Shown piece after piece: positions 1-64,000 of a stretch of DNA of 64,000 nucleotides (positions are counted from its first letter, which is position 1; the number at the start of each line of letters is the position of its first letter). Position numbers and translations under genes: made by a program. The notes under the pieces were generated by a model. That model was not told where the DNA came from, searched no databases, and saw only the letters and a program-made list of their open reading frames with translations. Source of the stretch: Streptomyces sp. CA-278952 (GTDB lineage: Bacteria; Actinomycetota; Actinomycetes; Streptomycetales; Streptomycetaceae). Where the stretch lies: the NCBI RefSeq assembly GCF_028747205.1, contig NZ_CP112880.1, positions 6,014,001-6,078,000 of the forward strand. The letters are read 5' to 3'.

Positions 1-2
1 TG

Positions 3-431
3 GCCGATCTGCTCTCGGACATGGCGGAGCAGTCGCTGCCGCGCGCGGACACCGGGTCACTGGCCGAGGACCTCCGGGTCAACGCCCGCCTCGTGGTCCG
101 GGCGCTGACCGATTCCCGGCAGGGCGCTCTCTTCGCGGCCGTCATCGCCGCCGCCACCTGCGATCCGCGGACCGCCGAGGCCCTGCACCGCTTCTACGCG
201 GTCCGGATCGGGGAGTGGTCCGGCTGTGTCGAGGTGGCGGTCGATCGCGGCGAACTGCCCGCCGGCACGGACCCGGGCGAGGTGATCGCCGCGGTGTCGG
301 CGCCCCTGTACTACCGGCTGCTGGCCAGTGGCGCCCCGCTGGACGAGGCGGCCGCCGACCGGGCCGCCGCCGCCGCGGTCGCCGCCGCGCGCGAAGGGGT
401 CTTCGTACGGGAAGGGGGCTTCGTGCGATGA
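3..431 (+). CDS. TetR-family regulator, C-terminal part (5' end outside window)
   Basis: The reading frame is open from the left edge to a TGA at 429-431, so the N-terminal DNA-binding helix-turn-helix lies outside the window. The visible 140 or so residues are all helical, with an Arg/Ala-rich stretch and a 'GELPAGTDPGEVIAAVSAPLYY' type segment. That segment is typical of the ligand-binding C-terminal domain of TetR/AcrR repressors (TetR_C_11/16 type). An internal ATG at 21 exists, but the open frame continues upstream of it. The ligand and targets cannot be told from this fragment. The last residues repeat a 'REGxFVR' pattern encoded by a short direct repeat. Confidence 0.72.
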   Translation, partial: ADLLSDMAEQSLPRADTGSLAEDLRVNARLVVRALTDSRQGALFAAVIAAATCDPRTAEALHRFYAVRIGEWSGCVEVAVDRGELPAGTDPGEVIAAVSAPLYYRLLASGAPLDEAAADRAAAAAVAAAREGVFVREGGFVR

Positions 432-517
432 GGGGGATTCGTGCGACGAGGGGCGTGGGAAGCCCTGGGCGGCGACCGGCTTCGTGGTGCCCGACGGCAC
501 GTCGTTAAAGTGCTGGA

Positions 518-1540
518 ATGATATTCGGTAAGGCCGGGTTCGGGGGAGTCGTCGCCGACTTCGAGGCGGCGGTGACCGCCGAGGACGCCAAGCGCTCCGG
601 TAAGGCGTTCGTCCGGCTGCAGGAGACCTTCGGGCAGGCCAGGGAGTCGGAGCTGCTGGACGGCGGGCCGCGGCTCGCCGCCGTGCTGGAGCAGGTGCCG
701 CCCGGCCCCCGTGCCGTCGTCGCCATGCTCGTGGGGGCCTGCGTCGAGCGCGGCGCGGACGCCGAGCGCTGCGCGCCGGGAGTGCTGGCCGGGCTGCGAT
801 GGGCGCTGGAGCAGGCTCTGGTGTTCTGCGAAGCGTGGACCGGGACCGGGGGCGGCGCGTTCCCCGTTCCGGACGGTGGCGAGCCGGGCCCGGAGCCGGT
901 GGAGCGGGCCGGCGCCGACGCGGCCGCCGGCTGGTGGACCCTTCCCCAGTGGGAGATGGCCGCCGTCGCGCTGCTGAACCACCCCGGTGTGCGGCGGGCG
1001 GCAGGCTTCCGGGGCGAGGCGCTGCGGCTGCTCGGTGCGGTGGAACGGGTCTCCGGCACGGAGTTCAAGTCCCTCGCCCACGCGCTCCTGGTGCTGGACG
1101 ACGAACCGCTCGTCGCCCTCCACCGGTCGAGCGGCACCGGCTACCTCCTGCGGCTCTCCGGCATCGGGGACAACTTCCAGCTGCACACCCTGCTCGCCGA
1201 CGCGCTCATAGGCGGCGGCCATGTGGAGGGTCACGCGCCCTCGGCGCAGGAGGCGGCCGTCTGCCGGGAGACCCCCGGCCAGGTGGACACGGTGGGCTCC
1301 TTCGACCTCGTGGCCCCGGACGGCGAACTCATCTGGAACGAGGGCGCCCCCGCCGACATCCCCGTCGTCGACGGCGTCCGGCTGCTGGTCCTGGACGAGC
1401 CGTCCTATCGGCGGACCTGGCCCGCGGGCCGCTTCTTCCCCGGCATGCGCGGCGACGCCCTGCTGGAGCGCGCGCTGGACCCGGAGGAGACGGAGCGCTG
1501 GTACGCCCACGTCTTGCCCGCCAAGGAGGCCACCGGCTGA
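518..1540 (+). CDS. Hypothetical protein, 340 aa
   Basis: I do not recognise a named family. It is a soluble protein with no signal peptide or membrane segment, mostly alpha-helical in its first 200 residues. The C-terminal third is more beta-rich and acidic, with the segment 'LVAPDGELIWNEG'. The start at ATG 518 has only a weak ribosome-binding site. Third-position GC is high throughout and the opposite-strand frames are typical shadows, so the coding call is sound. The stop codon lies in the first copy of a 29-bp tandem duplication (1523-1580), and the second copy repeats the final codons and the stop. The gene is convergent with the PhzF-like gene at 1650-2504. Confidence 0.7.
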   Translation: MIFGKAGFGGVVADFEAAVTAEDAKRSGKAFVRLQETFGQARESELLDGGPRLAAVLEQVPPGPRAVVAMLVGACVERGADAERCAPGVLAGLRWALEQALVFCEAWTGTGGGAFPVPDGGEPGPEPVERAGADAAAGWWTLPQWEMAAVALLNHPGVRRAAGFRGEALRLLGAVERVSGTEFKSLAHALLVLDDEPLVALHRSSGTGYLLRLSGIGDNFQLHTLLADALIGGGHVEGHAPSAQEAAVCRETPGQVDTVGSFDLVAPDGELIWNEGAPADIPVVDGVRLLVLDEPSYRRTWPAGRFFPGMRGDALLERALDPEETERWYAHVLPAKEATG

Positions 1541-1580
1541 ACCGCCGCCTGAAGGAGGCCACCGGCTGAACCGCCGCCTG
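1523..1580. repeat. 29-bp perfect tandem duplication over a stop codon
   Basis: Two identical 29-bp units abut at 1523-1551 and 1552-1580. The first carries the last five codons and stop of the 518-1540 gene. The second repeats them outside the gene. The protein is not changed by the duplication. Confidence 0.9.
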
Positions 1581-1664
1581 TTCGCCGTGTCCGGGAAGGC
1601 GGGTCAGCCGATCCGGGAGCCGCCGGTTCGCCGTCCCCGGAAGGGCGGGTCAGCCGATCCGGGT
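1581..1664. repeat. Imperfect direct repeat at the 3' end of the PhzF-like gene
   Basis: A unit of about 46 bp beginning TTCGCCGT occurs at 1581 and again at 1627. The 19-bp core GCGGGTCAGCCGATCCGGG is identical at 1599-1617 and 1645-1663. The right copy contains the stop and last codons of the minus-strand PhzF-like gene, and the left copy is a duplicate outside the gene. Together with the adjacent 29-bp repeat it shows that the spacer between these convergent genes grew by tandem duplication. Confidence 0.8.
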
Positions 1665-2504
1665 GCCCGTTCCGCTGACCCGGACCCTGGCGTCTCCCGC
1701 GCGCAGTTCGACGGTGAGGGTGCCGGGCCGGCCCATGTCCGCCCCCTGGTGCAGGGTCAGCACGGCCGCGTCCGGTACGAGCCCCAGCTCCCGTGCGTAC
1801 GCGCCGAAGGCCGCCGCCGCCGCGCCCGTCGCCGGATCCTCGACGACCCCGCCCACCGGGAACGGGTCCCGGACGTGGAAGGTCGTGGGCCCCTCGCGCC
1901 ACACCAGTTGCAGCGTGGTCAGGTCGAGCCGGTGCATCAGCGCTTCGAGGCGCGTGAAGTCGTAGTCCAGGTCGGCCAGCCGTTCCCGGGTGGCGGCGGC
2001 CAGCACCAGGTGCCGCGCCCCCGCGTAGGCGATCCGGGGCGGCACGGCCGGGTCGAGGTCGGCGGCCGCCCAGCCCAGGGCCGCCAGCGCCTCCGTCAGG
2101 TCGGCCGCCGCGGCCTCCTCGACGCGTGGGGCCACGCTGGTGAGAGTGGCGCGGAGTTCGCCGCCCTCCCGTACGACGGTCACCGGCACCGGACCCGCGG
2201 CTGTGGCGAACTCCAGCTCGCCCGGCCCGTCCCGTTCGGCCAGGGCGAGCGCCGTGGCGACCGTGGCGTGACCGCAGAAGGGCACCTCGGCCTTCGGGCT
2301 GAAGTAGCGGATCGTGTACGCGCCTTCGCCGGTCCGCTCCGTCAGGAACGCCGACTCGCTGTAGCCCAGCTCCGCCGCGACGGCGAGCATCGCCTCCTCG
2401 TCCATCCCGGAGGCGTCCAGGACGACGCCGGCGGGATTCCCGCCGGCGGGGTCGGCGGAGAAGGCGGTGTAGCGCAGGACGTCGGGCGCACGATCAGGTG
2501 TCAT
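1650..2504 (-). CDS. PhzF-family isomerase/epimerase
   Basis: This 284-aa protein has the PhzF fold signature: an N-terminal 'SADPAGGNPAGVVLD' segment, then 'GYSESAFL' whose Glu matches the catalytic Glu of PhzF, and 'PFCGHATVATALAL' typical of both half-barrels of the DAP-epimerase-like fold. 'VEDPATGAAAAAFGAY' near the C terminus is the second conserved family motif. PhzF proteins isomerise small acids, but most family members have unknown substrates, and no phenazine genes lie nearby. I chose ATG 2504 because the family motif begins soon after it. An in-frame ATG at 2537 would add 11 residues, and neither start has a strong ribosome-binding site. A second, shorter PhzF-like gene lies at 21386. 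Confidence 0.85.
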   Translation of the reverse strand: MTPDRAPDVLRYTAFSADPAGGNPAGVVLDASGMDEEAMLAVAAELGYSESAFLTERTGEGAYTIRYFSPKAEVPFCGHATVATALALAERDGPGELEFATAAGPVPVTVVREGGELRATLTSVAPRVEEAAAADLTEALAALGWAAADLDPAVPPRIAYAGARHLVLAAATRERLADLDYDFTRLEALMHRLDLTTLQLVWREGPTTFHVRDPFPVGGVVEDPATGAAAAAFGAYARELGLVPDAAVLTLHQGADMGRPGTLTVELRAGDARVRVSGTGTRIG

Positions 2505-2590
2505 GCAGAGGTGCAACCGCACCGCCGCTCCCGGCATTCCCCGCCCGGAGCGGCGGCGCAGCGGTGCAGCGGTATGGCGGTATGGCGTGC

Positions 2591-2633
2591 GGGAGGGCCG
2601 GTCGCGACCCCCCGTTCCGCGACCGGCCCTCCC
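2591..2633 (-). terminator. Hairpin terminator of the lamin-tail gene
   Basis: Perfect 16-bp inverted repeats at 2591-2606 and 2618-2633 are separated by 11 nt and begin 8 nt beyond the stop of the minus-strand gene at 2642. There is no strong U-tract, as is common in Streptomyces. Confidence 0.7.
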
Positions 2634-2641
2634 GGGGCGTG

Positions 2642-3121
2642 TCAGTGGCAGTTCTTGACGCCCTTGTTCGCCTTGGTGGACTTCTTCCAGGAGCAGGAGT
2701 CCTGGAGCTTCCCGTTCGGCTTGATCAGCCGCGCCTTGTCACCGGTGTTGTTCCAGACGTACGAGCCCCGGTTCCAGTGCACGGTGCCCGAGACGTTCTT
2801 GCCCTTGCCGGTGCGGAGCTTGACCGTCTTGCCCGCACCGATCGTGTAGCTGCCGAAGGTGTAGGTGTAGCCGGTGTTGTCCTTCACCTTGTAGCCCTTG
2901 AGCTGGACCTTCTTCTTGCCGTTGTTGTGGATGTTCACCCACTCGGCGTTCAGCGACTTCGTGGTCCGGTTGTCCTTGCCGGGGCCGTCGTACTGCACGG
3001 TCCCGAAGTGCAGCCCGCCCTGGTGGGCGGCGGCCGAGGCCGGTCCCGCCGTGGCGAGGAGCGAGCCGGCCAGTGCGGTGGCGGCGGCCAGGGCGATCGG
3101 CGCAGCGGTACGTATGCGCAT
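2642..3121 (-). CDS. Secreted lamin-tail-domain (LTD) protein
   Basis: The start at ATG 3121 is fixed by an AAGGA ribosome-binding site about 7 nt upstream. The 159-aa product has a classic Sec signal peptide (Arg near the N terminus, Ala/Leu core, cleavage after 'GPASAAA' near residue 31). About 125 residues of small beta-rich domain follow, with 'LNAEWVNIHNNGKKKVQLKGY' and 'YTFGSYTIGAGKTVKL', the pattern of the bacterial lamin-tail domain, an immunoglobulin-like extracellular fold. Two Cys close to the C terminus could form a disulfide. The mature part is rich in Lys, Asn and Thr. Exact role is unknown; cell-surface or extracellular binding is an inference. A strong hairpin follows the stop codon. 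Confidence 0.85.
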   Translation of the reverse strand: MRIRTAAPIALAAATALAGSLLATAGPASAAAHQGGLHFGTVQYDGPGKDNRTTKSLNAEWVNIHNNGKKKVQLKGYKVKDNTGYTYTFGSYTIGAGKTVKLRTGKGKNVSGTVHWNRGSYVWNNTGDKARLIKPNGKLQDSCSWKKSTKANKGVKNCH

Positions 3122-3265
3122 TCGGTGTTCCTTCTGTGTTGTTCTGGTGAAGGCGTAACGAGATGCGATCATACGGACAGCACGCGCTTGCTCGGTCCAG
3201 TGCGGAGAAGTCCGCAAATTAAGCCACTTAATGGCTAGTTCGAGCAGACCTGACCACCTGTGGTC

Positions 3266-4030
3266 TCAACCGCGCCCGATGTACGGCATGTTCGTGGCCA
3301 TGACCGTGGCGAACTGGACGTTCGCCTCCAGCGGCAGCTCCGCCATGTGCACCACCGTCCGCGCCACGTCGGACGCCGCCATCACCGGCTCCGCCGCCAG
3401 CGCGCCGTTGGCCTGGAGGATCCCGGTCGACATCCGCTCGGTCATCTCCGTCGCCGCGTTGCCGATGTCGATCTGCCCGCAGGCGATCCGGTAGGCCCGG
3501 CCGTCCAGCGACAGCGACTTCGTCAGCCCCGTCATCGCGTGCTTGGTCGCGGTGTACGCGATCGAGTGCGGGCGCGGCGCGTGGGCGGAGACCGAGCCGT
3601 TGTTGATGATCCGGCCGCCCTGCGGGTCCTGCTCCCTCATCAGCCGGTACGCCGCCTGCGCGCACAGGAACGCGCCCGTCAGGTTCACCTCGACGACCGC
3701 CCGCCAGTCCTCGACGGCCAGGTCCTCCAGCGGTACGCCGCCGGGGCCGAACGTGCCCGCGTTGTTGAACAGGAGGTCCAGCCGGCCGAACCGCTCCCGC
3801 ACGGCGGTGAAGAGCGCGCCGACCTCGTCGGCGTCGGTCACGTCCGTGGTGACGCACAGCGCCTCGGTGTCCCCGGCGGCGGCCGCGGTCTCCGCCAGCG
3901 GCTCGGCCCGCCGGCCGGCGAGCGCGAGCGACCAGCCCGCGCTCGCGAGGGCGAGCGCGACGGCCCGCCCGATCCCTGATCCCGCACCCGTGACGACGGC
4001 GACTTTCCGGCCGGTCTGCTCAGTGTTCAT
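3266..4030 (-). CDS. Short-chain dehydrogenase/reductase (SDR)
   Basis: This 254-aa classical SDR has the NAD(P)-binding 'TGAGSGIG' at residues 14-21, 'NNAG' at 89-92, a catalytic Ser146 in 'NNGSVSAH', and Tyr159 with Lys163 in 'YTATK'. The Arg-Arg after the second strand ('AGRRAEP') suggests a preference for NADPH. The substrate is unknown. The start at ATG 4030 puts the nucleotide-binding strand at the usual distance. It is divergent from phoD, with a spacer of about 145 bp. Confidence 0.88.
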
Positions 4031-4174
4031 GGCCCGGCAGCGTACGGGACGGCTCGGTGCCCGGGGCACGCGGTGCTCATCGACCCGCCATGCGGATGTT
4101 GTGCACGCGACAACGGTGCGTCGTCGCGTGCGGCTGCCATGAATCCCGACAGCATCCGGGCTGAGGAGGGGCAT

Positions 4175-5842
4175 ATGACAGCCGCACAGACCATCATGAC
4201 GCCCGATCAGAGCACACGGACGAACGAACTCCGCGCCGCCGCACGGCTGCTCGAACCGGGCGTGGGACGCAGACGCTTCCTGACCGTCACCGGCGCCGCC
4301 GCCGCGCTCGCCTTCGCCGTGAACCTGCCCGCCGCCGGCACGGCGAGCGCCGCCGAACTCGACGCCCGCCGGATCGCCGAGGACCCGTTCACCCTCGGCG
4401 TCGCCTCCGGCGACCCGCAGCCCGCGTCCGTCCTCATCTGGACCCGGCTCGCGCCCCGCCCCTACGAGCCGGGCGGCGGACTGCCGCGCGGCCGGGTCGA
4501 GGTGCGCTGGGAGGTGGCCCGCGACGAGCGCTTCCGCCGTGTCGAGCGGCGCGGCTCGGCCACCGCCCACCCCGAGTTCGCCCACAGCGTCCGCGCCGAG
4601 GTCCAGGGCCTCGACTCCGGACGGGTCTACTACTACCGCTTCCGCACCGGCAGCTGGACCAGCCCGGTCGGCCGCACCCGCACCGCCCCGGCCCCCGGAG
4701 CCCGCAACAGCTCCCTGGCCCTGGCCGCCGTCTCCTGCCAGGCGTACCACGACGGCTACTTCACCGCCTACCGCCACCTCGCCGCCGAGGACGTCGACGT
4801 CGTCTTCCACCTCGGCGACTACCTCTACGAGTACGCCGTCACCGCCACCGGCGGAGCCCGCGACTACACCGACCGCAGACTCCCCGCGCACTACAACCGC
4901 GAGACGGTCACCCTGGAGGACTACCGGCTGCGCTACGCCCTCTACAAGTCCGACCCGGACCTGCGCGCCGCCCACGCCGCCCACCCCTTCGTCGTCACCT
5001 GGGACGACCACGAGACCGAGAACAACTACGCGGGCGGCACCCCCGAGAACGACGTCCCGCCCGAGGAGTTCCTGCTGCGCCGGGCCGCCGCGTACCGCGC
5101 GTACTGGGAGAACCAGCCGCTGCGCACCCCGCAGCGCCCCACCGGACCCGACATGCGGCTCTACCGCCGCCTGAAGTTCGGGCGGCTCGCCCAGTTCGAC
5201 ATCCTCGACACCCGCCAGTACCGCAGCGACCAGGCGTACGGCGACGGCTGGCGCACCCCGGGACCCGAGTCGGAGGACCCCGCGCGCACCATGACCGGGG
5301 CCGCCCAGGAACGCTGGCTGACCGACGGCTGGCGGGCCTCGAACGCCACCTGGAACGTCGTCCCGCAGCAGGTCACCTTCGCCCAGCGGCGCGATGTGCC
5401 CACCGACGCCTTCAAGCTCTCCATGGACTCCTGGGACGGCTACCCCGCATCCCGGCAGCGGGTGCTGGCCGGGGCCGAGGCCGCCGGGGTGGAGAACCTC
5501 ATGGTCCTCACCGGCGACGTCCACGTCTCCTACGCCTTCGACCTGAAGAAGGACTTCGACGACCCCGCCTCGCGGACCGTCGGCACGGAGATCGTCACCA
5601 CGTCCATCAGCAGCGGCAAGAACGGCGCGGACCGGCCCGCCAACTGGGAGAACCAGACCCGCGCCAACCCGCACCTCAAGCACTACAACGGGCGGCGCGG
5701 CTACGCGCTCGTCACCCTCGGAACGAAGGAGGCCCGCGCCGACTTCCGTACGGTGGCGGCGGTCACGACCCCCGGCGCGCCCCTCACCACAGCGGCCTCC
5801 TTCGTCACCGAGGCCGGGAACCCGGGGCTCACCCCCGCGTAA
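4175..5842 (+). CDS. phoD: Alkaline phosphatase D, Tat-exported
   Basis: This is a 555-aa metallophosphatase of the PhoD family, an extracytoplasmic phosphodiesterase/phosphomonoesterase used to obtain phosphate. A GAGGAGG ribosome-binding site at 4163-4169 selects ATG 4175. The N terminus carries a twin-arginine signal ('[10 protein letters not shown]', Arg at 32-34) and a hydrophobic Ala-rich stretch ending near 'ASAAEL'. Metal-binding and catalytic motifs are visible: Asp215 in 'HLGDYLYEY', Asp277-Asp278-His279 in 'TWDDHE', and Asp448/His450 in 'LTGDVHVSY'. Length and order match the family. In Streptomyces, phoD is normally under PhoP control, but I see no clear PHO box directly upstream. 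Confidence 0.95.
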
Positions 5843-5867
5843 CGGCCGCACGCCCGCAGAGCCGGGC

Positions 5868-6863
5868 TCAGCGGTCCGCCGGGTAGCGGACGCCGATACG
5901 GTCCCGTACCGCGTCGAGCGTCCGCATCACCGCCAGCGAACCCTCCAGCGGGACGAGCGGGGACTCGGTCTCGCCCGCCCGCACCGCCCGCGCCACCTCG
6001 ACTGCCTCGTACTGCATGCCCGAGAGCCCCTGGGGCCCCGGACCCGAGGTGATCGTCTCCGGCTCCGCGCCCGCCCGCCGCAGGACGAAGTGGTCCGGGT
6101 GGAAGAAGTCGCGCGGGAGGTCGATCCGCCCGGCCGTGCCGATGACGGTGGCCGCCGTCGGATGGTGGCCGACGATCGAGCAGGACAGCAGCGCGGTCGC
6201 ACCGGAGTCCCAGCCGAGCAGCATCCCCGTGTTCAGGTCGACGCCCTCCGGGGACAGCAGCGCGTCGGCCCGGACCCGGTCCGGCTCGCCCAGCAGCAGG
6301 TGGGCGAAGGAGACCGGATAGACGCCGAGGTCCAGCAGCGCCCCGCCGCCCAGCTCCGGATCGCGCAGCCGGTGCCCGGGAGCGACGTCGCCCGCGAAGC
6401 CGAAATCCGCCTGTACGGTACGGATCTCGCCGATCGCCCCGTCCCGGACCAGCTCGGTGAGGCGGCGGACCACCGGGTTGAGATAGGTCCACATGGCCTC
6501 CATGAGGAAGAGGCCGCGGTCCCGGGCCAACGCCACCAGCTCCTTCGCCTCCCGGCTGTTGAGCGTGAACGCCTTCTCGCACAGCACGTGCTTCCCGGCC
6601 CGCAGCGCCAGCCCGGCCGCCGCGTGGTGCGCCGAGTGCGGGGTGGCCACGTACACCACGTCCACCTCGTCGTCGGCGACCAGCTCCGCCCAGCTGCCGT
6701 AGGCCCGCCCGATCCCGTGCCGCTCGGCGAACTCCCGCGCCGAGGCCTCCGTGCGCGAGGCCACCGCCACCACCTCGGCGTCGGGGAGCCCCTGTACGTC
6801 CGCCGTGAACCTCGCGGCTATGCCGCCCGTCGCCAGAACACCCCAACGCACCGTCCCACCCAT
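5868..6863 (-). CDS. Gfo/Idh/MocA-family oxidoreductase
   Basis: This 331-aa protein has an N-terminal Rossmann domain with '[13 protein letters not shown]' and the family motif 'CEKAFTLN' (the EKP-like Lys) near residue 95. It also has a C-terminal alpha/beta domain with '[14 protein letters not shown]' containing the usual catalytic Asp. Such enzymes oxidise or reduce sugars and polyols with NAD(P), and also include trans-1,2-dihydrobenzene-1,2-diol dehydrogenases, which this resembles in layout. The substrate is not deducible. I chose ATG 6863; an upstream GTG at 6902 would add 13 residues that do not look like family sequence. It is divergent from the MFS gene at 6953. Confidence 0.85.
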
Positions 6864-6952
6864 GCCCGCCACCCCAGCCCGCCCGAAAAAGGTATCGACC
6901 ACTCCGGTCGAGCTGAGAGCATAGATGCGTATTCAACGATGTGGAGAAGAGA

Positions 6953-8338
6953 ATGCCGGACAGCGGCGGCAGCCGGGCCCAGCGAGCACACATACCCACC
7001 ACCGGGGCCGGGGCCGACGACCGGCAGATCCCGCACGGCGACGCGGGGGCTCTCTCCGTCGACCCCGCCGCCCCGCAGGTCACCGCCCCGGCCGGCCTTC
7101 CCGGCCCGGCGGCGAAGACCGCCCGGCGCACCGGCCTCCTGGTCACCATGGTCCTCGGCGGACTCACCGCGCTGCCGCCGCTGTCCATGGACATGTACCT
7201 CCCCGCGCTCCCCGCCGTCACCGACTCCCTCAGCGCCCCCGCCGCCACCATCCAGCTCACCCTGACCGCGTGCCTGGCCGGAATGGCGCTCGGCCAGCTC
7301 GTCGTCGGCCCCATGAGCGACCGCTGGGGCCGCCGGAAACCGCTGCTCCTCGGCATGGTCGTCTACGTCCTCGCCACCGCGATCTGCGCCCTGGCCCCCA
7401 CCGCCGAACTCCTCATCGGCTTCCGCCTCCTCCAGGGGCTGGCGGGCGCGGCCGGCATCGTCATCGCCCGGGCCGTGGTGCGCGACCTCTACGACGGCGT
7501 GGAGATGGCCCGGTTCTTCTCCACCCTGATGCTGATTTCCGGCGTCGCCCCGGTCATCGCCCCCGTGATCGGCGGGCAGGTCCTGCGGATCACCGACTGG
7601 CGGGGCATCTTCGTCGTGCTGACCGCCGTCGGCATCGTGCTCACCCTGGTCGTCTGGAAATGGCTGCACGAGACGCTGCCGCCCGCCGACCGCCACACCG
7701 GCGGGGTCGCCGACGCCCTGCGCACCATGCGCGGGCTCCTCGCCGACCGGGTCTTCACCGGCTACATGGTCGCGGGCGGGCTCGCCTTCGCCGTCCTGTT
7801 CGCGTACATCGCCGCCTCCCCGTTCGTCGTGCAGGAGATCTACGGGGCCTCGCCCCAGACCTTCAGCCTGCTCTTCGGGATCAACTCGATCGGCCTGATC
7901 GCCGTCGGACAGATCAACGGCAAGCTGCTCGTCGGCCGGGTCAGCCTCGACAAGGTGCTCGGCTTCGGCCTCGCGGTGATCGTGCTGGCCGCCGTCGCGC
8001 TGCTGCTCATGACGGCCGGCGTCTTCGGCGAGGTCGGCCTCGTACCGGTCGCGGCCGGGCTCTTCGTGCTGATGTCGGCGATGGGTCTCGCGATGCCGAA
8101 CACCAACGCCCAGGCGCTGATGCGCACCAAGCACGCGGCGGGCTCCGCCTCCGCGCTGCTCGGCACGTCCTCGTTCCTCATCGGCGCGGTCGCCTCCCCG
8201 CTGGTCGGCATCGCCGGCGAGGACACGGCCGTCCCGATGGCCGTGGTCCAGGTGGTGTGCGCGGTGGCGGCGGTGGCGTGCTTCCTGCTCCTGTGCCGCC
8301 CCTGGCAGCGAGCGGGCCGCGAGGCCGGCGGCCTCTGA
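6953..8338 (+). CDS. MFS multidrug transporter, Bcr/CflA type
   Basis: This 461-aa major facilitator begins with about 60 hydrophilic residues and then has 12 predicted membrane helices. Helix 1 holds 'LSMDMYLPALP', diagnostic of the Bcr/CflA drug-resistance group. 'GPMSDRWGRRKPLL' is the conserved loop 2-3 motif. A GGAGAAG ribosome-binding site sits just upstream of ATG 6953 and favours it over GTG 6941. It probably exports small hydrophobic drugs or metabolites by proton antiport. The coding strand uses very high C/G wobble bases like the rest of the window. Confidence 0.9.
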   Translation: MPDSGGSRAQRAHIPTTGAGADDRQIPHGDAGALSVDPAAPQVTAPAGLPGPAAKTARRTGLLVTMVLGGLTALPPLSMDMYLPALPAVTDSLSAPAATIQLTLTACLAGMALGQLVVGPMSDRWGRRKPLLLGMVVYVLATAICALAPTAELLIGFRLLQGLAGAAGIVIARAVVRDLYDGVEMARFFSTLMLISGVAPVIAPVIGGQVLRITDWRGIFVVLTAVGIVLTLVVWKWLHETLPPADRHTGGVADALRTMRGLLADRVFTGYMVAGGLAFAVLFAYIAASPFVVQEIYGASPQTFSLLFGINSIGLIAVGQINGKLLVGRVSLDKVLGFGLAVIVLAAVALLLMTAGVFGEVGLVPVAAGLFVLMSAMGLAMPNTNAQALMRTKHAAGSASALLGTSSFLIGAVASPLVGIAGEDTAVPMAVVQVVCAVAAVACFLLLCRPWQRAGREAGGL

Positions 8339-8378
8339 GCCACCGCACCCCGCCGCGGGCCCGGCGCCCGCCGCGGAC

Positions 8379-9701
8379 TCACCCGGTGCGCGGGTAGCCG
8401 ATCAGATGCGTGCGGTCCTGCCGGTCGGTCCAGCGGAACACCCCGACCCCGGTCGTCTCCGTCCCCGGCAGCCGCGCGTTGCGCGACAGCCGCTCGGTGC
8501 TCCAGGTAGCGAAGTCCATCGCGACCGGGAGCCCGCCGCCGGACAGCGCCTCCGAGGCGTCGCGCGCGTTCTCGGCCCCGTACGCGATGCCGTCGTCCGT
8601 CACCGTGGCCAGCGTCAGATGGGCGGCGCCGCCCTCGTCCTCGAAGCAGCGGCCCTGCTTCGCCTCCAGATCGAAGGCCAGGTTCCCGGCGATCAGGTAG
8701 TCGCCCGAGGGGGAGAGGACCGCCTGCGGGAAGAGCCCCGGCTTTATGGCGGGCTTGTGGCACTCCACCGAGGTGAGGACCTCACCGGTCGCCGCGTCGT
8801 GCACCGCCCACAGCTCGTGGGTCGCCGCCCGCTTGGTCTTCTTCGCCGGCGCCCACTTCGCCAGCACCTGGTCCGGGGTCGTCGACGTCACCACACCGCT
8901 GCCCCTGTCGGCGCCCTTGGGCGCGACGTTCCGGCTGAACCAGCCGCCGCGCACCCAGAACTCCCGTACTCCGCCCAGCAGCAGGCCCTCGGCGGTCTGC
9001 CCGTGCACCTCGGTGAGCTGCTTGCAGGCCGGGCAGCCCCGGGGATATTTCAGCTGGTCCGCGCCCAGCTCGGACACCTCACCCGTGACCGGGTCCACCA
9101 GGGTGCTGTTCGCCTTCGCGTCGCTGATCACGATGGACGGCCCGGTCGTGTTGACAGCCGGGGCGCCGGACCACGGCACCTCGACGCGCTGCCGGTTCCC
9201 GTTCGTCACGTCGTACAGATCGAGCGCGAGGAAGGTGCTCGACGGCGACAGCCCGTCGCCGACCTTCCCGTAGGACCAGGTCACGAAGAACTGCCGGTCG
9301 CCCTTGGCGACCGTGGCGAGCCTCGGATAGTGCAGCGGGTCCGGCTGCCGCCAGGCCTTGCCGCGCCAGCCCAGCTCGCCGGTGGCCGTGTCGACGGTAC
9401 GCAGCCGGTAGCGGTTGTCCTTCGTCCGCTCCAGATAGGCCAGCAGGCCCGTCGCGTGGGAGACGGCCACGTCGGGGGAGGAGCCGATGATCTCCCAGCC
9501 CCGGTCCGTCGCGTACTGCGGCGGAACGGTCAGCCGGGTCACCGGCCCGGCGCTCGGCAGCACCGGTTTCGCCGTCCCGGTGGCCGCGCCGTTCTTCCGG
9601 TCGTCCTCGTCGGGGCTGCCGCCACAGGTGGCCAGCAGCAGGAGCAGGGCGAGAAAGACCACCCCGCCGACGAGCGTCAGCCGCACGATCTTCTGCCTCA
9701 T
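8379..9701 (-). CDS. Membrane-anchored or secreted beta-propeller-like protein
   Basis: This 440-aa protein starts at ATG 9701 behind a GGGGAG ribosome-binding site. Residues 6-27 form a hydrophobic segment ending in 'LLLLLATCGGSPDEDD'. The Cys could be a lipidation site, although Thr at position -1 is unusual for a lipobox, so it may be a plain signal anchor. The exported part consists of repeats such as 'LAYLERTKDNRYRLRTVDTATGE' and 'VHDAATGEVLTSV', resembling PQQ/WD-like propeller blades. There is also a 'CPACK' pair of cysteines. No enzyme motif is evident. Function unknown; it is a cell-surface protein common in Streptomyces. Confidence 0.75.
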   Translation of the reverse strand: MRQKIVRLTLVGGVVFLALLLLLATCGGSPDEDDRKNGAATGTAKPVLPSAGPVTRLTVPPQYATDRGWEIIGSSPDVAVSHATGLLAYLERTKDNRYRLRTVDTATGELGWRGKAWRQPDPLHYPRLATVAKGDRQFFVTWSYGKVGDGLSPSSTFLALDLYDVTNGNRQRVEVPWSGAPAVNTTGPSIVISDAKANSTLVDPVTGEVSELGADQLKYPRGCPACKQLTEVHGQTAEGLLLGGVREFWVRGGWFSRNVAPKGADRGSGVVTSTTPDQVLAKWAPAKKTKRAATHELWAVHDAATGEVLTSVECHKPAIKPGLFPQAVLSPSGDYLIAGNLAFDLEAKQGRCFEDEGGAAHLTLATVTDDGIAYGAENARDASEALSGGGLPVAMDFATWSTERLSRNARLPGTETTGVGVFRWTDRQDRTHLIGYPRTG

Positions 9702-9930
9702 GGCTCCCCTGCTGGACCATCTTGACCGGTGCCGTCCACGCGCGGGCCAGCGTAGCAACAGGCCCCCGGCGGAGTGGAGTTCGCCGGATTCCCGTTCCGT
9801 ACCGGTTACGTGAAGTCCTGGTGGGGACCCGTCGAGGTCCCGTGCCGCCCGCGCACGTCTCTCCGTACCCCCCTGGGCCCGGGCGAAGCGGAATGCGTCC
9901 GCCGGGCCCCCTCCGCCCTACAATTCGGCG

Positions 9931-10923
9931 GTGAACGTCACCCTCCCCACCGCACAGTCCCTGCGCGCGGCGCTGGCCGGGCTGCTCGACGGACTGCCGC
10001 CCAAGCAGGCCGCGCAGGCCGTCGACCGGCTGATCACGAGCTACCGGGGGGAGACCCCGACGGACGCCCCGATCCTGCGGGACCGCTCGGACGTCGCCGC
10101 GTACGCCGCGTACCGGATGCCCGCCACCTACGAAGCCGTACGGTCCGCCCTCGACGCCCTGGCCGGGGCCGCCCCCGACTGGACGCCCGCCACCCACACC
10201 GACGTCGGGGGCGGCACGGGCGCGGCGAGCTGGGCGGTGGCCGGGGTCTGGGAGGGCCCGGCCACGACCGTCCTGGACTGGGCCGAACCGGCCCTCGCAC
10301 TCGGCCGCGAACTCGCCGAGGCGTCCGGGGTCCCGGGGCTCCGCGACGCGCGCTGGGAGAAGGCGCGGATCGGAGCGGCGCTGGAGCTGGACCCGGTGGA
10401 CCTGGTGACCGTCAGCTATGTGCTCAAGGAGCTGACCGCCGGGGCCAGGACCGAGCTGGTCGACGCGGTGGCGGCGGCCGGGCAGGCGGTGGTGATCGTG
10501 GAGCCGGGCACCCCCGACGGCTACGCCCGGATCATCGAGGCCCGCGACCGGCTGATCGCCGCCGGGATGGGCGTCGCGGCCCCCTGCCCGCACAGCGACG
10601 CCTGCCCGATCACCCCTGGGGCCGACTGGTGCCACTTCTCGGCCCGGGTCAGCCGCTCCTCGCTGCACCGACAGGTCAAGGGCGGCTCGCTGAGCCACGA
10701 GGACGAGAAGTTCAGTTACGTGGTCGCCACCCGCTTCCCCACCGCCCCGGCGCCCGCCCGGGTCACCCGCAGGCCACAGATCCGCAAGGGCCAGGTACTG
10801 CTGGAGCTGTGCACCCGCGACGACGGCCTGGCCCGCTCCACGGTCACCAAGCGCCACGGCGAGCTGTACCGGGCGGCCAGGGACGTAGCCTGGGGCGATC
10901 CCTGGCCGCCCGCTGCTGACTAG
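9931..10923 (+). CDS. Rsm22-family ribosomal small-subunit methyltransferase-like protein
   Basis: This 330-aa protein has an S-adenosylmethionine-binding motif ('HTDVGGGTGAASWAV') near residue 90 and 'VSYVLKELTAG' later in the Rossmann fold. The family's cysteine cluster is Cys219, Cys225 and Cys234 in 'CPHSDACPITPGADWCHF', followed by 'SRSSLHRQVKGG'. Mitochondrial relatives (Rsm22/METTL17) act in small-subunit assembly and carry an iron-sulfur cluster at this Cys set. The bacterial role is probably rRNA- or ribosome-related. Start is GTG 9931. Its TAG stop overlaps the TAG of the convergent dimethylargininase gene in a 4-bp CTAG palindrome. Confidence 0.85.
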   Translation: MNVTLPTAQSLRAALAGLLDGLPPKQAAQAVDRLITSYRGETPTDAPILRDRSDVAAYAAYRMPATYEAVRSALDALAGAAPDWTPATHTDVGGGTGAASWAVAGVWEGPATTVLDWAEPALALGRELAEASGVPGLRDARWEKARIGAALELDPVDLVTVSYVLKELTAGARTELVDAVAAAGQAVVIVEPGTPDGYARIIEARDRLIAAGMGVAAPCPHSDACPITPGADWCHFSARVSRSSLHRQVKGGSLSHEDEKFSYVVATRFPTAPAPARVTRRPQIRKGQVLLELCTRDDGLARSTVTKRHGELYRAARDVAWGDPWPPAAD

Positions 10924-11750
10924 GCCCTGTCGTCAGACTCCCGCAGCTCCTGGGTGCAGCACTTCACGCTGCCGCCGCCCTTGAGCAGCTCGCCCAGGTC
11001 CATCGGGACCGGCTCGAAGCCCCGGTCCCGCAGCGGGTCCAGGAGCCCGGTCGCCCCCTGCGGCAGCAGGACGTGGCGCCCGTCGCTGACCGAGTTGAGG
11101 CCGAACGCCGCCGCGTCCGCCTCCCGGGCGAGCAGCGCGTCCGGGAACAGCCGGCGCAGCACCGCCCGGCTGCCGGACGAGAAGGCGTCCGGGTAGTACA
11201 TGATCTCGTCGGCCGCCGCGTCCAGCACGCACAGCGCGGTGTCCAGGTGGTAATAGCGCGGATCCACCAGATCGAGCCCGATGACCGGCAGTCCGAAGAA
11301 CTCCTGGGCCTCGGCGTGCGAGAGCGGACTGGACCGGAAGCCGCGCCCGGCCAGCAGGTACGAGGCGGTGACGGCGAAGTCCCCCTCGCCCTCGTTGACG
11401 TGCTCCGGCTCATGGACCTCGGTGAAGCCGTGTTCCCGGAACCACTCCCGGTGGGCTCCGGCCTCCTCGTACCGCTCCCGGTACGCGAACAGCGCGCCGA
11501 GCACCCGGCCGCCGATCACCGTGGCGCCGTTGGCGGCGAAGACCATGTCGGGCAGGTCGGGACGGGGGGCGAGCAGCTCGACGGTGTGGCCGAGGGCGCG
11601 GTAGCGGTCGCGCAGGTCCTCCCACTGGGTCCGGGCCAGCGGCAGGTCGACGGGTTTGGACGGGTCCATCCACGGGTTGATGGAGTAGGTGACCCGGAAG
11701 TGCGCCGGGGCGCACATCAGGTAGCGACGAGGGGTGGCGTCACGGTTCAA
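10920..11750 (-). CDS. ddaH: Dimethylarginine dimethylaminohydrolase (dimethylargininase)
   Basis: This 276-aa member of the amidinotransferase/pentein fold hydrolyses methylated arginine to citrulline and methylamines. The usual catalytic set is visible: Glu/Asp in 'EGEGDF' (120-125), His168 in 'YYHLDTALCVLD', and Cys264/265 in 'GGGSVKCCTQEL'. The start is probably TTG 11750, since AGGAG lies 6 nt upstream and 'MNRDATPRRYLMCAP' then fits the family N terminus. No ATG gives a sensible length. The last residues (SDDRA) and stop are encoded by a sequence resembling one arm of the inverted repeat at 14821-14883. Confidence 0.9.
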   Translation of the reverse strand: MNRDATPRRYLMCAPAHFRVTYSINPWMDPSKPVDLPLARTQWEDLRDRYRALGHTVELLAPRPDLPDMVFAANGATVIGGRVLGALFAYRERYEEAGAHREWFREHGFTEVHEPEHVNEGEGDFAVTASYLLAGRGFRSSPLSHAEAQEFFGLPVIGLDLVDPRYYHLDTALCVLDAAADEIMYYPDAFSSGSRAVLRRLFPDALLAREADAAAFGLNSVSDGRHVLLPQGATGLLDPLRDRGFEPVPMDLGELLKGGGSVKCCTQELRESDDRA

Positions 11751-11974
11751 CTCTGGCTCCTCGCGAACGGCGGCCGGGGCCGCGGAACGGTGGGAAGCGC
11801 ACGGTCTGTGCGTGAGCCCATGGTGCGCCGTGCGCGCCGGATTTCGCAGTCGATCGATCGGGTGGTTCACCGGACCGCCCGGGCGCGGCCACCGCCCGGA
11901 TGCCCCGCGCCGCCCGCATGCCCCCGTCGGCCGGACGGCCGCCGCCCGGCCCACGACCCGTAGCCACTACAAGA

Positions 11975-11986
11975 CGATACGTATCG
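11975..11986. promoter_or_regulatory. Palindromic candidate operator for the adjacent TetR gene
   Basis: CGATACGTATCG is a perfect 12-bp palindrome located 26 bp before the start of the TetR gene at 12012 and between it and the divergent ddaH gene. Its position and symmetry suit autoregulation, and short perfect palindromes of this kind are common TetR operators. No binding data are visible. Confidence 0.6.
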
Positions 11987-12011
11987 GCTCGTTCGGCGTT
12001 AGATTGGGGGG

Positions 12012-12641
12012 ATGGCACCCACCAAGGCCCCCGACTCCAGCCGCCGCAGCGACCGTTCCCGCCGCGCGATCCACGACGCCGCCCTCGCCCTCGTCGGAGA
12101 GGTGGGGTACCGGCGCACGACGATCGAGGGTATCGCCGCCCGCGCCGGGGTCGGCAAGCAGACCATCTACCGCTGGTGGCCGTCCAAGGCGGCCGTGCTG
12201 ATGGAAGCCTTCCTCGACCTGGCGGGCCGGGCCGCGGAGGAGGCCGGACCGCAGTCCGGCGACGCCGCGCAGGGCATCCCCGACACCGGCGATCTGACCG
12301 CCGACCTCAAGCTCGTCCTGCGGGCCACCGTCGACGAGCTGAACGACCCGGCACTGGCGGTCCCCACCCGCGCGCTGACCGCCGAGGGCATCGTCGACGC
12401 GAAAGTGGGCGCCGAATTCGTCACCAAGCTGCTCGAACCGCAGCTCGAGCTGTATGTCACACGCCTGCGGGCCGCCCAGGAGGCCGGGGACCTGCGCGCC
12501 GACGCCGACCCCCGGATCGCCCTGGAACTGCTCGTCGGCCCGCTGATGCACCGCTGGCTGCTGCGGACCCTGCCGCTCACCCACACCTACGCCGACGCGA
12601 TCGTCGACTACACCCTCGGCGGGCTCACCCCGCGACCCTGA
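12012..12641 (+). CDS. TetR/AcrR-family transcriptional regulator
   Basis: This 209-aa repressor has an N-terminal helix-turn-helix: 'YRRTTIEGIAARAGVGKQTI' followed by 'YRWWPSKAAVLMEAF' at about residues 34-70. The C-terminal ligand domain is of the TetR_C_16 kind ('LLVGPLMHRWLLRTLPLT'). The start is ATG 12012 in a GGGGGG-rich leader. It lies divergent to ddaH with a palindrome between them, so it likely represses itself and perhaps ddaH. The ligand is unknown. Confidence 0.9.
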   Translation: MAPTKAPDSSRRSDRSRRAIHDAALALVGEVGYRRTTIEGIAARAGVGKQTIYRWWPSKAAVLMEAFLDLAGRAAEEAGPQSGDAAQGIPDTGDLTADLKLVLRATVDELNDPALAVPTRALTAEGIVDAKVGAEFVTKLLEPQLELYVTRLRAAQEAGDLRADADPRIALELLVGPLMHRWLLRTLPLTHTYADAIVDYTLGGLTPRP

Positions 12642-12837
12642 TCCCGAGGGCCCGGCGGGGGCCCCAAGATCCACCGGCAAGGGGGGAGACGTCCGGTATG
12701 GGGTGACATCGGGCGTGATGGTGCTCACTCGGTGCGGTGGTACCCGGCCCCGCTGGTGAACTCTGGCCACCCGAACCGCAGGATGGTGCGACGATGGAGA
12801 GGCAACGCTGAGGTGAACTGCTGAGGTGAGGGGATAG

Positions 12838-13584
12838 ATGGGCGCCGATTCCGGCCGTTTCCGCGGCACAGAGAGCAGGATCTCCCAGTGGCTGCGGCGA
12901 CGTCCCAAAGCACCGGGGGCCGAGGCAGACGAGTCGGCCAGGGTCGCGCTGCTCCTGGCGGTCGCCGACGCGGGCATGCCCATCGCCCCCGCCGCCCACC
13001 CCCTCGGATACCGATGTTCGTGCGAACGCATCGGCTGCCCCACCCCTGCCCGGCATCCCATCTCCTTCGCCTGGCAGACGCAGTCGACCACCGACCGCGC
13101 CCAGATCGAGCGCTGGGCCGGCAGCCAGCCGCTGGCCAACTTCATCACCGCGACGGGCATGGTCCACGACGTGCTGGACGTGCCGCTCACCGCGGGCCGC
13201 AGCGCCCTGGAGCGCCTTCTCGACGCCGGCATCGACGTCGGCCCGGTCGCCCAGTCCGGCGAGGACCGGATGCTCTTCTTCACCGCCACCCGCGGCACCC
13301 CCGAGGACGAGGACGAGTGGTGGCCCTGCGAGCTGGACTGCCACCCCGAGACCATGGACGCCCACCCGGGCCTGCGCTGGCACTGCCGGGGCAGCTACGT
13401 CCTGCTGCCGCCCGCCCGGCTCCCCGGTGAGCTGGACGTCCGCTGGGTGCGGGGCCCCGAGCACGAGCTGCCCGATCCGCTGACCCTGCTGGAGACGCTC
13501 ACCGACGCCTGCGCGCGGTACGCGGGCAGTGCCGAGCAGAGCGAGCTGGACCACGACTCGATCGCCTGGCCCTTGAGCCGCTGA
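12838..13584 (+). CDS. Bifunctional DNA primase/polymerase (Prim-Pol) domain protein
   Basis: This 248-aa protein starts at ATG 12838 behind GAGGGG. It resembles the N-terminal Prim-Pol domain seen in actinobacterial proteins: 'ALLLAVADAGMPIAPAAHPL', a 'CSCERIGCPTPARHP' cysteine cluster, then 'TTDRAQIERWAGSQPLANF' and 'FFTATRG'. No helicase domain is attached, and the catalytic acidic cluster is not obvious, so it may be a stand-alone or degenerate member. It is chromosomally encoded and not next to phage or plasmid genes. Confidence 0.75.
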   Translation: MGADSGRFRGTESRISQWLRRRPKAPGAEADESARVALLLAVADAGMPIAPAAHPLGYRCSCERIGCPTPARHPISFAWQTQSTTDRAQIERWAGSQPLANFITATGMVHDVLDVPLTAGRSALERLLDAGIDVGPVAQSGEDRMLFFTATRGTPEDEDEWWPCELDCHPETMDAHPGLRWHCRGSYVLLPPARLPGELDVRWVRGPEHELPDPLTLLETLTDACARYAGSAEQSELDHDSIAWPLSR

Positions 13585-13613
13585 GCCGTCGGCCCACCGG
13601 TCCGGTGTGCGAC

Positions 13614-13635
13614 CGCCCGGCCGCAGGGCCGGGCG
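13614..13635. terminator. Hairpin between convergent genes
   Basis: Nine-bp GC-rich arms at 13614-13622 and 13627-13635 with a GCAG loop lie between the convergent Prim-Pol and lipoprotein genes. This could stop transcription from both sides. Confidence 0.5.
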
Positions 13636-13689
13636 CCGTCGGATGCCGTGGGGCCGCCCGGCGGCGCGGCGGCCCGAGCCGCTGCCCTG

Positions 13690-14712
13690 CTACTCGCCCT
13701 TCGCCGCGACCAGACCCGGCAGCCGGTTCAGCATCCGCACCTTGCCGCCGGAGCCGGAGCCGGACTCGGAGCCGGCCGCCCCCTCGCGCGGCGGGACGTG
13801 CACCAGCTGGCTGGAGACCCGCTCCTTCGTGAGACTGCTGTTCACCTCGCCGGTGAGCAGCGCCTTCACATCCGCGTTGACCTCGGGTCGCAGCCCCTTC
13901 GCCGCGGTCTGCCGCTCGAAGTGCTTGCTGCTGAAGAAGACCAGCGCCCCGCCGTCCTCGGTGCGCAGCCCGAGCGGCGCGAACGCCGCACGCGTCAGCG
14001 GCTGGTCGACGTACTGGTACGAGAACCCCGCCCGCCGTGTGGTGCGGCGCGTCTCGCGCCAGCCCGAGGTCGCCGTGGACGGCGTGAACACATCCGGGGT
14101 GCCGCTCTGCAGATAGCCGGTGTACGAGGCGCTCAGCTCCGCGGGCGCCACGGCCAGGCCGTCGTCATCGGGCTTCACCGGGGTGGCGAACCCGTCCTCG
14201 TCCAGGGTGAACTCCGGTACCTGGGACGACGGGACCACCGCGAGGTACGACGCCTTCCACAGCGCGTCGGGGCCCGACCGCACGAACACCACCAGCCAGC
14301 GGGTGTCCAGCTTCCCGCCGTCCTGGTCCCGGTTGGAGTCGGTGTCCGCGAGGAACCAGCGCGGCCAGCCCGCCTTCTTGGGGACGACGTACATCGCGTC
14401 GTCCAGCACCAGCGGCTTGTGCGCCTTGTTGCCCTCGGGGTTGTACGTCTGCCGCGCCTTCAGCCCGGCCTGGTTGATCGCACCGAGCGAACCCGTCACC
14501 CGGTCCGCGTCCAGCGCCGGATCGAACGCCTTGTCCGCCGCGTTGTAGGCGTCGGTGAAGTCCTTGAGCGCCTGCGCGGCCTCCGGCTTCTTCGCCCCGG
14601 GCAGCACTTCCAGCTCCCCGTGCACCGTCACACAGCCGCTCGCCGTCACGCACAGCACCGTCGCCGTCGCGAGCCCCGCCGTCAGCCGGCCCAGCCCAGG
14701 GTGTCTCGTCAT
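13690..14712 (-). CDS. Putative lipoprotein of unknown function
   Basis: This 340-aa protein has a signal peptide and a clear lipobox: 'LCVTASGC' with the Cys near residue 27. The mature part has no recognised domain. It includes 'LKDFTDAYNAADKAFDPALD' and 'DTRWLVVFVRSG', which suggests a folded extracytoplasmic domain. The C terminus has a Gly/Ser run ('GSESGSGSGGKV'). The start ATG 14712 places the positively charged 'MTRHPGLGRL' ahead of the hydrophobic core; the ribosome-binding site is weak. Many Streptomyces carry proteins of this kind of unknown role. Confidence 0.75.
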   Translation of the reverse strand: MTRHPGLGRLTAGLATATVLCVTASGCVTVHGELEVLPGAKKPEAAQALKDFTDAYNAADKAFDPALDADRVTGSLGAINQAGLKARQTYNPEGNKAHKPLVLDDAMYVVPKKAGWPRWFLADTDSNRDQDGGKLDTRWLVVFVRSGPDALWKASYLAVVPSSQVPEFTLDEDGFATPVKPDDDGLAVAPAELSASYTGYLQSGTPDVFTPSTATSGWRETRRTTRRAGFSYQYVDQPLTRAAFAPLGLRTEDGGALVFFSSKHFERQTAAKGLRPEVNADVKALLTGEVNSSLTKERVSSQLVHVPPREGAAGSESGSGSGGKVRMLNRLPGLVAAKGE

Positions 14713-14820
14713 CCGTTGCTTCTGCGCCTTCTGATCCGTCGCCCGCACTGACCGTCGAAACCCTACCGGGGCGGCGGACGGCGTGCGGCCGGGGACCGGA
14801 TACAGCGCCCACACCGTGGC

Positions 14821-14883
14821 CCAGGGCCTGTCGTCAAACTGCCGTCTGCCGGGCGACGACGGCAGTTTGACGACAGGCCCTGG
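14821..14883. repeat. Perfect 26-bp inverted repeat, 11-nt loop (possible MITE or terminator)
   Basis: Arms at 14821-14846 and 14858-14883 are perfectly complementary. The element lies between the upstream end of the lipoprotein gene and the end of hmuV. It could act as a terminator for the haem operon, which ends at 14898. The unusually long perfect arms also fit a small non-autonomous mobile repeat. A partly matching half (CCTGTCGTCA plus a few bases) occurs at 10925 in the end of ddaH. No target-site duplication is evident. Confidence 0.75.
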
Positions 14884-14897
14884 CGGCACAGGCCGCG

Positions 14898-15737
14898 TCA
14901 GACCCCGCGCACCGGCACGATCAGCGGCCTGCCCGTACGGGGGTGGGGGAAGACCTCCACCGGCTGCCGGTAGACCTCACCGAGCAGCTCACCGCTGAAC
15001 ACCTCGTCCGGCGGGCCCAGTTCCGCGATCCGCCCCTCGTGCAGGACGGCGGCCCGGTCCGCGTACGCCGCGGCGAGGCCGAGGTCGTGCAGCACGACCA
15101 CCACCGCGTCCCCGGCGGCGGCCCTCTCCCGGCAGATCCGCAGCACCAGCTCCTGGTGGCGCAGGTCCAGGGCGGCGGTCGGCTCGTCGAGCAGCATCAG
15201 CGGGGCCCGCTGCGCCAGCACCCGGGCCAGCGCCACCCGGGCCTTCTCGCCGCCCGACAGCGCCGAGAACGGGCGGCCCGCGAACCGGGTCACCTCGGTG
15301 GCCGCCATCGCCGCGGCCACCGCCGCGTCGTCCTCGTCCTCCCGATCCGTACCGGCCCAGGGCGCCCGCCCCATCCGTACGACGTCCTCCACCGGGAACG
15401 GGAAGGACAGCGCGGCGGACTGCGGCAGCACCGAGCGGCGCAGCGCCAGTTCGGGCGCGGACCACGCGGTGGCCGGACGCCCGTCGATCCGCACCTCGCC
15501 GCTGCCGGCGGGCAGATCGGCGGCCAGCGCCGCCAGCAGCGTCGACTTGCCCGCGCCGTTCGGCCCGACCAGGGCGACCACCTCGCCCGCGTGCGCGGTC
15601 AGACCGACGGAGTCCAGCACCTGCCGCTGCCCGAGGCGGACCGTAAGACCGACCGCCTCGACGGCGGGGGAGCCGGGGGCCACGGGCGAGGGCAGCTCCC
15701 GGGGGCGTACCGCGAACAGGTCTCTCAGCGTCCTCAT
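14898..15737 (-). CDS. hmuV: Haem ABC transporter ATP-binding protein
   Basis: This 279-aa ABC ATPase energises haem import. It has Walker A 'GPNGAGKST' at 58-66, Q-loop region 'SVLPQSA', signature 'LSGGEKARVALARVL', and Walker B 'LMLLDEPTAALDL' followed by the switch His in 'LHDLGLAAAYAD'. The start ATG 15737 overlaps the stop of the permease gene in an ATGA, showing translational coupling. An in-frame TTG six bases upstream is less likely. Third gene of the hmuT-hmuU-hmuV operon, divergent from the HtaA genes. Confidence 0.93.
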   Translation of the reverse strand: MRTLRDLFAVRPRELPSPVAPGSPAVEAVGLTVRLGQRQVLDSVGLTAHAGEVVALVGPNGAGKSTLLAALAADLPAGSGEVRIDGRPATAWSAPELALRRSVLPQSAALSFPFPVEDVVRMGRAPWAGTDREDEDDAAVAAAMAATEVTRFAGRPFSALSGGEKARVALARVLAQRAPLMLLDEPTAALDLRHQELVLRICRERAAAGDAVVVVLHDLGLAAAYADRAAVLHEGRIAELGPPDEVFSGELLGEVYRQPVEVFPHPRTGRPLIVPVRGV

Positions 15738-16846
15738 GCCCAACCACCCTGCTTACGACGGGTCCTGCGCAGCAGCCAGAAGAAGAACGGGCTGCCGAAG
15801 AGTGCGGTCAGCACCCCGAGCGGCAGCTCGGCGGGGGCCGCCACCGTACGGGCCGCGAGGTCGCCCGCCACCAGGACCAGGGCGCCGCCGAGCGCGCTGC
15901 CCGGGACGAGGAAGCGGTGGCCGGGGCCGTTGGCCATCCGCAGCAGATGCGGGACGAGCAGCCCGACGAAGGAGATGATCCCGGCGACGGCGACCGCGGC
16001 GGCCGTCAGCAGCGCCACCACCAGCACCAGGACGATCCGCAACCGCTCCACGTCCACGCCCAGATGCCGGGCGGGCCGCTCGCCGAGGGCCAGCAGGTCC
16101 AGCTTGCGGGAGTGGAAGGGGGCGATGAGGAGCCCGGCCAGCGCGCACGGCAGCACGGCGAGCACCTTGGGCCAGGTGGCCTGGGAGAGCGAACCGAGCT
16201 GCCAGAAGGTGATCTGGGTGATCTGTGCGTTGTCCGCGAAGAAGATGAACAGGCCGATCAGCGCGCCCGCGAACGCGTTGACGGCGATACCGGTGAGGAT
16301 CAGCGTCACCACTTCGGTCCGGCCGCCGGACCGCGAGAGCGTGTAGACGAGCGCCACCGTGACCAGACCGGCGATGAACGCGCAGACGGTGATGGTCCAG
16401 TTGCCGAAGAAGCTCAGGCCGAGCGCGATCGAGGCGACGGCGCCCACGGCCGCGCCCGCCGAGATGCCGATCACGCCGGGCTCGGCGAGCGGGTTGCCGA
16501 ACACGCCCTGCATCAGCGCGCCCGCGCAGCCGAGGGACGCGCCGACGAGCAGGGCGAGGACGACCCGGGGGAGCCGCACGTTCCACAGGACGCTCTCGCC
16601 GACCCGGTCCAACTCCTGGCCCCCGAGACCGATCCGGTGCTGCACGGAGGACAGGACGTCGCCGAGCGGGATGGAGTACGCGCCGATCGCCGCGGACAGC
16701 AGACAGCCGGCGAGCAGGGCGAGGGAGAGCACGGCGGTGAGCAGATACGCCCTGCTCCGGGGGGACTTGGGGGCGGCGCCGCCGTCCGCTCCCTCCCCCG
16801 GGGCCTGCGGACCGGCCCCGGTGCGTTCCTCGTACGCGGTGGTCAC
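15734..16846 (-). CDS. hmuU: Haem/iron ABC transporter permease (FecCD family)
   Basis: This 370-aa integral membrane protein has about ten hydrophobic helices and FecCD hallmarks: 'LPRVVLALLVGASLGCAGALMQ' near the first third, 'GNPLAEPGVIGISAGAAVGA', and 'GLLVPHLLRMANGPGHRFL' near the end (the coupling-helix region). The start is GTG 16846, which overlaps the stop of hmuT (GTGA). It forms the membrane channel for haem with HmuT and HmuV. The order and the adjacent HtaA proteins support haem rather than siderophore as substrate. Confidence 0.92.
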   Translation of the reverse strand: MTTAYEERTGAGPQAPGEGADGGAAPKSPRSRAYLLTAVLSLALLAGCLLSAAIGAYSIPLGDVLSSVQHRIGLGGQELDRVGESVLWNVRLPRVVLALLVGASLGCAGALMQGVFGNPLAEPGVIGISAGAAVGAVASIALGLSFFGNWTITVCAFIAGLVTVALVYTLSRSGGRTEVVTLILTGIAVNAFAGALIGLFIFFADNAQITQITFWQLGSLSQATWPKVLAVLPCALAGLLIAPFHSRKLDLLALGERPARHLGVDVERLRIVLVLVVALLTAAAVAVAGIISFVGLLVPHLLRMANGPGHRFLVPGSALGGALVLVAGDLAARTVAAPAELPLGVLTALFGSPFFFWLLRRTRRKQGGWA

Positions 16847-17949
16847 CGGCCCGTGCCGCCCTTCGCGTACAGCTGCTCGACGATCGCGGCGAGCACCCGG
16901 TCGGTGCGCGGCCCGTAGTTGAGCAGCACCCCGTCGTCGACGGTGACGATCCGGCGGTCCATCCCGGCCGGGGTCTCCGCGATGCCGGGGATCTTCACCA
17001 GACCGTCCATGCCGCCGACCGACTCGAACCCCTTGGTCATCAGGAGGATCGCGTCCGGCGCGGCCTTGGCGAGCGCCTCGCTGGTGATGGGGGTGAAGTC
17101 CTTGTCCAGGCCCGACTCCTGGCCGGCGTCGACCGCGCCTGCCGCCTCCAGCAGCGAACCGGCCCCGGACTCCGCGCCGCCCAGCAGATAGACGGAGGCC
17201 GAGCCGCGCAGGTAGAGGAAGGCGACCCGGGGCTTCTTGCCGTCCGTGGGGTCCGGGATGGACTTCTGGACGGCGGCGATCCGGGATCGGGTCCGCTCCT
17301 TGAGCTCCGTTCCGGCGGACGGTACGCCGAGGGCCTCGGCGACGGTATCGATGCGGCGGCCGACGTCGGCGAGCTCCTTGGCGGGCTCGACGACGAGGAG
17401 CGGGATGCCGGCGTCGCGGATCTGGTCGATCGCCTCGGCCGGTCCGGTGGTGGTGTCGGCCAGGACGATCGTTGGCTTCAGCGAGAGCACGCTCTCCGCC
17501 GACACGTCGTGGGCGCGGGTCACCACCGGGAGCTTCTCGGCCTGTTCGAAGGTGGCGGTGATGTCCCGGGCGACCACCTGCTTCCCGAAACCGAGGGTGA
17601 AGACGATCTCGCTCAGCGACCCGGTCAGCGGCACGATCCGGTCGGTGGAGCCGATCGTGACCTTCGTGCCGTCCGCCGAGCCGACCGTCACCGGAAGCTT
17701 CGGCGCGGGCGGGGCGGCGAGCGGCTCGACCCGGTCGGCGTCGGCGGTGCTCCCGGCTGACTTCGACGCGGAGTCGTCGCCTCCGCCTACGTCTCCGCCG
17801 CAGCCGGTCAGGACCAGGGCGAGGGTGACAGCGGCGGTGAGGGCGGCGGCCGCCCTGCCCCGGGCCGGGCGACGGGGAAAGTCCCGTCCGGCGTCCGGGC
17901 CCTCGGAGCCCCGGGGGCTCCTCGTGGCGAAGGCCTGCGAGATGTGCAC
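16843..17949 (-). CDS. hmuT: Haem-binding lipoprotein of the ABC transporter
   Basis: This 368-aa periplasmic-binding-type lipoprotein has an N-terminal hydrophobic stretch ending in the lipobox 'LALVLTGCGG' (Cys near residue 50). It is a class III (TroA-like) binding protein: 'SLSEIVFTLGFGKQVVARD', 'ESVLSLKPTIVLADTT' and 'RVAFLYLRG'. It would pass haem from the HtaA surface proteins to HmuUV. The long Arg-rich N-region is unusual but common in Streptomyces lipoproteins. Its promoter region shares an iron box (18041-18059) with the divergent HtaA gene, so expression under iron limitation through a DmdR/DtxR repressor is likely. Confidence 0.9.
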   Translation of the reverse strand: MHISQAFATRSPRGSEGPDAGRDFPRRPARGRAAAALTAAVTLALVLTGCGGDVGGGDDSASKSAGSTADADRVEPLAAPPAPKLPVTVGSADGTKVTIGSTDRIVPLTGSLSEIVFTLGFGKQVVARDITATFEQAEKLPVVTRAHDVSAESVLSLKPTIVLADTTTGPAEAIDQIRDAGIPLLVVEPAKELADVGRRIDTVAEALGVPSAGTELKERTRSRIAAVQKSIPDPTDGKKPRVAFLYLRGSASVYLLGGAESGAGSLLEAAGAVDAGQESGLDKDFTPITSEALAKAAPDAILLMTKGFESVGGMDGLVKIPGIAETPAGMDRRIVTVDDGVLLNYGPRTDRVLAAIVEQLYAKGGTGR

Positions 17950-18040
17950 GGGGCACCGTCCTGTCGTTCTGCGGCGTGCGGTCGGGCGTTCGCCGGTAAC
18001 GGCGTGACCGGAGGGGGTTCCGGCCCCGGCTGGGCATAGC

Positions 18041-18059
18041 TTAGGTTAGCCTTACCTGA
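18041..18059. promoter_or_regulatory. DmdR/DtxR-type iron box
   Basis: TTAGGTTAGCCTTACCTGA closely matches the 19-bp inverted-repeat iron box recognised by DtxR/DmdR1 in actinobacteria (consensus half-site TTAGGTTAG). It lies between hmuT (minus) and the first HtaA gene (plus), and could repress both when iron is plentiful. Confidence 0.85.
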
Positions 18060-18082
18060 GTATCCAGTCCTCGGAGGGCCCC

Positions 18083-19555
18083 ATGCCGTCGTCCAGATCC
18101 ACCCGCGCGCTCGCCGTCGCGCTCCTCGCGGTACTGCTGGGGGCCCTGCTCCCCGCCGCCACCGCGCAAGCGGCCGGCCGTACGGTGCAGGGCGGCCGAC
18201 TCGACTGGGGCATCAAGTCCTCCTTCCAGAGCTATGTCACCGGCCCCATCGCGAGCGGCAGTTGGAGCCTGACCGGCGGCGCGGCCACGGTCGGCGGCAG
18301 TCAGTTCCGCTTCCACTCGGCGACCGGCTCCTACGACCCGGACACCGGAGCGCTCAACTCCGGCTTCTCGGGCGGCGTGCACTTCACCGGCCACAAGAAG
18401 CCCGACGGCGGCAACGAGCTGGACCTCACGATCAGCCGCCCCACCATCCGGATCAGCGGCGGCAGCGGCATGCTCCACGCGGACATGGTCAGCAAGGAGC
18501 GGGGGACCGGCAAGGTCGCCAACCGCTCCCAGGTGCCGCTGGCCAAGCTCGGCCTCGGCGGCATCGACATGAAGGGCGGTTCCACACCCGTCGCCCTCAC
18601 CGACGTCCCCACCACGCTGACCGCCGAGGGCGCCTTGGCCTTCGCCGGCTACTACACCGCGGGCACCCCCCTCGACCCGATCAGCCTCTCCGTCGACACC
18701 AAGGGCGCGGCCGCCCAGCCGAAGCAGTCCGCCCCGGAGAAGAAGGACGAGGACGAGAAGGGGAAGGAGAAGGAGAAGGCGGAGAAGAAGGACAAGGAGG
18801 ACGCGGGCCGCTTCGAGGACGCCGCCGTCGACTGGGGCGTACGCCGCACCTTCCGCGAGTACGTCACCGGCTCCATCGGCCAGGGCGAGTGGACGCTCGC
18901 CGACGGCGCCCAGAACGGCGGGGCGCTGTTCCGCTTCCCGCAGGGCAAGGGGACGTACGACGCGAAGAAGCAGACGCTCGACGCGGAGTTCGGCGGCAGC
19001 ATCCGCTTCACCGGCGCCCACGACCTCGACCTGGAGTTCGCCGGCGTCACCGTCGCCGTCGCCCAGGGCGAGGGGACCCTGTCGGCCGACGTCACCAGCG
19101 CGGGCACGACCACCGAGGACGTCCCGCTCATCACCTTCGCCGCCGAGGACTTCGCGCCGCAGGACGGCCTCGCCGCCCTCACCGAGGCTCCCGCCACCCT
19201 CACCGCCGACGGCGCCAAGGCGTTCGGCTCCCTGTACAGCGCGGGCACCGCGATGGACCCGGTCTCGCTCGCCGTGGCCGTCGACGCGAAGGCCGAGCTG
19301 CCCGCGCTGCCGGACCTCGGCAGTGAGCCGACAGCGGACGCCGAGCCCACGAAGAAGGCTGCCGAGGAGCCCTCCGCCGCACCGGCGGCCGCCGCCTCCG
19401 ACTCCGGCCCGGGCGCCGGCACCTGGGCGGGAATCGGCGGCGGTGTGCTGGTGCTCGTCGCGGCCGGGGCCTTCTTCGGCCTGCGCCGCCGGGGGGCCGC
19501 GCAGGGCCCCGACGCCGACGCCACCACGGGCTCCGACGCGCCCAAGACCTCCTGA
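18083..19555 (+). CDS. htaA: HtaA-domain haem-binding surface protein, membrane-anchored
   Basis: This 490-aa protein has a Sec signal peptide (cleavage near 'ATAQAAG', residue 31) and two HtaA domains that bind haem at the cell surface. They begin at 'GRLDWGIKSSFQSYV' (about 38-205) and 'AAVDWGVRRTFREYV' (about 249-410). A Lys/Glu-rich charged linker (about 210-245) separates them. A C-terminal 'AGIGGGVLVLVAAGAFFGLRRRG' is a membrane anchor, with no LPXTG-like motif before it. The first codons follow GGAGGG. It is divergent from hmuT with an iron box between them. In Corynebacterium, HtaA hands haem to HmuT, and the layout here predicts the same. Confidence 0.92.
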   Translation: MPSSRSTRALAVALLAVLLGALLPAATAQAAGRTVQGGRLDWGIKSSFQSYVTGPIASGSWSLTGGAATVGGSQFRFHSATGSYDPDTGALNSGFSGGVHFTGHKKPDGGNELDLTISRPTIRISGGSGMLHADMVSKERGTGKVANRSQVPLAKLGLGGIDMKGGSTPVALTDVPTTLTAEGALAFAGYYTAGTPLDPISLSVDTKGAAAQPKQSAPEKKDEDEKGKEKEKAEKKDKEDAGRFEDAAVDWGVRRTFREYVTGSIGQGEWTLADGAQNGGALFRFPQGKGTYDAKKQTLDAEFGGSIRFTGAHDLDLEFAGVTVAVAQGEGTLSADVTSAGTTTEDVPLITFAAEDFAPQDGLAALTEAPATLTADGAKAFGSLYSAGTAMDPVSLAVAVDAKAELPALPDLGSEPTADAEPTKKAAEEPSAAPAAAASDSGPGAGTWAGIGGGVLVLVAAGAFFGLRRRGAAQGPDADATTGSDAPKTS

Positions 19556-19645
19556 CCCGGCACCCATGAGCGCCTTATGGGTCGTCACTCCCTCCCCCCA
19601 CGCCTCTCTTCCCCCTCCCCCTGTTCCGCTAGGAGACCCACCGAC

Positions 19646-21262
19646 ATGGCAGCAACCCGCCGTCCCACAACGCTCGCCGCGGCCGTCGCCACGGCCGCCG
19701 TCCTGGGCGCGACCTTCGCCCTTCCCGCCCTCGCCGCCGACGGCTCCACCGGGGCCGCGCCCGCCGCGGCCCCGAAGCTGGAACTGGTGGACGGCACGCT
19801 GGAGTGGGGCATCAAGGAGTCCTTCCGCACGTACATAGCGGGCCCCATCTCCCAGGGCGAGATCACCGTCACGGGCGGTGCCGAGCAGGCAGCGGACAAC
19901 GGGGTGTTCACCTTCACCGACGGCAAGGGCTCGTACGACACCTCGACGCACGCATCCGACACCGCGTTCAAGGGCGGCGTCCGGTTCGAGGGCCACCACG
20001 GTCTCCTCGACGTGCAGCTCAGCGACGTCAAGGTCGCCTCCGGCCGGGAGACCGGCACCATCACCGCCGACTTCACCAGCAAGAAGATGGACGGCACCGT
20101 CGTCACCAAGAACGACGCCCCGATCGCCGACCTGGACATGACCAAGGCCAAGCGGGGCGGCGGCGCGGGCGGCGCGATGGTCTTCTCCGACATCCCCGCC
20201 AAGCTGACCGCCGACGGCTCCGAGGCCTTCGCCGGCTTCTACGAGAAGGGTGCCGAACTCGACCCGGCGACGCTCTCCGTCAAGCAGGCGGCCAAGCCCC
20301 CGACCACGCCCCCCGCGACCCCGCCCGCGACGCCCCCGGTCACGCCCCCGGTCACGCCTCCGGTCACGCCTCCGGCCACCCCGCCGGTCACCGGCAAGCC
20401 CACCGGCGAGCCGAGCACCGCCCCGACCCCGACCGCCTCCGAGCCCGCCGCGCCCGTCAGCGGCCCGGTCGTCGACGGCACCCTGAACTGGGGCGTCAAG
20501 GAGAAGTTCCGCTCCTACGTCGTCGGCCCGATCGCGCACGGCAAGGTCGAGACGAGCGGCGGCGCGACCACCGTCACCGCCGGCTACCGCTTCAGCAAGG
20601 CCACCGGCCACCTGGACGCCGACAAGAACACGCTGAACGCCGCGTTCCAGGGCAAGGTGCGGTTCCTCGGCCACGAGACCAAGGGCGAGTACGTCCTCGA
20701 CCTGTCCCTCGGCAACCTGAAGGTCGACATCGAGGGCACCTCCGGCACGCTCGTCGCCGACGTCTCCTCCAAGGACCAGAAGACCGGCAAGGTCAGCAAG
20801 TTCACCGGCCTGTCCCTGGCCGACCTGGAGGTGCCCGCCGGCGCGCTCGCCGCCCAGGGCGGAATCGTGAACCTCGAGAAGATTCCGGCGACGCTCACCA
20901 CGGACGGCGCCAAGGCCTTCGGCGGCTTCTACGACAAGGGCGAGCAGCTCGACGCCCTGAACGTCGCGGTCTCCATCGACAAGGACGCCCAGCTTCCGGG
21001 CGGCTCCACCGGCTCCGGCTCCACCGGCGGTTCGGGCTCCACCGGCGGCTCCACGACCGGCGGTGCCACCACCGGCGGCGGTGGCACGGTCGGCGGCGGC
21101 TCCACAGGCTCCACCGGGTCCACGGCCGGTGGCTCGGGCGCCCTGGCCGCCACCGGCTCCGACGTCCCGACCGGCGCCCTGATCGCGGCCTCGGGCGTCG
21201 TCGTGGCGGCCGGCGCGGGCGTCGTGATCGCGGCGCGCCGTCGTCGTGACGTCACCGCCTGA
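19646..21262 (+). CDS. HtaA-domain haem-binding protein with LAXTG sortase signal
   Basis: This 538-aa protein starts at ATG 19646 behind AGGAGA. It has a signal peptide ('ALPALAADG') and two HtaA domains beginning 'GTLEWGIKESFRTYI' (near 50) and 'GTLNWGVKEKFRSYV' (near 280). A Pro/Thr linker of PPVT/PPAT repeats (about 217-250) separates them. A Gly/Ser/Thr-rich stalk is followed by LAATG at residues 500-504, a hydrophobic helix and Arg-Arg-Arg-Arg. LAXTG is the recognition motif of class E sortases in Streptomyces, so the protein is probably covalently fixed to peptidoglycan. It likely captures haem outermost and passes it to the membrane-anchored paralogue just upstream. Confidence 0.92.
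   Translation: MAATRRPTTLAAAVATAAVLGATFALPALAADGSTGAAPAAAPKLELVDGTLEWGIKESFRTYIAGPISQGEITVTGGAEQAADNGVFTFTDGKGSYDTSTHASDTAFKGGVRFEGHHGLLDVQLSDVKVASGRETGTITADFTSKKMDGTVVTKNDAPIADLDMTKAKRGGGAGGAMVFSDIPAKLTADGSEAFAGFYEKGAELDPATLSVKQAAKPPTTPPATPPATPPVTPPVTPPVTPPATPPVTGKPTGEPSTAPTPTASEPAAPVSGPVVDGTLNWGVKEKFRSYVVGPIAHGKVETSGGATTVTAGYRFSKATGHLDADKNTLNAAFQGKVRFLGHETKGEYVLDLSLGNLKVDIEGTSGTLVADVSSKDQKTGKVSKFTGLSLADLEVPAGALAAQGGIVNLEKIPATLTTDGAKAFGGFYDKGEQLDALNVAVSIDKDAQLPGGSTGSGSTGGSGSTGGSTTGGATTGGGGTVGGGSTGSTGSTAGGSGALAATGSDVPTGALIAASGVVVAAGAGVVIAARRRRDVTA
20296..20396 (+). repeat. Tandem PPVT/PPAT-coding repeats
   Basis: A run of 12-bp units (about CCSGYSACGCCC) encodes PPATPPVT-type repeats in the linker between the two HtaA domains. 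Unit number could vary by slippage and would alter the spacer length on the surface protein. Confidence 0.85.
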
Positions 21263-21288
21263 TCCACCCCGCACCCTGCGAACGGCCC

Positions 21289-21331
21289 CGGGGCCGTACC
21301 GGTAGCCTCGCCGCTTCCCGGTACGGCCCCG
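21289..21331 (+). terminator. Hairpin terminator after the HtaA genes
   Basis: Perfect 14-bp arms at 21289-21302 and 21318-21331 with a 15-nt loop begin 27 nt after the HtaA stop codon. There is no clear T-run. Confidence 0.7.
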
Positions 21332-21385
21332 CCGCCGTATCCCGCCGGTTCCCGCCCCGTCGCCCGGCAGTGCTTGAATGCCCAC

Positions 21386-22057
21386 GTGAGCGACTACGAC
21401 GTACCCCGGGGCATCGACGTCCTGCGGGTGTTCTGCGGACCCGACGGCCGGTACGGCAACGCCCTCGGCGTCGTACGCGACGGACGCGACCACCCCGACG
21501 AGGCCTCCCGGCAACTCCTCGCCCGGCGGCTGGGCTTCAGCGAGACCGTGTTCGTCGACGACCCGGAGCGCGGGCGGGTGGACATCCACGCCCCGGGGCT
21601 CCGGCTGCCGTTCGCCGGGCACCCGCTGGTGGGCACCGCGTGGCTGCTGGACCTGGAGGTCCTGGAGTTGGCGGTCGGGGACGTGTTCGCGCGCCAGGAC
21701 GGGGAGTTCACCTGGATCACCGCCCGCCCGGAGTGGGTCCCGCCGCGCACGCTCCAGCAGTACGGGAGCGCCGCCGAGATCGAGGCGCTGCCGGGCCCGC
21801 CGCCCGGCGAGGGGTGGCTCTACGCCTGGGCCTGGGAGGACGAGGCGGCCGGGCGGGTGCGCGCACGGGCCTTCCCGAGGCGCGGTCAGGCGATCGTCGA
21901 GGACGAGGCGACGGGCGCGGCGGCCCTGCTGCTCAGCGCGCGGCTCGGCCGGGCCCTGAACATCACCCAAGGACGCGGCTCCCAGATCCTCACCGCACCA
22001 GCGCCGGACGGCACGGTGGAGGTCGGGGGCCGCGTCCTGATGGCCGTCCGGGGCTGA
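21386..22057 (+). CDS. PhzF-family protein, short
   Basis: This 223-aa PhzF-like protein keeps the first half's catalytic-Glu motif ('GFSETVFVDD') and 'LPFAGHPLVGTAWLL', and ends with 'VEDEATGAAALLLSARLG', the second family motif. It is about 60 residues shorter than a typical PhzF (284 aa for the one at 1650), mainly in the middle of the second half. The start could be GTG 21386 (chosen) or TTG 21374. The substrate is unknown. It lies between the HtaA genes and haem oxygenase, but nothing shows that it takes part in haem use. Confidence 0.75.
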   Translation: MSDYDVPRGIDVLRVFCGPDGRYGNALGVVRDGRDHPDEASRQLLARRLGFSETVFVDDPERGRVDIHAPGLRLPFAGHPLVGTAWLLDLEVLELAVGDVFARQDGEFTWITARPEWVPPRTLQQYGSAAEIEALPGPPPGEGWLYAWAWEDEAAGRVRARAFPRRGQAIVEDEATGAAALLLSARLGRALNITQGRGSQILTAPAPDGTVEVGGRVLMAVRG

Positions 22058-22125
22058 CCCGGGACGGGCCGTCACGCTGCCGGGTCGTCCTCGCCCAGCT
22101 GCGGGGTCGTCCTCGCCCCGGTCAC

Positions 22126-22162
22126 GCGTGCGGCTCCACCGGAAGCCGGTGGAGCCGCACGC
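22126..22162. terminator. Bidirectional hairpin terminator
   Basis: Seventeen-bp perfect arms at 22126-22142 and 22146-22162 with a 3-nt loop lie between the convergent PhzF-like and haem oxygenase genes. Confidence 0.75.
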
Positions 22163-22188
22163 TCACGGGCGCACGCGCCCGCGCCCGG

Positions 22189-22854
22189 TCACGCGCCGAG
22201 CGGGAAGTCCTCGCCCAGTTCGCGGAAGACCGCGGTGTTCAGCGCGAAGGCCCGCTTGCACTCCTCGACTATGCGCTGCTTCTCCAGGTCGTCCGCGTTC
22301 ACCGCGTCCAGCAGCTCCCGGTAACCCCGCTTGAACGCGGCCGGGTTGGTGATCTCCTCGAAGACGTAGAAGCGCACGCCGTCGCCCTTGCGCTCGAAGC
22401 CCCAGGTCTTCTCCGCCTTGTCGCGGATGATCTGACCGCCCGAGAGGTCGCCGAGGTAGCGGGTGTAGTGATGGGCGATGTAACCGGCGGGCCAGGTGCG
22501 CGCGCACTCCGCGATCCGGGCCGCGTACGCGGCGGTGGCGGGCAACGGCTCGACACCCTCGCGCCAGCCGGCCCCACGCAGGTGCGCCAGGTCGCGCTCC
22601 AGCTCGGTGGAGCGCATCAGCTCCGGCTGTATGAAGGGGCCGGCCACCGGGTCCTCGCGCAGGGCCTCCGCGCCTTCCTCCAGCGCCCGGTACACGAACC
22701 ACAGCTGCTCGGTGTAGCGGGTGTAGGCGTCGATTCCCAGCCGCCCGCCGAGCAGGTCACTCATGAAGGTCGAGGTCTCGGCCTCGGTGTGCTGCTCGTG
22801 CGACGCGGTGCGGATGAGCGTCGAGAAGGGAGTGACGGTGGCGGTTGCGTCCAA
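22189..22854 (-). CDS. Haem oxygenase (biliverdin-producing)
   Basis: This 221-aa HO-1/HmuO-type haem oxygenase opens the haem ring to release iron, biliverdin and CO. The proximal His is His22 in 'HTEAE', and the distal-helix motif 'GDLSGGQ' is at 135-141. The start is TTG 22854, supported by a strong GGAGG 7 nt upstream and by family length; no ATG fits. It is the cytosolic end of the haem-iron route whose import genes lie at 14.9-21.3 kb. The promoter carries a second iron box at 22964, so it should be induced when iron is low. Confidence 0.94.
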   Translation of the reverse strand: MDATATVTPFSTLIRTASHEQHTEAETSTFMSDLLGGRLGIDAYTRYTEQLWFVYRALEEGAEALREDPVAGPFIQPELMRSTELERDLAHLRGAGWREGVEPLPATAAYAARIAECARTWPAGYIAHHYTRYLGDLSGGQIIRDKAEKTWGFERKGDGVRFYVFEEITNPAAFKRGYRELLDAVNADDLEKQRIVEECKRAFALNTAVFRELGEDFPLGA

Positions 22855-22963
22855 GGCGGGCCTCCGGGGACCGAGGGGGACGGGAAGTCCAGAAAGAGAC
22901 GGATATATCGGCAGCGGCCGCCGCGACGGTGCGGCGGCACGTGCCGATAGGCCCGATCCTCCT

Positions 22964-22981
22964 ACTTAGGTTTACCTAAGT
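22964..22981 (-). promoter_or_regulatory. Candidate iron box of haem oxygenase
   Basis: ACTTAGGTTTACCTAAGT has perfect 8-bp arms and a 2-bp centre. It carries the TTAGGT/ACCTAA half-sites of DtxR/DmdR boxes and lies about 110 bp upstream of the haem oxygenase start. The centre is shorter than in the 19-bp consensus, so binding strength is uncertain. Confidence 0.7.
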
Positions 22982-23062
22982 CAACTGGTTCCCGACTGTC
23001 TGTCGGTAAAAGGCTGTACGCAGAGGCAGAGCAGGGTCCCGTCCTGTGATTTTCGGGGTGAT

Positions 23063-23920
23063 CTACGGGAGGGTGAGGATCTCCGCCCCGGTCTCCGTGA
23101 CCACCAGCGTGTGCTCGAACTGGGCCGTCCGCTTCCGGTCCTTCGTCACCACGGTCCAGCCGTCCTCCCACAGGTCGTACGCGTGGGTGCCCAGCGTCAG
23201 CATCGGCTCGATGGTGAACGTCATGCCCGGCTGCATCACCGTGGTGGCGTGCGGGCTGTCGTAGTGCGGGATGATCAGGCCGGAGTGGAACGAGGAGTTG
23301 ATCCCGTGCCCGGTGAAGTCGCGGACGACCCCGTAGCCGAACCGCTTCGCGTACGACTCGATGACCCGGCCGATCACATTGATCTGGCGCCCGGGCCTGA
23401 CCGCCTTGATGGCACGGTTCAGCGACTCCCGGGTGCGCTCGACCAGCAGCCGCGACTCCTCGTCGACGTCGCCGCAGAGGTAGGTGGCGTTGTTGTCGCC
23501 GTGCACGCCGTTGATGTACGCGGTGACGTCCAGGTTCACGATGTCGCCGTCGCGCAGCACGGTGGAGTCGGGGATGCCGTGGCAGATGACCTCGTTGAGC
23601 GAGGTGCACAGCGATTTGGGGAAGCCGCGGTAGCCGAGCGTCGAGGGGTACGCGCCGTGATCGACCATGAAGTCGTGGGCGACCCGGTCGAGCTCGTCCG
23701 TGGTCACCCCCGGGGCGATGTGCTTGGCGGCCTCCTCCATCGCCTGCGCGGCGATACGGCCCGCGACGCGCATCCGCTCCACGGTGTCGGAGTCCTGGAC
23801 CTCCGGGCCGGTGTACGGCGTCGGGGCCGGCTTCCCCACGTACTCGGGACGCCGGATGTTTCCGGGGACGGTGCGGACGGGAGTGATCTCCCCTGGTACG
23901 AGAAGCGACTGGCCAGACAT
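23063..23920 (-). CDS. map: Type I methionine aminopeptidase
   Basis: This 285-aa enzyme removes the initiator Met from new proteins. All five metal ligands are visible: Asp131 ('NLDVTAY'), Asp142 ('VHGDNNA'), His205 ('GHGINSSFH'), Glu238 ('TIEPML') and Glu269 ('FEHTLVVTE'), plus His114 ('CHGIPD'). The N-terminal extension of about 40 residues ('[19 protein letters not shown]') is typical of the longer actinobacterial paralogue. The start is ATG 23920. It is divergent from the small-protein gene at 23979. Confidence 0.96.
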
Positions 23921-23978
23921 GCCAGCGAGTCTAACCAGCGGCCCCGGGGCACCATGGCGATAAGGAAAGGAGCCGTCG

Positions 23979-24236
23979 ATGGCCCTGTTCAAGAAGCGCA
24001 CGGTAGGCAAACCGGGCGAATGGTACTACTGCCTGGAGCACAAGAAGGTCGAGGAGGGCCCGGAGTGCCCGGCGCAGAACCGCTTCGGCCCCTACACCTC
24101 CCGCGAGGCGGCACAACACGCGATGGACACGGCCCGCGACCGGAACCTGGAGTGGGACACCGACCCCAAATGGCACGACGAGAACAAGGGCAATCCAAGC
24201 CCGCCGGGGGACAACCCAGGCCCGTCCGGGGGGTGA
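23979..24236 (+). CDS. Conserved small protein, 85 aa
   Basis: A small basic protein starts at ATG 23979 behind AAAGGAG. Residues 1-70 are ordered-looking: '[20 protein letters not shown]' then '[22 protein letters not shown]' and '[11 protein letters not shown]'. Two Cys (CLEH...ECPA) might bind a metal or pair up. I recognise this as a recurrent actinobacterial hypothetical with no assigned function. The last 15 residues are Pro/Gly-rich and run into a repeat-containing intergenic region, so the C terminus is probably variable. Confidence 0.75.
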
Positions 24237-24263
24237 CCCAAGCCGGCCCGGGGGTATCCCAAG

Positions 24264-24390
24264 CCCGTCCGGGTCCCCAACAAGCCCGTCCGGCGATTGA
24301 GGACGTCTTTTCCACGGGCCCGTCCGGGTCCCCACCAAGCCCGTCCGGCGATTGAGGACGTCTCTTCCAGCCCCTCCGGCGCTTGAGGAG
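24264..24390. repeat. Near-identical 45-bp direct repeats plus a partial copy
   Basis: Units start at 24264 and 24319 and are almost identical, including AAGCCCGTCCGGCGATTGAG. A shorter third copy, CCCCTCCGGCGCTTGAGGA, is at 24371-24389. The same CCCG(T/C)CCGGCG..TGAGGACG core reappears at 37251-37271, where it supplies the stop codon of an MFS gene. This looks like a dispersed Streptomyces intergenic repeat. The spacer 24237-24440 holds nothing else. Confidence 0.75.
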
Positions 24391-24440
24391 CGGGGTACGG
24401 GGCGGAGCCCCGGAAGCCCGGCCACCCGGCCGGGCCCGGG

Positions 24441-25754
24441 TCACGCCTCCCCCCGGGCCCCCCTCCTCCGCACCGCGTCCTCATCCGTCTCCGAGTCGTA
24501 CCGCACCAACTTCGGCAGTGCGGCGGTCAACAGCACCACCGACGCCACGCACGCCACCCCGCCCGTCCAGATCGCCGACCGGGTCCCGGTCCAGCCCGCC
24601 ATCGCCCCGGCCCGCACCTGGCCCAGCTGCGGGCCGACGCTGTACGAGAGCACCTCGATGCCCGCCAGCCGGCCCCGCAGCTCCTCCGGGATCGTCTGGT
24701 TCCAGATGGTCGCCCGCCCCAGCCCGCTCAGCATGTCGCCCGCCCCCGCGACGGCCAGGCAGAGCAGCACCACCCACACGCTGGAGAACCAGCCCGCCGC
24801 GGCGATGGCCAGCCCCCACGCCGTCGCACCGAACACCACGAACAGCCCGTGTCTGCGCACCCGGCTCGTCCAGCCGCTGGTCAGCCCCAGCGCCAGCGAG
24901 CCGACCGAGCCCGCCGCGTACATCAGGCCCAGCGACCACTCGGCGTCCAGATCGTCCGCGAGGAACGGGAAGATCGTGTTCGGGAAGGCGAAGAACATCG
25001 CGGCCATGTCGATCGCATACGTCCCCAGCAGCACCGGCCGGCTCCAGGCGTACCGCGCCCCCTCGACGATCCCGCGCAGCGACGGCTTCTGCGCGTCCTG
25101 CGCCGGCGGTGCCGGGGAGAGCCGCAGACAGAGCACGACGGAGGCGGCGAACGTGCACACGGTGACCCCGTACGCCGTGCCGTGACCGGCGTACGCCACC
25201 ACCAGACCGGCCAGCGCCGGGCCCGCGATGGCCCCGATCTGCCAGCGCAGCGAGTTCAGCGCGGCCGCCGCCGTCTGCTGTGCGTGCGGCACGATCCGGG
25301 CCATCAGGGAGTCCAGCGCGGGCCGCTGGAGCCCGGCGAGGGCGGACACCCCGCCCGCCACCACGTACAGCGGCCACAGCAGCGGCTCCGGGAGCAGGGC
25401 GTTCACCAGCAGAATCGCGGCGAGCACCCCGAGCCCCGCCTCGGTGAGCAGGATGACCCGGCGGCGGTCCACCGAGTCCGCGAGCGCCCCGCCGTACAGC
25501 CCGAAGACCACCAGCGGCACCAGCTCCACCGCGCCCATCGCCCCGACCGCGAGCGGGGAACCCGTGAGGTCCTTGATCTGGAGCGGCAGCGCGATGAGCG
25601 CCATGAAGCTGCCGAAGTACGTGATCAGGCCCTGGACCCACAGCAGCCGGAAGTCCGCCGACGAGCGCCACGGCGAGAGGTCCGGCAGCAGGGCGCGGAG
25701 CCGGGCCGACGGCGGCGAGGAGGAGGGGGTGGGCGAGGGAGGCGCTGAGGTCAC
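24441..25754 (-). CDS. MFS transporter (enterobactin-exporter-like group)
   Basis: This 437-aa major facilitator has 12 predicted helices. 'FRLLWVQGLITYFGSFMALIALPLQ' forms helix 1, 'GGALADSVDRRRVILLTEAGL' is the loop 2-3 motif, and 'RPALDSLMARIVPHAQQTAAAALNS' is typical of the EntS/MFS_3 group. The start is probably GTG 25754 (MTSAPPSPT...). A longer open frame reaches 25919, but its extra N terminus looks non-coding. The substrate is unknown. It is divergent from the F420 reductase gene. Confidence 0.85.
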   Translation of the reverse strand: MTSAPPSPTPSSSPPSARLRALLPDLSPWRSSADFRLLWVQGLITYFGSFMALIALPLQIKDLTGSPLAVGAMGAVELVPLVVFGLYGGALADSVDRRRVILLTEAGLGVLAAILLVNALLPEPLLWPLYVVAGGVSALAGLQRPALDSLMARIVPHAQQTAAAALNSLRWQIGAIAGPALAGLVVAYAGHGTAYGVTVCTFAASVVLCLRLSPAPPAQDAQKPSLRGIVEGARYAWSRPVLLGTYAIDMAAMFFAFPNTIFPFLADDLDAEWSLGLMYAAGSVGSLALGLTSGWTSRVRRHGLFVVFGATAWGLAIAAAGWFSSVWVVLLCLAVAGAGDMLSGLGRATIWNQTIPEELRGRLAGIEVLSYSVGPQLGQVRAGAMAGWTGTRSAIWTGGVACVASVVLLTAALPKLVRYDSETDEDAVRRRGARGEA

Positions 25755-25875
25755 GAAGGGCCATGATCCGCACTGCCGGGCGTTTCGGGCAAGCCGGTAT
25801 TCCGTCACGCCCGCCGGACCGGGGCCCGTAGTGACGGCCTCCCGGGGTCGGCTACCTGGCAGTAGGGTCGGGCTC

Positions 25876-26586
25876 ATGACTACACAGGACAGCGGCAGCG
25901 CGCCCAAGCCCCCTGCCAAGGACCCCTGGGACCTTCCCGACGTCTCCGGCCTGAGCGTGGGCGTGCTCGGCGGGACCGGCCCGCAGGGGCGCGGCCTCGC
26001 CTACCGGCTGGCCCGCGCCGGACAGCGGGTCACCCTCGGCTCCCGGGACGCCGCCCGCGCCGAGCAGGCCGCGGCCGAGCTGGGCTTCGGTATCGAGGGC
26101 GCGGACAACGCGGAGTGCGCCCGGCGCAGCGACATCGTGATCGTCGCGGTGCCGTGGGACGGCCACGCGAAGACGCTTCAGTCCCTGCGCGAGGAGCTCG
26201 CAGGCAAGCTCGTCATCGACTGCGTCAACCCGCTCGGCTTCGACAAGAAGGGCGCCTACGCCCTCAAGCCGGAGGAGGGAAGCGCCGCCGAACAGGCCGC
26301 CGCCCTGCTGCCGGACTCCCGGGTCACCGCGGCCTTCCACCATCTCTCGGCCGTGCTGCTCCAGGACGAGTCCATCGAGGAGATCGACACCGACGTGCTG
26401 GTCCTGGGCGAGGCCCGGGCCGACACGGACCTCGTGCAGGCGCTGGCCGGCCGGATCCCCGGGATGCGCGGCATCTTCGCGGGCCGGCTCCGCAATGCCC
26501 ACCAGGTCGAGTCGCTGGTCGCCAACCTGATCTCGGTCAACCGCCGCTACAAGGCCCACGCCGGACTGCGCACCACCGACGTCTGA
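25876..26586 (+). CDS. npdG: NADPH-dependent F420 reductase
   Basis: This 236-aa enzyme of the F420:NADP oxidoreductase family exchanges hydride between coenzyme F420 and NADP. The Rossmann motif is 'GVLGGTGPQGRGLAYRLARAG', with 'LGSRDAARA' after it for the NADP phosphate. The middle part 'DIVIVAVPWDGHAKTL' and 'IDCVNPLGFDKKG' is characteristic of the family. The C terminus 'AHQVESLVANLISVNRRYKAHAG' closes the F420 site. The start is ATG 25876. F420 is a common cofactor in Streptomyces. Confidence 0.92.
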   Translation: MTTQDSGSAPKPPAKDPWDLPDVSGLSVGVLGGTGPQGRGLAYRLARAGQRVTLGSRDAARAEQAAAELGFGIEGADNAECARRSDIVIVAVPWDGHAKTLQSLREELAGKLVIDCVNPLGFDKKGAYALKPEEGSAAEQAAALLPDSRVTAAFHHLSAVLLQDESIEEIDTDVLVLGEARADTDLVQALAGRIPGMRGIFAGRLRNAHQVESLVANLISVNRRYKAHAGLRTTDV

Positions 26587-26674
26587 CCCGCCCCGCCGGG
26601 CCCGGTCAGGGCACAACGGGGCATGGGGGACACTGGACGGGACCGCGACCCGTTCCCGACAGGAGTCGACCCCC

Positions 26675-26857
26675 ATGCCCCGCATCGCTCTCTACGCCCT
26701 CGTCGTCTGCGTCCTCGCCGTCGTGGCGGCCGCGGTCTCCTTCGCGCAGGGCAGCCTGCTCGGTATCGTCTGGGTGCTCGTCGCGGGGCTCTCGTCGAAC
26801 ATGACCTGGTTCTACATCCGCAGGCACCGGCTGGCCGTCGCCGCCGACGCGAGCTGA
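26675..26857 (+). CDS. Small membrane protein, 60 aa
   Basis: This 60-aa protein starts at ATG 26675 behind AGGAG. It has two predicted hydrophobic helices ('IALYALVVCVLAVVAAAVSF' and 'GIVWVLVAGLSSNMTWFYI') and a basic 'RRHR' tail. Function unknown. A 14-bp tandem repeat starts at the last base of its stop codon. Confidence 0.6.
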   Translation: MPRIALYALVVCVLAVVAAAVSFAQGSLLGIVWVLVAGLSSNMTWFYIRRHRLAVAADAS

Positions 26858-26940
26858 ACGAGACGGCCTCAACGAGACGGCCTCAACGAGACGGCCTCAA
26901 CGAGACGGCCTCAACGAAGCGGGCTGAACGAACAGGCCCG
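26857..26940. repeat. 14-bp tandem repeat array
   Basis: Four perfect units of AACGAGACGGCCTC (26857-26912) are followed by two to three degenerate units. The array fills the gap between the small membrane protein and the convergent protease gene. Confidence 0.9.
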
Positions 26941-26958
26941 AACGAGGGCGCCGCGCGG

Positions 26959-27765
26959 TCAGCCCACCGCGCAGCCCGGGTCCTGCTCGTCGAAGAGGCC
27001 CCGCCAGAAGCGGTACAGGTCGTAACCGCAGTACCGCTGGAACTCCTCGACGCCCAGTCCCCGCAGCAGCGCGTGGATCGCGTCGAAGAACGCGATGTTC
27101 ACCTCGGGGATCCACAGGATCGCGAACACCGCGATCAGCCCGAACGGCGCGATCGGCTCCACCCGGCGGCGGATCCGGTACGAGAGCCAGGGCTCGATCA
27201 CCCCGTACCCGTCAAGGCCCGGGATCGGCAGGGAGTTCAGGATCGCCGCCGTCACCTGGAGCATCGCCAGGAACGCCAGCGCGTAGCGGAAGGCGAGCGG
27301 CACCCCGTCGAGCGCGTCCAGCCAGAACGGGGCCGTGCACACCACCGCGAACGCCACGTTCGTCAGTGGGCCCGCCGCCGAGATCAGACTGTGCTTCCAG
27401 CGGCCGTGGATCCGGCCGCGCTCGATGTACACCGCGCCGCCGGGCAGCCCGATCCCGCCCATGATCACGAAGAGCACCGGCAGCACGATGCTGAGCAGCG
27501 CGTGCGTGTACTTCAGCGGGTTGAGCGTCAGATAACCCTTGGACCCGACCGAGAGGTCCCCGCTGTGCAGCGCGGTCCGGGCGTGCGCGTACTCGTGCAG
27601 ACAGAGCGAGACGATCCAGGCCCCGGTGACGAACAGGAACACCGCGAAGCCGGTGGCGTCCGCGAAACCCGTCCACACCGCCCAGCCCGCGACCGCGGTG
27701 ACGGCGGCGATACCGAGGAAGACCGGGCTGATTCTCCGGTCGCCGCGGGTGGCTGCGGTGGTCAT
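26959..27765 (-). CDS. Site-2-protease-like (M50 family) membrane metalloprotease
   Basis: This 268-aa membrane protein has five to six hydrophobic helices. 'CLHEYAHARTAL' near residue 55 is the zinc-binding HEXXH motif. The second M50 motif seems to be 'LNSLPIPGLDGYGVIEPWL', where NxxPxPxLDG carries the third ligand Asp. M50 proteases cut membrane-bound regulators or signal peptides, but no anti-sigma factor is visible here. The start ATG 27765 gives a cytosolic basic N terminus. Many Streptomyces have such a stand-alone copy of unknown target. Confidence 0.87.
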   Translation of the reverse strand: MTTAATRGDRRISPVFLGIAAVTAVAGWAVWTGFADATGFAVFLFVTGAWIVSLCLHEYAHARTALHSGDLSVGSKGYLTLNPLKYTHALLSIVLPVLFVIMGGIGLPGGAVYIERGRIHGRWKHSLISAAGPLTNVAFAVVCTAPFWLDALDGVPLAFRYALAFLAMLQVTAAILNSLPIPGLDGYGVIEPWLSYRIRRRVEPIAPFGLIAVFAILWIPEVNIAFFDAIHALLRGLGVEEFQRYCGYDLYRFWRGLFDEQDPGCAVG

Positions 27766-27939
27766 CGGCGTTCGGCTCCTGGAGTGAGGGGGCGGGGGAG
27801 GGACTGTACGGCGTGGGGGCCCGGCCGTGGTACGCGGGAAGGGGGATCGTACGGTCCGACAGAGCTGGAACGCCGGAGACCGCTTGTGGAGTTCCACCCG
27901 GTCAACGCCGCGCCCCTCTCCGTCACGGACAATGGGCCC

Positions 27940-30900
27940 GTGCGCTACTGCATCCTCGGCACCACCCGGGCACTCCGCGACGACGGCACGGCCGTCCCCC
28001 TCGGCGGCGCGCGGCTGCGCGCCCTGCTCACCGTGCTCGCCCTGCGCCCCGGCCGGACCGTCCCCGCCGGGGTCCTCGTCGACGAGGTGTGGGACGGCGA
28101 CCCGCCCGCCGACGCGACCGGCGCCCTCCAGGCCCTGGTCGGGAGGGCGCGGCGGGCGCTGGGCCGGAGCGCCGTCGAGTCCGTGGAGGGCGGCTACCGG
28201 CTCGCCGCCCCGCCGGACGCCGTGGACCTGCACCGCTTCGAACGCCTGGCGGGGGAGGGGAGCCGGGCCCTGGAGGACGGCGACGCGTCGAGCGCCCTCG
28301 CCCTGCTCGGGGAGGCCCTCGCCCTGTGGCACGGGCCCGCCCTCGCCGATCTGCCCGACCGCGCGGCGGAGGCGTCCCGCTGGGAGGCCCGCAGGCTCGA
28401 CGCGCGACGCGCCGGACTCGGGGCCCTCCTCGCCCTGGGGAGAGCGGGCGAGGCACTGCCGGAGCTGGCCGTGCTCTGCGACGCCCACCCGCTCGACGAA
28501 CCGCTCCAGGTCCTGCGCATCACGGCCCTGCGGGACGCCGGGCGCCCCGCCGAGGCACTGGCCGCGTACGAAGAGGTCCGCACCCTGCTCGACGACCGCC
28601 TCGGCACCGCCCCGGGCCCGGGGCTGCGGGCCCTGCACACCGAACTGCTCCACCAGGAACCGGCCGCGCCGCCCCCGCCGGGGCCCGCGCCCCGCCCCAC
28701 CCGGGGCACTCCGCCCGCCGTGGGCGCGGCCCTCTCCCCGGCGGCCCCGGCCCCCGCCCCGGCTCCGCCCGGGAACCTCCGGGCCCGGCTCACCAGCTTC
28801 GTCGGCCGCGACAGCGACATCGCCGCGCTCCGCGACGACCTCGCCCGGAGCCGGCTCGTCACCCTGCTCGGCCCCGGCGGCGCGGGCAAGACCCGGCTGT
28901 CCCAGGAGACCGCGGAGGCCGCCGCCGAGAGCTGGCCCGACGGCGTCTGGCTCGCCGAGCTGGCCCCGGTCGACGACCCGGACAGCGTGCCGGAAGCCGT
29001 CCTGTCCGCCCTCGGCGCCCGTGAGACCGTGCTGCGCGGGGCGGGGGCCGAGGAACTGCGGGCCACCGACCGCACCGGAGCCGACCCCCTCGTACGCCTC
29101 ACCGAGCACTGCGCCCCACGCCGGATGCTGCTCCTCCTGGACAACTGCGAGCACGTCGTCGAGGCGGCGGCCGCCCTCGCCGAACGGCTGCTGACCCACT
29201 GCCCGCAGCTCACCGTCCTCGCCACCAGCCGCGAACCCCTCGGCGTGCCGGGCGAGTTCGTCCGCCCCGTCGACCCGCTGCCGGACCCGATGGCGCTGCG
29301 TCTGCTCGCCGAGCGCGGGGCGGCGGCCCGCCCCGGCTTCCGCACCGACGCGGACGGGGCGACCGCTGCCGCCTGCGCCGAGATCTGCCGTCGCCTGGAC
29401 GGGCTGCCGCTCGCCATCGAGCTGGCCGCCGCCCGGCTCCGGATGCTCACCCCGCGCCAGATCGCCGACCGGCTCGACGACCGCTTCCGCCTCCTCACCA
29501 ACGGCAGCCGGACCGTGCTGCCCCGCCAGCAGACCCTGCGCGCCGTCGTCGACTGGTCCTGGGACCTGCTGGACGTCGCCGAACGCGCCGTGCTGCGCCG
29601 GCTCTCCGTCTTCGCCGGAGGCTGCTCCCTCGCCGCCGCGGAGGAGGTCTGCGCCCTGCCCGCATCGGCCGACGGCGTCGCCGTCGACTCCCTGGACGTC
29701 GCCGCCCTGCTCGGGTCGCTGGTCGACAAGTCCCTCGTCGTCGCCGTGCCCGGCGACGACGAGGAGATGCGCTACCGGCTGCTGGAGACGGTCGGCGAAT
29801 ACGCCGCGGAGCGCCTGGAGGAGGCCGCCGAACGGGACGCCGTCGAGCGGCGCCACCTGGTCCACTACCGGGAGCTGGCCCGGATCACCGGACCGCGGAT
29901 GCGCGGCTTCGGACAGCGGGAGGCCATCGCGGTCTTCCGGCGTGAGTACGAGAACATCCGCACCGCGCTCCGCCACGCCGTCGCCGCCCGGGACGAGCAC
30001 GAGGCGCTGTGCATCGTGCTGTCGCTGGCCTGGTACTGGATGCTGCGGGACCTGCGCTCGGACGCCCGCCAGTGGAGCGAGCTCGCCGCCTCGCTCGGCC
30101 CCGACCCCTTCGCCCCGCCCGGTGTCCTGGCTCCGGTGCTCATGGAAGGGCCCACCGACCGGCCGCCACCGATGGACGACGAACAGCTCGCGGAGGCGCG
30201 GCGCGGGGTGGCGCTGATCCAACTGGCCGGTGTGGACAACGCGATCAGCCAATGGTCGACTCCCGAAGGCAAGGCGCGCCTGCAAATCATCGCGGACACC
30301 TACCGGCCCGGCATGCCCCAGACCTGCCGCATGCCCGGAACGTTCTGGCTGTTCGCGGTCATGCTCACCGGCGACATGGACCGCTTGTTCGCGGTGCTCG
30401 ACGAGACGGTCCGGGCCTCCCGGGTCCACGGCGGCGAGTGGGAGCTGGGCTCCGCGCTCCACACCCGCGCCAACCTCCTGTCCAACAGTCCCGAGCGGGT
30501 GGCGGACGCGCGTGCCGACGCCGACGAGAGCCTGGAGATCTACACCCGGCTGGGCGACGACTGGGGCGCTGCCGAGGCTCTCTCCGCGCGGGGGGAGGCC
30601 AACGAGCGCGCCGGGGACTTCCTGGCGGCCCTGGACGACTACCGGGCCGCCGTGGAGTACGCGCGGAAGATCGGCGCCCAGAGCCAGGCGGCACTGTTGT
30701 GGGCCCGGTACGCCGGCGCCCTCATCGAGCTCGACCGGCTCCCGGAGGCCGAGACCATCCTGCGCGACGTCACCGAGAACGGGCGGGAGGTGGGCCACGA
30801 GGCGACGCCGATGGCCCGTATGCACCTGGGGTTCGTCCTCGGGCTCCAGGGGCGGGTCGACGAGGCGCGCCGGGAGGCAGAGCTGGTCCGCGAGGACTTC

Positions 30901-31341
30901 CGATCCCGCGATGTCGCCATCTTCGGCGGATTCGTCTACGGCGTGCTGGCCTGGCTGGACAACCTCGACGGCGCCCACGCCTCCGCCCTCGACAACGCGC
31001 TGATCGCGCTGGAGAGTGCGCTGGAGCCGCTGTCGATGATGGTGGCCCCGCAGATGCCGTCGGCCCATCTGACGGCCATCGCCCACGCCCTCGCCGGGTT
31101 CGGCGACGCCAGGGCGGCTCAGGACGCCGCCCGGCTGCTGGCGTTCCAGGCGACGCTCCTCCCGAAGGGGCACGTGCCGAGCGTGATGGAGCACCGCAGC
31201 CTGGTCCTCGCCGAGCAGGCCGCCCGGGACCGGCTCGACGACGACGCGGCATTCGCGGCGGCGTACGCGGAGGGCGGCGGCCTCACTCTCGACGAGGCCA
31301 CCGCCCTGGCGGAGACGTACCGGCGCAGCCCTCCGGCGTAA
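27940..31341 (+). CDS. AfsR/SARP-like regulator with BTAD, NB-ARC and TPR-like domains
   Basis: This 1133-aa regulator starts at GTG 27940, where 'YCILGTTRALRDDGTAVPLG' gives the usual first residues of the winged-helix DNA-binding domain (about 1-90). A bacterial transcriptional activator domain follows to about 240. An NB-ARC ATPase begins at 'FVGRDSDIAALRDDL', with Walker A 'GPGGAGKT' from residue 311 and Walker B 'MLLLLDNCEHV' from 396. The rest (about 700-1133) is helical repeat, TPR-like. This is the AfsR-type layout that links signals to secondary metabolism. It is far from the PKS and its target is unknown. Confidence 0.9.
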   Translation: MRYCILGTTRALRDDGTAVPLGGARLRALLTVLALRPGRTVPAGVLVDEVWDGDPPADATGALQALVGRARRALGRSAVESVEGGYRLAAPPDAVDLHRFERLAGEGSRALEDGDASSALALLGEALALWHGPALADLPDRAAEASRWEARRLDARRAGLGALLALGRAGEALPELAVLCDAHPLDEPLQVLRITALRDAGRPAEALAAYEEVRTLLDDRLGTAPGPGLRALHTELLHQEPAAPPPPGPAPRPTRGTPPAVGAALSPAAPAPAPAPPGNLRARLTSFVGRDSDIAALRDDLARSRLVTLLGPGGAGKTRLSQETAEAAAESWPDGVWLAELAPVDDPDSVPEAVLSALGARETVLRGAGAEELRATDRTGADPLVRLTEHCAPRRMLLLLDNCEHVVEAAAALAERLLTHCPQLTVLATSREPLGVPGEFVRPVDPLPDPMALRLLAERGAAARPGFRTDADGATAAACAEICRRLDGLPLAIELAAARLRMLTPRQIADRLDDRFRLLTNGSRTVLPRQQTLRAVVDWSWDLLDVAERAVLRRLSVFAGGCSLAAAEEVCALPASADGVAVDSLDVAALLGSLVDKSLVVAVPGDDEEMRYRLLETVGEYAAERLEEAAERDAVERRHLVHYRELARITGPRMRGFGQREAIAVFRREYENIRTALRHAVAARDEHEALCIVLSLAWYWMLRDLRSDARQWSELAASLGPDPFAPPGVLAPVLMEGPTDRPPPMDDEQLAEARRGVALIQLAGVDNAISQWSTPEGKARLQIIADTYRPGMPQTCRMPGTFWLFAVMLTGDMDRLFAVLDETVRASRVHGGEWELGSALHTRANLLSNSPERVADARADADESLEIYTRLGDDWGAAEALSARGEANERAGDFLAALDDYRAAVEYARKIGAQSQAALLWARYAGALIELDRLPEAETILRDVTENGREVGHEATPMARMHLGFVLGLQGRVDEARREAELVREDFRSRDVAIFGGFVYGVLAWLDNLDGAHASALDNALIALESALEPLSMMVAPQMPSAHLTAIAHALAGFGDARAAQDAARLLAFQATLLPKGHVPSVMEHRSLVLAEQAARDRLDDDAAFAAAYAEGGGLTLDEATALAETYRRSPPA

Positions 31342-31391
31342 CGCTTCTGCGCCCAGGCCCACTTGCTCGGGCCCGCTGCTCGGGCCTTCTG

Positions 31392-31412
31392 GCCCGGGCA
31401 CATGGCCCGGGC
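31392..31412. terminator. Hairpin between convergent genes
   Basis: GCCCGGGC at 31392-31399 and 31405-31412 with an ACATG loop is followed by CTCTTT on the plus strand. It lies between the AfsR-like gene and the convergent ABC permease gene. Confidence 0.6.
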
Positions 31413-31434
31413 CTCTTTGCGCAAGCCTTCTTGC

Positions 31435-32291
31435 TCAGGCCTTCTTGCGGAACTTGGACACCGCCAGCGGAGCCATCACCAGTGTGATGCCCGCCGCCCA
31501 GGCGAGCGTCACCCAGACGGAGTTCGCGACCGGGCCGCCCATCATCAGGCCCCGCGCCGCGTCCGCCAGATTGGACAGCGGGTTGTAGTCGGTGAACGCC
31601 TGGAGCCAGCCCGGCATGGTCGTGGGCGGCGCGAAGATGGAGGACCCGAACTGCAGGGGCATCAGCACCAGTATTCCCATCCCCTGGACCGCCTGGGCCG
31701 TCTTCATGGCCAGCCCGAGCACGATGAAGATCCACATGATGGCGGCGCCGAACACCGCCGACAGCGCGACCGCCGCCAGGAGTCCGAGCACGGACGTGCC
31801 CAGGGACATGCCGAGGGCGAAGCCCATCGCGAGCAGGATGGTGATGGCGACCATCATCCGGCCCAGCTCGACCACGATCTTGGCGATCAGCACCGAGGAG
31901 CGGGCTATCGGCATCGTCCGGAACCGGTCCATGACGCCCTTGCGGAAGTCGTCGTTGACCCCGGTGCCGACGGCCATGGCGATGTTCATGCCCATCATCG
32001 CCATCAGCCCGGGAACCAGATAGTTCAGGTAGTCCTGCCGGTTCCCGCCGAGGCTGCCGCCGACCGAGCCGCCGAAGACGTACACGAACAGCAGCGTGAA
32101 GATGATCGGCATCAGAAGGACGTCGAACATCGACTCGGGATCCTTCTTGATCTGGAGCAGATTGCGCCGCGCCAGAGCCCCGATGTGCCGCAGATTGGCC
32201 CGCAGACCGATCCGGCCCTCGTCGGCCACCGCCGGCTTCGACGGCGCGGCTCCCGCGGTCCCGGCGGGAGTGGGGGTCAGTGTCGTGGTGC

Positions 32292-32295
<4 letters not shown>
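31435..32295 (-). CDS. ABC-2 type permease (DrrB-like)
   Basis: This 286-aa protein has six predicted membrane helices in the ABC-2 arrangement. 'YLNYLVPGLMAMMGMNIAMAVGTG' and 'RFRTMPIARSSVLIAKIV' form the conserved loop-helix region. 'FTDYNPLSNLADAARGLMMGG' near the C terminus is the typical DrrB ending. It starts at ATG 32295, overlapping the ATPase stop (ATGA), so the two genes form an operon. The pair is the kind that exports doxorubicin-like drugs, but the substrate is unknown. Confidence 0.9.
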
Positions 32296-33305
<1,010 letters not shown>

Positions 33306-33383
33306 GTCCACCAGCAGACCAGCGCCCACCGACAGCTCGCCGACAGGCCGCCGACGCGGCCCGGAAACCGGGCGCCGGACGGG

Positions 33384-33420
33384 CGACAGCCCGCCGATGG
33401 GGGATGTCGGCGGGCTGTCG
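33384..33420 (-). terminator. Hairpin beyond panB
   Basis: Perfect 14-bp arms at 33384-33397 and 33407-33420 with a 9-nt loop lie about 80 bp beyond the panB stop codon and near the start of the divergent-side ATPase. They most likely end panB transcription. Confidence 0.55.
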
Positions 33421-33498
33421 GTGGTGCGGGAAATGGCTGGTGGGCGCTGGTCTGCCGAGGAAAGCGCGTCGGAAGACCCGTGGGTCAGTGCGGGGGCA

Positions 33499-34419
33499 TC
33501 AGTGGAAGGTGTGTTCCGGCGCCGGGAACGTGGAGCCGACGACCTCGTCCGCGAACTCCTTCGCGGCGTCGCCGAGCACCTGGCGCAGGTTCGCGTACTG
33601 CTTGGTGAAGCGCGGCACCTTGCCGCCGGTCAGCCCGACCATGTCCGTGTAGACGAGGACCTGGGCGTCGGTCGCGGAACCGGCGCCGATGCCGACGGTC
33701 GGGATGTGGAGCGTACGGGTGACCTCGGCGGCCAGCTCGGCGGGGACCAGCTCCAGCACGACGGCGAACGCGCCCGCGTCCTGTACGGCCTTGGCGTCGC
33801 GCAGCAGCTGCTGGGCGGCCTCCTCGCCGCGCCCCTGGACCCGGTAGCCCATCGCGTTGACGGACTGCGGGGTCAGGCCGATGTGGCCCATGACCGGGAT
33901 GCCGGCCTCGACCAGCAGCCGGATCTGCCCGTGGGACCGCTCGCCGCCCTCCAGCTTGACCGCGCCGACGCCCGACTCCTTGACCAGCCGGGTGGCGTTG
34001 CGGAGCGCCTGGACGGGACCCTCCTGGTACGAGCCGAAGGGCAGGTCGGCGACGACGAGGGCGCGCTTGGTGCCCCGGACGACGGCGGCGGACAGCATGG
34101 CGATCTCGTCCATCGTGACGGGCACGGTGGTCTCGTAGCCGAGGTGGCAGTTGCCCATGGAGTCCCCGACGAGCATGACCGGGATGCCGGCCTCGTCGAA
34201 GACGGACGCGGTCATCGCGTCGTAGGCGGTGAGCATCGGCCACTTCTCGCCGCGCTCCGTGGCGGCGGCGATGTCGTGGACGGTGATGCGGCGGGTGGAC
34301 TTCCCTCCGTACAGCGCCTTGCTGCTGTCGGCGGACGCACCTGCGGGGGAGGAGGTGCCCGTGGGGGAAGCGGAGGTGTCCGTCGGGGAAGACGGATTCT
34401 GTGCAGCCTGAAGCGACAT
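33499..34419 (-). CDS. panB: 3-methyl-2-oxobutanoate hydroxymethyltransferase
   Basis: This 306-aa enzyme transfers a hydroxymethyl group from methylenetetrahydrofolate to ketoisovalerate, the first committed step of pantothenate synthesis. A TIM-barrel is indicated by 'MLTAYDAMTASVFDEAGIPV' and 'VGDSMGNCHLGYETTVPV', and by 'VKLEGG', 'VMGHIGLTPQSV', 'VLELVPAELA' and 'GIGAGSATDAQVLV', all family motifs with metal and substrate ligands. The 45-residue N-terminal Ser/Thr/Pro stretch is not part of the barrel. A GAAGGAG site supports ATG 34419. It is divergent from the EEP-family gene. Confidence 0.96.
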   Translation of the reverse strand: MSLQAAQNPSSPTDTSASPTGTSSPAGASADSSKALYGGKSTRRITVHDIAAATERGEKWPMLTAYDAMTASVFDEAGIPVMLVGDSMGNCHLGYETTVPVTMDEIAMLSAAVVRGTKRALVVADLPFGSYQEGPVQALRNATRLVKESGVGAVKLEGGERSHGQIRLLVEAGIPVMGHIGLTPQSVNAMGYRVQGRGEEAAQQLLRDAKAVQDAGAFAVVLELVPAELAAEVTRTLHIPTVGIGAGSATDAQVLVYTDMVGLTGGKVPRFTKQYANLRQVLGDAAKEFADEVVGSTFPAPEHTFH

Positions 34420-34804
34420 GGCCGGTGGCTCCTTCGTCATCTCGAGGCGCCCTGACGGCGTCCCCGGATCCCTTCCATGGTGGCATCCCGCCCCACCACT
34501 CGGGAAGTGGGCCCGCACGTGTGTCCGAACAGTGGCGGACCGGGAAACGTTCGACAACACGAGACGGCTTCGTATCGGGAGGGCTCGCCCCTGTACGCGT
34601 GTGACCGTTCTGTCACAGCAGCCGCCCGGCCGGCCCCGTACCGGAACCCGGCGCCCCGCCTCCGTCGTCCTGCTTTCCGTACGGGCACTCCGTACGGTCG
34701 TGGGGTGTCGGGCGGGTCTGTGGGCCGACGGCCGGAAAGACGCCGCTCATCGCCTAGGGTCGAGGGCGCGGCGATGTGCAGGGCAAGGCAGTGAGGACAG
34801 CGCG
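34420..34804. other. Divergent intergenic region, 385 bp
   Basis: No gene is supported here. It must hold the promoters of panB and the EEP gene. One visible element is TGTGAC-N6-GTCACA at 34600-34617, an inverted repeat reminiscent of Crp-type half-sites but with the wrong spacing for the Escherichia coli consensus, so I give it little weight. Confidence 0.5.
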
Positions 34805-35830
34805 ATGGTGCAGGCGTACGGAGCGGACACGGACCACGGCAGCGCGGAGCGGCCGGAGGCCGGCGGGTCCCGCTTCCGGGGCCTGTGGGACCGGCTCAGG
34901 TCCGACCGGGGCGTCTGGCGGCGCGGGATCGTGCTGGCCCTCTGCTCGGTGCTGCTGACCCTGCTGATGGTCGTCCACGCGCAGATCCCCAACCGGCTCG
35001 GCAACCTCGGCAGCCTCGTCGAGACGTTCCTGCCGTGGGTCGCGCTCTTCATCCCGGTGCTGCTGATCCTGGGCCTGCTGCGGCGCTCGGCGACCGCCGT
35101 GATCGCGCTGCTGCTGCCCGCCGTGGTCTGGCTCAACGTCTTCGGGGGCCTGCTCACCGACAAGTCCGGCGGCGGCGGCGACCTCACCGTCGCCACCCAC
35201 AACGTCAACGCGGGCAACCCCGACCCCGACGGCACCGCCCAGCAGGTCGCCGGGTCCGGGGCGGACGTCGTGGCCCTCCAGGAACTCCCGGGCAGGCAGG
35301 TCTCCACGTACGAGAAGTCGCTGGCCGACCGCTACCCCTACCACTCCGTCCAGGGCACCGTGGGCCTGTGGAGCAAGTACCCGCTGGCCGACACCAAGCC
35401 CGTCGACATCAAGATGGGCTGGACCCGGGCGATGCGCTCGACGGTCAGGACCCCCCAGGGCGAGGTCGCGGTGTACGTGGCCCACCTGCCGTCCGTCCGC
35501 GTGAAGCTGCACGCCGGGTTCACCGCCAACCAGCGCGACAACAGCGCCGACGCGCTCGGTGAGGCCATCGCGGACGAACGGGTGGAGCGCGTCGTCCTGC
35601 TCGGCGACCTGAACGGCACGATGAACGACCGCTCGCTGAACGCGGTCACCGCGCAGATGCGCTCCACCCAGGGGGCGGCGGGCGACGGCTTCGGATTCAG
35701 CTGGCCCGCCTCGTTCCCGATGGCCCGGATCGACCAGATCATGGTCAAGGGCGTCGAGCCGTTGGCCTCCTGGACCCTCGCGGCGACCGACAGCGACCAC
35801 CTCCCGATCGCGGCCCGCGTGGAGCTGTGA
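34805..35830 (+). CDS. Membrane-bound endonuclease/exonuclease/phosphatase family protein
   Basis: This 341-aa protein has about three hydrophobic helices in residues 40-115 and then an extracytoplasmic EEP domain. That domain has 'LTVATHNVNAGNPDPDG' (Asn/Asp metal site), 'DVVALQELPG' (catalytic Glu), 'VLLGDLNGTMND' and 'TDSDHLPIAARVEL' (catalytic Asp-His at the end). This fold hydrolyses phosphodiesters or phosphate esters, and the membrane-bound ones are often annotated as phosphohydrolases with unknown substrates. The start is ATG 34805. A hairpin follows the gene. Confidence 0.85.
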   Translation: MVQAYGADTDHGSAERPEAGGSRFRGLWDRLRSDRGVWRRGIVLALCSVLLTLLMVVHAQIPNRLGNLGSLVETFLPWVALFIPVLLILGLLRRSATAVIALLLPAVVWLNVFGGLLTDKSGGGGDLTVATHNVNAGNPDPDGTAQQVAGSGADVVALQELPGRQVSTYEKSLADRYPYHSVQGTVGLWSKYPLADTKPVDIKMGWTRAMRSTVRTPQGEVAVYVAHLPSVRVKLHAGFTANQRDNSADALGEAIADERVERVVLLGDLNGTMNDRSLNAVTAQMRSTQGAAGDGFGFSWPASFPMARIDQIMVKGVEPLASWTLAATDSDHLPIAARVEL

Positions 35831-35913
35831 TCACGGCCACGCAACCGTCCGTTCACCGCACGGCACAAAACGTCTGCGACAATTTGTTCTAGCCGCATAC
35901 ATAAAGAAGACCC

Positions 35914-35948
35914 AGCCGTCGCCCGGCATCCACACCGAGGCGACGGCT
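35914..35948 (+). terminator. Hairpin terminator
   Basis: Ten-bp arms AGCCGTCGCC at 35914-35923 and GGCGACGGCT at 35939-35948 are followed by CTTCGTTCT. They lie about 80 bp after the EEP gene and upstream of the next MFS gene. Confidence 0.6.
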
Positions 35949-35993
35949 CTTCGTTCTGCCCCTGCCCGAGTGATCGCGAAAGGTCCCCTCCCC

Positions 35994-37265
35994 ATGCCCC
36001 TGGCTCTCCTCGCCCTGGCCGTGAGCGCCTTCGGCATAGGTACGACGGAGTTCGTCATGATGGGGCTGCTGCCCAACGTGGCGGACGACCTCGGCACCTC
36101 CGTGCCCACCGCCGGATACCTCGTGTCGGCGTACGCGATCGGCGTCGTCCTCGGTGCGCCCCTGCTCACCGGCCTCGGCTCGCGGGTCCCGCGCAAGCGG
36201 ATGCTCCTGCTCCTGATGGCGCTGTTCACCGTCGGCAACCTGGCCTCCGCGCTCGCCCCGGACTTCGGCTGGCTGATCGCGGGCCGCTTCCTCGCCGGCC
36301 TCCCGCACGGCGCGTTCTTCGGCGTCGGCGCGGTCGTCGCCGCCCGGCTGGTCCCCGAGGGCCGCCAGGCGCGGGCCGTCGCGACGATGTTCCTCGGCCT
36401 GACCGTCGCCAACATCGTCGGCGTCCCGGCGGCGACCCTCCTCGGCCAGCACCTCGGCTGGCGGGCCACCTTCCTCGTGGTCGCGGCGATCGGCCTCGCC
36501 GCGATGGCGGCCCTCACGCGCCTGGTCCCCCACATCCCCGTCGAGGCGCACCAGGACGTCCGCCGCGAACTGCGCGCCCTCGGCAACCGTCAGGTGATCC
36601 TCGGCCTGCTCACCGCCGTCTTCGGCTTCGCCGGGGTCTTCGCGGTGTACTCGTACCTCTCGGCCATGACCACGGAGGCGATGGGCTTCGGCACATCCTC
36701 GGTCACCCTGGTCCTGGCCCTCTTCGGCATCGGGATGACCCTGGGCGCCCTGGCCGCGGGCCCCCTCACGGACCGGGCGCTGCGCCCGACCCTGTACGGA
36801 TCGCTCGGCGCGCTCGCGGTGATCCTGGTGGTGTTCCCGTTCACCGTGCACGTCCCGTGGGCGGCCCTGGTGATGGTGGTGCTGCTGGGCGGAGTCGGCT
36901 TCATGACGACGACCCCGCTCCAGATGCTGGTGATGAACAAGGCGAAGGACGCCCCGACGCTGGCCTCCGCCTCCAACCACTCCGCGTTCAACCTGGCCAA
37001 CGCGGGCGGCGCCTGGCTGGGCGGCGTGGCCATCGCGGCGGGCTGGGGCTGGACGTCCCCGGCCCTGGTAGGCGCGGTGCTGGCAGTGATCGGCCTGGCC
37101 GTCGCGGCGACAGCGGGCTACCTGGACCGGGACCCGTCGCCGAAATCCCGCGTGGTGGCAGGAGGCCCCCGCACCACACCCCGCGAGCACCCGACATCAA
37201 GCCGGCCCGACACGCCCTCCCGCTCAAGCGCCTCCGGCACCCGGTCAGGCCCGCCCGGCGCCTGA
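35994..37265 (+). CDS. MFS transporter (AraJ/NepI-like)
   Basis: This 423-aa major facilitator has 12 helices. 'VSAFGIGTTEFVMMGLLPNVADDLG' in helix 1 marks the AraJ/NepI/YdhP (DHA1) group of sugar, purine and drug exporters. The start is ATG 35994 behind GAAAGG; an upstream GTG at 35970 would add eight residues. The hydrophilic C-terminal tail of about 40 residues, with Pro, Ser and Arg, is encoded by a region like the dispersed repeat at 24264 ('SGPPGA' then TGAGGACG), so the tail may come from repeat sequence. Confidence 0.87.
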   Translation: MPLALLALAVSAFGIGTTEFVMMGLLPNVADDLGTSVPTAGYLVSAYAIGVVLGAPLLTGLGSRVPRKRMLLLLMALFTVGNLASALAPDFGWLIAGRFLAGLPHGAFFGVGAVVAARLVPEGRQARAVATMFLGLTVANIVGVPAATLLGQHLGWRATFLVVAAIGLAAMAALTRLVPHIPVEAHQDVRRELRALGNRQVILGLLTAVFGFAGVFAVYSYLSAMTTEAMGFGTSSVTLVLALFGIGMTLGALAAGPLTDRALRPTLYGSLGALAVILVVFPFTVHVPWAALVMVVLLGGVGFMTTTPLQMLVMNKAKDAPTLASASNHSAFNLANAGGAWLGGVAIAAGWGWTSPALVGAVLAVIGLAVAATAGYLDRDPSPKSRVVAGGPRTTPREHPTSSRPDTPSRSSASGTRSGPPGA

Positions 37266-37387
37266 GGACGGAACCCGGAATCGTTACCTCGCTGACCTGC
37301 GGAGAGACTGCTGCTGGGATGCCGGAGCGAGTGCTGCGCAGAAGGAACCGCAGTTCGCTCGAGTGTGCTGTCCGCTGCTCGGTCGCC

Positions 37388-39079
37388 TTACGGCCTTCGG
37401 AAGCCCGTCCCCGTCTTGCGTCCCAGATGCCCCATGTCCACCAGGTCGTACAGCGAGCGGGCCGCGTCGAAGTCCTCGGTCCTGAAGGTCTCGTGCAGCC
37501 GCTGGAGTATCGCGAGTGACACGTCGAGCCCCACCGTGTCCAGCAGCGCGAACGGACCCAGCGGGAACCCCAGCAGCGACTCGACGGCGGTGTCGAGCTC
37601 TTCCACGCCGAGGGACCCGCTGAGTTCCAGGGTGCGAACGGCGTGGTTCAGATAGGGGAACAGGAGGAAGTTGACGATGAACCCGGTCCGGTCGGTGCAG
37701 TCGACGGCGGTCTTGCCGAGGCGCTCGCAGAGGGCGTGCGCGGTGGCGTGGGCCGCGTCGTTCGTCGCCTCGGTGCGCACGACCTCGACCAGGCGCATCA
37801 CCTGAGCCGGGTTGAAGAAGTGCATGCCGATGACGTCTTCGGGCCGGTCCGTGGCGGCTGCGCACTCGGCGACGGAAAGACTGGACGTGCTGGTCGCCAG
37901 CACCGCTCCGGGGCGGCACACCTTGTCGAGCTGCTCGAAGACCGAGCGCTTGACGGAGATGTCCTCGGCCACCGCTTCGATGACGAGGTCGCAGTCGGCG
38001 AGGGCGGTGAGGTCGTGGTCGGTCCGGACACGGGCGAGCGCCGAGCGAGCTGCCTCGGGGTCGAGCCGGCCGCGCTTGACAGCTCGCTCAAGAGACGAAC
38101 CGATGGCCTCACGCGCGGATTCGGCGCGTTCGGCGGTACGTCCCGTCAGGGTGCTCTCCACACCGGCGAGTGCCAGCGCGTGCGCGATGCCACGCGCCAT
38201 GGTGCCGGTACCCACGATGCCCACGTGCCCGACGGCCGGGACCTGACCCGAGGGACGGCCTCGCGGATCGGGCACGACGCGCCGACCGGCCTCGTCGTAG
38301 GCGTGGTAGCCCTGCCCGCTCTTGCGTCCCAGCCGGTCGCCCGCGATCATCCGCTCCAGCGACAGAGGCGGGCGGTAGTGGTCGAGGCCGGTACGCCGGT
38401 GCAGGTCGTCGAGCTCTCTGTACACCGTGTCGACGCCGACGGCATCCACCATTTCGAGAGGGCCGGCGGGCAGACCGCACCCGAGCCGCATCGCGGTGTC
38501 GATGTCCTCGGCCGACGCGTAGCCCTCTTCGTGCAGGGCGACGGCTCGACGGAGATAGGGGAGGAGCAACGTCCGTGCGACGGGCGCGTCGACACCCGGG
38601 GGAGCCACTGCGAGTCCGAGGAGCGACAGCAGATCCTCGGCTGCCGAAACCGTCTCGGGCGCGGTCAGCGTGGTGCGAACGAGTCCGGCTCCCGCCCGCG
38701 GGGACAGGGGCAGGGCGAAGCGCAGTCCCACGAGGTGGGCCGGCCGCCCGGACGCGATGGCGAGTGCGGGGACCGACAGTGAGGCCGTCGTCGTCACCAG
38801 CACGGTGGCACGCGGACAGACCTCACCCAGTCGGCGCAGTACGTCCCTTTTGACGTCGGCACGCTCAGACACGGCTTCGATGACCACGTCGGCCGCGCCG
38901 AGGCGCTCGAACCGGTCGCTCACCTCCGCTGTGCCCGCCCGCGTGCGCGCTCTTTCGACGACGGCCGGATCGCTGTCGACACCGATCACCCGCGTACCGC
39001 CCGCGTCGAGGGCGCGCAGCAGACCGTGCCCCAATGAGCCGAGGCCGACTATGCCGACCACCATGCGTTGCTGTACCAC
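37388..39079 (-). CDS. Fused tandem 3-hydroxyacyl-CoA dehydrogenase (ethylmalonyl-CoA supply)
   Basis: This 563-aa protein is two tandem copies of a short 3-hydroxyacyl-CoA dehydrogenase. The first copy (about 1-285) has the Rossmann motif 'GIVGLGSLGHGLLRAL', but its catalytic-His position is Arg120 ('GLRFALPL'). The second (about 286-563) has 'GIVGTGTMARGIAHALALAG', 'STSSLSV', His420 in 'GMHFFNPAQVM' and 'GFIVNFLLFPYLNHAV', and looks active. It probably oxidises/reduces acetoacetyl/3-hydroxybutyryl-CoA to feed the crotonyl-CoA carboxylase/reductase gene just upstream in the operon. The start is GTG 39079 (GAGGGGA upstream); ATG 39064 is the alternative. Confidence 0.87.
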   Translation of the reverse strand: MVQQRMVVGIVGLGSLGHGLLRALDAGGTRVIGVDSDPAVVERARTRAGTAEVSDRFERLGAADVVIEAVSERADVKRDVLRRLGEVCPRATVLVTTTASLSVPALAIASGRPAHLVGLRFALPLSPRAGAGLVRTTLTAPETVSAAEDLLSLLGLAVAPPGVDAPVARTLLLPYLRRAVALHEEGYASAEDIDTAMRLGCGLPAGPLEMVDAVGVDTVYRELDDLHRRTGLDHYRPPLSLERMIAGDRLGRKSGQGYHAYDEAGRRVVPDPRGRPSGQVPAVGHVGIVGTGTMARGIAHALALAGVESTLTGRTAERAESAREAIGSSLERAVKRGRLDPEAARSALARVRTDHDLTALADCDLVIEAVAEDISVKRSVFEQLDKVCRPGAVLATSTSSLSVAECAAATDRPEDVIGMHFFNPAQVMRLVEVVRTEATNDAAHATAHALCERLGKTAVDCTDRTGFIVNFLLFPYLNHAVRTLELSGSLGVEELDTAVESLLGFPLGPFALLDTVGLDVSLAILQRLHETFRTEDFDAARSLYDLVDMGHLGRKTGTGFRRP

Positions 39080-39196
39080 GCTCTGAGTCCCCTCACGTTC
39101 AGGAATCGATTGCTGGGCAGGCGGCGGTCACGCACGGAAACGACGTCGACGCCTCCTGCCGCGACAAGCCCGCGACCGCAACGCCGCCGGGCGGGG

Positions 39197-40579
39197 TCAG
39201 CGCCCCTCGGGCGCCGTCCCGGTCGCACCGCCGTACGTTCCGGGGGCTGCGCGGAAGCGGTTGATGGCGTCGAGGTGCTCGGCTCGCAACGTGTGATTGC
39301 GGACGCCCGTGCCTTCTTCGGGGGCGAGGGCGAGGACACCGATCTTGCCCTGGTGCACGTTGTGGTGGACGTCCCACGCCGCCCGGCCGGTGTCGGCGAG
39401 GTGGTACGTCCTGGACAGGGTCGGGTGGATCCTGCCCTTGGTGATGAGGCGGTTGGCCTCCCACGCCTCGCGGTAGTTGGCGAAGTGCGAACCGACGATG
39501 CGCTTGAGGGACATCCACAGGTACCGGTTGTCGTACTCGTGCAGATATCCGGAGGTGGACGCGCAGGTCACGATGGTGCCACCCTTGCGCGTGACGTAGA
39601 CGCTGGCGCCGAAGGTCTCGCGGCCGGGATGCTCGAACACCACGTCGACATCCTCACCGCCGGTGAGTTCGCGGATGCGCGCGCCGAACCGCTTCCACTC
39701 CTTGGGGTTCTGTGTCCGCTCGTCCTTCCAGAACTGGAAGCCCTCCGCGTTGCGGTCGATGACCGCGGTGGCGCCCATGGCCCGGCACAGCTCGGCCTTC
39801 CGCGCACTGGACACCACACAGACCGGGTTGGCGCCCCCCGCCAGGGCCAACTGCGTCGCATAGGAACCCAGGCCGCCGCTCGCTCCCCAGATGAGGACGT
39901 TGTCGCCCTGCTTCATGCCTGCTCCGTTGCGGGAGACCAGCTGACGGTAGGCGGTCGAGTTGACCAGTCCCGAGCTGGCCGCCTCTTCCCAGGTCAGGTG
40001 CTCCGGCTTCGGCATCAGTTGATTTGCCCTGACGAGCGAGATCTCGGCAAGGCCGCCGAAGTTGGTCTCGTAGCCCCAGATCCGCTGCTCGGGATCGAGC
40101 ATCGTGTCGTTGTGGCCGTCCGAACCCTCCAGGTCCACCGACAGGCAGTGCGCCACGACCCGGTCGCCGGGCCGCCACCGCCGTACGCCGGGGCCGGTGC
40201 GCAGTACGACACCGGCGACATCGGATCCGATGGCGTGGTAGTCCCGGTCGTGCCGTGCGGCCGAGCCGCCGGTCCGTGCGTACCGTTCCAGCAGCGCGAA
40301 GGTGGACACAGGTGTTCCGAGTGCGCTCCACACGGTGTTGTAGTTGATGGCACTCGCCATGACCGCGATCAGCACCTCGCCGACCTCGGGCTCCGGAGTG
40401 GGCACGTCCGCGAGGTGGACGGACTTCGTCGTATCACGTTCCCGCAGCGGTATGCCGTCGAATATGTCGCGCTCGTCACGGAACAGTACGGCGGCCTTGT
40501 GGGACTCGGGAATTTCCAGTGCGGCGAAGTCTTCAGTGACGGCGTCGGGAGACTCGACCACCTCAAGGATGTGCTGCAT
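39197..40579 (-). CDS. ccr: Crotonyl-CoA carboxylase/reductase
   Basis: This 460-aa medium-chain dehydrogenase converts crotonyl-CoA, CO2 and NADPH to ethylmalonyl-CoA, an extender unit for polyketides. It has the family layout: 'AINYNTVWSALGTPVSTF' early, 'IWGYETNFGGLAEISLV', the NADP site 'LIWGASGGLGSYATQLALAGG', and 'IVGSHFANYREAWEANRL' whose His helps bind CO2. The start is ATG 40579 behind AGAAAGG. The dehydrogenase gene at 37388-39079 follows it on the same strand, forming an ethylmalonyl-CoA operon transcribed away from the PKS. Confidence 0.95.
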   Translation of the reverse strand: MQHILEVVESPDAVTEDFAALEIPESHKAAVLFRDERDIFDGIPLRERDTTKSVHLADVPTPEPEVGEVLIAVMASAINYNTVWSALGTPVSTFALLERYARTGGSAARHDRDYHAIGSDVAGVVLRTGPGVRRWRPGDRVVAHCLSVDLEGSDGHNDTMLDPEQRIWGYETNFGGLAEISLVRANQLMPKPEHLTWEEAASSGLVNSTAYRQLVSRNGAGMKQGDNVLIWGASGGLGSYATQLALAGGANPVCVVSSARKAELCRAMGATAVIDRNAEGFQFWKDERTQNPKEWKRFGARIRELTGGEDVDVVFEHPGRETFGASVYVTRKGGTIVTCASTSGYLHEYDNRYLWMSLKRIVGSHFANYREAWEANRLITKGRIHPTLSRTYHLADTGRAAWDVHHNVHQGKIGVLALAPEEGTGVRNHTLRAEHLDAINRFRAAPGTYGGATGTAPEGR

Positions 40580-41302
40580 CGCGGACCTTTCTTCGAGCTT
40601 CGGCCAGGCTGGGGACGGGTGACGACTGCGGGGACATGTCGCATGCCCAGGCGTCTTTTACTCGGCGATGCGGTGCGGCCCGGAAGCGCGCGGTGCGCCG
40701 GTGTCGTCACCGTACGGAGTGGTAGGCGTTGATGACGCGTCGCTTGTCGAGGCGAGCAGTTCCGCCGCCGCGATCCTGTTTGTAAGGGAACTCGCAAAAA
40801 AAGGGGACGCCCGCCGGACACGCCGGTCGGAGAGGAAGAGAAAAGCCGCGTTACGAAGAAGCGGCACACGGGTGTTCTTGCTACACGCCGGGCTAGGCTA
40901 GCAGCGGATAGCGACCGTGAACAAGCACGGTTCTCGCGGATGTATGTATACGTCGTTTGCGGAGAGTGATCAGGGAAAAACTGGAGGGCCAACGGTTCAT
41001 CCCGAGTCGACTCCTGAAACCCTCCGTCCACGCAATCCTGTCGGTGTGCACCGTCGCGACGACGGTACGGCGTGGCACCTTACTACCCGCGGATGCCCAC
41101 GGGATGTCCAATGCTTCTGGTTTCCGGCGTTTCTGCTCTCATTCCCTGTCGGGCATGCCGCGGGCAGGGGGCGCGACCATGCGGCAGGTGAAGAACTGCG
41201 CCAGCATGCCAAATCTCGCCGGAGGTCTTGGTGGCTCGTCCCTACGTTCCCCCCAGGAATACTCCTTACGCTCTGAAGAGTGGCTAACTTGAGGAGTCGG
41301 TT
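40580..41302. other. Long intergenic region, 723 bp
   Basis: No ORF here has convincing codon bias. Local composition is less GC-rich than the flanks, with an A7 run at 40796-40802. The motif TGTATGTATACGTCG at 40941-40955 recurs upstream of the LuxR gene at 41982. The divergent promoters of ccr and the flavin reductase must lie here. Confidence 0.6.
40941..40955 (+). promoter_or_regulatory. Shared upstream motif, copy 1
   Basis: TGTATGTATACGTCG matches the copy at 41982-41996 at 13 of 15 positions. It is about 360 bp upstream of the flavin reductase and about 360 bp from ccr. It may be an operator of a cluster regulator; that is inference. Confidence 0.4.
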
Positions 41303-41881
41303 ATGGGTTCCCCGTTCGGTGCGATGGATTTCCGGCGCACTCTTGGACAGCTCCCGACCGGGGTAACGGTGATCACCACCGTGGGGTCCTACGGGCAGCC
41401 TGCCGGCATGGCGTGCAATTCCTTCATGTCGGTGTCGCTGGACCCCCCGCTGGTCCTGCTCTGCGTCGGAAACACGTCATCGACGCTGATTGATCTTCAG
41501 CGGAGTGGTAGGTTTTGCGCCAATATTCTGGCCAGCAGCCAGGCTCAGCTGTGCCGACAGTTCTCGGTCAAGGGCATCGACCGGTTCGCCGGCGTCCCGT
41601 GGACCGAGTCCGAGGCGGGACCGGAACTCACCGAGTCGATCGCCTGGGTGTCGTGTGCGATCGAGTCCGAGCAGGACGCCGGCGATCACGTCGTCATCAT
41701 CGCCAGGGTGACCGGACTGCGGGTGAATGAGGACGAGCCCGCGCCGCTGGTGTTCCATCGCGGCAGATTCGGTTCGCTCTCCGAGGCCTCGGAGCCGCTG
41801 GCGGCGACCGGCGCGGCGCCCCGGCCCGTGACCGGCGGCGGTGTACGCACTCCGTCGGGCTCACCGGGGACGGTTCTCTGA
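41303..41881 (+). CDS. Flavin reductase family protein
   Basis: This 192-aa protein belongs to the FMN-binding split-barrel reductases (HpaC/DIM6-NTAB type). It has 'FRRTLGQLPTGVTVITTVG', 'GMACNSFMSVSLDPPLVLLC' and 'FCANILASSQAQLCRQFS', and a later 'GDHVVIIARVTGL' with 'LVFHRGRFG'. Such enzymes supply reduced FMN or FAD to a partner monooxygenase, but no monooxygenase gene lies in this window. The start ATG 41303 is preceded by TTGAGGAG. It sits inside the PKS region, between ccr and the LuxR gene, so it probably serves a tailoring oxygenase encoded further along. Confidence 0.87.
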   Translation: MGSPFGAMDFRRTLGQLPTGVTVITTVGSYGQPAGMACNSFMSVSLDPPLVLLCVGNTSSTLIDLQRSGRFCANILASSQAQLCRQFSVKGIDRFAGVPWTESEAGPELTESIAWVSCAIESEQDAGDHVVIIARVTGLRVNEDEPAPLVFHRGRFGSLSEASEPLAATGAAPRPVTGGGVRTPSGSPGTVL

Positions 41882-41981
41882 GGAGCTTTGCGCACGTAGG
41901 TGTCGCCGCCGGCCCTCCCTGCCCGGCCGGCGGGCTCCCGCAACCGGCGCCCGATGCCCATTAGGGTTCGTTTCCGGCATT

Positions 41982-41996
41982 TGTATGTAAACGTTG
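41982..41996 (+). promoter_or_regulatory. Shared upstream motif, copy 2
   Basis: TGTATGTAAACGTTG lies about 70 bp upstream of the preferred LuxR start and is near-identical to the motif at 40941. Autoregulation by the LuxR protein is one explanation. Confidence 0.4.
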
Positions 41997-42062
41997 AATT
42001 TCGCTCGGGTATCATTCGCGGCAAGTGAGCGGAAAGAATTCAAAGTTTACTGGGGGGCGGCT

Positions 42063-43055
42063 TTGTTCTTTTCCAGGCCGAGTGTCGGAGTTCTTGAAGT
42101 TTATGAGTGGAGTTTGGGTAGGGACGGCTTCTCTGTCGAGGAAGTCGCGAAAGGGCTGGGCTTCGACAGCCTGGACGAGACCGAGGAGATCGTCGCCGAG
42201 CTCGTGGACCTCCGGCTTGTGGAGAGGTCTCGCGACCGGAACGACGTCCGTTACGTTCCGGTTGATCCAGGTCCCGCCTCGTCCCGCCTCCTGACCAGAA
42301 GTGAACTGGATCTGCTCGAGGGGAAGACGGCCATGGGTCGGCTTCAGAGCGACCTTGCGCGCATATCCGTGCTGTTCCAGTCGAGCAAGTTCGGCAGCCG
42401 GAGTTCGAATTCATTCGACATCGTGAAATCCCGAGAGAGCGCAGCACTGCTTCTCTCCGAAGCGGCAGCCAACAGCTCCCGGGAAGTCCTCTGTATGAAA
42501 CCGGGGAGCGCATGGTCGACCGAAGGGTTCGGCGAGGGGCAGGATCCGGGGCTCACGACGCTCGACCCCGGCGTGTATCTGCGTGTCCTGTACCAGCACA
42601 CCGTCCGGTTCGAGTCGACGTTCCGTGGGCATGCGGCGAAGCTCACCGAATCCGGCGCGGAGGTGCGGACCGCGGGAGCGCTCATCGGCAGCCTCTTCAT
42701 CTTCGACCGGACCACGGCTTACGTCCTCCTGGACGACGAGGAGGGCGGTGCCGTGGTCGTCCACGAAAGTTCGCTCGTCAACTTCTTCTTCTCCTGTTTC
42801 GAGCATGTCTGGGCGACGGCCAAGGAGGTCGACAACCGCCGGCCCGAAGCGGAGGTCGTCGGCCGTGACATGAAGCAGGAGATCGTCAGGATGCTCATCT
42901 CCGGTGTCAAGGACGAGGCCATCGCCCGGCGTCTCGGGGTATCGGTGCGCACCTGCCGCAAACACATAGGTGAGGTCATGCGGATGTTCGGCGCGACGAG
43001 CCGGTTCCAGTTCGGCTATCTGGTCAAGGAAGCCAACCTCGACGAGGACCTGTAG
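42063..43055 (+). CDS. LuxR-family pathway regulator with TrmB-like N terminus
   Basis: The product is about 330 residues. The N-terminal part 'SVGVLEVYEWSLGRDGFSVEEVAKGLGF' and 'DETEEIVAELVDLRLVERSRD' is a TrmB-like winged helix. The middle (about 110-265) is an unassigned sensory-like domain. The C-terminal HTH 'MKQEIVRMLISGVKDEAIARRLG' then 'VSVRTCRKHIGEVMRMFGA' is LuxR-type. The start is uncertain: TTG 42063 has a G-run upstream and gives 'FFSRPSVGVLEVYEW', whereas TTG 41994 gives 23 more residues but no ribosome-binding site. There is no AAA/NB-ARC part, so it is not a LAL protein. It likely activates the PKS cluster. Confidence 0.83.
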   Translation: MFFSRPSVGVLEVYEWSLGRDGFSVEEVAKGLGFDSLDETEEIVAELVDLRLVERSRDRNDVRYVPVDPGPASSRLLTRSELDLLEGKTAMGRLQSDLARISVLFQSSKFGSRSSNSFDIVKSRESAALLLSEAAANSSREVLCMKPGSAWSTEGFGEGQDPGLTTLDPGVYLRVLYQHTVRFESTFRGHAAKLTESGAEVRTAGALIGSLFIFDRTTAYVLLDDEEGGAVVVHESSLVNFFFSCFEHVWATAKEVDNRRPEAEVVGRDMKQEIVRMLISGVKDEAIARRLGVSVRTCRKHIGEVMRMFGATSRFQFGYLVKEANLDEDL

Positions 43056-43737
43056 CGGCCTGCTTCCGCCCGCTCCGTCGTCGTGCCCCGTCGCCGGAGC
43101 CGGCTTTTCGGCGGGTGGTCACCCCGGCCACCCGCCGCTCCCCTGTGTTCGCCCGTGTTCGCGGTGGGTGGAGCGGCTTCCCCTGCCCCCATGCTGCCCC
43201 ATGGAACGCGTCGAGCGTGCTTCATCAAGTGGAAGTGCAGCTTGTGGAGCGCTTGCAGGCTGGATCCTGGCGTGTTTCTGGCGCATGCTTTTAGCCATTG
43301 GACTGTTAGTGGAGATCCAGTGGTTCGACATTTGCCGGACGCTATTGGGGGGCGTATCGACATGAGTCAGTCCCGGTCATTCGGTTAACCGGGGCAGTGC
43401 ATTCCGCGACCACGGCGACGGGGCGTGTTGCACAGAAGGACACCTGTTCGAAACAATTGCGGATTAGGCTCCTCGGAGCCGAGCCTCTCGAAAAAAATCC
43501 CGGTGTACACAGTTTGTGGTCGCTGCTGTGACGGCTGCATTCATGTCGGCGTGATAGTGGATTTGATTCTGTGGTCGCATTCACGTCGGGCGCGACTCTG
43601 CACTGCCGGACAATCTCCATCCGAAATCTTTCCGAACGTAAAGCTGAGGTAGTTATGAGCGGGTCTGTCGTTCGTGACATCAGTCGGGGGCCGATACAGC
43701 CCTCCCCTGTTCAGGGACGGCCGGGTGTGGTCGGCCG
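43056..43737. other. Long intergenic region upstream of the methoxymalonyl operon, 682 bp
   Basis: No ORF here shows Streptomyces codon bias. Parts are relatively AT-rich. An imperfect direct repeat, TGCATTCATGTCGGCG at 43537-43552 and CGCATTCACGTCGGGCG at 43577-43593, is spaced by 40 bp, which is of interest because SARP proteins bind direct repeats. The promoter of the operon starting at 43738 should be here. Confidence 0.55.
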
Positions 43738-44598
43738 ATGACGGACAACAAGGGTGCGCCGCGACTCGCGGTGTTCGGCGCAGGAGTCATGGGCATCGGC
43801 ATCGCGACCCTCGCCGTCGGGCGAGGAGTGCCGGTCACGCTGGTGGATGTGGACCAGGCGCGCCTGGACACGGCACCGCAGCGCGTGCGGAGCGAGCTCA
43901 GACTCGCTCACATGATGGGAGCGCTACCACGGGGCGGACCGATCGGTGAGTTGCAGCTCGCCGGATCGTCCGTGGCCGCGGCGGACGCGACCTGGGTGAT
44001 CGAGGCGATCACCGAGGTCGCCGACCTCAAGGCCAAGGTGCACGGGGAGATCGCCGCCGCGGTCGCGCCCGGAACGCTGCGTGTCACCAACACCTCGTCC
44101 ATCCCCGTCGGCGAACTCGCCGACCAGGTCCCATCCCCCGAGGACCTGGTCGGCGTCCACTTCATGAATCCGCCGTACCTCATCGGCACCCTCGAGGTGA
44201 TCCGCGGTCCGCGCACCGGCGATGCGGCGATGTCCTCCGTCCGCGAGCTCCTGTCCACCCTGGACAGGAAGGGGGTCGTGGTCGGCGACGGACCGGGCTT
44301 CGTCACCAGCCGCGTACTGCACCGGATGATCAACGACGCGGCCAACGTCGTCGAGGAGGGCCGGGCCACCGTCGAGGACGTCGACGCCCTGATGGAAGGC
44401 TGCCTCGGACACCCGACGGGTCCGCTGCGGACCGCCGACCTGATCGGGATCGACAACCTCGTCGACTCCCTCCTGGTCCTGCACGAGCGCACCGGGGACG
44501 AGAGCTGCCGCCCGAGCGAACTGCTGCTGCGCAAGGTCGCCGAAGGCAACCACGGCCGCAAGACCGGCCGCGGTTTCTACGAGTACGGAGCCCACTGA
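43738..44598 (+). CDS. 3-hydroxyacyl-CoA dehydrogenase-like protein for methoxymalonyl-ACP (FkbK-like)
   Basis: This 286-aa protein has the Rossmann motif 'LAVFGAGVMGIGIATLAVGRG', then 'TNTSSIPVGEL', 'GVHFMNPPYLIGTLEVI' (catalytic His) and 'GFVTSRVLHRMINDAANVV'. It oxidises the hydroxyl of glyceryl-ACP in methoxymalonyl-ACP synthesis. Its partners follow directly: O-methyltransferase, ACP, acyl-CoA dehydrogenase and FkbH. The start is ATG 43738; the stop overlaps the next start by one base (TGATG). Confidence 0.9.
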   Translation: MTDNKGAPRLAVFGAGVMGIGIATLAVGRGVPVTLVDVDQARLDTAPQRVRSELRLAHMMGALPRGGPIGELQLAGSSVAAADATWVIEAITEVADLKAKVHGEIAAAVAPGTLRVTNTSSIPVGELADQVPSPEDLVGVHFMNPPYLIGTLEVIRGPRTGDAAMSSVRELLSTLDRKGVVVGDGPGFVTSRVLHRMINDAANVVEEGRATVEDVDALMEGCLGHPTGPLRTADLIGIDNLVDSLLVLHERTGDESCRPSELLLRKVAEGNHGRKTGRGFYEYGAH

Positions 44599-45287
44599 TG
44601 GCCGGCCAGGTGGAAGTCGACGAGAGCCTGCTCGACTACGTGCGGTCGGTGTCCCTGCGGGACGACGAGATTCTCCGCGACCTGGTCGCCGAGACGGCGT
44701 TCATGCCGGCGCTGAACGCCATGGTGACCATGCCCGAGGAAGGGCAACTGCTCGCCATGCTGGTCCGGTTGACCGGCGCGTCCCGGGTGCTGGAGGTCGG
44801 CACGTTCACCGGCTACAGCACGCTGTGCATGGCGCGTGCGCTGCCGCCCGGCGGGCGGATCATCACCTGCGACATCAGTGAGCGCTGGACCAAGGTGGCG
44901 CGGCGGTACTGGGAGCGCGCCGGCGTCTCCGACCGGATCGAACTGCGGCTCGGGGACGGCTCGGAGACCATGGGGACCCTGATCTCCGAGCACGGACCGG
45001 AGACCTTCGACCTGGTCTTCATCGACGCCGACAAACAGAGCTACGCGCGTTACTACGAAGAGGCGCTCACCCACCTGCGCCCCGGCGGCCTGATCGTGCT
45101 CGACAACACGCTCTACTTCGGCCGGGTCGTCGACCCGGACGCGGACGATCCCGACACCCGGGCCATCCGCGAACTCAACGCCTCGCTTCTCGACGACGAC
45201 AGGGTGGAACTGTCCCTCCTTGTCATGGCGGACGGCATCACGTTGCTGCGCAAGAACACAGTGGACCAAGAAGGGGACCTCTCATGA
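44598..45287 (+). CDS. Methoxymalonyl-ACP O-methyltransferase (FkbG-like)
   Basis: This 229-aa class I SAM methyltransferase of the catechol O-methyltransferase fold has SAM-binding 'RVLEVGTFTGYSTLCMARAL' and 'IITCDISERWTKVARRYWERAG'. It also has the metal/acidic 'VFIDADKQSYARYYEEAL' with 'LIVLDNTLYFGRVVD'. In the FkbG family it methylates the 2-hydroxyl of hydroxymalonyl-ACP. It overlaps the gene before by 1 bp and the ACP gene after by 4 bp (ATGA), so translation is coupled. It is unlikely to be a tailoring enzyme because it is inside the operon. Confidence 0.92.
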   Translation: MAGQVEVDESLLDYVRSVSLRDDEILRDLVAETAFMPALNAMVTMPEEGQLLAMLVRLTGASRVLEVGTFTGYSTLCMARALPPGGRIITCDISERWTKVARRYWERAGVSDRIELRLGDGSETMGTLISEHGPETFDLVFIDADKQSYARYYEEALTHLRPGGLIVLDNTLYFGRVVDPDADDPDTRAIRELNASLLDDDRVELSLLVMADGITLLRKNTVDQEGDLS

Positions 45288-45559
45288 CCGACTCGGCAAT
45301 CGACCTTCCGGTGGCCGCCATCGAGCAGCGCATCGGGGAGTTTCTTGAGTCGAAGACCAAGATGACCTGGGAGCCGGAGGTGGACCTGTTCGCCTCGGGC
45401 GCGGTCTCCTCGCTCTTCGCGATGGAACTGGTCGTGTTCGTGGAGAGCACGTTCGGCGTCACCGTGGAGGGCCCGGACCTCGCCATGGACAACTTCCGTA
45501 CGGTGCGGACCATGAGCACCCTGGTGACACGGCTGCGCAGTGGTGTCGAGAGTGCTTGA
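45284..45559 (+). CDS. Discrete acyl carrier protein for methoxymalonate (FkbJ-like)
   Basis: This 91-aa ACP has the phosphopantetheine attachment Ser in 'SGAVSSLFAMELVVFVE' (either Ser in the pair; the GAxSS context is usual for FkbJ-type ACPs rather than the LGxDS of PKS ACPs). It carries glyceryl- to methoxymalonyl groups between the enzymes of the pathway and delivers them to a PKS acyltransferase. The start ATG 45284 overlaps the methyltransferase stop. The stop overlaps the beginning of the next gene. Confidence 0.9.
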   Translation: MTDSAIDLPVAAIEQRIGEFLESKTKMTWEPEVDLFASGAVSSLFAMELVVFVESTFGVTVEGPDLAMDNFRTVRTMSTLVTRLRSGVESA

Positions 45560-46652
45560 CGTCCTGACCGCGCTGGTGACCGATACGGTCGCCGATGCCG
45601 CGAGCGAGTGGGACGTGGCGGGCGAGATCCCGGTCGATGTCCTCAGGGAATTGGGATCCAGGGGCGTGTTGTGCGCCGAGGCGAAACCGGAGTTCGGCGG
45701 TCTCGGCCTGTCCGGGACCGACAACGCCGAACTGACTGCCCACACCGGCGCGTTGTGCAGTTCGCTGCGCAGCGTGATGACCTCCCAGGGGATGGCCGCG
45801 TGGACGATCCAGCGGTTCGGCGACAAGGGCCAGCGAGTGGAGTACATCGGCCGGCTCACCCGTGGTGACCTGGCCGCGGTGGCGTTCAGCGAGCCCGGTG
45901 CCGGCAGTGATCTCGCCGCGATGAGCACGGAGATCCGGCGGGAGGGCGACGAGATCGTCGTCAACGGCACCAAGACCTGGATCACGGTCGCCGCCTACGC
46001 CGACTGGATCATCGTGTTCGGCCGGTACGAGGGTGGCGGCGCCGCGGTCGTCGTGCCCGCGTCGGCTCCCGGTGTCCGGGTGACGAAGGTGGCGGACCCG
46101 CTCGGCTGCCGCGCGGCCGGGCACGCCGCCGTGGTCCTCGACGACGTACGGCTGCCCGCGGAGAGCCTGCTCGCGGTGGCCGGTCAGCCGGTCGTCATGC
46201 TGACCACCATCGCTCTGACCTACGGCCGTCTCTCGGTGGCCTGGGGCTGCGTCGGCATCCTCCGCGCCTGTGTCGCGGCGGTCGCCCGGCATGCCGCCGA
46301 GCGGGAGCAGTTCGGTCAGCCCCTGCTGCGGCACCAGCTGGTCGCCAGGCACCTCGCCGAGCTCTACGCGGCGGAACGGACAGCGACGTTCGCCTGCGAG
46401 CAGGCGAGCCGCAGCTGGGAGAACAACTCGCCGGAGCAGGTGCCCGCGTCGGTCCTCGCCAAGCATGTCGCGGCCGGGAACGCCGCCCGCGGCGCGGCGT
46501 CGGCGGTGCAGGTGCTCGCCTCCGCGGGCGCGGCGGGCGGGCACGTGGTCGAACGGGCCTACCGCGACGCGAAGTTGATGGAAATCATCGAGGGCAGCAA
46601 CGAGATCTGCCAGCTGATCCTCGCCGAGCACGCGGCCTCGACGGTGGCCTGA
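45540..46652 (+). CDS. Acyl-CoA dehydrogenase for methoxymalonyl-ACP (FkbI-like)
   Basis: This 370-aa flavoprotein of the acyl-CoA dehydrogenase family has 'AAVAFSEPGAGSDLAAMSTE' and 'DEIVVNGTKTWITVAAYADWII' (flavin-binding strands), 'ALTYGRLSVAWGCVGI', and 'LMEIIEGSNEICQLIL', where the Glu of EGSNEI matches the catalytic-base region. It oxidises the hydroxyacyl-ACP intermediate further. The start is ambiguous among GTG 45540, 45543 and 45552, all overlapping the ACP end; 45540 is listed. The next gene follows after 25 nt. Confidence 0.9.
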   Translation: MVSRVLDVLTALVTDTVADAASEWDVAGEIPVDVLRELGSRGVLCAEAKPEFGGLGLSGTDNAELTAHTGALCSSLRSVMTSQGMAAWTIQRFGDKGQRVEYIGRLTRGDLAAVAFSEPGAGSDLAAMSTEIRREGDEIVVNGTKTWITVAAYADWIIVFGRYEGGGAAVVVPASAPGVRVTKVADPLGCRAAGHAAVVLDDVRLPAESLLAVAGQPVVMLTTIALTYGRLSVAWGCVGILRACVAAVARHAAEREQFGQPLLRHQLVARHLAELYAAERTATFACEQASRSWENNSPEQVPASVLAKHVAAGNAARGAASAVQVLASAGAAGGHVVERAYRDAKLMEIIEGSNEICQLILAEHAASTVA

Positions 46653-46677
46653 CCGTTTCTCACGGAATGGAGTTGGC

Positions 46678-47769
46678 ATGTCAGAATCCCTACCGATCGT
46701 GAAGTGCCTCGTCTGGGACCTCGACAACACCCTGTGGAGAGGCACGCTCCTCGAAGACGGCCATGTGGAGGTCGACGACGCGATCCGCAAGGTCGTGACC
46801 GAACTCGACGCGCGGGGCGTGCTCCAGGCCGTCTCCAGCCGCAACGACCACGACGAGGCGTGGGGCCGGCTCGAAGAGCTGGGCCTGGCCGAGTACTTCG
46901 TCCTGCCGCACATCGGCTGGGGCCCCAAGTCCGACTCCGTGCGCAGGATCGCCGAGCGTCTGAACTTCTCGCTCAAGACGATCGCGTTCATCGACGACCT
47001 GCCCACCGAGCGTGCCGAAGTCGAATACCACCTTCCCGACGTCCGGACCTACTCGGCCGAGGACGCCGGCGCGCTCCTCGGCCTACCCGAGTTCAGCCCG
47101 CCGGTGGTCACGGTCGACGCCCGCCGACGCCGCGAGATGTACCGGGCCGGCTTCGAGCGGGAACTGGAGCGGGAGAAGCACGAGGGTGCCGACGAGGACT
47201 TCCTGCGCTCGCTCGACCTGGTGATGCGGATCGGGAAGGCCAGGGACGAGGAGATCACCAGGGTCGAGGAACTGACCCTGCGGACCAGCCAGATGAACGC
47301 GACGGGCGTGCACTACTCCGACGCCGCGCTGCGCTCGCTGCTGTCCGACGAGCAGCACGAGGTGCTGGTGGTTTCGCTGACCGACCGATTCGGACCGCAC
47401 GGGGCGGTCGGGGTCATGCTGATCGAGAAGACCGAACAGGCCTGGCGCATCAAGCTGCTGGCGACCTCGTGCCGTGTCGTCTCGTTCGGCGCGGGCGCGG
47501 TGCTGCTGCGGTGGCTCACCGACGCCGCCGCGCGGGCCGGTGTGCACCTCGTCGCCGACTTCAGGCGCACCGAGCGCAACCGGATGATGGAAGTGGCCTA
47601 CCGGTTCGCGGGGTTCACCACGGCGGAGTGTGCCTGTCTGTCCTCGTTCTCACTGCCCGAGGGGACCGAGTGCCTGCACCTCGAGGCCGTCCGGCAGGCT
47701 CCGCCGGTCACCATGCGCGTCTTCGCTCCTGAGCCGCTCGTCGGCGGGGCAGAGTCGGAATGGCTGTAG
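46678..47769 (+). CDS. fkbH: FkbH-like glyceryl-ACP synthase (HAD family)
   Basis: This 363-aa enzyme has an N-terminal HAD phosphatase domain ('CLVWDLDNTLWRGTLLEDG', nucleophile Asp) with 'LQAVSSRNDHDEAWGRLEELG' and 'TIAFIDDLPTERAEV'. A C-terminal GNAT-like domain includes 'TLRTSQMNATGVHYS' and 'LTDRFGPHGAVGVMLIE'. FkbH takes 1,3-bisphosphoglycerate and loads a glyceryl unit on the ACP, beginning the methoxymalonyl route. It starts at ATG 46678 after GGAGT. Last gene of the five-gene set, 58 bp before the SARP gene. Confidence 0.94.
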   Translation: MSESLPIVKCLVWDLDNTLWRGTLLEDGHVEVDDAIRKVVTELDARGVLQAVSSRNDHDEAWGRLEELGLAEYFVLPHIGWGPKSDSVRRIAERLNFSLKTIAFIDDLPTERAEVEYHLPDVRTYSAEDAGALLGLPEFSPPVVTVDARRRREMYRAGFERELEREKHEGADEDFLRSLDLVMRIGKARDEEITRVEELTLRTSQMNATGVHYSDAALRSLLSDEQHEVLVVSLTDRFGPHGAVGVMLIEKTEQAWRIKLLATSCRVVSFGAGAVLLRWLTDAAARAGVHLVADFRRTERNRMMEVAYRFAGFTTAECACLSSFSLPEGTECLHLEAVRQAPPVTMRVFAPEPLVGGAESEWL

Positions 47770-47827
47770 GCGGCGACCGGCCACAGGCCTGACGCGCGGA
47801 ACACGAACCATCCAACGGGGGGTTGTC

Positions 47828-49732
47828 TTGGAGTTCTTGGTGCTCGGCTCGTTGAAGCTGATGGTCAATCAGGTAGCGATGCCTCTGGGCGGCGACCGGC
47901 GCCGGGCCACACTGGGTCTGCTGCTGCTCAACGCCAACCGCGAGGTGGCGACCAGCAGACTTCTGCAAGGACTGTGGGACGGCGAGGGGGCTCCTCCGAC
48001 GGCGCGGAAGATCCTGCAGAACGCCGTCCGGGGGCTCCGGGTCGTGTTCGCCGAGCACACCCGGGTGGACAATCGTCCGCCGACCCTGCTGACGTGCCCG
48101 CATGGGTACCAGCTCCAGGTGGACCCGGCGCAGGTCGACATGTTCCGGTTCCGCACCGAGGCGCAGGCCGGCCGCGCGGAGCTGGCGGCGGGTCGGCCCG
48201 ACACGGCGGCGGTCATCCTGCGCAGGGCACTCTCCCTGTGGCGTGGGCAGGCGCTGGCCGATCTGGTGGAGGCCGGTCATGCCTGGACCGAGCTGACGGC
48301 GCTGCAGAACGCCCGGCTGGACGTCATGGAGGACTACTACGAGGCCGAGCTGGCCAACGGCCGCCACCAGGCCGTCCTCGGCGACCTGGAGACGATGGTC
48401 GAGGCCGAGCCGCTGCGGGAGCGGGCGTGCAGCCAGCTGATGCTCGCGCTGTACCGCAGCGGCCGGCAGGCCGACGCCCTCGCCGCCTACCGTAAGGTGC
48501 GGCAGCGGCTGGGCGACCAGGTCGGTCTGGAGCCCAGCCGGGAGCTTCGGCTGCTGCAGCACGCGGTCCTGGTGCACGACCCGTCCCTGGCGGCCCCCGC
48601 CGGGCCCGCGCGGGGGCCGGCGGGGATCTCCGGGTCCGGCCGCGGACACGAACAGCGCGACCGCTTCGTCCTCTCGTCGGCCCCGTCCGCCCCACCGGTG
48701 CACGAACGTGCCGGAGGCAGCGTCAGCGCCGTTCTGATCCGCACGGACTTCGGGGCCGGGAGCCGTGGCGCCGACCTCGGCGAAGCCATGGAACGCACCG
48801 CCAAGACCGCGCGCGAAGTGGTGGAGCGGTTCGGCGGCGTCGTCGCCGGGGCGACCGGCTCGGTCACGCTCGCCCTGTTCAAGCCCACGTCCCCGCAGGA
48901 GGACCGCACCGACCGGGCCGCCGGGCGGGCGGTCCGCGCCACCATGGCACTGCGGCAGCGGATCTGCTTCGATACGCCGGAGGGCGAGCGGCCCGAACTG
49001 CGGGTCGCCGTGTCGACGGGAGACATCCCCGCCCGCCCCGACCAGAGCCCCCTGGCGTCGCTGCCCGTCAACGGCTCCCTCCTCGTCGCATGCGAGTCCC
49101 TGCTGCAGTTCGCCGAGCCCACGGAGATCGTGGTCTGCGACCGGACCAGGAGATTGACGGCTGCGACGATCCGCTACGACTGGGAGGGCGGCCCGCAGCC
49201 ACGCTGGACCGTCCAAGGGCGGTGCGGTGAGGCAGCGGCCCCGCCCGCGCTCCCGGACCGAGAACCCGAACTCGACATACTGAGGAGCCTGCTGGAACGT
49301 GTCCGCCGCCGCTCCCGGCCGCATCTGGTCATGGTGCTCGGGGCACCGGGCATCGGCAAGACACCGCTGCTCAAGCAGTTCGAACGGCGGGTGGAGAACG
49401 CGGCGATCATGCGGCTGGGCGCCACGGGGCTGATCACCGGACCGGACACGGCGCTGCCCGCCGACCAACGCCCCCTCGTGGTGTTCGTCGACGACCTGCA
49501 CCTCGCCGACAACGTTGTACTGGAGACCATCGAGGATCTCCTCGACCCACCGCGGCCGATGCCGGTGCTGGTGGTCGTCGCGGCGCGGCCGGAACTGTTC
49601 CGCAGGCGACCGCGCTGGGGCGCCGGCCAGCACCACGTCACCAGGATGACCCTCGAGCCGGTGCCGGCCGCCCCGCCCGTCGGCGAACCGGCGGAGTACG
49701 AAGTGCGCAAGCTCTGCCGGCCCGTCGGCTGA
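47828..49732 (+). CDS. SARP regulator with cyclase-like and truncated AAA domains
   Basis: This product is about 634 residues. The start is probably TTG 47828 after a G-rich leader (MEFLVLGSLKLMVN). Residues 1-250 are a SARP module: winged helix ('ATLGLLLLNANREVATSRLLQ') then a BTAD ('RLDVMEDYYEAELANGRHQ'). About 290-480 resemble a class III nucleotide-cyclase homology domain with key metal residues missing ('VVAGATGSVTLALFKPT' replaces the GDG loop). About 490-634 hold an AAA ATPase start with Walker A 'GAPGIGKTPLLKQFE' and Walker B 'LVVFVDDLHLAD'. The usual C-terminal repeats are absent. It likely activates the adjoining PKS and methoxymalonyl genes. Confidence 0.85.
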   Translation: MEFLVLGSLKLMVNQVAMPLGGDRRRATLGLLLLNANREVATSRLLQGLWDGEGAPPTARKILQNAVRGLRVVFAEHTRVDNRPPTLLTCPHGYQLQVDPAQVDMFRFRTEAQAGRAELAAGRPDTAAVILRRALSLWRGQALADLVEAGHAWTELTALQNARLDVMEDYYEAELANGRHQAVLGDLETMVEAEPLRERACSQLMLALYRSGRQADALAAYRKVRQRLGDQVGLEPSRELRLLQHAVLVHDPSLAAPAGPARGPAGISGSGRGHEQRDRFVLSSAPSAPPVHERAGGSVSAVLIRTDFGAGSRGADLGEAMERTAKTAREVVERFGGVVAGATGSVTLALFKPTSPQEDRTDRAAGRAVRATMALRQRICFDTPEGERPELRVAVSTGDIPARPDQSPLASLPVNGSLLVACESLLQFAEPTEIVVCDRTRRLTAATIRYDWEGGPQPRWTVQGRCGEAAAPPALPDREPELDILRSLLERVRRRSRPHLVMVLGAPGIGKTPLLKQFERRVENAAIMRLGATGLITGPDTALPADQRPLVVFVDDLHLADNVVLETIEDLLDPPRPMPVLVVVAARPELFRRRPRWGAGQHHVTRMTLEPVPAAPPVGEPAEYEVRKLCRPVG

Positions 49733-49862
49733 CCACGGCTTCGTCCGTTGGTCCGGGGAGCCAGTTTTGCTGCCGGATCTGAGGTTCTCGAACCCGGCTG
49801 ACCACCACCCCTGCACGGTTAACTGGCGAGGCTGAGTACTCGGCTGGAGGAGTGACAACACG

Positions 49863-52800
49863 ATGGAGAACGAGGCCAGGCTGCGCAACTACCTCAAGCA
49901 GGCTGTCGGGGAGTTGCAGGAGACCCGTGACCGTCTGCACGAGATGCAGCGGGCCGCCGTCGAGCCGATCGCGATCGTCGGCATGGCTTGCCGCTTCCCG
50001 GGCGGAGTCGTCTCGCCCGACGGGCTGTGGGAGCTGGTGGCCGACGGCCGGGACGCGGTCGGGGACTTCCCCACCGACCGCGGATGGGACATCGAAGGGC
50101 GGTACGACCCGAACCCCGGCGTGCCGGGCAGCTTCTACGCCCGGGGCGGCGGATTCCTCCACGACGCGGCCGAGTTCGACGCCGACTTCTTCGGGATCTC
50201 CCCGCGGGAGGCCCTGGCGATGGACCCCCAGCAGCGCCTGCTGCTGGAGACCTCGTGGGAGGCCCTGGAACGGACCGGCATGGACCCGCAGTCCCTGCGG
50301 GGCAGCGACGTCGGCGTGTTCGTCGGGCTGATGGGCCACAGCGGCCAGCACTACGGGCTCGGAGCCGAGGAGTCCGGGCAGGGCGGTGACGGGTTCGGCG
50401 GTACCGGCAGCGCGGCCAGTGTCGCCTCCGGCCGGATCTCCTATCTGCTGGGCCTGGAGGGGCCGACGCTGACGGTCGACACCGCCTGCTCGTCCTCGCT
50501 GGTCACCATGGACCTGGCGAGCCGAACCCTGCGCGCGGGGGAGTGCTCCCTCGCGCTGGCCGGCGGTGCCGCGGTCATGCCCAGCCTCGACACGTTCGTG
50601 GATTTCTCACGCCAGCGCGGACTGGCCGAGGACGGCCGCTGCAAGGCGTTCTCGGCGGCAGCGGACGGCACAGGGTGGTCCGAGGGCGCGGGAATGCTGG
50701 TGCTGGAGCGGCTCTCGGACGCCGTACGGCTCGGCCACCCCGTCCTCGCCGTGATCCGGGGCAGCGCGGTCAACTCCGACGGTGCCTCCAACGGTCTGAC
50801 CGCGCCCAACGGGCCGTCCCAGCAGCGAGTCATCCGCCGCGCACTGGCCAACGCCGGCCTCGCCCCGTCCGAGGTGGACGCGGTGGAGGCCCACGGTACG
50901 GGAACCAGTCTCGGCGACCCCATCGAGGCGCAGGCGCTCCTCGCGACCTACGGCCGGGAACGACCCGCCGACCAGCCGCTCTGGCTGGGGTCGCTGAAGT
51001 CCAACATCGGGCACTCCCAGGCCGCCGCCGGTGTCGGCGGCGTGATCAAGATGGTGCAGGCGCTCCGGCACGGTCTGCTGCCGAAGACGCTGCACGTGGA
51101 GGAGCCGACACCCGCCGTGGACTGGGCGTCCGGCCCGGTCGAACTGCTCACCGAAGCACGGGCCTGGCCCGAGACGGGCCGACCGCGCCGGGCCGCGGTC
51201 TCGGCTTTCGGGATCAGCGGCACCAACGCCCACCTGATCATCGAGCAGGCACCCGAACCCGAGCCCGTACCGGAGGCCGACCCGGCCCCGGAGGCCCCCG
51301 CGCACACCGCGGTGCCACTGCTGCTGTCCGCCTCGTCGGCGACGGCGCTCGCGGCCAGGGCCCGGCAGGTGCACGCCCACATCACCGCCCACCCCGACGC
51401 ACCCGTGGCGGGCGCCCTCGCCACCAGCGCGCCGCAGCTGCCGCACCGCGCGGCCGTCACCGGCGACGACCCGCTGCCGGGACTCCAGGCGCTCGCCGAC
51501 GGGCGGCCGTTCCCGGACGTACTGCTCGGCACCGCGCGCCCGCACGGCAAGAAGGTGTTCGTCTTTCCGGGCCAGGGATCGCAGTGGTCGGGCATGGCGC
51601 TCGACCTGCGCCGCGAATCCGACGTCTTCCGCGCCCAGTTCGACAGCTGCGCCGCCGCCCTCGCCCCCCATGTCGACTGGAACCTCCTCGACGAACTCGC
51701 CGGGCCGCTCGACCGGGTGGACATCGTGCAGCCCGCCCTGTGGGCCGTCATGATCTCCCTGGCCGCGCTGTGGGAGCACTACGGCGTGGCCCCCGACGCC
51801 GTGATCGGCCACTCCCAGGGCGAGATCGCCGCGGCGTACGTGGCCGGCGCGCTCTCCCTCGAAGACTCCGCCGCCGTCGTCGCCCTGCGGAGCAAGGCCA
51901 TCACACGTCTGGCCGGCACCGGCGGTATGGGGTCCGTCCAGCTCTCCGCCGCCGAGACGGCGCTGCGCATCGAGCGGTACGAGGGCAAGGTGGAGATCGC
52001 CGCGGTCAACGGGCCCGGCAGCACGATCGTGTCCGGCACCCCCGCCGAACTGGCGGACCTCGTCGAGGTCTGCGAGGCCGACGGCGTACGCGCGCGGCTC
52101 ATCCCCGTGGACTACGCCTCGCACTCGGCACACGTCGAGGCCCTGCGGGACGAGATCATCGAGTCCCTGTCCGGCGTCACACCCCGCTCCACCCGGATCC
52201 CGTTCCACTCGACGGTCACCAACGAGATACTGGCCGGCCCGGAACTGGACGCCGAGTACTGGGTCCGCAACCTGCGCCACACCGTCAACTTCGCCGCGGG
52301 TACCAGCCGGCTCCTGGAACAGGGGCACCGGGTGTTCGTCGAGGTCAGCGCGCACCCCGGGCTGACGGCGGCCATCGGCGCGACGGCCGAGGAGGCAGAG
52401 GTCTCCGACGTGGTCGTCCTGGACTCGCTGCGCCGGGACGACGGCGGTCCGACGCGTCTGCGCACCGCACTGGCCAAGGCGTACGTGCACGGCGTCGACA
52501 TCGACTGGCACCTTCCGTCCACCCGGGCGGGGCTGCCGACGTACCCGTTCCAGCGCGCCCGTTACTGGCTGCTGGAGACCGCCGGGGCCGGGGACACCGC
52601 CGCGCTGGGGCTGCGGCCCGCCGACCACCCGCTGCTGGGCGCGGCCCTGCGCACGGCGGACGCGGACACACTCGTCCTCACCGGACGGCTTTCCCGCACC
52701 GCCCGGCCGTGGCTGGCCGATCACGGGGTCGGCGACTCGGTGCTCCTGCCCGGTACCGCGATGGTGGAGCTGGCCCTGCACGCCGGGGACCAGGTCGGAT

Positions 52801-55800
52801 GCGGGCACCTGGCCGAGCTGACCCTGCACGCGCCGGTCGTCCTCGACGCCGACCTGGACCTCCAGGTGGTGATCGGCTCGGACACCGGTGACGGACGGCC
52901 GGTGAGCGTGTACACGGCTGCGAGCGGGAAGGACGACTGGACCCGGAACGCCGACGGCCTCCTGACCGCCGAAGAGCCCGGGACACCCGACGAACTGGCC
53001 TCCTGGCCCCCGCCGGGCGCGGTCGCCGTGCCGGTGGACGGGTTCTACGAGGCCCTCGCCGACCGCGGTTACCTCTACGGGCCTGCCTTCCAGGGCCTGC
53101 GTGCCGCCTGGCAGGACGGCGACGTGCTCTACGCGTCGGTCAAGCTGCCGGAGGAGCAGGAGGTCACCGGCTTCGGCCTGCACCCCGCGCTGCTCGACGC
53201 GTCGCTGCACGCGGCGGGCCTGGCCGAGGCGGACAGCGTCCGCATACCGTTCAGCTGGACCGACGTACACCTGTACGCCACCGGTGCCAGGACGGTCCGG
53301 GTGCGTCTCTCCCCGGCCGAGTCCGGGGCGGTCGCCGTACTCGTGACCGACGAGTCCGGACAGCCCGTCGCCTCCGTCGGGGGGCTCGTGCTGCGGCCGG
53401 TGGACACGGCGGCACTTGGACGGACGCGCACGGACGTCTCGGCTCTGTTCGGCCTGGACCTGGTGCCCGTGGAGCTGCCCGACGCGCCCGCGGAACAGGA
53501 GTGGGTGACGCTGGCGGCCGACGGCGGCGACCGCCCGGCCCCGTCGTCGCCGGCGACCGGCGCCCTGTGGACGTGCCCCACCGGAGACCTCGAAGAGGTC
53601 GTCGCCCGGACACTCGACGTGGTGCGGGACTGGCTCGCCGAGGAACACCTCGACACGGTCCCGCTCACCGTACTCACCCGCGCCGACGACCTCACCCACC
53701 GTGCCGTCACCGGTCTGCTGCGCACCGCGCGTACCGAGAACCCGGGCCGGCTGCGGCACATCGACGCCGACGGCCATCCGTTCACGCTGAGCGCCCTGCC
53801 CGCCGCGATGGCCGCCGGTCATCCGGAACTGGTCCTGCACGGAGGACTCGCCGCGGTGCCGCGACTCGTCCGCGCGGCCGCGTCGCCGGCGCTGGTGGAG
53901 CCGCGGGACCAGCCGTGGCAGCTCTCCCTCACCTACCGCGGCGAACTCGACGGCATGTCGCTCAGCCCCTGCCCCGAGGCCCTGCGTCCCCTGGAGACGG
54001 GCGAGGTACGGATCGAGGTCCGCGCGGGCGGCCTGAACTTCAAGGCCGTCCTGCTGGAACTCGGCATGGTGGCGCCCGACGAGTGGTCGTCGCTGGGCGA
54101 GGGCGCGGGCATCGTGCGCGAGGTGGGTCCCGGCGTCACCGGGCTGGTTCCCGGCGACCGGGTGATGGGCCTGTTCACCGGCGGCCTGGGTTCGGTCACC
54201 GTCTCCGACCGCAGGCTCGTTGTCCCGATGCCCAAGCGGCTGTCCTTCGCACAGGCCGCCGGTGTTCCGGTGGTGTACCTGACGGCGTACTACGGCCTCG
54301 CCGATCTGGCCGGGCTCCGGTCGGGAGAATCGCTGCTCCTGCACGCCGCGACCGGCGGTATGGGCTTCGCCGCACTGCAGCTCGCCCGGCACTGGGGCGT
54401 CGAGGTGTTCGGAACCGCCAGCTCCGGCAAGCGTGACGCACTGCGCGCCTGGGGCTTCGACGACGATCACCTCGCCGACTCCCGCAGCCTGGGTTACGCC
54501 GATCACTTCGCCGCCGCCACCGGCGGTCGCGGCGTGGACGTGGTGCTCAACTCACTGGCGAACGAGCACGTGGAAGAGTCGCTGGCCCTGCTGCCGCGCG
54601 GCGGCCGGTTCGTGGAGATGGGCAAGACCGACATCCGCGACGCCGAGGAGATCGCCGAGCGGTTCCCCGGTGTGAGCTACCGGGCGTTCGACGTGATGGA
54701 AGCGGGCTTCGACCGCCTCGGGGAGATGCTGGAGGAGATCCGGGTCCTGTTCGACGCGGGCGCGCTCCGGCCGATGCCCTTGACCACGTACGCCGTGCAC
54801 CGGGCACCGGAGGCGTTCCGCTACCTCAGCCAGGCACGGCACGTGGGCAAGATCGTCATGACGCTGCCCACACCCCTCGACCCCGACGGTACGGTGCTGA
54901 TCACCGGCGGTACCGGGGTGCTCGGCGGAGTCGTCGCCCGGCACCTGGTCGCCGAACACGGCGTACGCCGACTGCTGTTGACGAGCCGGCGCGGCCCGGC
55001 GGCCGAGGGCGCGGACGAACTGGCCGCAGAGCTGCGGGCGGCGGGTGCCGACGTCTCGGTCGTGGCGTGTGACGTCACCGACCGCAAGTCCCTCACGGAC
55101 GTGGTGAGTTCGGCCCACCGGCTGACCGGAGTGATCCATGCGGCCGGAGCGCTCTCCGACGGCGTACTGGAAGCCCTGACCCGGGACGACCTCGACACCG
55201 TCCTGCGGACGAAGGCGCGGTCGGCATGGGACCTGCACGAGCTGACCCAGGAGCACGACCTCTCCCTGTTCGTGCTGTTCTCCTCGGCCGCCGGCGTGCT
55301 GGGCAACGCGGGCCAAGGCGGGTACGCCGCTGCCAACGCCTACCTCGACGGTCTCGCGGAACACCGGCGCGGCAGGGGACTGCCCGGCACGTCGATCGCT
55401 TGGGGCCTGTGGGAGCAGGTCAGCGCGATGACGAGCCATCTGGGCGACGCGGGCCGGGACCGGGTGTCCCGGATGGGCCTGGGCGCCATCAGTGACGAGC
55501 AGGGGCTGGCCCTGTTCGACGCCGCACTCCGATTCCACCGCTCGCTGGCGGTCGCGGTGCCGCTCGACGTGGCCCGCCTGCGGCTGAGCGGCCACCCGGT
55601 GCCCGACGTGCTGTCCGCCCTGGAGCCGGCGGCGCCGGCCCGGCGACGGGTGGCGGAGTCGGCGGCCGAGGCGGCACGGACGGACCGGTTCCTCGGACTG
55701 GCCCCGGCGCAGCGGCGCGCCGAACTGCTGCGACTGGTACGGGAGTCGGCGGCGGTCGTGCTCGGGCACGGCACGGCGGATGCGATCGACGGGGACGGCA

Positions 55801-56168
55801 CCTTCAAGGAACTCGGGTTCGACTCACTGACCGCGGTGGAACTGCGCAACCGGCTGGGCAACGCCACTGGGCTGCGGCTGCCGCCCACCGTCGTGTTCGA
55901 CCATCCGACATCGGCCGAGCTCGCCGGGTTCCTCGACGAACTGCTCGTACCGACCGAGGAGACGACCGTGCGGTCGGTCGTGGCGGAACTCGACCGGCTG
56001 ACCGTCGCACAGCTCGACGAGAGCGAGCGGGGCGAACTCACCAAGCGGCTGCAGGAGGTTCTCCGTCGACTGGCGGCGCCCGTCGACGGGGGAGAGGAGC
56101 GGGACCTCGCCGCGGCCTCCGACGACGAACTCTTCGACTTCATCGACAGCGAACTCGACACCGCCTGA
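49863..56168 (+). CDS. Type I modular PKS, one fully reducing module (KS-AT-DH-ER-KR-ACP)
   Basis: This 2101-aa PKS starts at ATG 49863 behind GGAGGAG. Domains: N-terminal docking coiled coil 1-34; KS 35-460 (Cys209, His344, His384); AT 565-850 with Ser651 in 'GHSQGE' and YASH at 751-754, a methylmalonyl signature; DH from 922 (His954, Asp1112; the H-loop '[10 protein letters not shown]' has Asp where Gly is usual); ER about 1376-1671 ('[19 protein letters not shown]' from 1494); KR 1676-1860 (Ser1808, Tyr1821, Asn1825; 'LSDGVL' keeps one Asp of the B-type LDD signature); ACP Ser1988; C-terminal docking helices to 2101. It adds one fully reduced, methyl-branched unit. It is not a loading module. 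Confidence 0.94.
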
Positions 56169-56202
56169 CCCTGCTCGTCCGAACGAAAGAAGGCCGCCCG
56201 GA

Positions 56203-59200
56203 ATGTCCACCAACGAGCAGAAGCTTCGAGAGTACCTGCGGCGGGTCACGACGGACCTGCGGCGTGCCCAGCGGGAACTGCGCGACGCTGACGCAGCCGC
56301 ACACGAGCCGATCGCGATCGTTGGTATGGCAAGCCGCTTCCCGGGCGGCGCCGGCACCCCCGAGGAACTGTGGGAGCTGGTCCGCGACGGTCGGGACGCC
56401 CTCACGGACTTCCCGACCGACCGGGGGTGGGACCTCGACCGGCTGTACGACCCCGATCCCGACGCACCGGGCACCACGTACCTCACGCGGGGCGGGTTCC
56501 TTTCCGACGCGGCCGACTTCGACGCGGGGTTCTTCGGGATCTCGCCGCGCGAGGCACTGGCGATGGACCCGCAGCAGCGGCTGCTGCTGGAGACCTCGTG
56601 GGAGGCCCTGGAGAACGCCCGCATCGACCCGGCGTCGCTCAGGGGCACCGACACCGGTGTGTTCGTCGGCGTGGTCCCGCAGGAGTACATGCCCCGGGCG
56701 GGGGCGGCCCCCGAGGAGTTGGAGGGCTTCGTCCTCACCGGTGGCACCACCAGTGTCGCGTCGGGCCGGATCTCCTACTCCCTGGGCCTGCTGGGGCCGA
56801 CGATGACGCTGGACACGGCCTGCTCGTCGTCACTGGTGTCGATCCATCTGGCGGAGCAGGCCCTGCGGGGCGGCGAGTGCGAGATCGTCCTGGCGGGCGG
56901 CGTCACCGTGATGTCCGGGCCCAGTGTGTTCGTGGGATTCTCCCGGCAGCGCGGGTTGGCTGTGGACGGTCGGTGCAAGGCGTTCGCGGCGGCGGCTGAC
57001 GGGACCGGTTTCTCCGAGGGTGTGGGGATGCTGGTGCTGGCGCGGTTGTCGGTGGCGCGGGAGCGCGGGCTGCCGGTGCTGGGTCTGGTGCGGGGCAGTG
57101 CGGTGAACTCCGACGGTGCGTCCAACGGGCTGACCGCGCCCAGCGGTCCTTCCCAGCAGCGGGTCATCCGCTCGGCGCTGGCCAACGCCGGTCTGTCGCC
57201 CGCCGAGGTGGATGTGGTGGAGGCGCACGGCACGGGCACCGCGTTGGGTGACCCGATCGAGGCGCAGGCACTTCTGGCGACGTACGGCCGGTCCCGGCCG
57301 GACGGTCAGCCGCTGCTGCTGGGTTCGCTGAAGTCGAACATCGGGCACACCCAGGCGGCGGCCGGTGTGGGCGGTGTGATCAAGATGGTCATGGCGATGC
57401 GGCACGGTGTGGTGCCCAGGACGCTGCATGTGGATGAGCCGTCGCCCGCGGTGGACTGGTCGGCGGGAGCGGTCGAACTGGTCACCGAGGAACAGCCCTG
57501 GCCGGAGACCGGCCGGCCCCGCCGCTCCGCGGTCTCCTCCTTCGGTATCAGTGGGACGAACGCGCACGTCGTCCTGGAGCAGGCACCGGCGACCGCGCCG
57601 CCGTCCGAGGCGACGCCCGAGTCGCCGTCCGAGGCGACGCCCGAGTCGGCGTCCGCGTCGGCACCCGAGTCGGTGTCCGCGTCGGCACCCGCTTCCTCCG
57701 TGTCGCTTCCGGTGGTGCCGGTGGTGGTGTCGGGGCGTTCGGCGGGGGCGTTGCGGGAGGCTGCGGGTCGTCTGGCGGGTGTGGTGTCGGGCGGTGGTGT
57801 GGGTGTGCTGGATGTGGGGTTGTCGGCTGCGGTGTCGCGGTCGGTGTTCGAGCATCGTGGTGTGGTGCTGGCTTCGGGGTGTGAGGAGCTGGTGGCGGGG
57901 TTGCGGGTGTTGGCGGACGGTGGGTCTGCCGGTGGTGTGGTGTCGGGTGTGGCGGGTGAGGGCCGTGTGGGTGTGCTGTTCACCGGTCAGGGTGCGCAGT
58001 GGGCGGGGATGGGCCGGGAGCTGTACGAGGGGTTCCCGGTGTTCGCGGAGGCGTTCGACGAGGTGTGTGCGGGGTTCGACGGGCTGGTGCCGGGTTCGTT
58101 GCGGGAGGTGGTGTTCTCCGGTGCGGGGCTGGATGAGACGGGGTGGACGCAGCCGGCGTTGTTCGCGGTGGAGGTGGCGTTGTTTCGTCTGGTGCGGTCG
58201 TGGGGGGTGGGGGCGGACTGTGTGACGGGTCATTCGGTCGGTGAGCTGGCGGCGGCCTATGTGGCGGGTGTGTGGTCGCTGGCGGATGCATGCCGGGTGG
58301 TGGCGGCGCGGGGCCGGCTGATGCAGGCGTTGCCCGCGGGTGGGGCGATGGTGGCGGTCCGGGCCGGGGAGGCGGAGGTCGCCGAGTTGCTGGTGGGGCT
58401 GGAGGACAGGGTCGGTCTGGCGGCGGTCAATGGTCCGTCGTCGGTGGTGGTCTCGGGTGCGGAGTCGGCGGTCGGGGGTGTGGTCGGGGTGCTGGCCGGG
58501 CGGGGAGTGAAGACGAACCGGCTGTCGGTGTCCCATGCGTTTCATTCGCCGTTGATGGATCCGGTGCTGGAGGAGTTCGCCGCGGTGCTGGAGGGGGTGG
58601 AGTTCTGTGAGCCGTCGGTGGAGATGGCGGCGGATGTGGCGGATGTGTGTTCGGTGGGGTATTGGGTTGATCATGTGCGGGAGCCGGTGCGGTTCGCGGA
58701 TCAGCTGGTGCGGTTGCGGGAGCGGGGGGTGACCACGTTCCTGGAGGTCGGTCCGGACGGTGTGCTGAGCGCGATGGGTCCGCATGTGGTGGCGGACGGG
58801 GTGTTCGTGGCGGTGCAGCGGCGGGAGCAGCCGCAGGTGGTGACCGCGTTGACGGCGTTGGCGCGGGTCCACGCGGCCGGTCACGGGGTGGACTGGGCGC
58901 GGGTGTTCACCGGGACCGGGGCCACACTGGTCGACCTGCCGACCTACCCCTTCCAACACCAGCCCTACTGGATGCTGGAGAACTCCTCCGGCGGTGTCGT
59001 CTCGGCGGGCCAGACGGCCGCGAGCCACCCCATGCTGGACGCCGTCGTACGGGTCGCCGGCGCCGACGAGGTCGTGTTCACCGGCCGCCTCTCGGCACGG
59101 ACACACGCCTGGATCACCGAACACGAGCTGGGCGGCCGGGCCCTGGTGCCCGGCACCGCGCTGCTCGACATGGCGCTCTGGGCCGGCGACGAGACCGGCT

Positions 59201-62200
59201 GCGCCGGCGTGGCCGAGATGGTCGTCGCCGCGCCGCTGGTCCTTGCCGCGACCGGCGGGGTGCGCGTCCAGGTCGTCGTGAAGGAACCGCAGGAGAACGG
59301 AGACCGGCCGTTCGCGATCCACTCCTGCCGGGAGAACGAGGACGAGTGGGTCTGCCACGCCACCGGCACGCTGGCCTCCTCGTCCCCGGCGCCGGGCTTC
59401 GAACTGAGTGCGTGGCCGCCCGCCGGCGCCGAACCCGTGGAGACGGACGGCTTCTACGACCGGCTCGCGGAGGGCGGCTACGTCTACGGCCCGGTCTTCC
59501 GCGGGCTGCGGACACTCTGGCGCCGAGACGCCGCCGACGGCGCCGAGTTCTTCGCCGAAGTGGCGCTTCCGGACCGTACGGACGTCACGGGATTCGGGAT
59601 CCATCCCGCCCTGTTCGACGCGGCCATCCACCCCCGGGTCGTCGCCGCGATCACGGACGCGGGCGACGACTTCACCCTGCTGCTGCCGTTCGTGTGGAGC
59701 GGCATCAGCCTCTACGCCACCGGTGCGACCGCACTGCGGGTCCGGGTCCTCATCGACAACGAGACCGAGGGCGGCACATCCTGCCTGGTCCAGTTCGCCG
59801 ACGAGGCGGGCCGGCCCGTGGGCGAGGTCCGGTCGGTGGAAGCCCGCCCGGTGTCGGCCGACCGGTCCGCCGCGCGGGAGGCGACGACGGGCTCGCTCTT
59901 CGGCGTGGACTGGAACCCGGCCGAGGTGGCGCCGACCGAGCCCGCAGGACGCTGGGCCCTGATCGGCTCTCCCGACTGGCCGGCCGGCGATGTACTGGCG
60001 CTCGACCGCCAGGCGACGCTGCCGGACGCGGTCGGGGCCGATGTACTGGTCGTGGCCTGTGCCGGACAGCCCGGCGCCGATCCCGTCGAGTCGGTGCACG
60101 ACACGACGGCCCAGGTACTGGAACTGCTGCGCGAGTGGCTGGCCGACGACCGGTTCCTGTCGAGTCGCCTCGTCGCGGTGACCCGCGGCGCGGTGGTCAC
60201 CGGGGAGAACGACGCCGATCCTGACCTGGCGGGCGCCGCGGTGTGGGGCCTGCTGCGGTCGGCGCAGGCGGAGCACCCCGACCGGATCGTGCTGGCGGAC
60301 GTCGACGACGACCCGGCCTCGCTCCTGGTCCTGCCCGCCGTGCTGGCGGCCGGCCACGACCAGGTCGCGATACGCGCGGGTGCGGTGACCGTGCCCCGCC
60401 TGGCACCGCGCTTCCCGGTGGAGGTGGTGCGGCCGGAGGTGGCGGCCGAGGGCACGGTCCTGGTCACCGGCGGAACCGGCGCGCTGGGCTCCCTGTTCGC
60501 CCGGCACCTGGTCACCGACTACGGCGTACGCCACCTGCTGCTCACCAGCCGACGCGGCGACAACGCCCCCGGCGCCACCGAACTCGCGGCCGAACTCACC
60601 GCCCTGGGCGCCACCGTCCGCATCACCGCCTGCGACGCCGCCGACCGCACCGCCCTCGCCGCCCTCCTCGACACCGTCCCCCCAGAACACCCCCTCACCG
60701 GCATCGTCCACACCGCCGGCATCATCGACGACGGCATCATCACCGCCCTCACCCCCGACCGCCTCACAACCGTCCTCCGCCCCAAGGCCGACGCCGCCTG
60801 GCACCTCCACGACCTCACCCGCGACCAACCCCTCACCCTCTTCGTCCTGTTCTCCTCGCTCGCCGGCACGCTGGGCAACGCGGGTCAGGCCAACTACTCG
60901 GCGGCCAACCACTTCCTCGACGCGCTCGCACAGCACCGCCGGGCGAACGGGCTTCCCGCCTTCTCGCTCGGCTGGGGTCTGTGGGCCGCCGAGGGCGGCA
61001 TGCAGGCAGGGGCCAGTACCGCCACGTCCGAGAAGCAGCGGCAGTCGGGCCTCCGGCCGCTCTCCGCGGAGAGCGGTACGGCGCTCTTCGACCGGGCGGT
61101 GGCGTCCAGCGACCCGGTGGCGCTGCCGGCCGACCTGGACCTGCGGGCGCTGCGGTCCGGTTCGGGCCGGGTTCCCTCGATGCTGCGCAGCCTGGCCGGA
61201 CGTTCGGCCCGCCGGGTGGTGGGGCAGGGCGCAGGTGACCAGCAGGCGCTGGCCGCCCGGCTGGCCGCACTGGCGCAGCCCGAGCGGCGTGAGCACGTCG
61301 CCGACCTGGTACGCACCGCCGTGGCCACGGTGCTCGGGTTCGGTGCGGGCGAGCGGATCAGCGAGACCGTGCCCCTGCGCGAGCTGGGCTTCGACTCGCT
61401 GACCGGGGTCGAGCTGCGCAACCAGCTGATCGCGTCCACCGGCCTCCAGCTGTCGCCCGGCCTGGTGTTCGACTATCCGACGGTCTCGGCGCTCGCCGAG
61501 TACCTGCTGTCCGAACTGAGCGGTGAACTGCCGGATCGGGCCGCGGCCGTGGCCGCGTCCGTCCCGGGCCCCGGGGGCGCCAACGACCCCATCGCGATCG
61601 TCGGGATGGCCTGCCGCTTCCCCGGCGGGGCCAACACGCCCGAGGGGCTGTGGAAGCTGATCGCGGACGGCGTGGACGCGATATCGGACATGCCCGACGA
61701 CCGCGGCTGGGACATCGAGCAGCTCTGGGACCCGGACCCCGACAAGCCGGGCACGTTCTACCCGCGCGAAGGCGGATTCGTCCACGACGTCGCCGACTTC
61801 GACGCCGGCTTCTTCGGGATCTCCCCGCGCGAGGCGCAGGCACTCGACCCCCAGCAGCGGCTGCTGCTGGAGACCTCGTGGGAAGCGCTGGAGAGCAGCG
61901 GCATCGACCCGCTCTCGCTGCGGGGGAGCAACACGGGCGTCTACACCGGACTGACCGACCAGAGCTACGGCGCGGGCGCCGGCACGGCCGAGGGCGGCAC
62001 GGAGGGCTATCTGCTCAGCGGCTCGACCCCGTCCTTCGGTTCCGGCCGGGTCTCCTACGTCCTCGGGCTGGAAGGCCCGACGATGTCCATCGACACGGCG
62101 TGCTCGTCGGTCCTGGTCTCGATGCACCTCGCCGCGAACGCGGTGCGCAGCGGTGAGTGCTCCCTCGCACTCGCCGGCGGTGCGACGGTGATGGCACAGC

Positions 62201-64000
62201 CCATTGGGTTCGTCGAGTTCTCCCGCCAGCGGACGCTCGCACCCGATGGACGGTCCAAGGCGTTCGCCGAGTCCGCGGACGGTACCGGCTGGTCGGAGGG
62301 CGTCGGCCTGTTCATCCTGGAACGGCTGTCCGACGCCCGACGGAACGGGCACCCGGTGCTCGCCGTGCTCAAGGGCAGTGCGGTGAACTCCGACGGTGCG
62401 TCCAACGGCCTGACCGCGCCCAACGGCCCCTCCCAGCAGCGGGTCATCCGGCAGGCGCTGGCCAACGCCGACCTGGCGCCGACCGAGGTGGACCTCGTGG
62501 AGGCGCACGGGACCGGCACCCGGCTCGGCGACCCGATCGAGGCCGAGGCCCTGATGGCGACCTACGGCAGGGACCGGCCGGTGGACCGCCCGGTCTGGCT
62601 GGGGTCGGTGAAGTCGAACATCGGACACACCCAGCACGCCGCCGGCGCGGGCGGGCTGATCAAGGCGGTCATGGCCATCCGGCACGGCCTGATGCCGAAG
62701 ACCCTGCACGCGGAGGAGCCGACGTCCGCGGTCGACTGGTCCTCGGGTGCGATGCGGCTGCTGACCGAGACCCGCCCGTGGCCCGAGCTGAACCGGCCGC
62801 GCCGGGCCGCGGTGTCCGCGTTCGGCATGAGCGGCACCAACGCGCACGTCATCCTGGAGCAGGCCCCCGACGAGCCCGCCGCCTCCCCTGCGGACAGTGG
62901 GGCGTCCCTGCCGGCGGTGCCGTGGGTGCTGTCGGCCAAGACGCCGCAGGCGCTGCGCGCGCAGGCCACGCGGTTGTCGTCCCTGGTGGACTCCGACGCC
63001 GCCCCGGACCCGCTCGACATCGGGTTCTCCCTCGCGACCCGGTCGGTGTTCGATCACCGCGCGGTGCTCGTCACCGGCGATGCCGCACAGACCCTGGCCG
63101 GGCTGCGGGCGATCGCCGAGGACGAGGCGCCCGCGGCCCGGGACGGCCGGACCGCGTACCTGTTCACCGGCCGCTCCATGGAGGGACCGGACCCGGAGCT
63201 GTACGCGACCGCGCCGGTGTACGCGAAGGCCTTCGACGAGGTACTGGCCGAACTCGGCGGACAGAAGGACGGGTTGGTCCTCCTCGCCGCCGAGGTGGCG
63301 CTGTTCCGCCTGGTCGGGTCCTGGGGTGTCACGTTCGGCTGTGTCGCCGGAACCGGGGCCGGTGAGATCGCCGCCGCGTACGCCGCCGGGGCGCTCTCGC
63401 CGGCCGACGCGGCACGGCTGATGGCCGAGGACGGGCCCGACGTGACGTTCACCGAACCGCGGATACCGGTGCTGTCGCTGCGCACCGGCCGGCCGGTCAC
63501 CGCCGGCGACCCGCTGGGGCTGCCCGGGTCGGAGGGGATCGCCGACGCCGAGCGGTGGATGCACGAACAGCGTGTGACCCGGTTCGCCGAGTCGGGCCCC
63601 GGGCGCGTACGCGAAGGGTCGGTGCTCCTGCGACGCGACGACCAGCCGGGCGTCCGCGCGGTCCTCGACGGTGTGGGCGGCCTGTTCGTCGCCGGCGCGG
63701 CCGTCGACTGGACTGCCGTGTTCGCCGGGACCGGCGCCGGCCGGACCGAGCTGCCCACCTATCCCTTCCAGCGCGACCGGTACTGGCTCGCCGCGTCGAC
63801 CGGCGACGGCGACTCCGTCCCCGACCCCGGCTCCGGGCACGCGCTGCTCGGCGCGGCCGTCGCGGTGGCGAGCCGGGACGAGCTGGTGTTCACCAGCCGC
63901 CTGTCGCTCACCACGCACCCCTGGCTGGCGGACCACGTCGTCTCCGGTGTGCCGGTGCTGCCCGGGTCCGCCCTGGTGGAGCTGGCGATCCGGGCCGGCG
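56203..64000 (+). CDS. Type I modular PKS, at least two modules (3' end outside window)
   Basis: The frame is open from ATG 56203 to the window end (2599 codons seen). Module A: docking 1-32; KS 34-463 (Cys207, His342, His382); a Ser/Ala/Pro/Glu repeat linker 467-500; AT 587-880 (Ser678 in 'GHSVGE'; 'HAFH' 778-781, malonyl type); DH from about 943 (His974, Asp1139); KR from 1417 (Ser1552, Tyr1565, Asn1569; 'IDDG' suggests B-type); ACP Ser1732. No ER. Module B: KS 1796-2225 (Cys1967, His2102, His2142); a shrunken AT at about 2317-2465; linker '[13 protein letters not shown]'; then the start of a DH (His2578) cut by the edge. N-terminal docking means another PKS precedes it, probably the 49863 gene. 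Confidence 0.93.
57603..57700 (+). repeat. Tandem Ser/Ala/Pro/Glu-coding repeats in the KS-AT linker
   Basis: Repeated units coding SEATPES and SASAPES types lie in the inter-domain linker of module A. They probably arose by slippage and only extend the flexible linker. Confidence 0.8.
63151..63606 (+). other. Degenerate, apparently inactive AT domain (AT0) in module B
   Basis: The region codes residues about 2317-2467 of the second PKS. It retains the beginning '[12 protein letters not shown]' (where GQG has become GRS) and '[18 protein letters not shown]'. The active-site segment GHSxGE is 'GTGAGE' (2383-2388), so the nucleophile Ser is Gly2385 and the His before it is Thr. From the FTG strand to the C-terminal 'ESGPG' there are 142 residues, against 259 in the AT of module A. 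The whole small subdomain carrying HAFH/YASH is missing. The frame is intact and the post-AT linker is normal. Confidence 0.85.

Follow-up and report, generated by a model that had tools for sequence, protein, structure and literature searches.

A decayed acyltransferase in one module of a cis-AT polyketide synthase line and a discrete acyltransferase of the same cluster as its candidate partner

A single module of a textbook cis-AT polyketide synthase (PKS) line in Streptomyces sp. CA-278952 appears to have swapped its own acyltransferase (AT) for a separate enzyme and a different building block. We consider it on balance probable that this module, module B of PKS2, is an elongating, non-reducing penultimate module whose acyl carrier protein (ACP-B) is loaded in trans by a discrete AT, most likely with methoxymalonyl, in the synthesis of a cyclic-imine product. 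The trans loading, the methoxymalonyl unit, the gene order and the product are all inferred. Loading by a trans-acting AT is usually regarded as a property of the whole assembly line.

Results

The AT of module B is reduced to a remnant

The window, the whole stretch of 64,000 nucleotides that was analysed, covers G000:C1:6014001-6078000 on one 8.2-Mb contig and contains most of the PKS2 gene. The relevant features, in window coordinates, are as follows.

56203..64000, continuing to 66579 from the window start, + strand: PKS2 gene, modules A and B, open frame of 3458 aa
61591..62877, + strand: module B ketosynthase (KS), Cys-His-His intact
62878..63156, + strand: KS-AT linker domain of module B, with boundaries placed by us
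63157..63636, + strand: AT remnant of module B, without GQG, the nucleophile Ser (GTGAGE at 63349) and the His-bearing subdomain
63835..64000, + strand: start of the module B dehydratase (DH), HPWLADH retained; catalytic Asp replaced by Glu past the window edge

PKS2 passes the window edge and ends at position 6080579 of the contig. Module A has the organization KS-AT-DH-KR-ACP, and module B comprises a KS, the short AT, a DH, a ketoreductase (KR), an ACP and a C-terminal docking stretch.

Positions 63151-63606, corresponding to residues 2317-2468 of the 3458-aa protein, had been described in an earlier note as an AT that has lost GQG (now GRS) and the nucleophile Ser. Motif reading confirms both losses, with FTGRSM at the FTGQG position and GTGAGE at the GHSxGE position. 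The reported loss of the specificity motif also holds, as no HAFH/YASH-like motif was found in module B, and the frame is open throughout the AT without a break, in agreement with the claim that no frameshift lies behind its short form. Comparison with other ATs of the cluster, as the note had proposed, gives an FTG-to-VDW distance of 183 residues (2321-2503) versus 312-329 in five intact ATs, namely the discrete AT and four from modules (the ATs of PKS2A and PKS5 were left out because the pattern missed both). The AT is thus shortened as claimed, by some 130-145 residues rather than about 117. The Pfam profile PF00698 scores 30.1 bits on this domain, below its cut-off of 32.7, and covers positions 64-113 of 319; this is the sole sub-cut-off match among the 28 PF00698 AT matches in the genome. 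The module B AT lacks the nucleophile Ser of GHSxG, the catalytic His region and the profile score expected of a catalytically active PKS AT domain. In our reading the remnant is of the malonyl type and, to judge from its motifs, module B's own malonyl-type AT is decayed beyond use.

The remainder of module B indicates a non-reducing module

The KS of module B contains the Cys and both His residues, as the earlier note had stated, and past the window edge the ACP retains its Ser. By motif, module B thus combines the lack of a functional AT with an intact KS and ACP, as in an AT-less module served in trans, and its KS and ACP are probably functional. The two reductive-loop domains are both degenerate: the DH reads HPALLEAAVQ, with Asp replaced by Glu, and the KR reads GQANFASAN, with Tyr replaced by Phe. 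The DH is accordingly not the normal one that had been claimed, and the view that a single domain is broken while the rest of the module is normal does not stand, since KR and DH also lack catalytic residues. This turns a "defective module" into a "non-reducing module", one that by its motifs is dead for reduction. Apart from module B, no module of the line has a Tyr-less KR, and of the seven modules it alone is missing its AT.

Conservation of module B in seven genomes

Six other genomes hold the cluster, with short-AT identities of 82% in G160, 73-75% in Embleya scabrispora DSM 41855, 69% in G473, 68% in G350, 68% in G423 and 49% in the divergent G333 (G160 and Streptomyces sp. CHD11 share coordinates, and by the same criterion G392 and G413 are both identical to E. 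scabrispora DSM 41855). The genus draw gave matches at E 1e-30 in 25 of 392 genomes, our own included, at 48 places, 30 of which became loci. Four of these belong to this cluster and 24 have GHSxG and HAFH; of the remaining two, G309 has an eroded AT from an unrelated line and G219 is truncated where its contig ends. A scan of 84,980 species returned 139 stretches, and among the best 80 of the 139, identity above 49% was confined to CHD11 and E. scabrispora.

The KS Cys, both KS His residues and the ACP Ser (GFDSL) of module B are present in all seven genomes, and no HAFH/YASH-like motif occurs in module B of any of them. GTGxGE replaces GHSxGE in six; G333 alone retains GHSTGE. This last genome (L154, 3-6059) has a less eroded AT, in which the His-bearing subdomain and part of GQG are missing, and its cluster genes lie on two contigs in a different order. 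The KR has lost a catalytic residue in 7/7 genomes: Tyr is replaced by Phe in six, and G333 retains Tyr but has Ser in place of Asn, so that its module B KR is presumed inactive and would leave a ketone there as well. In the DH, Asp is replaced by Glu in all six genomes that have the domain; in G423 (L204) an in-frame deletion has removed it from its place between the AT remnant and the KR. The earlier note had held that a family of active ATs of this short form would speak against its reading. The form does constitute a family, but each of its seven members lacks the catalytic His region.

Remnant identity is 62-79% in the five other genomes with the same short form and 41% in G333, with its smaller related gap. 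A sequencing or assembly error that dropped about 350 bp is excluded for all practical purposes by the recurrence of the gap in these five genomes and of the smaller one in G333.

Pooled over pairs of the six close orthologues (Nei-Gojobori), omega is 0.20 for the KS, 0.21 for the ACP and 0.30 for the catalytic part of the KR, compared with 0.56 for the AT remnant (bootstrap 0.43-0.72) and 0.59 for the linker (0.39-0.91). The KS and ACP of module B are strongly conserved, and the AT remnant is relaxed yet still constrained. In the three pairs covering both domains, the remnant evolves faster (0.56-0.70) than the intact AT of module A (0.26-0.30), as would be expected if the entire cluster were decaying, made nothing and contained the short AT as a pseudodomain. 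We regard such a decay as very improbable, given the low omega of the KS and ACP, a remnant value whose bootstrap range lies below 1, and a frame that stays open through to the end of module B in every one of the seven genomes (in G160, E. scabrispora and G333, the end of a contig or of the fetched record truncates the part upstream).

Organization of the cluster

The cluster extends from roughly 37.4 kb to 100.7 kb from the window start. Besides PKS2, it includes the following features (window coordinates unless a contig position is given).

37388..39079, - strand: 3-hydroxyacyl-CoA dehydrogenase with two NAD-binding domains
39197..40579, - strand: crotonyl-CoA carboxylase/reductase, ethylmalonyl-CoA supply (TIGR01751, 576.2 bits, cut-off 378.55)
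43738..44598, + strand: 3-hydroxyacyl-CoA dehydrogenase, which we take to belong to the methoxymalonyl-ACP set
44598..45287, + strand: O-methyltransferase, methoxymalonyl-ACP set
45284..45559, + strand: stand-alone ACP, presumed methoxymalonyl carrier
45540..46652, + strand: acyl-CoA dehydrogenase, methoxymalonyl-ACP set
46678..47769, + strand: FkbH-type protein (TIGR01686, 367 bits, cut-off 146.65)
49863..56168, + strand: PKS1, KS-AT-DH-ER-KR-ACP, AT motif YASH
G000:C1:6113353-6114675, - strand: stand-alone AT of 440 aa, in the same cluster as PKS2

PKS3 starts with a KSQ-type (DTAQSS) loading module, extension modules are found on PKS4, PKS1 and PKS2, and PKS5, on the opposite strand, terminates in a thioester reductase (PF07993). 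The AT motif is YASH in the loading module, PKS3 module 1 and PKS1, and HAFH in PKS4, PKS2A and PKS5; the ATs of PKS2A and PKS5 are both of the malonyl type. A 953-aa protein with an aminotransferase domain (PF00202), an acyl-CoA-dehydrogenase-like flavoprotein, an MFS exporter and a thioesterase are also encoded. The terminal thioester reductase and the aminotransferase are those of an argimycin-type polyketide alkaloid synthase. The proteins probably act in the order PKS3-PKS4-PKS1-PKS2-PKS5, and with the reductase on PKS5, module B would be the penultimate module. Homologues of the aminotransferase (45% over the whole protein) also occur beside stand-alone ketosynthase genes in G311 (L189-L192) and G194 (L193-L194), in a different, alkaloid-like locus.

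A discrete AT accompanies the cluster

The search of the genome for a discrete AT that had been suggested earlier led to the stand-alone, catalytically complete AT listed above, encoded 36 kb downstream of module B. Its orthologues are stand-alone frames of 440-479 aa in 7/7 cluster-bearing genomes, all with the active-site motifs GQG, GHSQGE and FAAHS, and they form one clade in a tree of 28 AT stretches (branch support not examined). Their place and orientation relative to PKS2 vary. The gene lies within the cluster in our genome, G350 and G333, and on the same contig as the cluster in G423 and G473; in G160 and E. scabrispora it is on a separate contig, and these two were left out of the same-cluster judgement. 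In the 392-genome genus draw (E 1e-135, four best candidates per genome), the four cluster-bearing genomes alone yielded stand-alone frames, and the seven other matches, in six other genomes, were inside PKS frames of 2235-5070 aa. An FkbH homologue is likewise present in all seven cluster-bearing genomes. The co-occurrence of the eroded AT and the discrete AT in seven genomes represents one inherited cluster, not seven independent events.

With respect to its substrate, the discrete AT combines a signature motif, whose meaning is a published prediction, with the methoxymalonyl genes, as expected of a methoxymalonyl-ACP-specific AT: a genome-mining study gives FAAH for an AT from which it predicts a methoxy branch (PMC8944477). 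In the tree, the closest three ATs with FAGH (G094, G296, G350) lie 38-54 kb from homologues of the methoxymalonyl-set methyltransferase and FkbH; for three YASH ATs of the same match list (G165, G096, G055), the distance to the closest such homologue listed is 370 kb to 2.1 Mb. This is a small comparison of three with three, in which the FAGH clusters may hold other methoxymalonyl-using ATs. The embedded FAAH AT of G150, from an assembly in 1380 contigs, was left out of this check. Among solved structures, the best sequence match of the discrete AT is the modular-PKS AT 6iyr, whose substrate is presumably ethylmalonyl. The FAAH motif suggests methoxymalonyl, with the transfer itself a prediction. 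Of the unusual supply by methoxymalonyl or ethylmalonyl genes that the earlier note had envisaged, it is the methoxymalonyl part that gains support from this motif.

The module 1 AT of PKS3 (L032, 72494-81028 from the window start) reads GNSQGE instead of GHSQGE in our genome and in G160, and GHSQGE in G350. This AT might be another client of the discrete AT.

Loading of module B by other enzymes

Module B could also elongate with ACP-B loaded by a neighbouring AT (PKS2A or PKS5) or by FabD, the discrete AT serving something else. Such loading has been described: aureothin AT4 is undersized, marked inactive and replaceable by AT3 (PMC6916388), and an AT-null DEBS module 6 was rescued by malonyl-CoA:ACP transacylase (PMC6164871). 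The malonyl type that we assign to the remnant favours this route, and our genome has FabD-sized frames with an AT match, of 343 and 369 aa.

Lines that lack this discrete AT can have eroded ATs as well. In G309:C655 (L042, L208), an unrelated PKS fragment carries an eroded AT (FTGTVR, without GHSxG or HAFH) behind a KS with Cys and both His residues, and no match to the discrete AT was found in this genome at E 1e-135. A short AT without relation to this one (GCGVGE) occurs in a PKS of Streptomyces fuscichromogenes (L073:3388-4464), where the KR and DH motifs are intact, and Saccharopolyspora spinosa (L084:7425-8612 and 11036-12292) has a GHSIGE AT without the His region and a GHSQGE AT with an internal deletion before its GAHS motif. 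The only AT frames below 671 aa in the latter two genomes are of 323, 364 and 376 aa. These lines may depend on FabD, on the AT of a neighbouring module or on skipping, and the same could hold for module B.

However, the discrete AT is kept in all seven cluster genomes, with no other AT-less module to need it, and loading by a neighbouring AT or FabD would leave the methoxymalonyl genes without an AT of the reported signature within the line. We therefore rate such loading as unlikely. Among the options raised in the earlier note, namely loading by another AT, skipping or a different role, the discrete enzyme is the one that its position 36 kb downstream and its presence in 7/7 genomes support, and we favour it.

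Proposed role of module B

A lone AT-less module, a lone module-less AT and a dedicated methoxymalonyl-ACP supply fit together. The discrete AT would take methoxymalonyl from the stand-alone carrier protein of the cluster and load ACP-B, and KS-B would condense this unit. With KR-B and DH-B dead, the keto group would be retained. One further extension would be followed by reductive release and transamination. Counting the released aldehyde as C1, module B would supply C3-C4 and fix C5 as a ketone; the C1 amine, formed by the terminal reductase and the aminotransferase, would then close on the C5 ketone to give a six-membered cyclic imine, with the methoxy group at C4, adjacent to the imine carbon. 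In aureothin, the KR Tyr has been replaced by Phe to obtain a KR null (PMC6916388). For argimycin, the authors propose that the ketone of the piperidine ring comes from a module with an inactive KR that directly precedes the last, reductase-bearing module (PMC5300972), and module B, as the only module of this line with a Tyr-less KR, matches that position.

The loss of catalytic residues from AT, KR and DH alike, together with the deletion of the DH in one lineage, is also what a passive relay from KS-B to ACP-B would show, with no extension and module B kept only for the hand-over from PKS2 to PKS5; module skipping is documented in modular PKSs (PMC6916388, PMC5082578). The condensing-His loss of a non-elongating KS0-type module is not seen, however: EAHGTGT and NIGH/NLGH, which carry the His residues for decarboxylative condensation, are kept in 7/7 genomes. 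Skipping would also remove the C5 ketone required for amine closure, and two lineages differ in which catalytic residue their KR is missing, a pattern to be expected where the ketone has to stay unreduced (the inactivity in G333 being presumed). A relay is improbable in our estimation, and an elongating module B loaded by the discrete AT is retained as the preferred reading.

The genomes can be arranged by stage of erosion. G333 lacks the His-bearing subdomain and part of GQG, the six others also lack the Ser and GQG, and one of these six has in addition lost the DH. Docking remnants are thought to serve as landing sites in trans-AT lines. A more tentative reading, which we put forward as a possibility only, is that these stages form a natural series of transition from cis-AT to trans-AT with a change of building block, in which the constrained remnant, with its predicted fold, would be the landing site for the discrete methoxymalonyl AT.

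Discussion

Undersized inactive ATs, engineered rescue of AT-null modules in trans and discrete ATs for unusual units are already known. What seems to be new is that they come together in a single module of a cis-AT line, with apparent intermediates in relatives; we found no precedent for this in the open-licence literature. If the proposed role is true, module B would be a natural model for the replacement of an AT in trans, which PKS engineers have attempted manually, and the origin of trans-AT modules would become directly testable. The predicted product is a methoxylated cyclic-imine alkaloid encoded in seven genomes.

Module 4 of the aureothin PKS likewise has an undersized, inactive AT in a working cis-AT line (PMC6916388). 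In that line a neighbouring module's AT can take over, whereas the cluster of module B encodes a stand-alone AT, and catalytic residues are missing from the KR and DH of module B as well. OzmC of oxazolomycin, reported to be methoxymalonyl-ACP specific, KirCII of kirromycin and ZmaF of zwittermicin (PMC6164871) are, like the AT described here, discrete enzymes for a non-malonyl unit, in our case a predicted one. These three are listed in that source under trans-AT pathways, in contrast to the present line, in which six other modules have their own AT and module B retains AT remains. Argimycin P (ArpP/ArpN) and coelimycin-type synthases share with this cluster the terminal reductase and the aminotransferase. 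Their module before the last has a KR and a DH that the authors take as inactive, so that it would provide the ring ketone (PMC5300972), and module B would be its counterpart if it is indeed penultimate. ATs with GHSxG and HAFH are described in the same source, whereas the present cluster adds methoxymalonyl and ethylmalonyl supply and has lost one AT.
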